Shown here piece after piece: positions 1-47,638 of a stretch of DNA of 47,638 nucleotides. The stretch is from positions 1 to 47,638 of the forward strand of contig CALGTK010000030.1 of NCBI GenBank assembly GCA_937904325.1, given 5' to 3'. Source of the stretch: an uncultured Planctomyces sp. Lineage in GTDB: Bacteria > Planctomycetota > Planctomycetia > Planctomycetales > Planctomycetaceae. Each line of letters starts with the position of its first letter. The first letter of the stretch is position 1. The notes under the pieces were generated by a model, which was given only the letters and a program-made list of their open reading frames with translations, was not told the origin of the DNA and did no database searches. The position numbers and the translations under genes were made by a program.

Positions 1-908
1 GAAACCGTGATCGCTCCAGTGCCTGCACCGGAAACACTTGAAACAGAAGTTGCCGTGTTGTTTCCAGTTCCCTGCGTATACGCCACCGTCACTATATCGG
101 CAGAACCGATCTGGTTGCTGACTTCAGCAAAGGCGACGGTGTTCGTACCAGATGCAGCAGTGGATGTTACCGCTCCTGCCGCGTTGCTACCGGTAACAGC
201 CGCTGAAACACCCGTTGCATCCGTAGCATCGTTGATCGCAGCCGCAACATTGTCCAGAGAGGCACCCGCGTCGAAGAACAGAACCTGACTGCCGTCCTTA
301 CCGGCGACTTCGAGAGTTGTGTCGAGACGAACGTTACCAGAAGTAGTCAGCGTTCCTTGCTCTGCAGCCGAGTCGATGGTCGCGTTGACGGCAACGCTCG
401 AGCTTGAACCGAAGAAGACTTCGTTGACCTGGAAGTCGTTCAGTTTTGCCGAGTCGGCGGCTGAAATTTGACTGTTATAGCCCTTTGAGCCGTCGATCAG
501 CTTGTCGCCACCAAATGTGGTGTTAGATGAGATTCGATTGATAGCTGACAAGGCGGCGTCGATCTGAAGCTGGTTCGCTTCGATTTCCGTGTCTGAGAGA
601 GCTCCGCTATTGAGACCTTCCTGAACCAGACCACGAACCTGATTGAGCAGACCGCCGATTTCGCCGAGAGCACCGTCAGCAGTCGCGAGGACGTTACTTG
701 CCCGGTTGCTGTTCTTAATTGACTGCTCGATCGTGGTGACCTGCAGTTTGAGTTTCTCGCCTGCGATCAGACCAGAAGGGTCGTCGGACCCGCTGTTGAT
801 CCGTGAGCCCGTCGACAATCGCTGCAGAGCGCTGTCAAGAGAGCTGTTTGCTTTGTTGAGGTTTCGAAGGCCTCGGGTTGTTCCAACATTAGTTGCGATC
901 CGCGTCAT
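1..908 (-). CDS. fliC: Flagellin, C-terminal part cut off by the window edge
   Basis: Filament subunit exported through the flagellar type III apparatus. Reading leftward from the ATG at 908, the product begins MTRIATNVGTTRGLRNLNKA and continues with LSTGSRINSGSDDPSGLIAG, the classical N-terminal D0/D1 flagellin signature that forms the helical core of the filament. Further on comes the variable part, including a segment (DTTLEVAGKDGSQVLFFDAG) that resembles the flagellin IN motif. About 302 codons are visible. The C-terminal D1/D0 helices lie outside the window. A Shine-Dalgarno-like AGGAAAGG precedes the start. csrA lies upstream on the same strand, which fits CsrA control of flagellin translation as known in Bacillus. 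Identification is firm; which of possibly several flagellin paralogues it is cannot be told. Confidence 0.95.
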   Translation of the reverse strand, partial: MTRIATNVGTTRGLRNLNKANSSLDSALQRLSTGSRINSGSDDPSGLIAGEKLKLQVTTIEQSIKNSNRASNVLATADGALGEIGGLLNQVRGLVQEGLNSGALSDTEIEANQLQIDAALSAINRISSNTTFGGDKLIDGSKGYNSQISAADSAKLNDFQVNEVFFGSSSSVAVNATIDSAAEQGTLTTSGNVRLDTTLEVAGKDGSQVLFFDAGASLDNVAAAINDATDATGVSAAVTGSNAAGAVTSTAASGTNTVAFAEVSNQIGSADIVTVAYTQGTGNNTATSVSSVSGAGTGAITV

Positions 909-952
909 GGCAATATGCCTTTCCTAAAGTGACCTTTGGTGTTCCCTGGCTC
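909..952 (-). promoter_or_regulatory. Flagellin translation-initiation region with hairpins and GGA motifs
   Basis: On the minus strand the leader just before the flagellin ATG contains an AGGGA motif, a short stem-loop (CCAAAG-GTCA-CTTTAGG with one bulged A), the Shine-Dalgarno-like AGGAAAGG, and a second small stem GGCA-TAT-TGCC that abuts the start codon (909-919). The two stems flank and partly cover the ribosome site. CsrA family proteins bind GGA motifs in such hairpins and block translation. That CsrA from the neighbouring gene acts here is inference; the motifs and stems are seen directly. Confidence 0.4.
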
Positions 953-1506
953 TCCCGCAACCACTGAGTTGAATCCGTCGTTTGACGAAGCCGATCAGCA
1001 GATGTTTCGAAGTGCCTCGGACAGTTGAATCTCTGGTGTCTGAGAAAGTTGTTCCAATTTGCCTTCTGTAGTGATCAGTCAATCTGCCAGTTTCCACAGC
1101 GCGGAACTTCTGGCTCAGACAGAAATCTCCTGTTCGGGGCGTCGATCGCTGGGGAACATCCCGAGTGACCTGTTTGGCTCCTGCCACTGCCTCGTTTCGA
1201 TCCGCCTGACGCGTTGTCTTGCTGGATGTAGCCAGCAAATTGTGTCAGCCATCTCGAAAACCCTTCTCCGTAACCGAATCGACTCCCAGATTCCTCCGGG
1301 CAGCCACAGTCACTATCGGCCAGAAAATGACGAAGTGCGGATGTTTAGATGGAGTAAATATGGAATTCAGGCACTATTAAGAGTTATACCTCATAAGTGC
1401 CGGGTATTTTCCTCACCATTTAGCTGTGATGAGCAGTCAGACGCGGTTTCAGCGTGAAACCAGAGAAGCTATGGGCGACTTGAGGGTGTCGCCAGGCGTC
1501 TGGAGC

Positions 1507-1566
1507 GACCCCTCGTTTGCGGGGTCTGTAATAAAGGCTCTGAAGCCGATTTATAAGAGCCTTTTT
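1507..1566 (-). terminator. Tandem hairpins downstream of csrA
   Basis: Two stem-loops follow csrA. The first met by csrA transcription has a 9-bp stem AAAGGCTCT/AGAGCCTTT (1533-1541 with 1556-1564). The second is GACCCC/GGGGTC (1507-1512 with 1521-1526). On the plus strand the first is followed by five T residues. On the minus strand it is followed by TTTATTA, a weak U-tract. They probably end csrA transcription about 130 bases after its stop. Confidence 0.5.
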
Positions 1567-1693
1567 ATCGTCGAGCGTTGGACGACCCGGTGTATGTCCC
1601 TTGTCGAAAACCATCCTGCACGTCGAACAGTCAATGCGTCTCGCCCTTCCTGCAGGTAATCAGGCATGCGACACAAATGTTTCAACGGAACTT

Positions 1694-1915
1694 CTACGTC
1701 GACGGCGAAGCGGAATCGTCAGCAACCTTCTCTCCTGATTCACTCTGAATCCGTTCACGCTGGATCGCCTCGTAAACTTCCTGCCGATGCACGGGCACCT
1801 CTTTAGGAGCTTCGATACCCAGTCGGACCTTGTCACCACGAATGTCGACAATCGTAATCACGATGTTGTCGCCAATGATGATGCTCTCATCTCGTTGTCG
1901 GGACAAAACCAGCAT
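1694..1915 (-). CDS. csrA: Carbon storage regulator CsrA (translational regulator)
   Basis: Small RNA-binding homodimer that blocks or stabilises target mRNAs by binding GGA-containing hairpins. The 73-aa product [15 protein letters not shown]...[28 protein letters not shown] shows the whole five-strand CsrA fold, including the RNA-contacting N-terminal strand and the conserved GIEAP and VHR motifs. A short acidic/serine tail follows. An in-frame TTG lies two codons upstream, but the ATG at 1915 gives the canonical MLVLSR start and has GGAG at a good distance, so I choose it. The next gene on this strand is flagellin, the usual CsrA target in flagellated bacteria. The antagonist FliW is not in the window. 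Confidence 0.95.
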
Positions 1916-2605
1916 CTGCAAGACTCCTTCTCGTGGGAAAACTGCGTCTAACGACCAGCCGTCAATTGATTCAGTTTTTCGACCGCTTAAGTCCGTGTCG
2001 TAATCGCTAACGCAGAACCGTTGTGGGGAGCAATGTGTCGTTTCTCACGAAGGCTGATGGCCCACGCCGAATTGTTCCTCTGAAAGCAGGCTTTCAGAAG
2101 GTACCGACATCTTCCCACACCATGTGTGTTTAATGCGTGATTCCGTCATCGTCTGCAAAGGTACCGTAACGCGGGCGCGTTTCGCTGATAAAACCAGGAC
2201 TCACGAAACCAAGTACCGGCTGTTCCGTTTGTGACGGGAGAAACGGATACTCGTGCAACGATTTCAAGTCGAACTGCCAAAAGCCAATTGAACAGTCTCA
2301 CTCTTGACTCGAATTGGAACGGTCAGGAAGAAAAGTTGAAAGCAGTCCGACAGAAGGCGTCAAAGTCGACTCGTTGCGACCTTGACAAAGCCTGGGTAAG
2401 GTTTTCGTCTGAGCTGTGCCGACGCCACGCGGACAAAACCTGTCACACTGATTGCAGTTTGCGAACGATTCTGGTTGAGTCGTTCGAGTCATCTATTGCT
2501 TTGACGCAATCGGCGACCTGTTGACGATCCGCACCAGACACGGACAGGGGACAGCTTTTCTAGTTCTGATGCAGGATTCGCCGGAAACTCTACGGAGCTG
2601 TTTCG
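1916..2605. other. Divergent intergenic region between csrA and cstA
   Basis: About 690 bases carrying the promoter regions of two divergent genes; no convincing gene. It holds a strong perfect stem TCTGAAAG-CAGG-CTTTCAGA (2079-2098) without a T run, and two copies of GGTACCG exactly 60 bases apart (2100-2106 and 2160-2166). Two TTGACG boxes (2501 and 2521) lie about 100 bases before cstA but lack a good -10 partner. Confidence 0.5.
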
Positions 2606-4522
2606 ATGCTGACACTCTTGATCGCTGTGGGCTCGTTCGTCGGATATTTGATTGCCTACCACACCTACGGCCGATGGCTCAGCCGAAAGATTTTTCAGCT
2701 AAACGACGAAACTGAAATGCCAAGCCACGAACTGCGTGACGATGTCGACTTCGTACCAACGAAGCGGCAGGTAATATTTGGGCACCATTTCACCAGCATC
2801 GCCGGCACCGGGCCAATCGTCGGACCAGCAATCGCAGTGTTCTGGGGATGGTTGCCGGCACTGATCTGGGTATTCGTCGGCTCGATATTTATCGGTGCCG
2901 TTCACGACTTCGGCGCGCTGGTCGTATCGTTAAGAAACCGAGGCCAAACCGTCGGCGAAGTTGCGGGACGACTCATCAGCCCAAGAGCCCGCGTACTTTT
3001 TCTGGTCATTCTGTTTATGGCACTGACTGTAGTACTGGCTATCTTTGGATTGGTGATTGCATCGATTTTCAAAGATTACCCGGAGAGCGTTCTTCCGACG
3101 TGGATATCGCTGCCTTTGGCGGTCGCAATTGGTTTCTGGGTATACAAGAAAGGCGGCGGAATTCTTGGACCTTCGCTGGGAGCATTGGCCGTCATCTACG
3201 GGTGCGTCTGGCTCGGAGCTTACGTTGTTCCCATCGACGTTGCGGCACCGGTTGAGGCTCTTCGAAATACACTTGGGCTGAGTGAAGGTGGCGTCTTAAA
3301 CGTCATCACAATGTGGACTTTCGTTTTGCTTGTTTACTGTTTCGTTGCGTCGGTGCTTCCCGTCTGGGTGATGCTGCAACCTCGAGACTACGTAAACAGC
3401 CATCAGTTGGTCGTGGCACTTGTACTGTTGATGATTGGCGTTGTCGTTGCAGGAGCAAACGGAACCGCTAATCTGGAAAATAGTGCTCCGATGATCGCAT
3501 CGTCGTTGCCCTCAGACGCGCCGCCGATCTGGCCTTTCCTCTTCATCACGATTGCCTGCGGCGCATGTAGCGGTTTTCACTGCCTGGTCAGCAGCGGTAC
3601 GACCAGCAAGCAGATTGACAAGGAATCTGACGCTCAGTACGTCGCTTACGGCTCGATGCTGCTGGAAGGCGGACTGGCGATCATGGTCATCCTTGCTTGC
3701 TGCGCCGGCGTCGGCATGGGCGGCTTTGATCGAATCGATGATGCAGCAGTCGGCGGCGGCTACCGGTACGAAGCTCGACTGGAATCCGACGGCCAACAGG
3801 CGACGGGAGCGGCGGCCTGGCAAGCTCAGTATGACATCGGCAAGCGGTGGACCGATTTCAAACTATCGAACAAAGTTGGAGCTTTTGTGAATGGCGGCGC
3901 GAACTTTCTGACCTCAATTGGTATCCCATTGAAACTTGGCATCAGCGTAATCGCGGTTCTTGTTGCTTGCTTTGCAGCAACCACACTCGACAGCGCCACC
4001 CGCTTGCAGCGTTACGTCGTTCAGGAACTCGCCGGAACGCTTCGCATCAGGCCACTTCAAAACAAGTATGTGGCAACAGGATTCGCGGTCACCCTTGCGG
4101 GAATCGTCGCGGCCATGCCGGCAGCAGAAGGCAAGCCGGCCGGAACTGGAGGACTCATTCTCTGGCCGTTATTTGGAGCGACCAATCAGCTACTGGCAGG
4201 GCTCGCATTCATGGTGACAATGTTCTATCTCTGGCGACGAGGCCGCCCGGTCTGGTTTGTCGCCATTCCGATGACCATCATGCTGATCATGCCCGCCTGG
4301 GCAATGCTCTGGCAGATGTTCAACTCAGAAAGCGGCTGGTATCACAAAAACCAGACGCATCTACTTTGGACAGGCTTTGCGATTCTTGGTATCCAGCTTT
4401 GGATGATCGTTGAAGCGTTGCTTCTGCTGCCGCGAGTAAAAGGTGTCGTCGAGGAGGGTTTGCCCCCACTGGTGAAGCCAGCTTTCGCGGGACCTGACGG
4501 CTCGAGCGGACCAAACTGTTAA
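2606..4522 (+). CDS. cstA: CstA-family carbon starvation transporter
   Basis: Polytopic inner-membrane protein of the CstA/BtsT family, whose studied members import peptides or pyruvate during carbon limitation. Seen directly: many hydrophobic segments across 638 aa, the family block FGHHFTSIAGTGPIVGPAIA near residues 50-70, the next conserved stretch GAVHDFGALVVSLRNRG, and SGTTSKQ in the middle. It is a little shorter than the Escherichia coli protein (about 700 aa). The ATG at 2606 has GGAG eight bases upstream. It stands alone: csrA diverges from it and a long noncoding stretch follows. CsrA represses cstA in E. coli, so having csrA next door is suggestive, but regulation here is inference. 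The actual substrate cannot be told. Confidence 0.9.
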   Translation: MLTLLIAVGSFVGYLIAYHTYGRWLSRKIFQLNDETEMPSHELRDDVDFVPTKRQVIFGHHFTSIAGTGPIVGPAIAVFWGWLPALIWVFVGSIFIGAVHDFGALVVSLRNRGQTVGEVAGRLISPRARVLFLVILFMALTVVLAIFGLVIASIFKDYPESVLPTWISLPLAVAIGFWVYKKGGGILGPSLGALAVIYGCVWLGAYVVPIDVAAPVEALRNTLGLSEGGVLNVITMWTFVLLVYCFVASVLPVWVMLQPRDYVNSHQLVVALVLLMIGVVVAGANGTANLENSAPMIASSLPSDAPPIWPFLFITIACGACSGFHCLVSSGTTSKQIDKESDAQYVAYGSMLLEGGLAIMVILACCAGVGMGGFDRIDDAAVGGGYRYEARLESDGQQATGAAAWQAQYDIGKRWTDFKLSNKVGAFVNGGANFLTSIGIPLKLGISVIAVLVACFAATTLDSATRLQRYVVQELAGTLRIRPLQNKYVATGFAVTLAGIVAAMPAAEGKPAGTGGLILWPLFGATNQLLAGLAFMVTMFYLWRRGRPVWFVAIPMTIMLIMPAWAMLWQMFNSESGWYHKNQTHLLWTGFAILGIQLWMIVEALLLLPRVKGVVEEGLPPLVKPAFAGPDGSSGPNC

Positions 4523-4700
4523 CTACGCTTTGCCATTAATCAACTGCCCGTTTAATAAGGTAAGCCCACCGGATCGATTTGACCGGATGGTGGATATCAC
4601 AAATCGACAGGAAAGTCACAGATTCAGCCTGACTGACGTGAAGGAATATGCTATCCCCATTTATACTCAAGATGCTTCCAAAGAGTCCCGAAGACTTGAA

Positions 4701-4728
4701 TTGACACGATCAACATTCGGGTTAAGAT
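4701..4728 (+). promoter_or_regulatory. Sigma70-type promoter candidate
   Basis: A perfect TTGACA at 4701-4706 is followed after 16 bases by TAAGAT (4723-4728), four of six matches to the -10 consensus. Transcription would run toward the structured stem at 4765 and eventually toward rho. No experimental support. Confidence 0.4.
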
Positions 4729-4764
4729 GCTTGAAACCTCTGAGTACTGTTGCCTTCCTCACCT

Positions 4765-4801
4765 GTTGGTCTTATGGGTAGACGTTAAGTACCCAACCAA
4801 C
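4765..4801 (+). other. Two-part RNA stem-loop
   Basis: GTTGGT pairs with ACCAAC and, after a four-base bulge (CTTA) on one side, TGGGTA pairs with TACCCA around a nine-base loop. Twelve perfect base pairs begin some 30 bases downstream of the promoter candidate. No T run follows, so this is not a standard terminator. It could be part of an RNA leader or a small RNA. Confidence 0.45.
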
Positions 4802-5641
4802 AATCGATGCCTGAGGGAGTTGAATCCGGGTTCCACGTCGTTCTCGTGCTTGCTCGATTACCGCCACTTTCGAACTCAACGTTTCCGGCTTAGAGCGGAT
4901 TCACTCATAGGTTGGCTTAGCCCTGAAAATCGTGAGTCTGTTGACTCACTGGCTGTCTCAGTCTTCAATGTACGAACGACTGATTGAATGCAGTTTCATT
5001 TTTTCGGGACAATCACTTAGTCACGTCCTTAGATTACTGCAAAGCTTTGACTGCAAAGTTTTAGTTTTGCAAAACGACTGCATCCCGTCAGCGGGTTCTC
5101 CACTGCATGATTCAGCACTGGCTTTTTTCTGTGAGTTGCAGAGCTGCTGAAGAACGATACTCTGGATGCCGGGTCATGAATCGCCCGGTACAACTTTGGC
5201 GTTTTCCAGCGTCAATCGACTTTCAAACGGCTGCGGCATGCAATGCTGCTTTTCGGGAATCACTGAAGGTCGGTCTCAATCTCGTGGTTTGGATTCGTTT
5301 TGCCCGAGTTCTGACCAGTTCTGCTGAGGTGGATTGTTAAGCCTCACCCTCTCGCGTTTACTTCGGATCGGACATTCATTTCCGTTTCCAAAGGCAATTT
5401 TCAGCCGGTACTTTCTGGTCACCGGTAGCAGTCGTCAGACTGTTCGCACGACGTCTCAAGCGGTTGGAGCCTGATCCACTGTTTGACTTTTGCGAAACCC
5501 GGTTCACATGAGCTTCCAGCTCTTTCGAGAGCTTCGAGGTGAACACCCTTGTGTACTCCATGGCCTGTTCGTGATTGACTTCTCGCGATTCGATTGAAGT
5601 TGCGAATTCAGTTCATGCTTCGCTCTGTCTGGAATGATTTT

Positions 5642-7441
5642 ATGGTAGCTAAGAGTTCTGATTCATCGGCGAAACCGCCCGCCCGTCGTCGACGCGTCCG
5701 CAAAAGCAAAGATGACGCTGCTGACAGTTCGAGCAAAGACGACGTCAAGGACGTGATCTTTGATGAGTCTGATGACGTGCCACCGCCGAAACGGAAAAAG
5801 GCGACGCGACGTAAAAAGGCAGTAGCCAAGTCGACAAAGAAGGCAGCCGAAGAAGCGATTGCCGAACCAGTCGCTGATGCTGAACCTGCACCAAAACCAA
5901 GGCGTCGTACACGGCGTTCGGCAACTGATGATGATGCCCCTGCCGAACCCCGTGAGCATGAGCGTGAGGCCTCGTCAGAGGGTTCTCCGCCGGCACCGAC
6001 TTCACAGGAACGTGCAGAGCAGGATCGTCAGGAAAGACAGGACAGCCGAGAGCAGGAGGGGGCGACATCAGATGATGAAGGCCGTCCTCGCCGTCGCCGA
6101 CGACGTCGGCGGCGTTCACAGGGTGGCAGTGAAGGCGGTTTCAACAACGGCCCTGGGAACAACAATAATCATGGTGGCGGACCGAACAGCCAGCGTGGTG
6201 GCCGTCGACGCCGAGGTCGAGGTGGTCGTGATTCCCGCGATAGTCGTGACAACCGACAGGGAAACAATCGCGATCGAGTTCGCTCCGTTGCTCCGAGTTC
6301 TGAAGTTATCGAAGGCACGATCGACGGAGTTCTTGAGATGCATCCCAAGGGGTACGGATTCCTTAGGAATGCAGAAAAAGGATACGTTGCCCAGGAATCC
6401 GACCCGTTCGTTCCAAGTTCGCTCGTTGAAAAATATCGTTTGCGTGAAGGAGTGATGATTCGCGGTGACGTTGGACCTGGCGTCCGCAATCAAGGTCCAC
6501 GACTCAAAGAGGTCGAATTAATCGATGGACTGAGTCCAGAAGCGTATGCCGAAGTAAAAGACTTCGACGAACTGACTCCAATCACGCCACACGATCACAT
6601 CCGACTGGAGACTGGACCGAAGCCCGTGACGATGCGAGTTATGGACTTGCTCACGCCGGTCGGGAAAGGTCAACGAGCATTACTGGTTGCACCTCCGCGT
6701 ACTGGCAAGACGATGCTGCTCCAGGACATTGCTGACGCTGTCAGCAAGAATCATCCAGAGATGCATCTGATGGTGTTGCTGATCGATGAACGCCCGGAAG
6801 AAGTCACAGAAATGACTCGCTGCGTAAAGGGCGAAGTCATTGCGTCATCAATGGACCGCGACGTCGAAAGCCACGTTCGCATGAGCCAACTCATGATCGA
6901 ACGAGCCAAACGAATGGCTGAAACCGGCAAGGATGTCTTCATCCTGATGGACAGTATCACTCGAATGGCTCGTGCGTTTAATAAATGGAGCGGTGGTGGC
7001 GGAGGAGGAGGCAGTCGTCACTCGGGCACAATGAGTGGTGGTCTTCACGTGAAGGCGCTAGACATCCCGAAGAAGCTGTTTGGTACGGCTCGTCAGTTCG
7101 ATGAAGGTGGTTCAATCACCATCGTCGCGACAGCCCTGATCGAAACCGGCGGCCGTATGGACGACGTGATCTTTCAGGAATTCAAGGGAACCGGCAACAT
7201 GGAGCTTGTACTCAGCCGCGACCTTGCCGATCGTCGAATTTGGCCAGCCATCGACATCACACGATCGGGAACTCGTCACGAAGAAAAACTCTTCGCGGAA
7301 GATGCTCTTGATAGTGTGATCATGCTGCGGCGAAGCTTGATTTCACTAAGCCCGGTCGAAGCGATGGAGCAGCTCACTCGAACGTTGGATCGATTCCCAA
7401 CGAACACAGAGTTCCTTCAGAAGGTGAAGGCGATCCTGTAA
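5642..7441 (+). CDS. rho: Transcription termination factor Rho with long basic N-terminal extension
   Basis: Hexameric RNA-dependent ATPase that terminates transcription. From the ATG at 5642 the product has 599 aa against about 420 in E. coli. Residues 1 to about 215 are an added low-complexity region rich in Arg, Asp, Glu and Gly, including a run of nine arginines and RGG-like stretches. Then follow the RNA-binding fold (GVLEMHPKGYGFLR), Walker A APPRTGKT at about 350-357, LIDERPEEVTEM, and the C-terminal FKGTGNMELVLSRDLADRR and ITRSGTRHEE motifs. At the Q-loop (about 450-460) seven glycines in a row followed by SRH are inserted. In-frame TTG (5594) and ATG (5615) starts exist upstream; MVAKSSDSS looks the most natural beginning. 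A strong terminator follows. Confidence 0.95.
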   Translation: MVAKSSDSSAKPPARRRRVRKSKDDAADSSSKDDVKDVIFDESDDVPPPKRKKATRRKKAVAKSTKKAAEEAIAEPVADAEPAPKPRRRTRRSATDDDAPAEPREHEREASSEGSPPAPTSQERAEQDRQERQDSREQEGATSDDEGRPRRRRRRRRRSQGGSEGGFNNGPGNNNNHGGGPNSQRGGRRRRGRGGRDSRDSRDNRQGNNRDRVRSVAPSSEVIEGTIDGVLEMHPKGYGFLRNAEKGYVAQESDPFVPSSLVEKYRLREGVMIRGDVGPGVRNQGPRLKEVELIDGLSPEAYAEVKDFDELTPITPHDHIRLETGPKPVTMRVMDLLTPVGKGQRALLVAPPRTGKTMLLQDIADAVSKNHPEMHLMVLLIDERPEEVTEMTRCVKGEVIASSMDRDVESHVRMSQLMIERAKRMAETGKDVFILMDSITRMARAFNKWSGGGGGGGSRHSGTMSGGLHVKALDIPKKLFGTARQFDEGGSITIVATALIETGGRMDDVIFQEFKGTGNMELVLSRDLADRRIWPAIDITRSGTRHEEKLFAEDALDSVIMLRRSLISLSPVEAMEQLTRTLDRFPTNTEFLQKVKAIL

Positions 7442-7469
7442 CGCTACCCTCTTGATATTCAGATGATTC

Positions 7470-7509
7470 AACTCCCGATTTCAGCCACCGCTGGAACCGG
7501 GAGTTTTTT
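7470..7509 (+). terminator. Intrinsic terminator of rho
   Basis: AACTCCCG pairs with CGGGAGTT (7470-7477 with 7498-7505) and is followed by a run of six T residues. It lies about 30 bases after the rho stop codon and separates rho from the FtsK cassette. Confidence 0.85.
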
Positions 7510-7665
7510 ACGCCACGAGAGAATCGTACGCGAAGCAAATGCAGCCCGGTGTAATTTGTGGAAAACAGCGTACCTTTTCAGCCCGCAGTCGAATTCTGTT
7601 GATTCCTTAACTGAATTTTCGTTTTCAGACATGTCGCACGATTCGTAGCCGGATACGGAATCGAC

Positions 7666-7673
7666 TTTATAAT
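7666..7673 (+). promoter_or_regulatory. -10 element before the FtsK cassette
   Basis: TTTATAAT, containing the perfect hexamer TATAAT, lies 24 bases before the start of the 73-aa gene. No good -35 box stands 17 bases upstream. The position between the rho terminator and the first cassette gene makes it the likely start region of that operon, though the leader would be short. Confidence 0.35.
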
Positions 7674-7696
7674 AGCTCTCGTTAGAGGCATTAAAC

Positions 7697-7918
7697 ATGG
7701 GTTTAATCGATCTGAGTTCGCCAGCAGCGAAGGTTCATTCGTCATTGGAAAACCTGCAGGAAGCCTGGATGGCCTCCCAGGAAAAGTGGAGCGACGAGAA
7801 CGCTCGAAAGTTCGAAGATGAGTACCTCGTGCCGCTGGCTTTGACGGTCAAGCTGTCGCTTGATGCCGTTAATCGAATGGCCGAAACGCTGCACGAAGCT
7901 GAGCGAGACTGCACCTGA
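7697..7918 (+). CDS. WXG100-like small helical protein
   Basis: 73-aa, almost entirely helical, acidic protein without signal peptide. The core reads LQEAWMASQEKWSDEN followed by ARKFEDEYLVPL. This gives the W-x-[G/D]...F spacing of WXG100 (EsxA-like) turns, with Asp where classical members have Gly, then a second amphipathic helix ending AERDC. WXG100 proteins form helical hairpins that are exported by FtsK/SpoIIIE-type EccC/EssC ATPases, and exactly such an ATPase is encoded next, 92 bases downstream. AGAGG eight bases before the ATG supports the start. Membership in the WXG100 superfamily is inference from pattern and context. It could instead be an adaptor or subunit of the ATPase rather than an exported substrate. 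Confidence 0.7.
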   Translation: MGLIDLSSPAAKVHSSLENLQEAWMASQEKWSDENARKFEDEYLVPLALTVKLSLDAVNRMAETLHEAERDCT

Positions 7919-8010
7919 CTTATAGTTTGTAAACAGTCGGCTGTGCTGCTGAGCCGTTAGCTATTAAGCACTTTGCAGGTGTCGTTAATGCTCGGAGAAT
8001 TCCCAACATC

Positions 8011-11000
8011 ATGACAACTTTGCATAGCGAAACTGACCCGCATGACGACTCACTGGAATATCACGAAGTCACCGCAAACCAGATGCTGTCTGATTCACCA
8101 CTGGATACACTGAATGCATCGAAGTTCGGCTTGCAGTATTCCAGAAATGCTGTAATCACAGGCGATAATGTGGCTAGCGAGCGGCCATCCAATAGCCCTC
8201 AGCACGAGGTAAGAAAAGTGTCGGGTGACGCGGCTACAGAGCCAGTCAACAGTCTGATTCAGTCGTTGTTCGAAGGAATCGCGCAGCGAGTCGATGGCGA
8301 ACTTGGTCTGGCGCAACGTCTCAAGAACGAACTGGCGGAAGAGAAAGTTCGTTTTGAAGTCGAATCCGAAGCAAGGCAATCGGTTTACGAAACCGAACGC
8401 AACGCTCTGCAATCCGAATATGACTCAGTTTGTGCCGAAGCAGGACTCCACTATCAGGGACATTACTCGGCTGCTTCCGAAGAGTATGACGAAGCACTTC
8501 GAGCTGCGAACGAAGATTATGAAGACATTACCGATCAGATTCGGCACGAATTCGAAGAGACGCGATGGATGGTCGTGTCATACTTCGACGAAAATGCTGG
8601 CGACTCTCCCAAGCAACAGTTCGAGCAGTTTGAACACAATGTCGAACGATCTGGCGAGCACCTCGAGAGCGAAGCAAAGCAACTCGAAGAAATCCACGCG
8701 TCGATTGTCGCAACGCTAAAAAAACGCCGGATGTGGACTGATCCCGAGCAACCGGGACACCTGGCACTACCAACATCGCTTGATGGACTCGTCAAAGTTT
8801 TCGAGGAACGAGCCGACCTGGCACGCACTCAGTCAGCATGCTTAAGCCGCCAGAAGCTCCCGGTGTTGTTCGCTGGAATGTTGCCGCTTGTCTTCTTTGT
8901 ACTGATCGCGGGAGGGCTTGCCGCCATAACGCGGGTCGCGTTTGATCCAGCAATGCTCGGTTTCAAAACAGCCCCGCCCAGTCAGGAATGGTTCGCAATC
9001 CTGGGTGGCATTTCCGTGGTCCTCACGATGGCGATCCAAGGGATCCTTTTCGGCATTGCTCGGGGAAGTGCAGATTCACACTACGAGCAGCTCGCTCAAC
9101 AGATGGTCGATCTACGAGCCATCCATCAGCACTGGAAACGATTGTCGAGTCGAGAATTCAAACGCTTAAAAAAGGAATTCGACGAGTGGTACGCGTCACT
9201 CGCCGAAGAACGGGATACTCGATTGCGGATGGCGCAGGAAAAATTTGACCGCGAAACGAGCGCTCACAAGCAACGTCGCGAGGATTTGCTCAAGCAGGCA
9301 AAGGATCGATACCCCGCGTTGATGGAGTCGTTGACTCGCGAGCGAGACAAGCGTCTTCAGCTTGCGCACGTTGACTACCCCGGAAAACTGGACAAGCTCA
9401 ATGCTCGATTCGAGTGGGACGTCAAGAAGCTAGGTAACGAAAGCCAAAAGCGAGCGCAGGCAATACAGCAACAGCACGATTTTGACTGGCAGAACATGGC
9501 TCAGTCGTGGCATGGCGTTATTGATTCGATCCGGGCGACATCCGACCGGATGAACACAGACATGGAGGTCATCTCGCAACGATGGCCAGACCTGGCATTT
9601 GGAAAATGGATACCCGCAACGGCAATCCCAAACGGCGTTCGACTCGGCGATTTCAAACTGCGTCTCGGCGACATCGAATACGGCATGCCTGACGACGACC
9701 GGCTCGTTCCCGAAGTCAGCGAGTTTTCGATCCCCGCGATGATGCCGTTTCCGGATAAGGCATCTTTACTACTGAGAGGCAGTGGTGGTGCGGCTCGTGA
9801 AGCCGCAGTCGATCTTCTTCAGGTCGTCATGTTGAGGCTGCTGGCAACATTGCCGCCAGGCAAAGTTCGTTTCACGATCATCGATCCAATTGGCCTTGGA
9901 GAAAACTTTTCGGCGTTCATGCACCTTGTTGATTACGACGAACTGCTTGTCACAGGAAAAATCTGGACCGAGGCGGCGCATATCGAGCAGCGTCTTACGG
10001 ACCTGACCGAGCACATGGAGACGGTATTCCAGACGTACCTTCGCAATGAATTCAAAACGATCGAAGAATACAACGAATTCGCTGGCGAAGTCGCGGAGCC
10101 CTATCGCATTCTGGTCATCGCGGGTTTCCCATCGAGCTTCGGCGAGCAGGCAGCGAGACGACTACAAAGTATTATGTCCAGCGGTCCTCGATGCGGCGTC
10201 TACACATTATTGAGTGTTGATCCGCAGTTGACGATGCCACCAAACTTCAACCTGGCAGATGCTGAGTACGAAGCAACCTGTCTCTCTTGGAACGACAGCG
10301 GATTTGCATTCGACGACGAAGACACTTCATGGCTGCCTCTGAAATTGCACACCGCGCCCGAATCAGACGAGTTCAGTCGATTTGTGAAACGAGTTGGCGA
10401 TGAATCAAAAGATGCGCGACGTGTTGAGGTATCGTTCGAACGCATCGTGCCGAAAGAACTCTGGCAGCAGGACAGTCGAGGTGGACTGGACGTTCCACTC
10501 GGGCGAGCCGGTGCGACAAAACTTCAGCACATACGACTGGGCAAAGGGACTTCGCAGCACGTCTTAATGGCTGGTAAGACAGGCTCCGGCAAGTCAACAC
10601 TGATGCACATTCTGGTAACCAACCTCTCGCTTCATTACAGCCCCGACGAGCTTGAGTTCTACTTGATCGACTTCAAGAAGGGCGTTGAATTTAAAACTTA
10701 TGCTGCAAATCGGTTGCCACATGCCCGCGTGATTGCCATCGAAAGTGACCGGGAATTCGGGCTGAGCGTTCTGCAGCGACTTGACTCAATTCTGAAAGAA
10801 CGCGGCGACCTGTTTCGTGAGCGAGGTGTTCAGGACATCGCCGGTTTTCGCAACAACAATCCTGAACGCATGCCTCGGATCATGCTGTTGATTGACGAAT
10901 TTCAGGAGTTCTTTACCGAAGATGACGGAATTTCGCAGCAGGCTGCGCTGTTGATGGACCGTCTGGTACGTCAGGGACGAGCCTTCGGAATGCACGTGAT

Positions 11001-12453
11001 GCTCGGTTCGCAGACGCTTGGCGGAGCTTACTCTTTGGCACGCAGCACACTTGGGCAAGTCGCCGTCCGGATTGCGCTGCAGTGCAGCGAGGCGGATGCT
11101 CATCTCATTTTGAGCGAGGACAACACGGCCGCTCGATTACTCACTCGACCGGGTGAAGCGATCTACAACGACGCCAACGGTTTACTGGAAGGCAACCACC
11201 CATTCCAGATTGCGTGGCTCGACGATGAGAAACGAGACGGCCATTTGAGCCGTGTCCTGAAGCTTTCGGAAGCACAGGAACTTGATTACTCCGCACCGAT
11301 CGTTTTCGAAGGCAACGTCCCGGCTATTCCAACGAACAATCATGAACTCGTCGCATTATTTGCACATGACAAGGTTTCAGAACCACGCGGTGTTATCGAT
11401 GCATGGCTCGGCGAAGCGGTCGCCATCAAGCCTCACACAGCCATCGGATTCCGCCGACTGGCTGGATCGAATCTGCTGATTGTTGGGCAAAGCGAGATCA
11501 GCGCAAGAGGAATTCTCTCGTCCGTTTTTCTTGCGGCCGTCAGGCAGGTTTCACCAGTAAATCCAGACGACGCTCTCTTGCTGGCCGGCGAGTCTGAAGA
11601 ACTGCCGGCTGAAGGAACAGAGTTGACGAGTTCAGCAGGAGACGCTGAAAGGTCGACGTCAGACGCCCTCGAAGCGATGAAGTCGTTTTCATTCGCTGAT
11701 ATGAAGATACCGAATCCGACGGCAGAGTCGTCTGAAGAAGATCCGGATGAAACAGTCGCCAGCCGGCCCCCGTCGCAGTTCTACATTCTGGATGGAGAAT
11801 TGGCGGACGCGCCGATGATCGACTTCTGGAGTAGTCTCACTACAGGATTGCCGATCGACATTCGTGTTGGTGGCCCGAGTGCTGCTGCGAGTTTTGTAGG
11901 TGAACTGGCAGCGGTGGTCGAGTCTCGCGGGAAGGCAACAACACAACCTCCGATGTTCCTGGTGATCGACAATCTGGGACGATTCCGCGATCTCCGTAAA
12001 GCAGACGACGACTACAGCTTCTCCACAGACCGAAGCAAGGTCGTAAGCCCCGCTAAACAGTTCGTTCAAATCCTGAAGGAAGGCCCAAGTGTCGGAGTTC
12101 ACACCCTTGTCTGGGCGGATACTTACAACAACGCAAGCCGTTGGATGACGAATCAGACAATGCGTGAGCTGGAAATGCGGGTTGCATTCCAGATGAGCGC
12201 CACAGATTCCAGTAACTTAATTGACTCACCAGTTGCAGGGCGACTCGGACAAAACCGTGCCTTGCTTTACCTTGAGGAAACAGGCACCCTTGAGAAATTC
12301 CGTCCGTACGGACTGCCGTCGGATGAATGGATGACTACGGTGCGCGACGGATTCGGAATTTGTCAATCCGAGAACGCAGATGCAGAAATAGCGACGATCC
12401 CGGACGAAGATATTGAAGTGGTTGACGATCTCAGCTCGTGGACCATCCTGTAA
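8011..12453 (+). CDS. FtsK/SpoIIIE-type membrane ATPase with coiled coils and three ATPase modules
   Basis: 1480 aa. Residues 1 to about 275 are hydrophilic and largely coiled coil (many Glu/Gln/Arg heptads). Two membrane helices lie near 283-307 and 329-350, followed by a second coiled coil to about 510. Three RecA-like modules then follow. The first (about 560-790) has GSGGAARE where a P-loop would be and looks inactive. The second has a perfect Walker A GKTGSGKST (Lys861), LIDFKKGVEF and Walker B MLLIDEFQEF (Asp962-Glu963), typical of FtsK/SpoIIIE. The third (about 1130-1450) has VGQSEISA in the P-loop position and VIDNLGRF as a Walker B remnant. One active and two degenerate modules in tandem recall EccC/EssC of type VII secretion rather than the chromosome pump FtsK, and no FtsK gamma domain is seen. 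The WXG100-like gene precedes it and a kinase gene follows. Confidence 0.9.
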   Translation: MTTLHSETDPHDDSLEYHEVTANQMLSDSPLDTLNASKFGLQYSRNAVITGDNVASERPSNSPQHEVRKVSGDAATEPVNSLIQSLFEGIAQRVDGELGLAQRLKNELAEEKVRFEVESEARQSVYETERNALQSEYDSVCAEAGLHYQGHYSAASEEYDEALRAANEDYEDITDQIRHEFEETRWMVVSYFDENAGDSPKQQFEQFEHNVERSGEHLESEAKQLEEIHASIVATLKKRRMWTDPEQPGHLALPTSLDGLVKVFEERADLARTQSACLSRQKLPVLFAGMLPLVFFVLIAGGLAAITRVAFDPAMLGFKTAPPSQEWFAILGGISVVLTMAIQGILFGIARGSADSHYEQLAQQMVDLRAIHQHWKRLSSREFKRLKKEFDEWYASLAEERDTRLRMAQEKFDRETSAHKQRREDLLKQAKDRYPALMESLTRERDKRLQLAHVDYPGKLDKLNARFEWDVKKLGNESQKRAQAIQQQHDFDWQNMAQSWHGVIDSIRATSDRMNTDMEVISQRWPDLAFGKWIPATAIPNGVRLGDFKLRLGDIEYGMPDDDRLVPEVSEFSIPAMMPFPDKASLLLRGSGGAAREAAVDLLQVVMLRLLATLPPGKVRFTIIDPIGLGENFSAFMHLVDYDELLVTGKIWTEAAHIEQRLTDLTEHMETVFQTYLRNEFKTIEEYNEFAGEVAEPYRILVIAGFPSSFGEQAARRLQSIMSSGPRCGVYTLLSVDPQLTMPPNFNLADAEYEATCLSWNDSGFAFDDEDTSWLPLKLHTAPESDEFSRFVKRVGDESKDARRVEVSFERIVPKELWQQDSRGGLDVPLGRAGATKLQHIRLGKGTSQHVLMAGKTGSGKSTLMHILVTNLSLHYSPDELEFYLIDFKKGVEFKTYAANRLPHARVIAIESDREFGLSVLQRLDSILKERGDLFRERGVQDIAGFRNNNPERMPRIMLLIDEFQEFFTEDDGISQQAALLMDRLVRQGRAFGMHVMLGSQTLGGAYSLARSTLGQVAVRIALQCSEADAHLILSEDNTAARLLTRPGEAIYNDANGLLEGNHPFQIAWLDDEKRDGHLSRVLKLSEAQELDYSAPIVFEGNVPAIPTNNHELVALFAHDKVSEPRGVIDAWLGEAVAIKPHTAIGFRRLAGSNLLIVGQSEISARGILSSVFLAAVRQVSPVNPDDALLLAGESEELPAEGTELTSSAGDAERSTSDALEAMKSFSFADMKIPNPTAESSEEDPDETVASRPPSQFYILDGELADAPMIDFWSSLTTGLPIDIRVGGPSAAASFVGELAAVVESRGKATTQPPMFLVIDNLGRFRDLRKADDDYSFSTDRSKVVSPAKQFVQILKEGPSVGVHTLVWADTYNNASRWMTNQTMRELEMRVAFQMSATDSSNLIDSPVAGRLGQNRALLYLEETGTLEKFRPYGLPSDEWMTTVRDGFGICQSENADAEIATIPDEDIEVVDDLSSWTIL

Positions 12454-12665
12454 ATCACAAGGGCTCCTTCCGCTTTTGTTCCTTCATCTGAAGAATTAAC
12501 CTGCGACAGTGCCCCGTCAATCGACTACCAGACTTGCGAATTCCTGCTGATCGAATTCAAGCGGTTGCGTCGTTGGCTATACGCCCGCTGCTCCGCAGTA
12601 TTCACCGAATTCAATCAGAATATTACCGTAAAATCTTCCACGTATTGGCGGTCGACTTTCACTTC

Positions 12666-13769
12666 ATGGCTTCATCCGATCCTTTTCCTTCTACCAGGGA
12701 TTTCTCACAGCACTTCCGTCCTACCGGAAGTGCTCTCACGACGCGCTACGAGTCGCTCCAGAAATCAGGAGCGGTTCACTGGACAGCACAATACCGTTTT
12801 CTGGACCGTCTCGGGTCCGGAACGCAGAGTGTCGTGATGCTGGCTGACCGGCTTGGTTCTCTGGATGTTTCGCTACGGGTCGCCTTGAAACTGTTTTCGC
12901 CGCTGTTATATCCCGACACGGATTCGTATCTGTCGGAGATGTCTCAAACCGCGCAAGTGGCCATGAAAATTGCAGAGATCCAGGAAGACCACCTGCTGGA
13001 TGTTCACAATTTTATTGAGAGCAGTGGAATCCAGATCATGGTGATGGAGTGGGTCGACGGCTTTGACCTGAACTATTTAATGGAGTCACGATGGCTGCGG
13101 ACAATGGCTGAAGCAGCCGGTAAAGAGCGCTGGACACGAATCAATGATGTCGTCATCACGGCTGGGCCGACTCAATCCAGACTGAAACCCGGCGTCGCGG
13201 TGCATGTTCTGCGCGAGTGCCTTTCAGGACTGGCTGCGCTGCACCGTTCGAATATCGTGCATGGAGACGTGAAACCATCAAATATCATGCTTAAACGAAC
13301 GGCAAGCACAAAGGTCATCGACTTTGGGTCCGCTTTCGAAATCGGACGGCCACGAATTCAGCCGGCATGGACACCGCGATATGCCGCGCCGGAAGTTATC
13401 GAAACCGGCAAGTTCGAAATGAATTCGGATCTGGCGAGTCTTGGTTACGTGTTTCTGGAATTAGTTGCCGGTCGCTCGCCATTCGATAATGTTAAAACAA
13501 AGGCCGAATTGCTCGATGTGAAGCATACCCTGCACGATCAAGTCGAAAATGTGCTCCCACGAGATGTCAGGCGAGATACCGGGCTCGTCGAATTGATCCG
13601 CAGAATGATTCATCCTGACTGTTCGGAACGATTCTCCAGCCCAGATGATGCGCACCTCTCTCCAGATGGAGCAGCCGCTGCACAACGGCGACTGGTACTG
13701 GGCGACCTTTCGAGCGAGTACGAGATTGATATTCGTGACTGGCTGATGTTTGTATCAGCTCCAGATTGA
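12666..13769 (+). CDS. Serine/threonine protein kinase of the FtsK cassette
   Basis: 367-aa Hanks-type kinase without a membrane segment. Visible motifs: glycine-rich loop GSGTQS (50-55), VALK lysine 75, catalytic loop HGDVKPSN (199-206), DFG (219-221), YAAPEV (activation segment end) and SDLASLGYVFLEL. The loop has HGD instead of HRD, so it is a non-RD kinase, but all catalytic residues are present. A large insert of about 30 aa (AAGKERWTRINDVV...) lies before the catalytic loop. The open frame extends upstream to a TTG at 12534, but the first in-frame ATG, at 12666, gives a more natural start; its ribosome site is weak. It follows the ATPase gene by 212 bases and is closed by a hairpin, so it probably belongs to the same operon and may phosphorylate the ATPase or the WXG-like protein. 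Confidence 0.85.
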   Translation: MASSDPFPSTRDFSQHFRPTGSALTTRYESLQKSGAVHWTAQYRFLDRLGSGTQSVVMLADRLGSLDVSLRVALKLFSPLLYPDTDSYLSEMSQTAQVAMKIAEIQEDHLLDVHNFIESSGIQIMVMEWVDGFDLNYLMESRWLRTMAEAAGKERWTRINDVVITAGPTQSRLKPGVAVHVLRECLSGLAALHRSNIVHGDVKPSNIMLKRTASTKVIDFGSAFEIGRPRIQPAWTPRYAAPEVIETGKFEMNSDLASLGYVFLELVAGRSPFDNVKTKAELLDVKHTLHDQVENVLPRDVRRDTGLVELIRRMIHPDCSERFSSPDDAHLSPDGAAAAQRRLVLGDLSSEYEIDIRDWLMFVSAPD

Positions 13770-13792
13770 ATGCGGTTCGGATCGCGAAATGA

Positions 13793-13822
13793 AAGAGGCC
13801 TCGCCGTTTGGCAAGGCCTCTT
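13793..13822. terminator. Hairpin between the convergent kinase and fliA genes
   Basis: AAGAGGCCT pairs with AGGCCTCTT (13793-13801 with 13814-13822) around a 12-base loop, between two converging genes. It lacks a long T run on either strand, but position and stem strength fit a bidirectional terminator. Confidence 0.65.
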
Positions 13823-13848
13823 ACATGTTCGATTGAATCTGCGATTCG

Positions 13849-14628
13849 TTACGCAAACTCTGGACGGCGACGTCTCAGCTGATCTTTCAGGCGAGCGACG
13901 ATGCTGGAGTGCATCTGGCTGACTCGCGACTCTGACAAGCCAAGAGTCGATCCGATTTCCTTCATCGTGAGTTCCTCATAATAGTAGAGGATCATGATGA
14001 GTCGTTCGTTGCGGTTAAGACCTTTAGTCACCAGACGCATAATGTCACGTTTCTGGATTCCACCCGTTGGGTCTTCGCCTTTGTGGTCTTCGACAATGTC
14101 GACTTCTCGAACATCTTTGTAACTGTCGGTCTCGTACCATTTCTTGTTCAGGCTAACGAGATTTACTGCGTTCGCATCCGATTTCATCTTCTCGTACTCT
14201 TCGAGCGACATCTCCATTTCAGCGGCCATTTCGACGGCCGTAGGAGGTCGACCAACCCGAGCTTCCACTCGTTTGCGACCAGCTTCGAGCTTGCTGGCTT
14301 TGCTTCGCACAAGCCGAGGTACCCAGTCCATGGTTCGAAGTTCGTCGAGCATTGCTCCACGAATTCGGGGCACGCAGTAAGTTTCAAACTTAACTCCGCG
14401 TTCCATATCGAATGCTTCGATCGCATCCATGAGTCCGAAGGTACCAGCAGAGATCAGATCATTCAGATCGACCCCTTCGGGTAGTTTTTGCCACACACGT
14501 TCAGCGTTGTACTTGACCAACGGAAAGTATCGTTCAATAAGAATGTTCCGTAGTCGCTGATCTGTGAGATCTGCTTTGAAGTCCTTCCAGACCTCTGCCA
14601 GAACTTCGTCGCTGATCTTCGTTGCCAT
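13849..14628 (-). CDS. fliA: Flagellar sigma factor FliA (sigma28)
   Basis: 259-aa RNA polymerase sigma factor of the FliA/WhiG type that directs late flagellar genes. Region 2 is seen as NDLISAGTFGLMDAIEAFD and GVKFETYCVPRIRGAMLDEL, region 3 as VGRPPTAVEMAAEM, and region 4 as LTMKEIGSTLGLSESRVSQ followed by the usual H-x-x-x-x-x-RLK end. The open frame begins at 14649, but the ATG at 14628 has GGAGG five bases upstream and gives the product starting MATKISDEV, so I use it. Unlike in many bacteria it is not part of an flhA-flhF-flhG-fliA operon; those genes lie about 7 kb away on the other strand. It is preceded by a small membrane-protein gene in the same direction. Confidence 0.95.
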   Translation of the reverse strand: MATKISDEVLAEVWKDFKADLTDQRLRNILIERYFPLVKYNAERVWQKLPEGVDLNDLISAGTFGLMDAIEAFDMERGVKFETYCVPRIRGAMLDELRTMDWVPRLVRSKASKLEAGRKRVEARVGRPPTAVEMAAEMEMSLEEYEKMKSDANAVNLVSLNKKWYETDSYKDVREVDIVEDHKGEDPTGGIQKRDIMRLVTKGLNRNERLIMILYYYEELTMKEIGSTLGLSESRVSQMHSSIVARLKDQLRRRRPEFA

Positions 14629-14696
14629 GAAACCCTCCGTGGTTTTCATCGTCAGGCAGTTTTGAATCCCATGATTAGACGCGTGAACGTCGACGT

Positions 14697-14978
14697 TCAG
14701 GATTCAGCACTGAGTTGTTGGTTATTGTCCTGAGTTGCGTTTTCGTCGATGACTTTTTTGATCTTTGAGATCACTATGTCTTCCAGAAGACGACGGGCAA
14801 GTTCTCCAATAATCATTCCGATTCCAAAGAATGCCGCACCGATCTTGATGGCCAGAATCAGTACTGTCCGAAACTCCGAACCGTCCAGAACCCCGCGAAA
14901 TGCAACTGTCGCAAACGCGATAAGTGCAAGTCGACATGCAGTGTGGAGTGCCACGGGACTGTCCGATTTTCGATGCAC
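14697..14978 (-). CDS. Small two-helix membrane protein upstream of fliA
   Basis: 93 aa beginning with GTG. Two hydrophobic helices are visible (about residues 12-31, ACRLALIAFATVAF, and 37-57, VLILAIKIGAAFFGIGMIIG), followed by a charged amphipathic tail. No family is recognised. It lies 68 bases before fliA in the same direction and so may be cotranscribed with it, with a sigma28-like -10 octamer upstream. A flagellar role is only a guess from position. The GTG start has a weak ribosome site; the second codon CAT and no in-frame ATG nearby leave some doubt about the exact beginning. Confidence 0.6.
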   Translation of the reverse strand: MHRKSDSPVALHTACRLALIAFATVAFRGVLDGSEFRTVLILAIKIGAAFFGIGMIIGELARRLLEDIVISKIKKVIDENATQDNNQQLSAES

Positions 14979-15046
14979 GCGACGATTGTGATCTCTTGCG
15001 AAGATTCATCGGGAATGATGAAATCGCAACGAGGGCCTGCTTCGAT

Positions 15047-15054
15047 TTATCGGC
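15047..15054 (-). promoter_or_regulatory. Sigma28-like -10 octamer before the fliA gene pair
   Basis: GCCGATAA on the minus strand is identical to the enterobacterial sigma28 -10 consensus and lies about 70 bases before the GTG of the two-helix protein. Fifteen bases further upstream stands GATA, only half a match to TAAA. A second, weaker copy, GCCGATTA, lies at 15103-15096. Autoregulation of fliA would be sensible, but the -35 match is poor. Confidence 0.35.
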
Positions 15055-15261
15055 GAGTTGTACTGTTGATATCAGCCTTTTCGGAAAAGTTTTCGTAATC
15101 GGCAAAGTTTGACACGTCGTAGAAGTGAGAAATCCGAAGCGCGAAAGTAGTGGAAAGAGAAGAGCATGAGGGACCAGCAGGAGATGCTGGCAGTGAGGTG
15201 GGAGTGTGAAGAGAAACGAGAGGTGAACAGCAAACTAATGAAACATTCAAATTCAAAGAGA

Positions 15262-15283
15262 GATCGGTTCTGACCCCTTTTTT
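15262..15283. repeat. Possible REP-like motif (AAAGGGGTCAGAACC type)
   Basis: The minus strand reads six A residues, GGGGTCAGAACC and GATC. Sequences with the core GGGGTCAG next to an A run are common as dispersed copies linked to REP-associated IS200-like transposases. Only one copy is seen in this window and no transposase is present, so this stays a suggestion. Confidence 0.25.
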
Positions 15284-15572
15284 CAATTGAAGGTAAACGC
15301 TGTAAATTAAGTCTGCCTTTTACTTAAGAAGCATGGCAGCGATCATTTATGAAAAGGAAACTCAAACGTCAGTAAAGAGTGCCTCAAAAGAAAACAGGCG
15401 AAAGCCAAAAAATCAGACTCGCGAATATCAGTCGCACATCCAAGTTTCTATCTCTCTCCAATTCATTGAACTGTTGTCGTGAAATGGCCCGTTCAGATTT
15501 AACGCTGCTGAATCGTGGGAGCCTTCGCGCTTCGTTCCGTCGAACTTCGCCTGCCGACGCCGATAGACGAAG

Positions 15573-15890
15573 TTACTCAAGCGTTTCAAAATCGGCGTCA
15601 GTGAGACATGCCCACTTGTGGTAGATCTGCTGATCTTCGCAACGTTTGACATACGATTCTGGCATCGAGTCAACGACGGCCTCATCCCACTCAACAAAGT
15701 ATTTAAAGGGCGTCTTCTTGCCGGAGACCTCGACTACCTTACCAGTCCAACCAGCAAAGGAGATGTCTGTAAAATCCGGTGAGACAACTTTATCAAGAGC
15801 ACGAATACTCGTTCCAACCTTGCGTTTGACCGTCTTCTTTTTCTTGACGGGCGTCTGAGGTTTTGGATTTTCGGTGGTCACACTGGGCAT
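15573..15890 (-). CDS. Small protein with basic tail and SH3-like beta domain, function unknown
   Basis: 105 aa. The first 30 residues are rich in Lys and Pro (TPVKKKKTVKRKVGTS), after which comes a compact beta domain with VVSPDFTDISFAGWTGKVVE, VEWDEAVVDSMP and YVKRCEDQQI. The alternation and the GW-x-G-x-V-V-E turn look like a small SH3- or Tudor-like barrel that I have seen in uncharacterised conserved bacterial proteins, but I cannot name the family with certainty. AGGA eight bases before the ATG at 15890 supports the start. No signal peptide, so it is probably cytoplasmic; the basic tail could bind nucleic acid. Confidence 0.7.
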   Translation of the reverse strand: MPSVTTENPKPQTPVKKKKTVKRKVGTSIRALDKVVSPDFTDISFAGWTGKVVEVSGKKTPFKYFVEWDEAVVDSMPESYVKRCEDQQIYHKWACLTDADFETLE

Positions 15891-16043
15891 GTGTATGTCC
15901 TGATTCTGAAAAGTTTTGTTTCAAGACGGCTAACCTGATTGTTCGCTGCGAGACGGATCAGGTTAACTGGATGTCAGAAAACGAGCTTAAAGCGAATTAC
16001 ACAGTTAGACTCAGAAGAAGTTTCAATGTTCGATGCTGGTCAT

Positions 16044-16958
16044 TCAATGAGCGGTTACAGTCGGCAGTGCAGAAAAACGCTGATCGGCATGCGCTGGATC
16101 AGCATTTCCAATGCCTGCAACTGAAGGTTGTGTCTGGTGCATGATGATCGGTGGAGTTCGAGTGATGGTCGGATTTCCAAACACTGGTTGCCCGTAAGCA
16201 ACGGTCGATTGAGCTGGATGGTGGTTGGCAAACGAGGGTTGCTGGTTTTGAGCAATGACCGGTTGACCGCCAACGTAAGTCGGCATGTAAGCGAACTGAG
16301 TTGCTGATCGCACAGTTGATGCCGGTCTGGTCGTTCCACCAAGGGTGGCTACACGACTCTTAACATCAGACTGATACCAATTCTGGTAGAGCGACCGACG
16401 GTACATTGCAAGGGCCTCGCTGGATCGTCCCTGATCCTGATACACCTGTCCGAGGTGAGCGAGTGCCGTGGGATTAGCTGGATCAATTTGAAGAGCCTGT
16501 CGAAGATTCTCTTCCGACGCGGCGTTGTTTCCCATTTCCCGGTTCAGCCAGGCCAGTTCGATTTGAGGTTCAGGAATGTAAGGCTGAGTGTCGGCCCATG
16601 CTACCATCAGTTCCTGAGCTTCGCCGCCGCGTCCCTGCTCTTTCAGTAGCTTGGCGAGACTGTGATACGAAGGCTGATGCATCGGATCGAGATCAAGCAC
16701 CTGGCGATAAACGTGCTCAGCTCCTAATGTGTTTCCTTCCTTCCACATGGCAGAAGCCACGTTGTGAAGGTACGCCGGTTTTCGAGGATTGTCGGCAGCA
16801 GCCATCTTGAAATAGCGGCTGGCCTCTGCGTAGTTGCCGGTTTTGAAATTTCGCGTGCCCATCGTGTTGTGCACAAACCCGTTCGGCGCACCACACCCGG
16901 TCAGCATACTGACCAGACAAGTGGTGATCGCGCAGGCCATGACCCGTGTAAGAAACAT
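16044..16958 (-). CDS. TPR-repeat lipoprotein
   Basis: 304 aa. The N-terminus [18 protein letters not shown] followed by LTGC is a lipoprotein signal peptide with the lipobox cysteine at residue 22. Residues 35-200 hold about five tetratricopeptide repeats (for example [20 protein letters not shown] and [20 protein letters not shown]), a protein-binding helical scaffold. The last 100 residues are Gln/Pro/Thr-rich and probably disordered. GGAG nine bases before the ATG supports the start. It would be anchored in the membrane facing the periplasm. The partner is unknown; the neighbours on the same strand are a metallopeptidase and the small basic protein, with no obvious shared pathway. Confidence 0.85.
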
Positions 16959-17345
16959 GGGCGGAATTCTCCAGGTAGGGAAAGCCGAAACGGTTACGGA
17001 TGGAATATTCGCCGCGAGATTTACGATCGGTTGATCACAAATATACGAGGAGAATCAAATCGCGAATGCGTCAAGGAACACAAACACAAATTTGTGGGTG
17101 AGTTTTGATTGGGTGATTGATGCTCGTCAGACATCGATTGCTCTGAGGAAATCGAGCGATGGGAGTGGTTCATCAGAGATAACTCTGACGAATGTGAGTG
17201 ACGGAAATTTGCTTCAGGGCCGCGGAGAGTACCGAGCGGCAAAAAATGCAGCAATACCGAATTTAAGTGTGCGTGTAACGTCTGCAAAAATTACACGCTG
17301 GCTAATTGCAGGCACCCGGTGATTCGATGACGTGTGCCTGCCGGG
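16959..17345. other. Intergenic region before the TPR lipoprotein gene
   Basis: About 390 bases without a gene. It holds the promoter region of the lipoprotein gene and a hairpin that follows the metallopeptidase gene. Confidence 0.6.
17308..17341 (-). terminator. Hairpin after the metallopeptidase gene
   Basis: GCAGGCAC pairs with GTGCCTGC (17308-17315 with 17334-17341), five bases after the stop codon. No U-tract follows, so termination efficiency is uncertain. Confidence 0.5.
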
Positions 17346-18620
17346 CTACTTAATCCGTGCGTAGTAACGCAGCATTTCAGCATCGAGTAGAATCAAGTTG
17401 TCGCCGAACGACTCGGTGAACAACTTGACTCTCGATTCGGGAGTGAGTTGCCGCGTGACGTCTGGTGAAGCCATCTTCTGCAGAAACTTCGCGTACGCAC
17501 GTGGCCGGGTCTCGCTCAGCCAGAACGACAAAGCCCAGGCCTGGGCATAGGCATTGCCCATCTGCGTGGAAAACGGCTTGTCATCTCGGATGAATGTCGT
17601 AAGGAATCCTTCTGGCCGACCTTCTTTGATGAATTTATTGAATCCGTAGTGCCAGCCGGGGTTCATGCGTTTCTTGACGTCACGGTCCATCGCGTATTTT
17701 TCCATGCCCGGCGTCTCGAAAACTGTGGCTAGCCCCTCGACGATCCATTTGGGATTCCGACCGATACGATTATGCACACCAAGGTTGTAGCCAAGCTGGT
17801 GAGTGGCTTCGTGAATCATCGTTTCGCGGAGGTCCAGGTTGATACCGGCTCGCGTCGCGACTCCGTCGATGCCCTGCTGATCATCTAGCAGGTGCCTCGT
17901 ATTCTGACCGCCGAACGCCCAACCCCACGCGTCATCTTCTAACCGTGATCCGCCACCATAAATGCCGCGACGTTCTTCATCACGCAGTGCGGACGCCAGC
18001 AGCCGTTGTCCTGTGGCAGAATTCTGGTCGAAGACGGCTGCCTGAGACTTCTGACCCTCAAACATGATCACACGATTATGAGTCGACCAGTAGTATCCCA
18101 GTATGTTGGAGTCGACTTTTGCGTTCTCTTTCTTAGCGTGGTCAAGAAAGCTCTTCCGATCTTTCAATACGATGGCGATCATCGGAAATTCAGGGTCATT
18201 CATCTTGAAGCCACGAATGGCGAAATACATGTGGAAACGTCGCCAGGTTTTCTCGAAGACGTCGCAGTATGTCTTCGCTCGGCCTCTCGGAGCGCACACA
18301 ACGTAATGTCGAGTCGTCGCTACTTCTAAACCACCACCAAATTCTTTCAGAAGCTTGGTGCGAAGCGTCTGAAATGAGTACGGCGCGAAGGTTGACGAGA
18401 CTTTTTTGAACCGAGTGACCTTGTCCAGATCGATCGTGTGCATCTGCCCTTCGCGATCGTAGAGTGCGCACCACCCTTGGCCACGTTCGACGATGCGGCC
18501 TTCAACGGCGTTGTTGCCCAGTCGCAGTTCGACCAGCGGCTGCGCGGCTGAAGCTAAACCGACAGCTGCAAAAACAGCCATAATCGCAGCCGTTACGCCC
18601 AGAATGTTTTTTGTATTCAT
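17346..18620 (-). CDS. Secreted HExxH metallopeptidase-like protein (DUF1570 type)
   Basis: 424 aa from the ATG at 18620. The N-terminus MNTKNILGVTAAIMAVFAAV ending in ASA is a signal peptide. A short beta segment about residues 30-75 mentions ELRLGN and a typical planctomycete bacterial-SH3-like start. The catalytic region has IHEATHQLGYN (HEATH zinc motif, HExxH) followed by WIVEGLATVFE, where the Glu would be the third zinc ligand. This arrangement matches DUF1570 proteins of planctomycetes. The open frame extends 29 codons upstream to a non-ATG start, but that part has no signal-peptide logic. It is followed by a hairpin. The substrate is unknown; activity is inferred from the motif. Confidence 0.8.
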   Translation of the reverse strand: MNTKNILGVTAAIMAVFAAVGLASAAQPLVELRLGNNAVEGRIVERGQGWCALYDREGQMHTIDLDKVTRFKKVSSTFAPYSFQTLRTKLLKEFGGGLEVATTRHYVVCAPRGRAKTYCDVFEKTWRRFHMYFAIRGFKMNDPEFPMIAIVLKDRKSFLDHAKKENAKVDSNILGYYWSTHNRVIMFEGQKSQAAVFDQNSATGQRLLASALRDEERRGIYGGGSRLEDDAWGWAFGGQNTRHLLDDQQGIDGVATRAGINLDLRETMIHEATHQLGYNLGVHNRIGRNPKWIVEGLATVFETPGMEKYAMDRDVKKRMNPGWHYGFNKFIKEGRPEGFLTTFIRDDKPFSTQMGNAYAQAWALSFWLSETRPRAYAKFLQKMASPDVTRQLTPESRVKLFTESFGDNLILLDAEMLRYYARIK

Positions 18621-18888
18621 CGTCAGATATAAGTCTATCAGCAGGTGCGAATCGTGGTGCGGATGCAGCATGCCGATGCTGACACTCAGTCCAACCCATT
18701 GATTCAACTATACCTCTCGCTATGCAGAGCGTGAGATCTGAGACGCCAATCTCAAGTAGCTTTCCATGCTCCAGACGAGATTAGGACCACCGCTGACTAA
18801 CCTGTCAGGCAGGCGCGTGCTCCCACCCCGCCATTACTTCTCGCGATGTTGTCGACTTGTCACGTCGCGCTGGCACACTGCCGATCGG

Positions 18889-20274
18889 CTAGCTGTCGTT
18901 CGGGCCGAAGAAGCTATAATAGGGCAATGACTCGTTGGCGACTCGTTGGATGTAGAGTGCCAGTTCACGCAGATGATAGTCACCCCACATACATGATTCA
19001 CTGTGTGGTATCTTTGATCCCGCCGGAACGTGGTCCCATCCTCGGGGCTGATGATAGATCGTATGCAGAAGCAGCCCCTGGTGGATGTCGTCCGTGCTGA
19101 GGTAGGGTTCGGCGAGAAGTGACCTTGCGGTTGTCAGTCCCGCTTGCCAGTACCTGGCGGCCGCATCGTCGTCTCGTCCTTTCAGAAAACGGCCGAGCCG
19201 CAACAGGCCTTGCGCCGCGATCGCCGCTGCAGAACTGTCAACCGGTTCAAAATCATTTAACGGCTCAGACGGACCGCTCAGATAATCACCAAGCTGGGAC
19301 AATTCCGGAGCACCGGTGTCCCAATAGGGGACGCCGTCTGTTGGCGTGTTCTCGATGAAAAAATCGCACGATGCACGAGCGGCGTTCAACATCATGTCTT
19401 CAACTTCGTCTCGGCCACCAAGTGAATCAAGAATTTCATCCGAGACGGTCTGCAGAAATTCAAGCTGCTCGGGATAGCCAGCGATGATCCAGGCCAGGCC
19501 GCGCGTCCATGTCGAGAAAGGCGAGAATCCCTGCTGCGTACTCGGGCAACGATACCGACCATCGTTGCAGTTGAAAATGCTTTCATGGGCGACCCGGCCT
19601 CGAACATCGTAAGAGTCCCGACCTTCGCCGTAATAAACGTTGTATTTCGCAGTTGAACGGGCATGCTGAATCATGCGGTCGAGCAGGCTGACGGAGCCGT
19701 CATTTTCGTCCATCAATGAATGCCCAAGTTGATGGGCCATTGAAAGCGACCTCATCGATCGGATAGTGTCGCAGAAGAGCGAATGCGGTCCGTTAAATGA
19801 GTACACGTATCCGGACCCGTCAGCGGTCGTGCTCCACCGGGAAGCCTGGACGGCTCCGGAAACTTTGAGAGCGAGATCGTAAAAATCCCGTTCCCGTTCG
19901 TCCATTGAAATTCGATCTTCCAGCATCAGACGCCGCAAGTTGCCGTAAGTGCTGACGTTGTTAAAGCCGTGATCATGCACGCCGATATGCGAAACATGAG
20001 GAGCCATCCGTTCGATCGTATTTCGTCGGCCAATCTCCAGAAACTGCTCATCGTCGGTCGCGTCGAATTGAAGAATCGCCGATCCAAACTGAAAGCCTTG
20101 CGTCCACTCAGTCCAGCCTTGTGGCTGATACTTACCTTGGATCGTGAAAACGGGCGTCTGCGAGTTTTCTGAACACGATTCCTCAATCGAGAGAATTTTT
20201 CGACCGGACGCCTCCCACATTTGCTCGATAGATGAAAGCAGATCAGCCGCGGCAAGTGTGTTGTTAATAATCAT
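18889..20274 (-). CDS. Glycoside hydrolase family 88-like unsaturated glucuronyl hydrolase
   Basis: 461 aa, alpha/alpha-barrel enzyme. Family features seen: HIGVHDHGFNN, the Asp-bearing FCDTIRSMRSL, STWTRGLAWIIAGY (compare the W-x-RGxAW signature) and the end SESCMWGDYHLRELAL, typical of GH88 unsaturated uronyl hydrolases that act on the oligosaccharides left by polysaccharide lyases. No signal peptide, so it works in the cytoplasm on imported sugars. The ABC-2 permease gene stands 114 bases upstream on the same strand. Planctomycetes are rich in such enzymes for algal polysaccharides. The exact sugar cannot be told, and GH105 is the nearest alternative. Confidence 0.8.
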   Translation of the reverse strand: MIINNTLAAADLLSSIEQMWEASGRKILSIEESCSENSQTPVFTIQGKYQPQGWTEWTQGFQFGSAILQFDATDDEQFLEIGRRNTIERMAPHVSHIGVHDHGFNNVSTYGNLRRLMLEDRISMDERERDFYDLALKVSGAVQASRWSTTADGSGYVYSFNGPHSLFCDTIRSMRSLSMAHQLGHSLMDENDGSVSLLDRMIQHARSTAKYNVYYGEGRDSYDVRGRVAHESIFNCNDGRYRCPSTQQGFSPFSTWTRGLAWIIAGYPEQLEFLQTVSDEILDSLGGRDEVEDMMLNAARASCDFFIENTPTDGVPYWDTGAPELSQLGDYLSGPSEPLNDFEPVDSSAAAIAAQGLLRLGRFLKGRDDDAAARYWQAGLTTARSLLAEPYLSTDDIHQGLLLHTIYHQPRGWDHVPAGSKIPHSESCMWGDYHLRELALYIQRVANESLPYYSFFGPNDS

Positions 20275-20387
20275 CGTTTAATTCAACTCATTGGGTGTCA
20301 CCGGCGCTGCCAGTGCGGGATGATAGATAGTCGATAATTCCGGGCGGGGACCAACAATGCCGGCTGCTGACGAATTTAAGCAGTTCG

Positions 20388-21233
20388 TCAGCTTCCCGAA
20401 CTCCGATAACTGCGAAGCGACCACTTAAACAGCAATCTCGAAACGACCAGACCGACGGATGATGAGATGAGGCCAATCACCGGGTAATGCCAGTCGGACA
20501 AACCGTTGGCGATGATCCTTGCAGGCACGGTGACGACCAGCAGGATCGGAACTGCGTACGTAAACGTGCCCTGCAGCATCTCGGAAAATTCCAGTCGGTT
20601 CGCGTCTACACCGTTGTAGATGCTTCGTGGGTACCTGGCAAAAACTGTGATGTAAAACCAGAAATCATAGAGACCTTGATTCCGCGTCAGCCAGATGCTG
20701 GTCGTCGCCATCGCGATCATCAAGCTGTAGAAAAAGGCAACTCCAATTACAACGAACGCCAGATACGCCACGATCTGCATAGCGTTAATCGGCTCTCCGA
20801 TCTGGATCAGCGAGTAACTCAGCAAGCCCAATGCGAGCAGCGATTGATTGATCATCGCCAGCTCAATTTTCTCGCACGAGATCAGAAACTGCGTGTCGAT
20901 CGGCTTGACCAGGACGAAATCAAGATTACCCGTGCGTATCATCTCGCTGAAGTTTGCACAATTCGGCATGAACAACGCTTCAATGATCGAGTTGATCAGC
21001 ATGCCCGTCGCCATGAAGGCGAAATATTGCGGGCGAGTCCAGTCATTAATCGTGTCGACGTTGCGGTAAATTATTTCGAACAGCGTAATCTGAGCACAGA
21101 ACCAGAACGCTCGCGTGACCACGTTGATGAGAAAATTACCGCGAAACATCATCTCCCGGACGAGAGCGTTTCTAAGAAACGTCGTCCAGACTCGAACGTA
21201 GTTTGCCTGAGCTGATTTCGCTGAAGTATCCAT
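20388..21233 (-). CDS. ABC-2 family (DUF990-type) ABC transporter permease
   Basis: 281 aa with about six membrane segments (for example [37 protein letters not shown] and [19 protein letters not shown]). The motif [15 protein letters not shown] in the first third and [11 protein letters not shown] in the last third are characteristic of the DUF990 branch of ABC-2 permeases. Such proteins normally pair with a second permease and an ABC ATPase, which would be expected upstream on the minus strand, but no such genes lie within the next 20 kb. The window region upstream (21234-22030) is noncoding, so the rest of the transporter is encoded elsewhere. Substrate unknown. Confidence 0.85.
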
Positions 21234-22030
21234 GCAGGAAGTTTAACGACCGTCACTCGCCGCTGAAGCCTCACGCGACAGGGCACGAATCTGCTTGCAG
21301 AATTCGTTTACACATGAGCACGAATATCACATCGTCGGATGACGAAACAATCTGTATCCAGCAGAACGCACACGATGGATCCTCCGGCGTTCAAACGATT
21401 CGTCGCGATCTACGGAAAATTCCTGAAGATGTACAAAGCCCAGACTTTGGTGACCATCATGCCGGGATCGGCCTCGGTTAGTAGTGGTCCCTTGTCACGC
21501 CCCGCCAGTACGGTTGGCTGCTGGGCACGCCGGTCCGCTCTTCCTGACGAATCGGCAGGTCGCTGAGTCTCATCTGAACGGGATGCGGTTCCTCAAGCAC
21601 GTAGTTTCAATAGTCCTGCCAGACCATCGCCGCCAGAACCAAACCAAAGATCCAGCCGAGCCCGGTTCCTGACAGAAACAGCGTCCTTCAATCGTCGGAC
21701 GAATGGGCCATTCGTTGCATCACCTATCGATTTGGACGGACGAAGGTTCTTGCGAGAGTGCATGGTTCAGCATCTCAGCTCTCCAGAATCCCGAGGCCAA
21801 TACCGGTCCCTTAAACGGGCGTGAAGTTCTGCCAGACATCACCAGCTCAAGGAATCACGGGCCGGATCCTCGTCTGGACAGGATCTTCAGTTTTCCATAT
21901 CAACCAGCTCGATATTTGTTAATGTCGCGAGGAGAAGACACCGGACTGGCTGATCGATCTGTCAATAGCAGCGTAAATCGTTACCAGTTCAAATCTTCGG
22001 TCTCGTTTTATGAACAGCACGGAGGCATGG
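21234..22030. other. Divergent intergenic region between the ABC permease and flhA
   Basis: About 800 bases without an intact gene. On the minus strand between about 21690 and 21478 a single frame shows a hydrophobic peptide LSGTGLGWIFGLVLAAMVW, then a TGA, then PHPVQMRLSDLPIRQEERTG and SSQPYWRGV ending in TAA. It looks protein-like but is interrupted by stops, so it may be a decayed small membrane-protein gene. The rest holds nothing I recognise. Confidence 0.4.
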
Positions 22031-24163
22031 ATGCCGCCGGATTCGGCTACAGGATTGCAGCAAACATGGACGAAGGTGCGGGGATTCGCGTTCCCGCTTC
22101 TGATCGTTACGTCCATTCTTGTAATCATTGCGCCGCTGCCGCCGCTCCTGATGGACATGCTGCTGGCATGTAATATCACGGCCGCCGTCCTGATTCTGCT
22201 GACGACAATTTACGTCTCGCGGCCGCTGGAATTCAGCGTTTTCCCGGCCATTCTGCTGGGGACGACACTCGCTCGGCTGGTGCTGAATGTTGCTTCAACT
22301 CGGCTGATTCTCACCCGAGGTGCGACGGACAAAACTGAAGCCGCCGGAGAGGTCATTCAGGCCTTTGGCGAATTCGTTGCCGGCGACAAAATCGCCGTCG
22401 GGCTGATTCTGTTTGCGATTCTTGTCGCCATTCAGTTCCTCGTGATTACTAAAGGCTCTGGGCGAATCAGCGAAGTCGCGGCCAGATTCTTCCTCGACGG
22501 AATGCCTGGCAAGCAAATGTCAATCGACGCGGACCTCGCCGCGAATGTAATTACTCAAGACGAAGCGAAGCAGCGTCGTCAGGAGATTTCACAACAGGCA
22601 GACTTCTACGGAGCAATGGACGGTGCCAGCAAATTCGTTCGCGGCGACGCTATCGCCGGCATCGTAATTACGTTGATTAATATCGCCGGCGGTTTGTACA
22701 TCGGCATCGTTGATAACGGCATGAGCTTCGGCGAAGCCGGAGAAGTGTTCACGAAGCTGACGATCGGCGATGGGCTGGTCACTCAGATTCCCGGCTTCCT
22801 GATTTCGCTGGCGGCCGGTTTGATCGTGACTCGGTCGTCAGTCGAGAGCGATCTGCCCAAAGATGTCATGAACCAGATGTTTCGGCATCCGGAAGCGTTG
22901 TTCCTCTCATCGGCGTTCCTGGGAGCGATGGCGTTTACTGGAATGCCGATGGGACCGTTGCTGTTTCTTTCGGCCGGCTGCAGTGTGATTGGCTTCGTTC
23001 TGAAGCAGAATCAGAAGAAGTTAGAAGTTGCCGCGGAAGTTCAAACCGAAGCCGAGTTGCAGGAAAACCAACCGCCGCCTGAACGAAAGCCAGAGGATCG
23101 TTTGCCCGTTGAACCGCTGATGGTTGAACTGGGTGCTGGCGTCGTGCCGCTGGCTGATCCATCTCGCGGCGGAGATATGCTCGAACGAGTGATGCAGATA
23201 CGGCATCAGATCGCCGAAGAACTGGGCATTATCCTTCCCAAAGTCCGAGTGCGGGACAATACGTGGCTCGGCGTTAACGAATACGTCATTCGTATTCGTG
23301 ACATGGAAGTAGCGAAGGGCGAAGTCTGGCCAACGAATATACTGGCAATCAATCGAGGCAGTGCCGAAGGCGACCTGCCCGGCATTCAAACCACCGATCC
23401 GTTGAATGATAACCCGTCGTTCTGGATCGATCCCGGCCTGATTGATCGAGCCGAGGCACAGGGATACTCGATTGTCGAGCCGACAATTGTCGTGATTCTT
23501 CATCTCACAGAAATCATCCGCCAGCACGCCGACGAGCTACTCACACGGCAACACGTTCACGAGCTGATCGGAGCGTTGAAAGACCGGGCTCCGAAGTTGG
23601 TCGAGGAAGTGAATCCTGACCAGGTGAAGATGTCGCACGTCCATCAGGTTCTGAAGAATCTGTTGAACGAACGAATCCCCGTTCGCGACCTGGAAACGAT
23701 TCTGCAAACAACAATCGATAACTCCGATCGAATTTCAAATCTATCGATCATGACCGAGTACGTTCGTACGGCGCTCGCTCGAACGATTTGCCAGAAGTTT
23801 CGCGATCCGAACCGTCGGATTCATCTCGTGAGTCTAGACCCGGTCCTGGAAGATTTCCTTCGCCAGAAGATGGACTTCGACCAGTTCGGCGTGGCCAGCA
23901 AGCTGACACCACAGGAATCTGAGGCAATTCTCGAAGGCCTCAAAACGGAACTGGCAAAACTGACAGACATCGGGCTACAGCCGGTCGTCATGACAACTGC
24001 GCCGCAGATTCGAGCGGGACTGCGGCAAATGACGAGTCGAGCAATTCCAAAACTAGCCGTACTTTGCCTCAACGAAGTCACTGCAGAAACACAAATCGTA
24101 AGCCGCGGATATGTCAGTGCGGAAGTTCTGCGTTCCGTGCTGATGACCCAGGCCGATGGCTAG
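22031..24163 (+). CDS. flhA: Flagellar export gate protein FlhA
   Basis: 710-aa core component of the flagellar type III export apparatus. The N-terminal half has about eight membrane helices with the FHIPEP-family blocks LEFSVFPAILLGTTLARLVL, NVASTRLIL and GDAIAGIVITLINIAGG; the C-terminal half is the cytoplasmic ring domain (ELGIILPKVRVRDN, LLTRQHVHELI, IPVRDLETILQTTID). The open frame starts at 22010, but the in-frame ATG at 22031 has GGAGG five bases upstream, the same arrangement as fliA, so I use it. flhF and flhG follow directly in the same direction. Other export-gate genes (flhB, fliPQR) are not in the window. Confidence 0.95.
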   Translation: MPPDSATGLQQTWTKVRGFAFPLLIVTSILVIIAPLPPLLMDMLLACNITAAVLILLTTIYVSRPLEFSVFPAILLGTTLARLVLNVASTRLILTRGATDKTEAAGEVIQAFGEFVAGDKIAVGLILFAILVAIQFLVITKGSGRISEVAARFFLDGMPGKQMSIDADLAANVITQDEAKQRRQEISQQADFYGAMDGASKFVRGDAIAGIVITLINIAGGLYIGIVDNGMSFGEAGEVFTKLTIGDGLVTQIPGFLISLAAGLIVTRSSVESDLPKDVMNQMFRHPEALFLSSAFLGAMAFTGMPMGPLLFLSAGCSVIGFVLKQNQKKLEVAAEVQTEAELQENQPPPERKPEDRLPVEPLMVELGAGVVPLADPSRGGDMLERVMQIRHQIAEELGIILPKVRVRDNTWLGVNEYVIRIRDMEVAKGEVWPTNILAINRGSAEGDLPGIQTTDPLNDNPSFWIDPGLIDRAEAQGYSIVEPTIVVILHLTEIIRQHADELLTRQHVHELIGALKDRAPKLVEEVNPDQVKMSHVHQVLKNLLNERIPVRDLETILQTTIDNSDRISNLSIMTEYVRTALARTICQKFRDPNRRIHLVSLDPVLEDFLRQKMDFDQFGVASKLTPQESEAILEGLKTELAKLTDIGLQPVVMTTAPQIRAGLRQMTSRAIPKLAVLCLNEVTAETQIVSRGYVSAEVLRSVLMTQADG

Positions 24164-24214
24164 CTACACATCTTCTAATTCCGGTCGAAAGCTCTCGCGA
24201 CGGAAAGTTGCTCC

Positions 24215-25789
24215 ATGAACGAAATCAAAACATTCAAAGCCGATTCCATGCGGCAAGCACTCGCCATCGTGCGTCAGGAGCTCGGCACGGACGCCGTCAT
24301 CCTGAACACACGGCAGATTACTCACCGGCGACTCCTGCCCTTCCTGAAAAAGCGACAGGAAGTCGAAGTGACAGCTGGCATAAACGTCGGTACTCGACCG
24401 ACACCGGCATCTGCTCCTCGGTCAGCGACGCCTGCTGCAGCTCAAGGAGCCGGATCGTTCTCGGCAGAAGTCTCAGACAAATCGGCAATTCTCAACGCAC
24501 CAGGCTTCCCCATCCGTCGTCCACAAGTCAAACGAGAATCGCCAGCGATCGTTTCGACGGATCCGGACACCCCGCTTGCTAAGGCTGCCGCTTTGGCGAT
24601 GGAACTGGAACGTCAAAACGAAAACAAAGCACAGTTGGCAAAGAGCATTAACGCACTGGAAGCAGCCGCTGCCGCGGTTGCTCCACCGACAGTTGCTGCT
24701 GAACCAACCCCCGTCCGCGAGAAAATCAAACCACATACCAACGGCCATGAACCGTTGCGTTCGACTGAACAAACCAAATCCGAACTTCCGTCATCAGCCG
24801 CGACTCAAACGCGGGAACGTGCCGAAGATGTTCCCCACTCAGACAATCAAGCAGCCGGTTTACAGGCTGCAGCGAACGCGTTGACCGAAGAAGGTGAATC
24901 CACAAACGAGCTGTCCGTGAAGCTCGACGTGCTGCAGAAGATGGTTAAAAATCTCTCTCAGAAATCGCAATTCCGCAGCGCTGACGAAGTGCCAAGCGAA
25001 CTCTTTGAAATCTACACACAGCTCATCGACGCAGACATCGATGATAATCTGGCCCGCGAGCTGATCTGCAATCTCCGACAAAACTACACACCAGAGCAGC
25101 TTCACGATCCGGCTGGATCGCGAGCTTTGTTGTCAGCGATGGTCGAAGCGGACATCCAATGTGCGCCGCCGATTCAGACCGAAGTCGGACGCCGTCGAGT
25201 TATCGCACTGGTCGGCCCGACCGGAGTCGGTAAGACCACAACGATCGCGAAGCTGGCCGCCAACTTTCGGTTACGTGACGGCATCGAAATGGGACTGGTT
25301 ACAGTCGACACGTATCGCATCGCGGCGGTCGAGCAACTTCGCACCTACGCGGAGATCATCGACCTCCCGATGAAAGTTGTCACGAGTCCACAGGAAATGC
25401 GGCGAGCGCTGGATGAGTTGTCTGATCTGGATCTGATCCTGATTGACACCGCAGGACGAAGCCCACGCGACGAACTGAAGATTCAGGAATTGAAGTCACT
25501 GCTCAACGAAGCAAACGTAGACGAAGTGCACCTTGTCATGAGCCTGACGGCGAGCGTTCGCAGTATCAAGATGACCTGTGATCAGTTCTCGTCGGTTAAT
25601 CCAACGTCTTTGATCCTGACAAAACTCGACGAAGCGGCTGGAGTCGGCAGCCTGCTTTCAATCGGCCGTGATGTCAAACTGCCATTCAGTTATCTGACCA
25701 CCGGACAGGATGTCCCGGAAGATATAGAGCCAGCAAATGCCAGCCGCGTCGCCCGACTTGTGCTGGGTGAAGATCGACTGTTCGACTAA
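24215..25789 (+). CDS. flhF: SRP-type GTPase FlhF
   Basis: 524 aa. The N-terminal motif MNEIKTFKADSMRQALAIV with ELGTDAVILNTR is the FlhF B-domain start. A long low-complexity Ala/Pro/Glu linker (about 65-240) follows, then a helical N domain and the G domain with GPTGVGKTTTIAKLA (about 334 on), DTYRIAAVEQLRTYA, DTAGRSPRDE (about 411) and TKLDEAAGVG. FlhF recruits flagellar components to the pole or sets their number and position, with FlhG as its ATPase regulator, and flhG is the next gene. The gap to flhA is 51 bases, so it is one operon. Confidence 0.95.
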   Translation: MNEIKTFKADSMRQALAIVRQELGTDAVILNTRQITHRRLLPFLKKRQEVEVTAGINVGTRPTPASAPRSATPAAAQGAGSFSAEVSDKSAILNAPGFPIRRPQVKRESPAIVSTDPDTPLAKAAALAMELERQNENKAQLAKSINALEAAAAAVAPPTVAAEPTPVREKIKPHTNGHEPLRSTEQTKSELPSSAATQTRERAEDVPHSDNQAAGLQAAANALTEEGESTNELSVKLDVLQKMVKNLSQKSQFRSADEVPSELFEIYTQLIDADIDDNLARELICNLRQNYTPEQLHDPAGSRALLSAMVEADIQCAPPIQTEVGRRRVIALVGPTGVGKTTTIAKLAANFRLRDGIEMGLVTVDTYRIAAVEQLRTYAEIIDLPMKVVTSPQEMRRALDELSDLDLILIDTAGRSPRDELKIQELKSLLNEANVDEVHLVMSLTASVRSIKMTCDQFSSVNPTSLILTKLDEAAGVGSLLSIGRDVKLPFSYLTTGQDVPEDIEPANASRVARLVLGEDRLFD

Positions 25790-25827
25790 TCAAACAATTT
25801 AATTCCGAAGATCGCACAACACTCACC

Positions 25828-26712
25828 ATGCCCGATCAGGCAACAAGACTTAGAGGGATTATCGAAACGCGACAGGAGGCTCATCCCGAGTCTTCGTCAG
25901 CTGGGGCGAACCGCGCGCGAACTATCGCTGTAACCAGTGGTAAGGGTGGAGTCGGTAAGAGCAACGTCGCTCTCAACATGGCGATCGCGATGTCGCGGCT
26001 TGGCAAATCCGTCTGCCTGCTCGATGCCTGCCTCGGACTGGGAAACCTCGACCTGTTATGCGGCTTAAATGGCTACTGGAATCTCTCGCACGTCGTGACC
26101 GGTGCCCGAACCCTCAAAGATGTGGTACTGGACGGCCCGGACGGAATTCATGTCATCCCTGGAGCTTCCGGTTTGATTGAGCTGGCAGATTGCCCGGAGA
26201 GAGTGCAGCGAGAACTGCTCTTCCAGATGGAAGAACTGGAACGCAGCCACGACATTCTGATTGTCGACACAAGTACAGGTATTCATCGAATCGTCCGACA
26301 GTTCGCGACATCCGCCGATCAAATCCTGCTGGTAACGACGCCCGAAACAACTTCGATTGCGGATGCCTACGCAACAATCAAGGCACTTGGCTCGCCGGGC
26401 TGCCCGCCTCTGGACGTCGTCGTGAACCAGGTCGAGTCGGCGGCTCAGGCGAAAGCAATCGTTGGCCGACTTCAGCAAACCTCGAAAATGTTTCTGAAAA
26501 AGTCAGTCGGTTTTGCTGGGCACGTTTCGCGCGACCCAGCAGTCGTTGACGCGGTCGCCAACCGAAAACCGTTCGTGGTTGATTCGACAACTTGCCCAGC
26601 CGCGACCGACATTCACCAGCTGGCGCGCCGCGTCATCAGCAACGGCGGTTCGCTCAGAACGTTCCAGTCCTACTTCGACCGATTCCGAAACGACAAGCAA
26701 CGCGCCACCTGA
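25828..26712 (+). CDS. flhG: MinD-like ATPase FlhG with altered deviant Walker A' site
   Basis: 294-aa ATPase (FlhG/FleN/YlxH) that controls flagellar number and activates FlhF. Seen: N-terminal helix MPDQATRLRGIIE, the usual DQA-x-x-LR FlhF-activating motif; deviant Walker A SGKGGVGKSN (37-46); LLDACLGLGNLD (64-75); Walker B ILIVDTSTGI; and the C-terminal amphipathic helix region for membrane binding (FQSYFDRFRNDKQR). In MinD and FlhG the second position of DxD is the catalytic Asp; here it is Cys68. The codon TGC at 26029-26031 is unambiguous in the sequence. ATP binding residues are intact. It lies 38 bases after flhF. Confidence 0.93.
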   Translation: MPDQATRLRGIIETRQEAHPESSSAGANRARTIAVTSGKGGVGKSNVALNMAIAMSRLGKSVCLLDACLGLGNLDLLCGLNGYWNLSHVVTGARTLKDVVLDGPDGIHVIPGASGLIELADCPERVQRELLFQMEELERSHDILIVDTSTGIHRIVRQFATSADQILLVTTPETTSIADAYATIKALGSPGCPPLDVVVNQVESAAQAKAIVGRLQQTSKMFLKKSVGFAGHVSRDPAVVDAVANRKPFVVDSTTCPAATDIHQLARRVISNGGSLRTFQSYFDRFRNDKQRAT

Positions 26713-26858
26713 CCGCGATTTTCGCAAGGTCAAAACTGCCGACGATGCCAATTTGCCAGTCGCTGCGTCCGCGAACCGATTGCCGGATGCATCTCAGGAT
26801 GCGAAAGTAGCCGCTATGTCCATTGTCTGAGCGATTTTCAAGTCCGAGTTCGAGTGCC

Positions 26859-27968
26859 ATGCCCGAGTTGCCGCCATTTACTGAAACTGATTCTTTTCAA
26901 CAGCTACTCGAACAGCTTCGCCATTCGTCCAGCGAACTGAACGCTACTGACGCGTGGCCTGCTCGACAGCTTCATGGCATGTCAGAAGCCGGTGTACTTG
27001 CCTGGCTAATCCCTGATGAGTTTGGCGGCGGCAATGTTTCCAGCGTGGAACTCACCATTGGATATGAGCACCTTGCGGCAGCGTGCCTGGCATCAACGTT
27101 TGTCCTGACCCAACGAAACGCGGCCATCCAACGAATTGTTCGGTCAGAGAACGAAGAATTAAAGAAGGAACTTTTGCCCGAACTCGCAACAGATTCTCTG
27201 TTCGCTACGGTCGGAATTTCGCATCTGACTACATCGCGGCAGCACTTGGGCAAGCCCGCCGTCACCGCTGAAAAACTCGACGCCGGCTACATCCTTAATG
27301 GTGAGGTCCCCTGGGTAACGGGGGCCGACAAAGCTGACATCATCGTCTGCGGCGGAACGCTGGAAGATGGCACTCAGATTCTGGTCGCTTTGGAAACTTG
27401 CACCGAAGGCATCGCGATCGCGCCAACGGTTCCGTTGATGGCTCTCAATTCTTCACGCACGGCGACAGTCCAGCTAACTAATGTGTTCGTCGCGCTGGAG
27501 TTCCTGCTGCACGGCCCCGTTGAAAACGTCATGAAACAAACAGGGGGCGGGGCTGGATCATACACAACATCCGCACTGGCGGTTGGTCACGCGGCTAACG
27601 CCATCTCGCTGCTCCGCAACGAGGCTGACCGTCGCCCCGAGTTGAGTGAAATTTTGCAACCCTTTACCAGTGAGCATCTGTCAATTTCCGCCGACCTCGC
27701 TCTAGCCGCTGCTGATACATCCGATGCTCCTTCACACTTAAGTGCAGAAACGATGCGTCAACGATCCAACTCGCTAGCCTTGCGAGCGAGTCAGGCATCT
27801 CTTGCCACCAGCAAAGGAGCCGGCTTTGTCGCGTCACACCCGGCATCACGCCTGGTTGCTGAGGCAATGTTCTTCCTCGTCTGGTCCTGCCCACAACCGG
27901 TTGTCCTGGGAAACTTACGAGAACTCACCTGTATGACAAGTGGATCCGACGATGTGAACCTTTCCTGA
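26859..27968 (+). CDS. Acyl-CoA dehydrogenase-like flavoprotein with atypical C-terminus
   Basis: 369 aa from the ATG at 26859; the frame continues upstream to a TTG at 26823. The N-terminal helical domain (GVLAWLIPDEFGGGNVSS, AACLASTFVLTQRNAAI) and the central beta domain (ILNGEVPWVTGADKADIIVC, MALNSSRTATVQL) match the acyl-CoA dehydrogenase family, which binds FAD. The C-terminal domain is short and ends FFLVWSCPQPVV-LGNLREL instead of the usual GGYGYTREYPVERLYRD region, so the family's catalytic Glu and FAD-binding Arg positions cannot be found. It may be a divergent flavin enzyme rather than a beta-oxidation dehydrogenase. It follows flhG by about 145 bases; a link with flagella is not suggested by sequence. 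Confidence 0.75.
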   Translation: MPELPPFTETDSFQQLLEQLRHSSSELNATDAWPARQLHGMSEAGVLAWLIPDEFGGGNVSSVELTIGYEHLAAACLASTFVLTQRNAAIQRIVRSENEELKKELLPELATDSLFATVGISHLTTSRQHLGKPAVTAEKLDAGYILNGEVPWVTGADKADIIVCGGTLEDGTQILVALETCTEGIAIAPTVPLMALNSSRTATVQLTNVFVALEFLLHGPVENVMKQTGGGAGSYTTSALAVGHAANAISLLRNEADRRPELSEILQPFTSEHLSISADLALAAADTSDAPSHLSAETMRQRSNSLALRASQASLATSKGAGFVASHPASRLVAEAMFFLVWSCPQPVVLGNLRELTCMTSGSDDVNLS

Positions 27969-28334
27969 ATCGGCGTGCCAAAGCGGTTGGAATTCTCAGC
28001 TACCAATCGGACGTCTCGGTAATGATGTTTCCCAACGCATGCCCGATCACCCGTGGCCACAGTCGACGAAACCGCAACCACATTATTCCGAAGCCTGAAT
28101 CGAACAGAACGATGCCGCCAGTTGCGGGCCCGCAAACCAATAGTTTGAAAGAGGCTCACCATTGCTGCAGATGATGTGAACGACGATCTAAACGGAGCAA
28201 GCACTGAACATGAACAGATTGATTGTCTGTCAGAAATAAGACGACACCTGTCGTTCGGAGAGGTCCTGAATTGCTGCCTCAAATGGTGGAATGATGGTGA
28301 CTGCCATGACGACTGAAACTTCCGTCTACAGTCC
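27969..28334. other. Intergenic region between convergent genes
   Basis: About 365 bases between the dehydrogenase-like gene and the DUF2007 gene, which converge here. An open frame of 242 codons runs through it on the minus strand but overlaps both genes in another frame and has no recognisable product. No clear terminator stem was found. Confidence 0.5.
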
Positions 28335-28825
28335 TCAAGCTGACCGCGTGACAGGTGCTGCCTCTTCAGACGGTCCGCCACTTTGATCACGGCTTTCGTC
28401 GTTTGATGACGACATCTTGTCAAGCGGATGAGACACAGACGCGACTTCTGCAGGCTCAGCAGGGCTGCGTTGGTTATTCGTGCCCCATGACCATCCGCAG
28501 TTTTCACACGTGTCGACATCTTGCAGTGGCGTATTGCAGGCCAGGCAACAACTCTCCTGAGAGTCTCTTGCAGTAACTGCAGCCTGAATACGAACCAGGA
28601 CCGCGCGAGCGTCAGTTAGACAATATTCAGGAACCAGAATTCGCGGCAGCGTATTCCATCCCGGCGACAATTTCCCCAAGCCACCTTGAAGCAGTTCGTT
28701 TTCGACCCGCGTCGGAATGTCCGCGTCATTGAGTTCACGTGCCAACTCGTCAGATTCAAGCAGGCTGCCAGTTCGAAAAGCTCAACGAACGGAGTTGCAG
28801 CAGGATCTTTAGAAGGTTGCGACAA
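28335..28825 (-). pseudogene. DUF2007 (putative signal-transducing) protein with zinc ribbon, broken by a frameshift
   Basis: Two frames together rebuild one protein. The first, from a TTG at 28825, gives SQPSKDPAATPFVELFE; the second gives GSLLESDELARELNDADIPT and then RVENELLQGGLGKLSPGW, NTLPRILVPEYCL and a zinc ribbon CLACNTPLQDVDTCENCGW. Joined, they match the DUF2007 pattern of VEL..AGSL.EA..LA.ELN.AGIP. The break is at about 28770-28772, where GAACTGGC would restore the frame with one more base (for example GAAGCTGGC). It may be a true disrupted gene or a sequencing error. The tail is Ser/Pro/Glu-rich. It follows the 1838-aa protein gene on the same strand by about 150 bases. Confidence 0.75.
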
Positions 28826-28978
28826 TACTGGCTTCCAGCCACGATCGGTTCACGGTCGATAAGAATTTCAAACGAGAAGCGTAGCAACTGTCGAGGTGTG
28901 ATGAACAATCGGCTGCGGATGACAGAGGTAACGTATTCGTCACCACGTGCTGCCAATCGGACGGGGCATCACAACCTG

Positions 28979-31900
28979 CTAGTTATCGTTCGAGGCTGTC
29001 TGCCCGGATTTGGCGAGTTCTTCGAAGTAGAGCTTGATCAGCTTTGCATAGTCGCCGGTTGCTTTGCGTTGTGAAGACTGGAGGATTTCGGTCTTCAGGT
29101 TGCCGGTGAGCTTGCCCCAGTTCTTCATGGCTCGACGTTTAAGTTCGGTATTGAGCGGGCCTGCGATTTCACCCTCACCAAATGCTCCCGTTCCACTATT
29201 TCCGAGCCCTGGTTGCTGGCTGGAAGGTTGTTGATTGCTCTGCCCCTGATTGTCGCCGGACTGGCTGCCCTCCGCCGCCAATTGCTGCGCAGCATCGCTC
29301 AGCATCTGAGCGGCTTGCTGAAATGCATCGGCGACTTCGGTCAGAGCACCGTTCCGTTGTTGCTTCGATTCGCCCGTTTGAGCGTTGGACGAAGAACTCG
29401 GTTGGCCATCCGAGCTGGAGCTGTCTGGAGTTGATTGGCCTGACTGTTGACTCGATTCGCCTGTTGAAGCCTCGCCATTGAGAGTTGGCGTTTCACCAGT
29501 TTGTCCTGTCGAGTCACCTTGAGAAGCCTGCCCCGGCGTCAATTCTCCATTTGTAGAATCGTCGCCTGCGGGAAGCTGTGACTGAGCCGTTTCGCCACTC
29601 GATGCGTCGAGAACTGCCGCACCAGGCTCGCTGCTGCCATCAATCGCTCCTGACTCGGCTGGCGATTGTCCCAACGGCTGACCGGCCTGTGGTGCGTTCG
29701 CAGCAGCCTGGGCCAATTGTTCCTGAGCCGCCCGGAGTTGACGCATGGCGTCGGCAATCTGCGCAGCAAATTCACCAGGCACCGGCGAGGCGCTGTTCAA
29801 AGGCGTGGCGTTAGCCGCGGCCTGGTCAGCCGACTGACGAAGTGCACTCGCCGCAGCCTGAGCCTGTTGAGCGGCTTGCCCTTGATTACCTGCCTGCATG
29901 TTCTGAGCGGCCTGGCTGGCCGATAATTGTCCCTGCTGAGCGGACTGCTGAGCGGACGAAGCCTGTTGCCCTTGCTGCTGAAGATCGAGCGGTTCGGCTC
30001 CAAGTTGCCCCGCCAGTTCCTCGAGGGCCTGAGCAATCTGATCGGCCTGTTCAGCGAGCTGTTGTTGCTGTGTCTGCTGAGCGGCTGCTCGTTCTGCGGG
30101 TGAGTTTTCCAATTGCTCAAACGCCTCGGCCATTTGCTGCTGTTGCCGTGCGAGCTGCTGTGCCTGGTCAGCCAGTGCCGGCGCTGATTTCTGAAGCGCC
30201 TCAGCCGTTGCCGATGCTGCCTGCTGAGCATCCGTGGCTTCGTTGGCGGCCTGAGCAAACTGACCGCCTCTTGCCGCCGATTCCGCCTGCGCACTTTGCT
30301 GAACAGTCTGAGCCGCCAACTGAGTTGCAGGCGATTCAGTGCCGAACTGTTGCGCGGATTGAAGTGCGAGCTGCGCAGCCTGTGCAGTCAGCTCTTCCTG
30401 TTGCGCCAACAGTTCGCCAAGCGTTTGCGCGGCCACGGGGGCTCCTGCTTCAGATCCTTGCTGCTGACCGGGACGAGCGGCGTCCGCCTGCTGGGCGGCT
30501 GGCACCGAACTGGTCGCTTCTGAATTTTCAGGTTCTGAGCTGTCGGATTGACCATTTTCTGATAGCTCATTCGAGGATGCAGGTTGCTGAGAAGACGGCC
30601 CGCCAGCGGCCTGCTCTCTCGGTGGAGTACCACCCACAGGATGTTGAGCCAACTCAGCAATTGCTCGCTGAAGCTGCTGTTGCAGATCAGCAAGTTGCCC
30701 GGCCCGAGCCGCGAGTTGATCGTTCGGCTGCCCACCGCTACGCGGTTGGTCTCCAGCCGGCTGAACACCAACTGGTTCAGGTAAAGACGTCGCATCGCTG
30801 GCAGCCTGCTCTCCCGGCGCGATCGCAGAAGAATCGCGAGGAGTGGATGTCTGCGCCAGTGCCTCGGCTTCGCGGGCAAAGTTTTCGAGCGCGGCCTGAG
30901 CCTGTTGTTGAGCCTGCGCCGCCGCTTGCAACTGTCCATCTTCAAGTGCCTGCTGGGCTTGCTCAAGTTGAGCGAGCGCCTCTGCTCGTTCTAAAGCTCC
31001 AAGTTCGGTCGGTAAAGCGGCGGCCTGTTCTGCTAAGGCGGCCTGCTGTTCCGCGAGTGGTTGAGCGGCGTCTGACAACGCACGATCGTCTCTGACGAGG
31101 TCGTCGACGGCATTCTTATTATTCGACGTTGGATGGTCATTGTCTGCAGTTTCGGCCTTCGAAACGGATTCGTCATACAGCGTCTCTGTTTCTTCGCGAA
31201 GCTGTTGTTGAGCCGCTGCAAGTTGCCGAGCTTCCCCGGCGACCTGCTGAGGTTCCGTTTGCCGCGGGTCAAGCAATTGATGCAGTCGTGCGGCAAGTTC
31301 TTCGTCAGACAACTCCTGGTCCTCGGTGCCGTCTTCTTTTCGGAGCCTCTGCAGCTCTTCTAAAGCCTCTTCGCGCTGCTGAGCTTCCGGCAGAATGTTC
31401 TCCGCAAGATGTTCCAATGCGTCGGCCGCTTCCCTGCCCTGCTCCGCTACCCGAGCAAGCGTCTCCGCCTGGTCTTTCGGCTCTTGCTCTGCCACTTCGA
31501 TCAGTTTTCGAAGAGTCTCGGCCACTTCATTGACGGCTGCCTGTTGTTCATCACGCGACTCTCGGTCCACCTGAAGCTGCGCGGTGGCCATTTGCAGCGC
31601 GGCCTGTCTGGCGGCGAGTTCTCCCACATCCGCATTCTCAGCGGGGCTTTCGGTGTTGTTACTTGCCGCGGGTTCTGCCCCCGGTTCTGATAGCGAACCG
31701 GCTGCAGCGAATTCTTCCGCCAGAGCCTGTTGTCTCTTTGCAAGTTCCGCGGCAGCTTCTTTTGGATCGGCGGGAAGCTGAGCGTTCTCAGTCAACTCCT
31801 TCGCCAGGTCAACTAGATCCTTCTGAGTCTGCCTGGAAAGTTCTTCCGCCCGATCAAAGTTCCCTTCCTGCAACTCGTCAGCGATCTGACGTGCCAGTTC

Positions 31901-34495
31901 TGGATCAATTGGTGTCACAGGCTGCCGACTCTGTTGAGCGTTTGCTTGAGCCGCCAGTTCTTCGATCTGCTGACTGATTTCCTGCTGACGTTCGGCCAGC
32001 GGAGCGGCAGCCAGTTGTGTCTGTTCAGCATCCTTCTGTAAAGACTCGGCGAGCCGTTCCTGAGGCTCAGCAATCGCGTTGGCCTGTCGAGCGAGACTGG
32101 CCAGTTTCGCAAGCTGATGATCGCGTGCGGCTTCCAGTAACTCCGGACGCTGCAGCATGAGGTTGTCCAGCGCGGCCATCAACTCAGTCTGCTCTTCCAT
32201 CAGGAGTTGCTGATTCTCCGCGAGTTCCTGCTGAGCTTCCAGGCGATTCCGCGCGACGCTCTCTTCCAGAGATTCAACATCCTGAGCTTCCGCGGCGGCG
32301 ACTTCGTTGCGAAGTTCCTCAAGCTCTTCCGCATCGTCGGCAAGTTGATTGGCTCGTTGCGCGATTCGGTTTAGTTCAAGCAGGTCTTCTTCCAGCTCTG
32401 CGAGTTTTTCGAATTCAACAACAACGTTGGCCATCCCTTCTTCCACCATGTCGACGACGGTCGAGTTCTTAGCAATCGTCACAATCTGATCTTTCAGTTC
32501 CTGCTGACCAGACTCAGCAAGCTGCATGGCGGCCGGATCAAGCTCACCAGCCGCCATCTTCCACAAGTCTTCGCTGAGATTGCCAAAGAGCGGATGCTGA
32601 GAAAACTGATCGGCCAACTCCGCGATTCGAGCGGCCAGTTCTTCCTCACTACTGGAAAGCGTTTCAACGGCCTGCTGCTGAGCAAACTTCTGGTCGTTAT
32701 CGAGTGACTGTTGTGCGTCGTCTTTCAGTTTATCGCTTTGCTCAACAGCTGCTCGCAGTTTGTCCCGGATGTCCTGAAGTTCGTCCCGAATCTGCTCCTG
32801 CCGGGCCAGCACGTCGCTCGTTCCCTGAGCCGAAGCATCCTCGTTAATCGCGACGTAACGAACTTCCGACCAGACTTTATTGGGAAAAGGATTTGGTCGC
32901 CCGTCAGCGGCTCGAATCTGCAGCTTCAGAAACTCGCCCGATTTGACTGCAATGTCTGAGAGGTCGACGCGAAACTCGTGCCCCAATGAATCCTGGCCGA
33001 GCAGCTCGGTCGGCGTTTTGATAACTATGTTGAGTCCTTCACGCGACGAAACGTGCAACTCCAGTTCTTCCAGGGCGACATCGTCGACCGCCGCAACTCG
33101 CATTCCGTAGACGTCGTTCGGTCGTGCTCGATCCTGCTCACCGCCTGACACTTCGAGCATCGGAGGCTGGTCGCGCTTGACGATTAACTGGCGATAAGGC
33201 TCGCCGTCATTCTCCAGACCGTGCGATTCTTTCAGCAGAAACGCAAATCCTCCCTGGATGGTGGCCGGGATTTCCAGTTTCGCGGAAAGGCCGTCATCCG
33301 CGACCGTCATCTGAGTGGCCGGCAAATCATCGACGGTAACCAGCGTGTTCGGAGACGTACCCGGTATTCGCAGATCCAATGCATCCTGCTCCATCGGCGG
33401 AACGACCTCTTGAGCTCCCGCCAGTTCGGTTTCGGGCAGGACCATCGCCGACAGCCAGTTAATCGACGCTTCTTCGACCGGATGGCTGAAGGTCAGATCA
33501 AAGGTCAGTCGGCTGTGTTCGAAAACGGATATCTCACCAGTAACTCCGTCGAGCGTTTCTCGCGGGCGACCGAGATATCCGGGCGGCGTGATTTCCAGTT
33601 TCGCCGTCAGAACTTCCGGGCGGTCCAGAACATTGATCTGATATCGCCGCGACCGGCTGCCTTCGGAAGAGACAAAAAACTCCAACGAATCCTGGGCGTC
33701 CGGGATGACTGTCGTGAAAGCGTCCAAATCCGGATCGAAGCTAAGCGTCCTGACGTCTGAGTTGCCGTCTTCGCTTCGCCATGAAAGCTGTACGGGTTCC
33801 GGGATGGGATCGTCTGAACCGTTTCGCCAGGCCATCTTTGCTACGATCTCGATGTCCGCGCCTCGCGCAACAAATTCGTCAGCGCCTTCAATGTCAAAAA
33901 GTAATCGGCTGACGGATTCGTAATTGCCCCAGGGATTAAACAGCCGAGCCAGCAGCAGGCTGGAAACCGATGGAAAGATCAGGAGCGAAAACAAGAGAAA
34001 CGACAGCGTGGCCAGCCCATAGCTAAGACGTCTGACCGCAGGCCGTGTTGAGACAGCTTTGTCGAAATCGCAGCGGCCAAGTTCCTTGAGAGCCTCTTCT
34101 TCGAGCAGATCCCGCATCAACGGCGAGCCTTTTTCAATTTCCGGGATGTCCGGATCAGCCAGCTCGACAAGTGATGACACTCGTTCACCAAGCTCGGGAA
34201 ACTTCTCTTCAGCCAGTGCAGCGACTTCCGCATCTTTCAGGTAAACGACCAACGGACGAATCAGCAGAAGTACTGACAACAAGACCTCAACCACGCAGAA
34301 CCCGACAAAGCCAGCCAGACGGGAAGACGTTTCCAGGTCGAGTAGAAAATCGATCAGCATCGTGCCGACCAACAGGCCGCAGGACAGCATCAGAAACAGT
34401 CCGCACCCTCGCAGAAACGCGATACGACGGATTCGCCCGCGCAGCGAATTAAGCTGCGAAGTCACCGCGTGAGGAAGCACATACTGAAACGCCAT
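28979..34495 (-). CDS. Giant Gln/Ala-rich coiled-coil membrane protein (DUF4175-like)
   Basis: 1838 aa. Three membrane helices lie at the N-terminus (about 25-50, 58-80 and 158-180, for example LSYGLATLSFLLFSLLIFP). Residues 185 to about 550 form a mixed beta region with ITPPGYLGRPRETLDG-type immunoglobulin-like strands. From about 555 to 1780 the protein is an extremely long helical, Gln/Ala/Glu-rich region (stretches such as QAAAQAQQQAQAALENF), changing to a Ser/Gly/Gln-rich disordered stretch near 1640-1750 and a final conserved-looking end, ELKRRAMKNWGKLTGNLK and YAKLIKLYFEELAKSG. The overall plan resembles DUF4175 proteins of alphaproteobacteria. Function unknown; it would be anchored in the membrane with a very long rod. 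Composition is strongly biased, which also creates large spurious open frames on the other strand. Confidence 0.85.
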   Translation of the reverse strand: MAFQYVLPHAVTSQLNSLRGRIRRIAFLRGCGLFLMLSCGLLVGTMLIDFLLDLETSSRLAGFVGFCVVEVLLSVLLLIRPLVVYLKDAEVAALAEEKFPELGERVSSLVELADPDIPEIEKGSPLMRDLLEEEALKELGRCDFDKAVSTRPAVRRLSYGLATLSFLLFSLLIFPSVSSLLLARLFNPWGNYESVSRLLFDIEGADEFVARGADIEIVAKMAWRNGSDDPIPEPVQLSWRSEDGNSDVRTLSFDPDLDAFTTVIPDAQDSLEFFVSSEGSRSRRYQINVLDRPEVLTAKLEITPPGYLGRPRETLDGVTGEISVFEHSRLTFDLTFSHPVEEASINWLSAMVLPETELAGAQEVVPPMEQDALDLRIPGTSPNTLVTVDDLPATQMTVADDGLSAKLEIPATIQGGFAFLLKESHGLENDGEPYRQLIVKRDQPPMLEVSGGEQDRARPNDVYGMRVAAVDDVALEELELHVSSREGLNIVIKTPTELLGQDSLGHEFRVDLSDIAVKSGEFLKLQIRAADGRPNPFPNKVWSEVRYVAINEDASAQGTSDVLARQEQIRDELQDIRDKLRAAVEQSDKLKDDAQQSLDNDQKFAQQQAVETLSSSEEELAARIAELADQFSQHPLFGNLSEDLWKMAAGELDPAAMQLAESGQQELKDQIVTIAKNSTVVDMVEEGMANVVVEFEKLAELEEDLLELNRIAQRANQLADDAEELEELRNEVAAAEAQDVESLEESVARNRLEAQQELAENQQLLMEEQTELMAALDNLMLQRPELLEAARDHQLAKLASLARQANAIAEPQERLAESLQKDAEQTQLAAAPLAERQQEISQQIEELAAQANAQQSRQPVTPIDPELARQIADELQEGNFDRAEELSRQTQKDLVDLAKELTENAQLPADPKEAAAELAKRQQALAEEFAAAGSLSEPGAEPAASNNTESPAENADVGELAARQAALQMATAQLQVDRESRDEQQAAVNEVAETLRKLIEVAEQEPKDQAETLARVAEQGREAADALEHLAENILPEAQQREEALEELQRLRKEDGTEDQELSDEELAARLHQLLDPRQTEPQQVAGEARQLAAAQQQLREETETLYDESVSKAETADNDHPTSNNKNAVDDLVRDDRALSDAAQPLAEQQAALAEQAAALPTELGALERAEALAQLEQAQQALEDGQLQAAAQAQQQAQAALENFAREAEALAQTSTPRDSSAIAPGEQAASDATSLPEPVGVQPAGDQPRSGGQPNDQLAARAGQLADLQQQLQRAIAELAQHPVGGTPPREQAAGGPSSQQPASSNELSENGQSDSSEPENSEATSSVPAAQQADAARPGQQQGSEAGAPVAAQTLGELLAQQEELTAQAAQLALQSAQQFGTESPATQLAAQTVQQSAQAESAARGGQFAQAANEATDAQQAASATAEALQKSAPALADQAQQLARQQQQMAEAFEQLENSPAERAAAQQTQQQQLAEQADQIAQALEELAGQLGAEPLDLQQQGQQASSAQQSAQQGQLSASQAAQNMQAGNQGQAAQQAQAAASALRQSADQAAANATPLNSASPVPGEFAAQIADAMRQLRAAQEQLAQAAANAPQAGQPLGQSPAESGAIDGSSEPGAAVLDASSGETAQSQLPAGDDSTNGELTPGQASQGDSTGQTGETPTLNGEASTGESSQQSGQSTPDSSSSDGQPSSSSNAQTGESKQQRNGALTEVADAFQQAAQMLSDAAQQLAAEGSQSGDNQGQSNQQPSSQQPGLGNSGTGAFGEGEIAGPLNTELKRRAMKNWGKLTGNLKTEILQSSQRKATGDYAKLIKLYFEELAKSGQTASNDN

Positions 34496-34979
34496 GATCC
34501 AGACTTTCCACGTCGCGAGTTACGGGCAGGTAATTAAATCGCAGGGCAGGCTCTGCCTGATAAAGTTCAAGTGTCAACGACACCCGTTTAGTGTCTCCGC
34601 GAGGCAAGTGCGAATCAAGCTGCCGCTTCCGCCACCGACCGGGAACAGTCCCACGATAGAGACCGATTACTCGCTTCAGAATAAACGCTCGGCGTAACGC
34701 TTCCGATCGTTTCTCCGCAGATATCGAAACAAAAAGGGCATCTTACAAACTAATCACTTTTGCTCGGTCGTCTGTCATGACTGTTCAAATATCCCAACCA
34801 TCTGCGACGCATTCGATCGAATATAACATCCCAAAATCCCCAACCGCACGAAACCGGGCCAACGAATTACGCAACCAAATCTCGTCTCAATATTTGTCAG
34901 CGGCTTCTTTATGCTCGTTACTGTCTCAGCTGCCAGACGGGAGTTGCTGTCCGGTCCGACCCCCGGTTCTGCTGACTGC
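34496..34979. other. Intergenic region upstream of the giant coiled-coil gene
   Basis: About 480 bases with no supported gene. It holds the start region of the minus-strand gene at 34495 and leads into the DUF1559 remnant. An AT-richer stretch (34740-34900) carries only a short open frame without a recognisable product. Confidence 0.5.
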
Positions 34980-35456
34980 GGCCGCTTGATACCGGAAAAT
35001 CATATGGACGTCTCTGGAAGCACGGGTAACAGTTATCCCATCTGCTTCACTGCCCACACCACAAACGGCGCTGATATTTTCTATTCGCAAAGCGAGACGG
35101 GTTTCCGCGATATGACCGATGGTCAGTCCAACACATTGGCGTTATGGCCAACTTGACCTGCCCAAAGGACTCGGATGGGTAATGTATGGCGGTAGCGAAT
35201 ACGAACAGTACCTGCGTGTCCAGGAAGGACTCGTTCATACTCAAAACACCTTCTCCGATGCCATCAAATCCTCTCAAGTTTCTGGAGCTGACACAAAGGC
35301 GGGGATCATTTCCTGCTGGCGGACGGCTCCGCCCATTTCCTAAGCCTCAACACGTCAAAGACGATCCTCGAAGTTCTTTCCACCCGAGGAGGCGAAGAGC
35401 TTCCCGGGGACTTCCACGTGGCTCTCAGAATTTGCTCGATTGAAAAGGATTCCTGA
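34980..35456 (+). pseudogene. Remnant of a DUF1559 prepilin-like protein
   Basis: Three pieces in two frames rebuild the C-terminal part of a DUF1559 protein, the large planctomycete family with a type IV pilin-like N-terminus. Piece one (to a TGA at 35154) reads NGADIFYSQSETGFRDMTDG followed by QSNTLAL, the family block FRDITDGTSNT. Piece two, in the +1 frame, reads DLPKGLGWVMYGGSEYEQYL. Piece three, back in the first frame after a TGA, reads HKGGDHFLLADGSAHFLSLN and STRGGEELPGDF, the family's H-x-GG-x-x-F-x-x-x-DGSV-x-F end. The N-terminal pilin half is missing. The last codon TGA overlaps the ATG of the esterase gene. Confidence 0.8.
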
Positions 35457-36424
35457 TGAAAAGCGTCTACTGTTTGTCACTTTTACTGGCCCTGAATGTT
35501 TTGCCTGGAGCAGAGACTGCCCAGAACAAAGGGACGCCAGTAAAGAAGAAGGCAAAACCAACAGGTCTTTCGATCGTCTGGGTAAATGAGCTGGGAGATA
35601 AGGAACTGCCGACAGGAGTCACTCATCGGACGTTTCATAGCGAGGCAGCCGAACAGGATGTCGGGTACTGTCTCTACCTGCCGCCGGGGTATGACGACGA
35701 GGAAAACAGGGTTCTTCGTTATCCAGTGATTTACAACCTGCACGGTAACGGCGGGAACGAATTTCACAGCTTTGAAGACGTCGAAGTGCTGCACAATGGC
35801 ATCGTCTCAGGCAAGTGGCCGCCGATGATTCTGGTTCTGCCGAATGGTGGCCGCAGCACGTTCTACAAGGATTCGTACGACGGCCGATTCCCGATCGAGA
35901 CGATGTTTATCAAGGAGCTGATTCCTTACATCGACAAGATGTATCGCACAATCGCCGCTCGGCATGGTCGATGCATTGAAGGCTTCTCTATGGGCGGCCG
36001 CGGCTCGACGCGGCTGGCCGTCAAGTATCCAGAAATGTTCTGCTCGCTGTTCTGTCAGGCCGGCAACGTGCCGCGGACTTCCGAGAACTTTGATCCTTCA
36101 ATGCCGGATGTTTATCCCAACAATTTTCTGGGACCGGACATCCAGAATTACATCGACAACGACGTTTTCAAACTACTTGAAAAGAACAAATGGAAGGTCA
36201 AACGTGGCGTCCGAATTCAGATCGCCTGCGGAACGAAAGACGGTGGCCACTTACCCACCGTCCGGGACTTCCACGCTGCCCTTGTTGAGCACAACATCGA
36301 TCACACCTACATCGAACTCGAAGGCCTCGGACACCGCCGCACCGAGATGATCAAAACACTGCGACCAATCTGGTTCAACTATCACGTTGAGTCGCTCCGC
36401 CTGGCCGCGGCAGAGCAGAACTAG
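35456..36424 (+). CDS. Secreted esterase of the esterase D/feruloyl esterase-like family
   Basis: 322-aa alpha/beta-hydrolase. The first 22 residues (MKSVYCLSLLLALNVLPGAE) are a signal peptide. The fold is seen in CLYLPPGYDDEENRVLRYPV, IYNLHGNGGNE with the oxyanion region, the nucleophile elbow EGFSMGGRGS (G-x-S-x-G) and a C-terminal ELEGLGHRR with the probable catalytic His. The acid residue is likely the Asp in IACGTKDGG. This arrangement fits the putative esterase family (PF00756) that includes feruloyl and acetyl-xylan esterases. AAAGGA lies seven bases before the ATG, inside the end of the DUF1559 remnant, so the two may once have been cotranscribed. Substrate unknown. Confidence 0.85.
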   Translation: MKSVYCLSLLLALNVLPGAETAQNKGTPVKKKAKPTGLSIVWVNELGDKELPTGVTHRTFHSEAAEQDVGYCLYLPPGYDDEENRVLRYPVIYNLHGNGGNEFHSFEDVEVLHNGIVSGKWPPMILVLPNGGRSTFYKDSYDGRFPIETMFIKELIPYIDKMYRTIAARHGRCIEGFSMGGRGSTRLAVKYPEMFCSLFCQAGNVPRTSENFDPSMPDVYPNNFLGPDIQNYIDNDVFKLLEKNKWKVKRGVRIQIACGTKDGGHLPTVRDFHAALVEHNIDHTYIELEGLGHRRTEMIKTLRPIWFNYHVESLRLAAAEQN

Positions 36425-36540
36425 CGTCAGACGTATTCACCAGCAAATCCGTCGATCGATCTATTACGATTTGCCGATAACAAAACACTTGGCCAGACCA
36501 GCAAGGGTCGGGCATTTGACATCATTTGACGACCACCTGG

Positions 36541-38391
36541 CTAATTCGCCGAGACGTCGTAAACGCTAAGTGATTCCTGATCGCGAATGTAGAGTTTTCC
36601 GCCGATCACGATCGGGTGTGCCCAGGCGGGACGTCCGTGTTTCTGGATCTCGAAGCGACCGGTTTCGTTGTAGCCTTCGGGGGTTGCTTCGGCGAGTACT
36701 ACTGAGTGGCCTTCTCCAAGCATGTAGAGCATTCCATCGGCGTAGCACAGCGAGCCTTTCCCGGCAGCGCGGGCCTGCCACTTGATTTCACCAGTGGCGA
36801 ACTCCATGCAGATCAGCGTGCCGCCGCCGCACGAGTACATGTATTCGCCAAGTTTGACGATCCCTCCGTGATGGCAGGCCATCTTCTTTTCGAAGTACAC
36901 CTCTTCGGCAACCTGGATACTGCCGCTCAGTGTGACCTTCGCCAGGCCTCCACCGGTCCCGTAGGCACTCGATGCGAAGACCAGATTGGCGTCGATGATC
37001 GGCGAGCAGCAGTTGGCCGTTCCGTTGGCCGGAGCCGAATACGTCCACAGGGGTTTGCCATCGGCGAGCGCCACGCCAAAGACGCTTTGCCGAGCGAATT
37101 GAACGACCTGCTCCACACCGTTGATCGTCGCCAGTGACGGCGACGAGTAGTGCGATCCTTCTTTGGTCTCTGCACTTTGCCAGACGACGTCACCAGTTCG
37201 TTTATTCAGCGCGAGTAGCGTGCCGGCGTTGCCGCCTGGCGTGACGATGACCAGGTCACCAGCGATCAATGGTGATTCCGAGTAGCCCCAGCCTGGTCGT
37301 CGGCCGCCAAACTCGGTGCTGAGATTCACATGCCAGAGCGTCTTTCCGGACCCGGCTTCCAGGCAGACGAGGTCACCATTTCCGCCTTCCGCGTAAACGA
37401 GTTCGCCGTCGACCGTGGGTGTACCTCGCGGTCCGTTCCCCATACCGTTTCGGTAGCCACCAATCACTCCCATCAGTTCGTTCGCACTCAGCACGCCGTC
37501 ACCGTTCGCTTTTGTCGAGACGTAGTGCTGACGAAGTTCGTCGCCTGAGACCAGGCCGTCGCGGCCGGCTTCATGCTTTGACAGACCAGCGAAGATCTCT
37601 TCCGTCGTAAGGCGATTGTCTCCGCGATTCGTACTGGGGTCTCGTTCATCGAATCGCCGGAAACTGCGGTCGAGCAAACTTCCACGTGCTTCCTTTTGAT
37701 CGATGCTGCCATCTTCGTCTTTGTCGAGCGTTTTAAGAAAAGCATCCGTACGTGATTTCGCCAGAGCTTCCGCATCGACCTTTTTGTCAGCACGGTCGAT
37801 CCGCTGCCAGTCGTCCCGCAGTATCTTGCCCGCTTCATCGAATGAAAGCGTTCCGTTGCCATCACTGTCGACTTCCTTCAAGACAGCCGCGGAACGCCGC
37901 GCAGCGACAACTTCAAGTTCTTCGTCAATCGGTTTGTTGTACTGATTCCATTTCCAGCCGAGTCGTACCAGGGCTTCGACTTCGGAAACTGTACCATCGC
38001 CATTGACGTCGTACCGTTTTATGTCTGCTGCAAGTCGTTCTTTCAGCAGTGACACGACGGGAGCAGGCTGAACCGCCCAAACCGTCTGGCCGTCTTTCGC
38101 ATCCAGCGCGATGATGTGTTCGACGCCACCCAGGTCTCCCTGAGTGAAAATCAGTCCGTCTTTGACTGCCAACGACGAATAACCAACGCCGACGGAATCG
38201 ACATTCCAGAGCAACTTCGGTCCGTCCTCAGGCCACTCTTTCAGCAGACCCGTGTCCGAGCTTTTTCCATCCCGATTCGGCCCTCGCCATTGAGGCCAGT
38301 CGCCAGGGCCGGAAGGAACCTGAGCCGCCACATCAATCGCAGGCAACGTCAGCAGACACAACAGGGCGGGCAATACAGAAAAGCATTTCAT
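36541..38391 (-). CDS. PQQ-like beta-propeller protein with nested EF-hands
   Basis: 616 aa from the ATG at 38391; an in-frame TTG lies five codons upstream. A signal peptide (MKCFSVLPALLCLLTL) is followed by WPQWRGPNRDGKSSDTGLLK, the usual beginning of planctomycete PQQ-binding-like propellers. After the first blade (IIALDAKDGQTVWAV) about 180 residues form a series of EF-hand-like calcium loops: DVNGDGTVSEVE, DSDGNGTLSFDE, DKDEDGSIDQKE and the weaker NRGDNRLTTEE, EAGRDGLVSGDE and KANGDGVLSANE. The propeller then resumes (LVCLEAGSGKTLWHVNLS, LLALNKRTGDVVWQS and so on to the end). GGAG ten bases before the ATG. Located in the periplasm or exported. Its role is unknown; EF-hands suggest calcium dependence. 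Confidence 0.85.
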   Translation of the reverse strand: MKCFSVLPALLCLLTLPAIDVAAQVPSGPGDWPQWRGPNRDGKSSDTGLLKEWPEDGPKLLWNVDSVGVGYSSLAVKDGLIFTQGDLGGVEHIIALDAKDGQTVWAVQPAPVVSLLKERLAADIKRYDVNGDGTVSEVEALVRLGWKWNQYNKPIDEELEVVAARRSAAVLKEVDSDGNGTLSFDEAGKILRDDWQRIDRADKKVDAEALAKSRTDAFLKTLDKDEDGSIDQKEARGSLLDRSFRRFDERDPSTNRGDNRLTTEEIFAGLSKHEAGRDGLVSGDELRQHYVSTKANGDGVLSANELMGVIGGYRNGMGNGPRGTPTVDGELVYAEGGNGDLVCLEAGSGKTLWHVNLSTEFGGRRPGWGYSESPLIAGDLVIVTPGGNAGTLLALNKRTGDVVWQSAETKEGSHYSSPSLATINGVEQVVQFARQSVFGVALADGKPLWTYSAPANGTANCCSPIIDANLVFASSAYGTGGGLAKVTLSGSIQVAEEVYFEKKMACHHGGIVKLGEYMYSCGGGTLICMEFATGEIKWQARAAGKGSLCYADGMLYMLGEGHSVVLAEATPEGYNETGRFEIQKHGRPAWAHPIVIGGKLYIRDQESLSVYDVSAN

Positions 38392-38625
38392 CAGGTGAGA
38401 CTCCAAAGGGAGCTAAGGAATGGATGGCGGGTTGAAGAGCAACTCGGTGAGCTGCTGCGCAGGGCTCTGTTGTCGCCCGTCGACAATTGAAAGTCCAGTC
38501 ACCCGCGTATGCAGGGCCGAGCCACGGTTCCGTCATCTTGACTTCTGCCTGTCTCGAACCACACTTCACAGATGTATTGGCAATAAGTCAGGCAACAACG
38601 GCTTTGGCGGCAGGAACGAGATAAT

Positions 38626-39003
38626 ATGTCAGATGCAACATCCTCGCTGTATGACCGGCTCGGCGGGTACGACGCCATCGCGGCGGTCGCTAACAACATG
38701 CTTCCCAGTTTAATGACAGACGAGCAACTTGGTCGGTTCTGGCAGAATCGCGGCGAAGATGGCATCGAACGGGAAAAACAATTGTTGATCGATTTTCTCG
38801 CGCACGCTTCCGGCGGACCGATGCTCTACACAGGCCGAAACATGACGACAACGCACCGGGGAATGCAAATTTCGGAAGCCGACTGGACACGCTTCATCGG
38901 CCACCTGACCGACACATTAAGACACTTCGATCTGCCCGCCGCCGAGACAAACGACGTCCTCACGTTCATCAAAAGCACGAAGTCAGAGATCGTAGAGGCT
39001 TGA
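38626..39003 (+). CDS. glbN: Group 1-type truncated hemoglobin
   Basis: 125-aa 2-on-2 heme protein. SLYDRLGGYDAIAAVAN at the start, DFLAHASGGPMLYTGR in the middle and TTHRGMQISEADW, with the proximal His77 (F8), are the family's landmarks. By hand alignment with the cyanobacterial GlbN, position B10, usually Tyr and important for holding bound oxygen, is Leu26 here. AGGAACGAG before the ATG supports the start. It is a single gene between genes on the other strand, so context says little. Truncated hemoglobins bind oxygen or detoxify nitric oxide; which applies here is not known. Confidence 0.88.
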   Translation: MSDATSSLYDRLGGYDAIAAVANNMLPSLMTDEQLGRFWQNRGEDGIEREKQLLIDFLAHASGGPMLYTGRNMTTTHRGMQISEADWTRFIGHLTDTLRHFDLPAAETNDVLTFIKSTKSEIVEA

Positions 39004-39059
39004 AGACGTTGCAGGGAACGAGCAGCGTTGTCTCCGATGTGCCGCTACCTCGAGCAGTT

Positions 39060-40094
39060 CTACAGCCCGATGTAGCGGGAGTAGATAGCTCTGGCGAGGG
39101 CGGGTTCGTCGGTGCCTTTGATGATAGCTCTGCCGTCTTTGAAGAGGGTGATCTCGTAGTCGGGATCTGTCAAAGATACTCGTAATAAGAACGCATTCTG
39201 CGTAACTTTGCCGGATTCGCTCAGCTTATTGGCCATTTCGTCGAGCGACAGAGCCGCCGGTTTCTGAGGCCTGATCTGCACGGCGTTGCGGCCGCAGAGG
39301 ATCGTTGACTGAGAACCCAGCTGCCCGGACAGCCAGACTCGTTCGCCCTCCTGGCAAGCAGCGCAGTTGGCCTGCTCTCGGAGATCGGAAACGTTCATCT
39401 GACGGAGCGTTCCGTCCCAGACATCAATCATCGTCAGCGAAAGCGCGACGTCTTCGCGACGTCCGGCCAGGATCTTAATAGCGGTCATGGCCTGCAATGA
39501 GGCAATCACGTTGACCGTTGGCCCAAGGATGCCTGCCGTGTCGCAGGTTTCAGTGGAACCCGCGTCCGGCGGAGAATCAATCAAACAACGCAGACATGCG
39601 GTTTCGTTCGGAAAGATGGGCATCGTCTGGCCATGGCTGCTGACACATCCGGCGTAGACCCAGGGGATGCCTGTATCGAGCGACAGGTCGTTGATCAAAA
39701 AACGGATCTCGAAGTTGTCGGTCCCGTCGAGAATCAGGTCGACACCTTCGGCCAGTTTTCCGATGTTGGAATATTCGACGTCGGCGACGACCGGTTCTAT
39801 GGTCACGTCGCTGTTGATTTTTTCAAGTTTCCTTGCGGCGGCGACCGACTTTGGAAGCTGGTTCTTAATGTCGTCTTCGTCAAAGAGGACCTGCCGTTGA
39901 AGATTGCTGTATTCGACAAAGTCTCGATCGACGACCCGCAGAAATCCAACACCCGCGCGTGTAAGCGTCTCGGCAAGCACGGTCCCGAGCGCACCGCATC
40001 CACAAAGCAGTACTCGGCTTTTCAGCAAATTCTTTTGACCCTCTTCGCCGAGTTGAGGAAAGCGGGTCTGTCGACTGTAACGTTCGAGGTTCAT
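39060..40094 (-). CDS. ThiF/MoeB/HesA-family adenylyltransferase
   Basis: 344 aa from the ATG at 40094, which gives the canonical beginning MNLERYSRQTRFPQLGEEGQ; the open frame upstream overlaps the malic enzyme gene. The Rossmann motif LLCGCGALGTVLAETLTRAG, the VDRDFVEYSNLQRQVLFDED block, the catalytic-Cys region ETCDTAGILGP and the CxxC pairs of the zinc site (CLRC, CAAC) are all present. Such enzymes adenylate the C-terminal glycine of ubiquitin-like sulfur carriers (ThiS, MoaD). In place of a rhodanese domain there is a C-terminal part of about 90 aa (SLDEMANKLSESGKV, YEITLFKDGRAIIKG) that looks like a small degenerate sulfur-carrier-linked domain. It follows the malic enzyme gene by 31 bases. 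Confidence 0.87.
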   Translation of the reverse strand: MNLERYSRQTRFPQLGEEGQKNLLKSRVLLCGCGALGTVLAETLTRAGVGFLRVVDRDFVEYSNLQRQVLFDEDDIKNQLPKSVAAARKLEKINSDVTIEPVVADVEYSNIGKLAEGVDLILDGTDNFEIRFLINDLSLDTGIPWVYAGCVSSHGQTMPIFPNETACLRCLIDSPPDAGSTETCDTAGILGPTVNVIASLQAMTAIKILAGRREDVALSLTMIDVWDGTLRQMNVSDLREQANCAACQEGERVWLSGQLGSQSTILCGRNAVQIRPQKPAALSLDEMANKLSESGKVTQNAFLLRVSLTDPDYEITLFKDGRAIIKGTDEPALARAIYSRYIGL

Positions 40095-40125
40095 GGCTTG
40101 TGCTTTTGTACGAAGTAGCGAACTG

Positions 40126-41547
40126 CTACTGAGCAGCTTCCTGAGACTTTCGGGCGACACCGGCTTTAATGGCAGCTTCGGCGACGGCGGTGGCGACAGC
40201 GGGAGCGACTTTGCGGTTGAACACGCTGGGAATGATGTAGTCCGGGTGAAGATCGTCCTGCCTGATGACACTGGCGATGGCGACGGCCGCGGCGAGCTTC
40301 ATTTCGTCGGTGACCGAATGGGCGCGCACGTCGAGCAGGCCTCGAAACAGGCCAGGGAAACACAAAACGTTATTGCACTGGTTGGGGTAATCCGAACGTC
40401 CGGTTGCCATCACCTTGACGTAAGGATCGGCTTCTTCGGGCATGATCTCGGGATCCGGATTGGCGAGTGCAAAGACGATCGCATCGTCGGCCATGCCCTG
40501 AACATCTTCGGCAGAAACCAGTCCAGCCGCGGAGACACCGATCAGCACGTCGGATCCCTTAATAATATCACTTAACGAGCCGGTTTCTGCAGCGCTGTTG
40601 GTGTTTTCTGCCAGCCAGTCTTTGACCGGATTCATGCGTTCGGAACGGCCCTTGTAGATCGCACCGCTTCGATCACACACAACGATCTGCTCAACGCCAG
40701 CCAGTTTCAACAATCCAGCAATGGCCATTCCAGCAGCTCCAGCACCGCTCATCGCGACGCGGATGTCAGCCGGTTTCTTCTTGACGACTTTTAATGCGTT
40801 GGTCAAAGCGGCCAGTACGACAATCGCCGTTCCATGCTGGTCGTCGTGGAAGACTGGGATGTCGAGCTCTTCGTGCAGTCGCTGTTCGATCTCGACGCAA
40901 CGTGGTGATGAGATATCTTCAAGATTAATGCCGCCAAAGGTGGGAGCGATCAGCTTGCAGGTTTCGATGATCTTTTCAGGGTCTTTGGTGTCGAGACAAA
41001 TTGGGAACGCGTCGACGGCCGCGAATTCTTTGAAGAGCAGCGCTTTGCCTTCCATGACCGGCATGGCGGCCCGAGGCCCGATGTCGCCCAGCCCGAGCAC
41101 TGCGGTTCCGTCGGAAACCACAGCGACCGTGTTCTTCTTGATCGTCAGGTTGTAAGCCGCGTCAGGTTCTTCGTGGATGGCCATGCAGACTCGCGCGACG
41201 CCCGGCGTGTAAGCCATCGAAAGGTCGTCACGAGTTTTGACAGGAATCCGGGAGTTGACTTCGATCTTGCCTCCCAGATGCATCAGAAAGGTACGATCCG
41301 AAACTTTCAGAACGTCAATTTGGTTATCACCCTTGAGAAGCCCAACGATTTTGTCGCCGTGGTCGACGTCTGATGTGTTAACGGTGAAGTCGCGAGTGAT
41401 CGCGGTCCCTTTAACATCCACGATGTCAACCGCGCCGATTGATCCTCCAACGTCGCCGATGATCGAAGTGATGCGTCCCAACGCACCCGCAGAATCCGGA
41501 TATCTGAGTCTAAGCGTGAGACTGTATGACGGGCTGACAACTTTCAT
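40126..41547 (-). CDS. maeB: NAD(P)-dependent malic enzyme with N-terminal ACT domain
   Basis: 473 aa from the ATG at 41547; the open frame reaches 41724 but its extra 59 residues look non-coding and AGGAT stands seven bases before 41547. Residues 1-80 form an ACT domain (SLTLRLRYPDSAGALGRITS), a small-molecule regulatory fold. The enzyme part has LSMAYTPGVARVC with the catalytic Tyr, MEGKALLFKEFAAVDAFP with Lys, the metal ligands in NLEDISSPRCVEIE and FHDDQHGTA, and the nucleotide site MSGAGAAGMAIAGLL. It oxidatively decarboxylates malate to pyruvate; NAD versus NADP cannot be decided by eye. No phosphotransacetylase domain, unlike E. coli MaeB. It is transcribed ahead of the ThiF-like gene. 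Confidence 0.9.
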   Translation of the reverse strand: MKVVSPSYSLTLRLRYPDSAGALGRITSIIGDVGGSIGAVDIVDVKGTAITRDFTVNTSDVDHGDKIVGLLKGDNQIDVLKVSDRTFLMHLGGKIEVNSRIPVKTRDDLSMAYTPGVARVCMAIHEEPDAAYNLTIKKNTVAVVSDGTAVLGLGDIGPRAAMPVMEGKALLFKEFAAVDAFPICLDTKDPEKIIETCKLIAPTFGGINLEDISSPRCVEIEQRLHEELDIPVFHDDQHGTAIVVLAALTNALKVVKKKPADIRVAMSGAGAAGMAIAGLLKLAGVEQIVVCDRSGAIYKGRSERMNPVKDWLAENTNSAAETGSLSDIIKGSDVLIGVSAAGLVSAEDVQGMADDAIVFALANPDPEIMPEEADPYVKVMATGRSDYPNQCNNVLCFPGLFRGLLDVRAHSVTDEMKLAAAVAIASVIRQDDLHPDYIIPSVFNRKVAPAVATAVAEAAIKAGVARKSQEAAQ

Positions 41548-41736
41548 GAGGTGATCCTGAGCTGCTGACTTGAACATTCGACGAGCTTGCAGCCGGATTG
41601 TTGGCTCAACGGAGCCGATTTGCAAAGGTTGTTGAAACGCGTGCTTATCGATCATCAGTTTGGCTTCGGCCATTGTTTGCTTATGCTTTATTTCTGATTT
41701 CGAATTATCAGCGCTCGCAACCAATTGAGATGTTCC

Positions 41737-43248
41737 ATGACTTCGTCAAAATCCAGCGTCGATCAGATTCACCTTGCCGACCAGACTCGGCGGTCATTCC
41801 TGACTTCTTCCGCCAGTGGTGTCGGCGCGGCGGCGTTGGCCAGCCTGTTGAGCAACGAAGGACTGCTTGCGGCGGCCGATGACACTGATCGGTCGGAAGC
41901 GGCCGATCCGCTGGCTCCTCGGCCGACGCATCATGACGGACCGGCAAAGTCGTGCATCTTCATCTTTATGGCCGGAGCACCCTCGCACCTGGACCTGTTT
42001 GATCCAAAGCCGAAGCTCAACGAGTTACACGGTAAGCCGCTGCCGGACTCGATCCTCAAGGATGTTCGATTTGCGTTTATCAAGAAGGAAAGTGCAACGC
42101 TACTTGGTTCAAACAGGACGTTTACGAAGCATGGCGAAAGCGGCATGGAGTTCTCTGAATTTCTGCCGAACATTGCAACATGTGCTGATGATCTGCTGAT
42201 GGTCCGCTCGTTGCATTCCGAGCAATTCAATCATCATCCCGGCCAGTTGCTGATGCAGTGCGGTCGTGCGAGTTTTGGACTTCCGACGATGGGGTCGTGG
42301 CTGAGCTACGGACTCGGCAGCGAATCTCGAAATCTGCCCGGCTACGTCGTGTTGAACAGCGGGCGCGGTTCAAGCGGCGGGGCGACGCTGTGGCAGAGCG
42401 GTTTCCTTCCGTCTGCTTATGCGGGAGTTCTGTTCCGCAATCAGGGCGAGCCGGTTTTGAATCTTTCCAACCCGAATGGCCTCCCGCCCGAACTTCAGCG
42501 CAAAGGACTCGACGTTCTACGGAACGTGAACGACGGACGGTTCGATCAACTTGGCGATCCGGAAATTGCCAGTCGCATCGCCAGTTACGAACTCGCTTTT
42601 CGGATGCAGACATCGGCTCCCGAGCTGATCGATCTTTCCAGTGAGTCAAAGTCGACTTTGGAAACGTACGGCGTCAACAGAACGGAAGAGCCGAAAGGCG
42701 GTGGCCGAGGTCAGTCTGGCTCAACGCGTGAAAGCTTCTCGCGGAATTGCCTGCTCGCTCGACGGATGGTCGAACGCGGCGTGCGCTTCGTGAATATTAT
42801 TTACGCCTCGTGGGACCACCACAGCAACCTGGACAAAGAGCTTGCCTACAACGCAGAAGTCGTCGACCAGCCAATCGCCGCGTTGATCAAGGACCTCAAA
42901 CAACGAGGCCTGCTGGATTCAACGATGGTCGTCTGGGGCAGCGAATTCGGCCGTACACCACTGGGTGAAAACCGAGGAGGCAGGAACCTGAACACGGGCC
43001 GCGATCATCATCCGGCGTCCTACAGCATGTTCCTGGCAGGAGGAGGTTTGAAGGGCGGCCTGACATATGGATCATCTGACGAAGTCGGCTGGGGAGTTCA
43101 GGATAAACCCGTCCACGCCAACGACCTGCACGCCACCATGCTGCACCAGTTCGGACTCGACCATCTCAAATTGACGCACCGTTTCCAGGGGCGAGACTTC
43201 CGTCTGACCGACGTCGGCGGGAAGGTCATTTCTGACTGGATCTCTTAG
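41737..43248 (+). CDS. DUF1501 protein with Tat signal
   Basis: 503 aa from the ATG at 41737. A twin-arginine motif TRRSFLTSSASGVGAAALAS (Arg18-Arg19) begins the protein, so it is exported folded. The body carries the DUF1501 hallmarks: FMAGAPSHLDLFDPKP, SLHSEQFNHHPGQ, YASWDHHSNLD, VWGSEFGRTPLGEN and GRDHHPASYSMFLAGGG. The family has an alkaline-phosphatase/sulfatase-like fold and is greatly expanded in planctomycetes, nearly always next to a DUF1549/DUF1553 cytochrome-type partner. No such partner lies in this window; the neighbours are the malic enzyme gene (divergent) and the RTX protein (convergent). Enzymatic function is unknown. Confidence 0.92.
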   Translation: MTSSKSSVDQIHLADQTRRSFLTSSASGVGAAALASLLSNEGLLAAADDTDRSEAADPLAPRPTHHDGPAKSCIFIFMAGAPSHLDLFDPKPKLNELHGKPLPDSILKDVRFAFIKKESATLLGSNRTFTKHGESGMEFSEFLPNIATCADDLLMVRSLHSEQFNHHPGQLLMQCGRASFGLPTMGSWLSYGLGSESRNLPGYVVLNSGRGSSGGATLWQSGFLPSAYAGVLFRNQGEPVLNLSNPNGLPPELQRKGLDVLRNVNDGRFDQLGDPEIASRIASYELAFRMQTSAPELIDLSSESKSTLETYGVNRTEEPKGGGRGQSGSTRESFSRNCLLARRMVERGVRFVNIIYASWDHHSNLDKELAYNAEVVDQPIAALIKDLKQRGLLDSTMVVWGSEFGRTPLGENRGGRNLNTGRDHHPASYSMFLAGGGLKGGLTYGSSDEVGWGVQDKPVHANDLHATMLHQFGLDHLKLTHRFQGRDFRLTDVGGKVISDWIS

Positions 43249-43269
43249 TCGGGCAATGGACAAAAGAAA

Positions 43270-43300
43270 AAGCCCCGGCTGCCATCTGCAACCGGGACTT
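43270..43300 (-). terminator. Intrinsic terminator of the RTX metallopeptidase gene
   Basis: AAGCCCCGG pairs with CCGGGACTT with one mismatch (43270-43278 with 43292-43300). On the minus strand it is followed by CTTTTTCTTTTG, a good U-tract. It lies between two convergent genes and may also slow transcription from the DUF1501 gene. Confidence 0.75.
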
Positions 43301-43327
43301 ACTATGTAGATGTGTCAGACTCGAAAC

Positions 43328-46300
43328 TCAAAATCCGTTGAGCAGAGCCAGTGCTTCGATAACTGAAGTTTCAATCAGAAGGTTGTTGTTATCAACTTCT
43401 CCGGCGTCCGCACTGATGAGGACATCGATCCCTTCTCCGCCATTGAACTGATCCGTTGATCCACCGCCGTTCAGCGAGTCGTCGCCCTCTTCACCGTAAA
43501 GTGAATCGACGCCTGAACCACCGATTTGATTATCCGCTCCATTACCGCCAAGCAGCGTGTCGTTGCCACTTTCACCGTTGATGGTGTCCTGGCCGTCTCC
43601 TCCGTTAGCAACATCGTTTCCGCTGCCGAGTCGCAGCCAATCATCGCCGTCTCCGCCGTCAACGACGTCGTCGCCGCTATTGCCGAAGACCATATCGTCT
43701 CCGTCACCACCCTTGATAAAATCGTTGTCAGACTGGCCGCGAAGCGTGTCGTCACCAGTGTCGCCGTCGAGCGAGTCAGAACCACTGCCACCGAGCAGTT
43801 TGTCATTGTCCTGGCCACCTGCCAGCAGATCGTCGCCCGAGTTTCCATTCAGTACATCGTTTCCAAACCCGCCGGAAATGGTGTCGTTGCCGGAATCACC
43901 GCCCAGCGTATCATTGCCAAAGTTGCCGAAGACAACGTCGTTGCCGTCTCCGCCTTGTGCAGAATCGTTTCCGATGTTGCCGAGTATCGTATCGTTACCA
44001 CCGTCGCCGGCCATCGTGTCGTCACCTTCGCCCCCGTCGAACAGATCGTTGCCCAGGCCTCCGATGAGCGAATCGTCACCGTTGTCTCCGTTAATCGTGT
44101 CGTTGTCTCGAGAGCCAGTGATGGTGTCGTTACCGTTGCCACCATTAAGGTGAAGCCTCACGCTTCCGATGTTCGCATCGAAGGCTGTGATCGTATCGTT
44201 GTCGGCCTGGCCATCAATGTTGAGAACCAGAGCACGTACGTCAGCGATTGTGTTGATCGTGACCGTGTCGTCATCGCTGCCGCCCAGCACGTTGATGGTC
44301 GACGTTGAATTGCTGACCGTGATCGACGCTCCGCCTTCAGCGACTCGCAACAGGCCGTTGTTGCTGTCGACGGTGTAATTGTTCACGATTGAGTCACCCT
44401 GCACGATGACAGTCTGTACTCCCGCAGAATCAACGACTGTATCCACACCATTGCCGATTCCGTTCCAGAGAATGGTGTCGTTTCCTGATCCTGTCGCAAT
44501 CACATCATTGCCGCTCTGCCCAGCAATGACATCATCACCCGCTCCACTGTCGATGGTGTCGTTCCCGTCGCCGCCATCGATCGTGTCGTCACCGGCTTCG
44601 CCGCGAATCGAATCATCGCCCGCGTCGCCGTCGATCACGTCGTCACCGGCGTTGGCGATAATTGTGTCTTCGCCGTCGCCGCCTCGCAGAGTGTCGCCCT
44701 GAGGATCAGTGACACTGGCAAGCGACTGAACGGTGATTGGCGAGCCAGTCAGATTTGAAACGTCCAGGTACGATGCGGTCAGAATTCCCGATTCCGCGCC
44801 GGCTTCAATAAATCCATTGTTAGTTACGGCGGAACCACCCTGCAGCGTAATCGATCCAAGGAATGTCCCATCCATCTGACGATTCAGAGTCACCATCTCG
44901 GTGTCGCCGCCACTCGACGTCACGGTCACCATGACATTGTTGGTCGTCATTGGCAGATCGCCATCATTAACACGTACCGTAACAGGATCACCAGATGCGA
45001 AGTTCAGTGCTTCAAACTGGATCGTCGCCAAGGCAGGTGGAAGGTCGAACGCTGCGGTAACCGTCGTGGAGTTACAGCCTGCCGTTGAGGCACTGAACCC
45101 GAAGCCTCGCCGACCGAAGGCCGTGGTGATCGCTCGAAGGTTAGCACCACCGTTGTTAATGACGTCGGCCTGAATGATGGCGTCACGAGCGTCGAGGAAT
45201 GACGGCATGGCTGGCTGCAGCTTCATGCCATCGATGACAAGCTGGAGAGCAACGTTATTTCCACCAGTTCCGTTGTAGAGGTCGGGATCGTAGCCAAGCC
45301 CGGGGGTCGGATTTCCGTTGCTGTCTGGGGTTGCGATTCCGTCGATCAGTAACCAGGTCATGTCCCAAAGGACCTGAGCCCAGATTTCACCTTCAGCGTG
45401 CGGTGAGCCAACTGGTAATCGAGTATTTGCATCGTCAAGTGTAAGCGGATTGATATTCATATCGAAGCTGTATGGAAACGAGCGAATTCCGCCACCGTTC
45501 TGTCCCTGACCAAGCACGTAATTACCGATAGGCCGAGCATCATTTGCTGTATCGCCGACTTGTTGAGTCATGATCAACCCGAAGTAGTCGCTCCAGCCTT
45601 CGCCCATTCCTCGGGCCTGAACACAGCTCAATGCTCCTGAGTTGGCTGCACCACCGGTCAGACGGTTTGAAACACCGTGCCCGAATTCGTGATAGATGAT
45701 CGCGTTCGACAGGGAACTATCACGATTCGGATTTGTAATGTTGAAAATAAACTGCTGCATCCGCGGACTGAATCCGTCTGGTGGCGTTCCGAAGTTCGCG
45801 TTGTTAAATCCTGATCCATCCTGCGAATCCGCCTGGACAGCGTCGCCACCAGCTCCGCCATTGCCGTAGTTGTTCTCCTGGAAGTTGCCAGAAGCTTCGT
45901 CAAAACCATACTGGTAGAGTACATCGTGGATGATATTATTGGCGTAGAACAGGTTGGTCGTTGCAGCGGCTGTGTAGGTCGTTGGAGCTTGCGTATCATC
46001 AAACGGGAAGTCGAAAACCAGAGTTGCTCCGCCGTCAGGACGCGTCCCGCCCGTGTTGTCTGCGTTGGCATCTTCCTGGGCAAAGACGTTGTTACCACGA
46101 GTGTCTGTGAATTCCGCTCCTGCCACGCCGTCAGTATCGTGCCAGCCGAACGGTGATGCCGTGGCATCTTGAGGATCAATCTGGAGTGATCGCCCACCGT
46201 ACAAAGGGCTTTCTAAATCGGCCTGAAGCACGTTGTATGTCGCGTGAGCTGTGAACGACGTGTTATGCAGAACTTCTCCGTTTGTCGCACTGGCCGATGC

Positions 46301-47638
46301 GTCGTACCAGCCGGAAACGCCTTCCTGGACATTGATCGTCCAGACCAGCTCCAGACCGCCGTCGTCTGTCTTGACCCACTGCAGACGATCAGGAATTTCG
46401 GTTCGAACGAGCGTTAGTTCTTCGCCCTCATGCTCTTCTACTGTCTCGCCAAAGTTTCCGCCGTGGCTGTGACTATGGGTGAGTCCATGTTCAAGAGCTT
46501 CACCCAGTTCTGTCCCCAGTGTAGAGAAGACCTGATCGACGGTTCGGACGGGAGTGGCCGAAAGTCCACGCGAAGCGACATCGGAAACGAACGAGTCGTA
46601 GACGCTGAGGATCGATCCGTCAGCTCCGACATTGAGGTTGATATCCGAGTCGACGATCTGCAGTCCCTGGTAAGTTTGGCGAAGATAAATATGAGTCACG
46701 CCGTTGTGATTACTGCTGTGCTGACTGGTGACCTCGAAGTTCTGAACATCATCCAGAGTCAGTCCCATACTGGCAGCATTTGCTTCCAGGTAGTTTGTCG
46801 CTGCGGCAAGTGCATCGACCGCTGAAAGTGGCGTTGTATTTGTGTCATCATCGTTAATCACGCCCAAACCAGTCGCGTCGCTGATTAGTGCGCCCATCGG
46901 GTTCGACAAGACGACCGTGAACGTTTCGGTTGATTCGACCGAAGTGTCTCCAACCACGCCAACGGTGATCGTCTGCGTCGTAATGCCTGGCAGGAACGTC
47001 AGCGTGTCGGCGACTGCGGTGTAATCACCAGGCTGTGTCGCAACACCATCAACGGTTGCGTAGTCAACAGTAATCGTCGACGTACCCGCGACAGACAGTG
47101 ACACCGTAAAGTTAAACGCCGTTGTCCCTGCGTTGCCTTCATCAAGTGTCACGTTGTCGATGACGATCAGCGGTGAAGAAGAACCGCCGCCACTCAGCAA
47201 CAGGTCATCACCCGAACCGCCGACAACTGAGTCGCTGCCACCACCGCCGGAAAGAATGTCGTTTCCAGAATGCCCGAGCACGGTGTCATCGCCAGTCTGA
47301 CCGTCAAGTGAGTCGTTGCCCCGCCCACCGTAGTTTCGATCATCACCGTCACCGCCCAGCACCGTATCGTTTCCGCTCTGGCCATTGCCAATGTCGTCAC
47401 CAGCACTTCCGAGAATCGAATCGTTTCCACCACCACCGTATGCAGTATCGTTTCCATTGTCGCCTGTGACAGTATCGTTACCAGCCTGGCCGTTGACGAT
47501 GTCGTCTCCGTCACCGCCGTTCACGCTATCGTTTTCAGAGCCACCGAAGACCGTATCGTTGTCCGCTCCGCCGGTCAGATCGTCGGTTCCTGAACTTCCA
47601 TTCACAAAGTCCGCTCCGGCACCACCGTCGACCGTGTC
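43328..47638 (-). CDS. RTX/Calx-beta fungalysin (M36) metallopeptidase, N-terminus outside the window
   Basis: At least 1436 codons; the frame stays open to the window edge, so the start lies beyond it. Order in the visible part: RTX-type calcium nonapeptides such as GGSGDD and GGNGADN (47638-47170), a Calx-beta domain ([19 protein letters not shown], 47165-46850), an FTP-like propeptide ([19 protein letters not shown]), the M36 catalytic domain with zinc motif HEFGH (45691-45677) and GEGWSDYF supplying the third ligand, a short beta region, and again RTX repeats (44700-43420). RTX proteins leave by type I secretion, and the C-terminal end of calcium repeats fits that. The product would be an extracellular, calcium-dependent protease. 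A strong terminator follows. Confidence 0.9.

What the first reader, a model, noticed from the sequence alone, without database searches (positions are those of the whole stretch)
7697..13769. Three-gene cassette: WXG100-like protein, EccC-like multi-ATPase and protein kinase
Seen: a 73-aa W-x-D helical protein, a 1480-aa FtsK/SpoIIIE ATPase with three tandem modules, and a soluble kinase, all in one direction, with terminators on both sides (7470-7509 and 13793-13822). Known: type VII secretion systems combine WXG100 proteins with EccC/EssC ATPases, and the Firmicutes form includes a pseudokinase-fold protein (EssB/YukC). Inferred: this may be a stripped-down, planctomycete-type relative of type VII secretion, or a membrane-linked ATPase machine with another purpose. 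No other Ecc/Ess/Yuk gene is seen nearby.
Basis: partly seen in the sequence, partly recalled or inferred. Interest (0 to 1): 0.75.

Follow-up and report, generated by a model that had tools for sequence, protein, structure and literature searches.

The report
Split WXG100–EccC-like export module in Planctomycetes
Two of the three neighbouring genes, a small hairpin protein and a large membrane ATPase, belong to a four-gene set that planctomycetes keep all together or lack altogether, most likely a stripped-down cousin of the type VII protein secretion system; the neighbouring kinase is not part of it.

Summary
In detail: a 73-aa W-x-D protein (7697-7918), a 1480-aa ATPase (8011-12453) and a soluble kinase lie in one direction between two strong hairpins. 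The small protein and the ATPase form an old, conserved pair across Planctomycetota. The kinase does not belong: it is adjacent only in this genus, and its orthologues also occur in genomes without the ATPase. The locus is one half of a split four-gene set. In about 45 relatives the order is g1 (true WXG100 protein, Pfam PF06013) – g2 (about 185-aa coiled coil) – g3 (the 73-aa family) – g4 (ATPase). In the window's genome g1 and g2 lie on another contig. Co-occurrence is almost exact: g1 in 30 of 31 ATPase-bearing and 0 of 215 other planctomycete genomes; g3 in 29 of 29 versus 0 of 11. The 73-aa protein is predicted as a WXG100-type hairpin. The ATPase is EccC-like over three modules, but only the middle one keeps Walker motifs. 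Known EccB, YukC and YukD parts are missing. Best reading: a minimal, membrane-anchored WXG100/EccC-type translocase in a diderm bacterium. A 2012 footnote mentions the class; its full part list and repeated operon splits appear undescribed.

The parts
7697..7918 (+). g3: 73-aa W-x-D helical-hairpin protein of the WXG100 superfamily (divergent)
   Evidence: Invariant W31/D33 in 46 relatives; AF2 hairpin, pLDDT 90.7; top aligned structures HP0062 and EsxB, Z 8.8 and 8.7; profile hit to EsxA 2vs0, E 0.001; in 29/29 ATPase-bearing and 0/11 other relatives
8011..12453 (+). g4: EccC-like membrane ATPase, 1480 aa
   Evidence: PF01580 E 1e-30; 4nh0 EccC phmmer E 2.9e-30 and Foldseek E 2.4e-27; at least 385 relatives encoded in genome contigs
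8863..9048 (+). two transmembrane segments (residues 285-303 and 328-346) with coiled coil on both sides
   Evidence: hydropathy; two segments in 48 of 65 relatives
9628..10410 (+). ATPase module 1 (about residues 540-800), degenerate: no Walker A
   Evidence: family alignment; AF2 model
10417..11430 (+). ATPase module 2 (about residues 803-1140), the only one with Walker A (GKTGSGKS at 10573-10596) and Walker B (LLIDEFQEF)
11431..12330 (+). ATPase module 3 (about residues 1141-1440), degenerate: no Walker A
   Evidence: family alignment; AF2 model matches EccC/EssC modules 2-3
12666..13769 (+). soluble Ser/Thr kinase: genus-specific neighbour, judged not part of the system
   Evidence: PF00069 111 bits; adjacency only in the genus; no co-occurrence with the ATPase
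7470..7505 (+). intrinsic-terminator hairpin after rho, upstream of g3
13793..13822 (.). hairpin between the kinase and the convergent sigma-factor gene

Best explanation
The window holds half of a dispersed four-component, type VII-like translocation module. g4 is an inner-membrane ATPase anchored by two TM helices, with coiled coils and three FtsK/EccC-type modules facing the cytoplasm; only the middle module binds and hydrolyses ATP and would drive a ring-shaped motor. g1 (WXG100, on contig C187), g3 (the 73-aa hairpin) and g2 (coiled coil, on C187) are its small helical partners. By analogy with Esx proteins they are most likely the proteins it recognises and moves across the inner membrane, or targeting partners of whatever it moves. 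Shown here by computation: the gene set, its near-exact co-occurrence, the folds, the single active site, and the absence of known EccB/YukC/YukD parts in this genome. Inferred: membrane topology, hexamer formation, export as the activity, and which partner is cargo. How anything would cross the outer membrane is unknown. The kinase is a bystander.
For: g3 lies directly upstream of the ATPase in 68 of 100 loci. An intact g1-g2-g3-g4 order occurs in about 45 loci, with g2/g3 overlapping in 19 of 41, mostly by 4 nt. g1 in 30/31 ATPase+ and 0/215 ATPase- genomes; g2 in 28/29 versus 0/11; g3 in 29/29 versus 0/11. Copy numbers match: two g2 and two g3 in G034 and G038, which have two ATPases. The set is kept although the operon is broken in different ways: [g1 g2][g3 g4] in the window's genus, [g1 g2 g3][g4] in G023, [g1][g2 g3][g4] in G009 and G016. 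g1 is a PF06013 member (34.5 bits, cut-off 27.3; 34 of 34 relatives match). The ATPase is nearer EccC than FtsK (EccCa model 105 bits versus FtsK 23 bits; 4nh0 E 2.9e-30 versus FtsK 3.7e-8). A Helicobacter plasmid relative has g1-like, then a WHH/colicin-type nuclease, then SMI1/KNR4, then a 77-aa gene, then the ATPase, as expected if such modules export cargo.
Against: No secretion has been shown for any member. No outer-membrane or other membrane component was identified. The YxxxD/E export motif is absent from all g1 and g3 members. g3 itself is below the Pfam WXG100 cut-off (no hit for P0001), and its profile match to g1 is moderate (hhalign 45%). The plasmid relatives' 76-77-aa gene is not demonstrably g3. 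No toxin cargo was found in planctomycetes; g2 carries no toxin domain there. Two-helix hairpins are a common fold (one search also lists unrelated coils).
Confidence: 0.68

Rival explanations
1. An envelope or cytoplasmic ATPase machine that does not secrete: the hairpin proteins are regulatory or assembly subunits, and the motor acts on DNA, peptidoglycan or membrane remodelling.
For: The motor core also aligns with FtsK and TcpA DNA translocases (Z about 24). Single-copy, almost invariant g1 in the genus (99% identical) and no expanding set of effectors look more like housekeeping than weaponry.
Against: By sequence it is far closer to EccC/EssC than to FtsK. All modules match EccC in order. 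Partners are WXG100 proteins. Each genome also has a separate, shorter FtsK-like hit. A plasmid relative carries a toxin-immunity pair.
Confidence: 0.2
2. One reading: the kinase is a working part (EssB-like or a regulator) of the system.
For: Adjacent and co-directional in all genus members with intact contigs. A Caballeronia plasmid relative also has a Ser/Thr kinase and PP2C in its cluster.
Against: Kinase not adjacent outside the genus; orthologues in ATPase-free genomes G007, G015, G028, G033 and unlinked in G009, G010, G011, G014; no association (p 0.64); intact catalytic motifs and no TM.
Confidence: 0.07
3. A mobile anti-phage or interbacterial conflict module rather than a general secretion system.
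For: Plasmid relatives with nuclease and SMI1 immunity or CARF/vWA/PP2C genes; PADLOC hits SspH and mad8.
Against: The PADLOC hits fall on the shared FtsK domain only (residues 826-1057). Planctomycete copies sit in ordinary chromosomal surroundings (rho, fliA-like sigma) with no GC anomaly and no toxin or immunity gene.
Confidence: 0.1
4. Chance neighbours: a small helical ORF next to an unrelated ATPase.
For: P0001 alone hits no family.
Against: Conserved adjacency in 68/100 loci and 29/29 versus 0/11 co-occurrence even when unlinked.
Confidence: 0.01

Closest known systems
Type VII secretion systems T7SSa (ESX) and T7SSb (Ess/Yuk)
   Same: WXG100 protein plus membrane-anchored three-module EccC/EssC-type ATPase
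   Different: No EccB, YukC/EssB or YukD found in this genome; W-x-D in place of W-x-G and no YxxxD/E; only the middle ATPase module keeps Walker motifs; long N-terminal coiled coil; extra g2 coiled-coil partner; diderm host
'Solo WXG' systems with a YueA-like ATPase, Zhang et al. 2012 (PMC3482391, footnote 6)
   Same: [quoted passage not shown] the window fits exactly
   Different: The footnote gives no g2 or g3, no split loci and no co-occurrence; it calls them mobile, while planctomycete copies look chromosomal and stable; [quoted passage not shown]
HP0062 of Helicobacter pylori (3fx7, 2gts)
   Same: Best PDB match of the g1 profile, E 1.6e-10; hairpin dimer with a WRD motif, clustered with an FtsK/SpoIIIE gene (PMC3397514); also the top fold match of g3
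   Different: Single protein studied, function unknown; the planctomycete set has g2 and a long N-terminal extension on the ATPase
FtsK/SpoIIIE DNA translocases
   Same: Same ATPase fold in the middle module
   Different: No FtsK gamma domain hit in Pfam; sequence far closer to EccC/EssC
EssB/YukC pseudokinase
   Same: Kinase fold next to a T7SS-like ATPase
   Different: The window kinase is soluble with intact catalytic motifs, genus-specific in position, and no YukC profile hit passes the cut-off in 40 genomes

Membership tests
WXG100 superfamily (PF06013): window protein P0001 | Score above the Pfam cut-off | tested here: not met
   No hit for P0001; 10 of 46 family members hit PF06013, best E 9e-5
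WXG100 superfamily (PF06013): window protein P0001 | Two-helix hairpin with the conserved W motif at the turn | tested here: met
   H7-27 and H34-72 with W31-x-D33 in the turn; profile E 0.001 to EsxA. The motif is W-x-D, not W-x-G
WXG100 superfamily (PF06013): partner g1 elsewhere in the genome | Score above the Pfam cut-off | tested here: met
   34.5 bits versus 27.3; 33.5 bits by genome scan
Type VII secretion system | EccC/EssC-type ATPase: N-terminal TM pair and three FtsK-like modules | tested here: met
   but far below the EccC/EssC equivalog cut-offs (105 versus 509, 99 versus 778 bits)
Type VII secretion system | Membrane core partners (EccB/EccD/EccE or EssA/EssB/YukD/EsaA) | tested here: not met
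   PF05108 and PF10140 over cut-off in 0 of 40 genomes; PF08817 not in G000. EccD TM domain, EccE, EssA and EsaA were not searched
Type VII secretion system | YxxxD/E export motif in a substrate | tested here: not met
   0 of 46 g3 and 0 of 34 g1; 2 of 29 g2
Type VII secretion system | ATPase-dependent secretion of WXG100 proteins | not testable with these tools
   needs fractionation and secretome experiments
Solo-WXG / YueA-like class of Zhang et al. 2012 | Three FtsK/HerA domains, only the middle one active, with solo WXG proteins | tested here: met
   One Walker A in each of 66 members, in module 2; solo WXG g1
EssB/YukC (for the kinase) | YukC profile; membrane-anchored pseudokinase | tested here: not met
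   No TM, catalytic motifs intact; PF10140 not in G000

The most novel reading that the evidence does not exclude
A distinct, minimal class of type VII-like protein export in diderm bacteria, made of exactly four parts (WXG100 g1, coiled coil g2, short hairpin g3, single-active-site EccC-like g4) that selection keeps together even when the genes scatter over the chromosome. Its mobile relatives on plasmids carry toxin-immunity pairs in the g2 slot, so g2 may be the toxin-free trafficking domain of what is elsewhere an effector, and HP0062 of H. pylori would be a member.
Probability: 0.45. Interest if true: 0.78.

Novelty: new variant of a known kind. Interest (0 to 1): 0.56.

Why it matters
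Type VII secretion is studied almost only in Gram-positive bacteria and mycobacteria. A four-gene set with near-exact co-occurrence in a diderm phylum gives a clear part list for asking what the minimal WXG100/EccC machine is, whether it works across two membranes, and what it moves. It also gives context to HP0062, a solved H. pylori protein of unknown function, and turns a 2012 footnote into testable predictions. The split operon warns that neighbourhood searches alone miss half of such systems.

Tried and rejected
Kinase as a component: rejected. Three active ATPase modules: rejected. Defence system via PADLOC hits: confined to the common FtsK domain. Homology of the plasmid relatives' 76-77-aa genes to g3: not shown, scores within or near shuffle range. 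Homology of g2 to plasmid proteins near the ATPase: supported for Deinococcus and Rhodococcus (24 and 20 bits against shuffle maxima of 11 and 7.5) but not for the Helicobacter nuclease and only weakly for Caballeronia. Phage records: only general FtsK-domain matches plus one unannotated faecal phage record with longer coverage, not followed. A verrucomicrobial distribution scan was not possible because the centre must be a genome handle. A further plasmid scan found only the three records already seen. Literature searches for planctomycete WXG100 systems found only the 2012 footnote.
Full report
WHAT IS THERE. The three ORFs exist as described, all on the + strand, between a strong terminator hairpin after rho and a second hairpin facing a convergent sigma-factor gene. 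The kinase start should be moved to ATG 12666: relatives begin with the same motif there. GC content is ordinary.

THE PAIR IS REAL AND OLD. A genome-contig scan found at least 385 stretches encoding relatives of the ATPase; 80 were fetched, nearly all Planctomycetota, one verrucomicrobial. In 68 of 100 loci a homologue of the 73-aa protein sits just upstream (the 100 include some duplicates, since genus loci were fetched by two routes). Its W31 and D33 are invariant in 46 sequences. AlphaFold2 with that alignment predicts a helical hairpin, H7-27 and H34-72, pLDDT 90.7. The structures that align best are HP0062 of H. pylori and EsxB (Z 8.8 and 8.7, rmsd about 1.5); such Z values are not decisive for two-helix coils, so sequence evidence matters more. 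The family profile reaches S. aureus EsxA at E 0.001, 10 of 46 members hit PF06013, and hhalign pairs it with g1 with the W-x-D motifs in register (45%, P 2e-4). I conclude that it is a short, divergent WXG100 relative.

THE KINASE IS NOT PART OF IT. It is adjacent only in the window's genus. Single-copy orthologues (43-57% identity) lie far from the ATPase in G009, G010, G011 and G014, and occur in G007, G015, G028 and G033, which have no such ATPase; ten ATPase-bearing genomes gave no hit (in G004 the ATPase contig ends before the place where the kinase would be) (Fisher p 0.64). It keeps VALK, HGDVKPSN and DFG and has no TM segment, so it is not an EssB-like pseudokinase.

THE MISSING HALF. 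Clustering of upstream genes showed a conserved four-gene order in about 45 loci: g1 (about 90 aa), g2 (about 185 aa), g3, g4, with g2 and g3 overlapping in 19 of 41, usually by 4 nt. g1 is a genuine WXG100 protein: all 34 aligned members match PF06013, and the member of the window's genome scores 34.5 bits (cut-off 27.3). In that genome g1 and g2 lie on contig C187 (L113:7009-7278 and 7320-7817), followed by a pdxH-like gene. So the window shows half of a split locus. Other genera split it elsewhere: G023 keeps g1-g2-g3 together and g4 apart; G009 and G016 keep g2-g3 together with g1 and g4 apart.

CO-OCCURRENCE. In 246 planctomycete genomes the ATPase is in 31; g1 is in 30 of these and in none of the 215 others (Fisher p 1e-37). 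Among 40 relatives, 29 have the ATPase: g3 is in 29/29 and 0/11, g2 in 28/29 and 0/11 (the exception, G002, is 59% complete). Genomes with two ATPases (G034, G038) have two g2 and two g3. Relatedness inflates the p-values, but the pattern spans more than ten families and survives repeated operon break-up.

THE MOTOR. The C-terminal 941 residues (model pLDDT 78.8) match the EccC cytoplasmic domain over about 1020 alignment columns (E 2.4e-27). Module 2 has invariant Walker A and B; modules 1 and 3 have lost them, and each of 66 relatives has exactly one Walker A. Two hydrophobic segments (285-303, 328-346) imply an inner-membrane anchor with both ends in the cytoplasm (topology inferred). By sequence the protein is closer to EccC/EssC than to FtsK.

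WHAT IS ABSENT. EccB (PF05108) and YukC (PF10140) pass their cut-offs in none of 40 genomes; YukD (PF08817) is absent from the window's genome and present in 6 others without tracking the ATPase. No YxxxD/E motif is present in g1 or g3. By these tests it is not a canonical T7SSa or T7SSb.

DISTANT RELATIVES. Plasmid ATPases aligning across the modules lie in Helicobacter, Caballeronia, Rhodococcus and Deinococcus. The Helicobacter plasmid reads: g1-like 89-aa protein (52 bits to the g1 profile, shuffle maximum 20), nuclease (WHH PF14414 and colicin-DNase), SMI1/KNR4 protein, 77-aa gene, ATPase. The Caballeronia plasmid has an annotated WXG100 gene, a 436-aa and a 113-aa gene, a 76-aa gene, the ATPase, then CARF, vWA, PP2C and kinase genes. 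g2 shows detectable similarity to coiled-coil proteins near the ATPase in the Deinococcus and Rhodococcus plasmids. This suggests, but does not prove, that g2 occupies the place of an effector's trafficking domain.

MECHANISM. Most likely (0.68) a minimal WXG100/EccC-type translocase: a membrane-anchored ring whose middle module burns ATP and which engages helical-hairpin partners g1 and g3, with g2 as a further partner or cargo carrier, moving protein across the inner membrane. Shown: gene set, fold, single active site, co-occurrence. Inferred: export, oligomer, topology and cargo.

NOVELTY. Zhang et al. 2012 (PMC3482391) noted in a table footnote that planctomycetes and others have solo WXG proteins with a three-domain ATPase active only in the middle. 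HP0062 has been solved and noted as ESAT-6-like near an FtsK/SpoIIIE gene (PMC3397514). New here, as far as the held literature shows: g2 and g3 as obligate parts, dispersal of the operon with retention of all parts, the toxin-immunity pair in a plasmid relative, and exclusion of the kinase. Rating: new variant of a known kind.

Noticed in passing
13849-14649 (-), 22010-24163 (+), 24215-25789 (+): Sigma-70 family (FliA/WhiG-like) factor, FlhA (FHIPEP, 795 bits) and an SRP54-type GTPase (FlhF-like): the locus sits beside a flagellar gene region.
   Followed up: partly
28979-34495 (-): 1838-aa ORF with no Pfam hit at E 1e-5, in the stretch with the highest GC and strongest AT skew of the window.
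   Followed up: no
43328-47605 (-): 1425-aa protein with an M36 fungalysin peptidase domain, Calx-beta domain and about 14 RTX calcium-binding repeats: a likely secreted protease.
   Followed up: no
36541-38406 (-): PQQ/BamB-like propeller with EF-hand motifs.
   Followed up: no
12666-13769 (+): The kinase itself is a conserved single-copy planctomycete Ser/Thr kinase (one orthologue at 43-57% identity in many genomes, independent of the ATPase) with a non-RD HGD catalytic loop; its own partner is unknown.
   Followed up: partly
L123 (NZ_AP024820.1), 3761-8163: Helicobacter plasmid with WXG100-like gene, WHH/colicin-type nuclease, SMI1/KNR4 gene, 77-aa gene and FtsK-type ATPase: looks like a toxin-immunity pair inside a WXG100/FtsK module.
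   Followed up: partly
L124 (NZ_CP049321.1), 3555-15671: Caballeronia plasmid: WXG100/FtsK module joined to vWA, CARF, PP2C and a kinase ending in a Zn-ribbon-like CxxC...CxxC stretch.
   Followed up: no
L126 (CP029776.1), 6345-11584: Deinococcus plasmid ATPase relative has lost even the middle Walker A (no GxxxxGK[ST]) and lies beside several WXG-like hairpins and a 142-aa gene with one TM segment.
   Followed up: no
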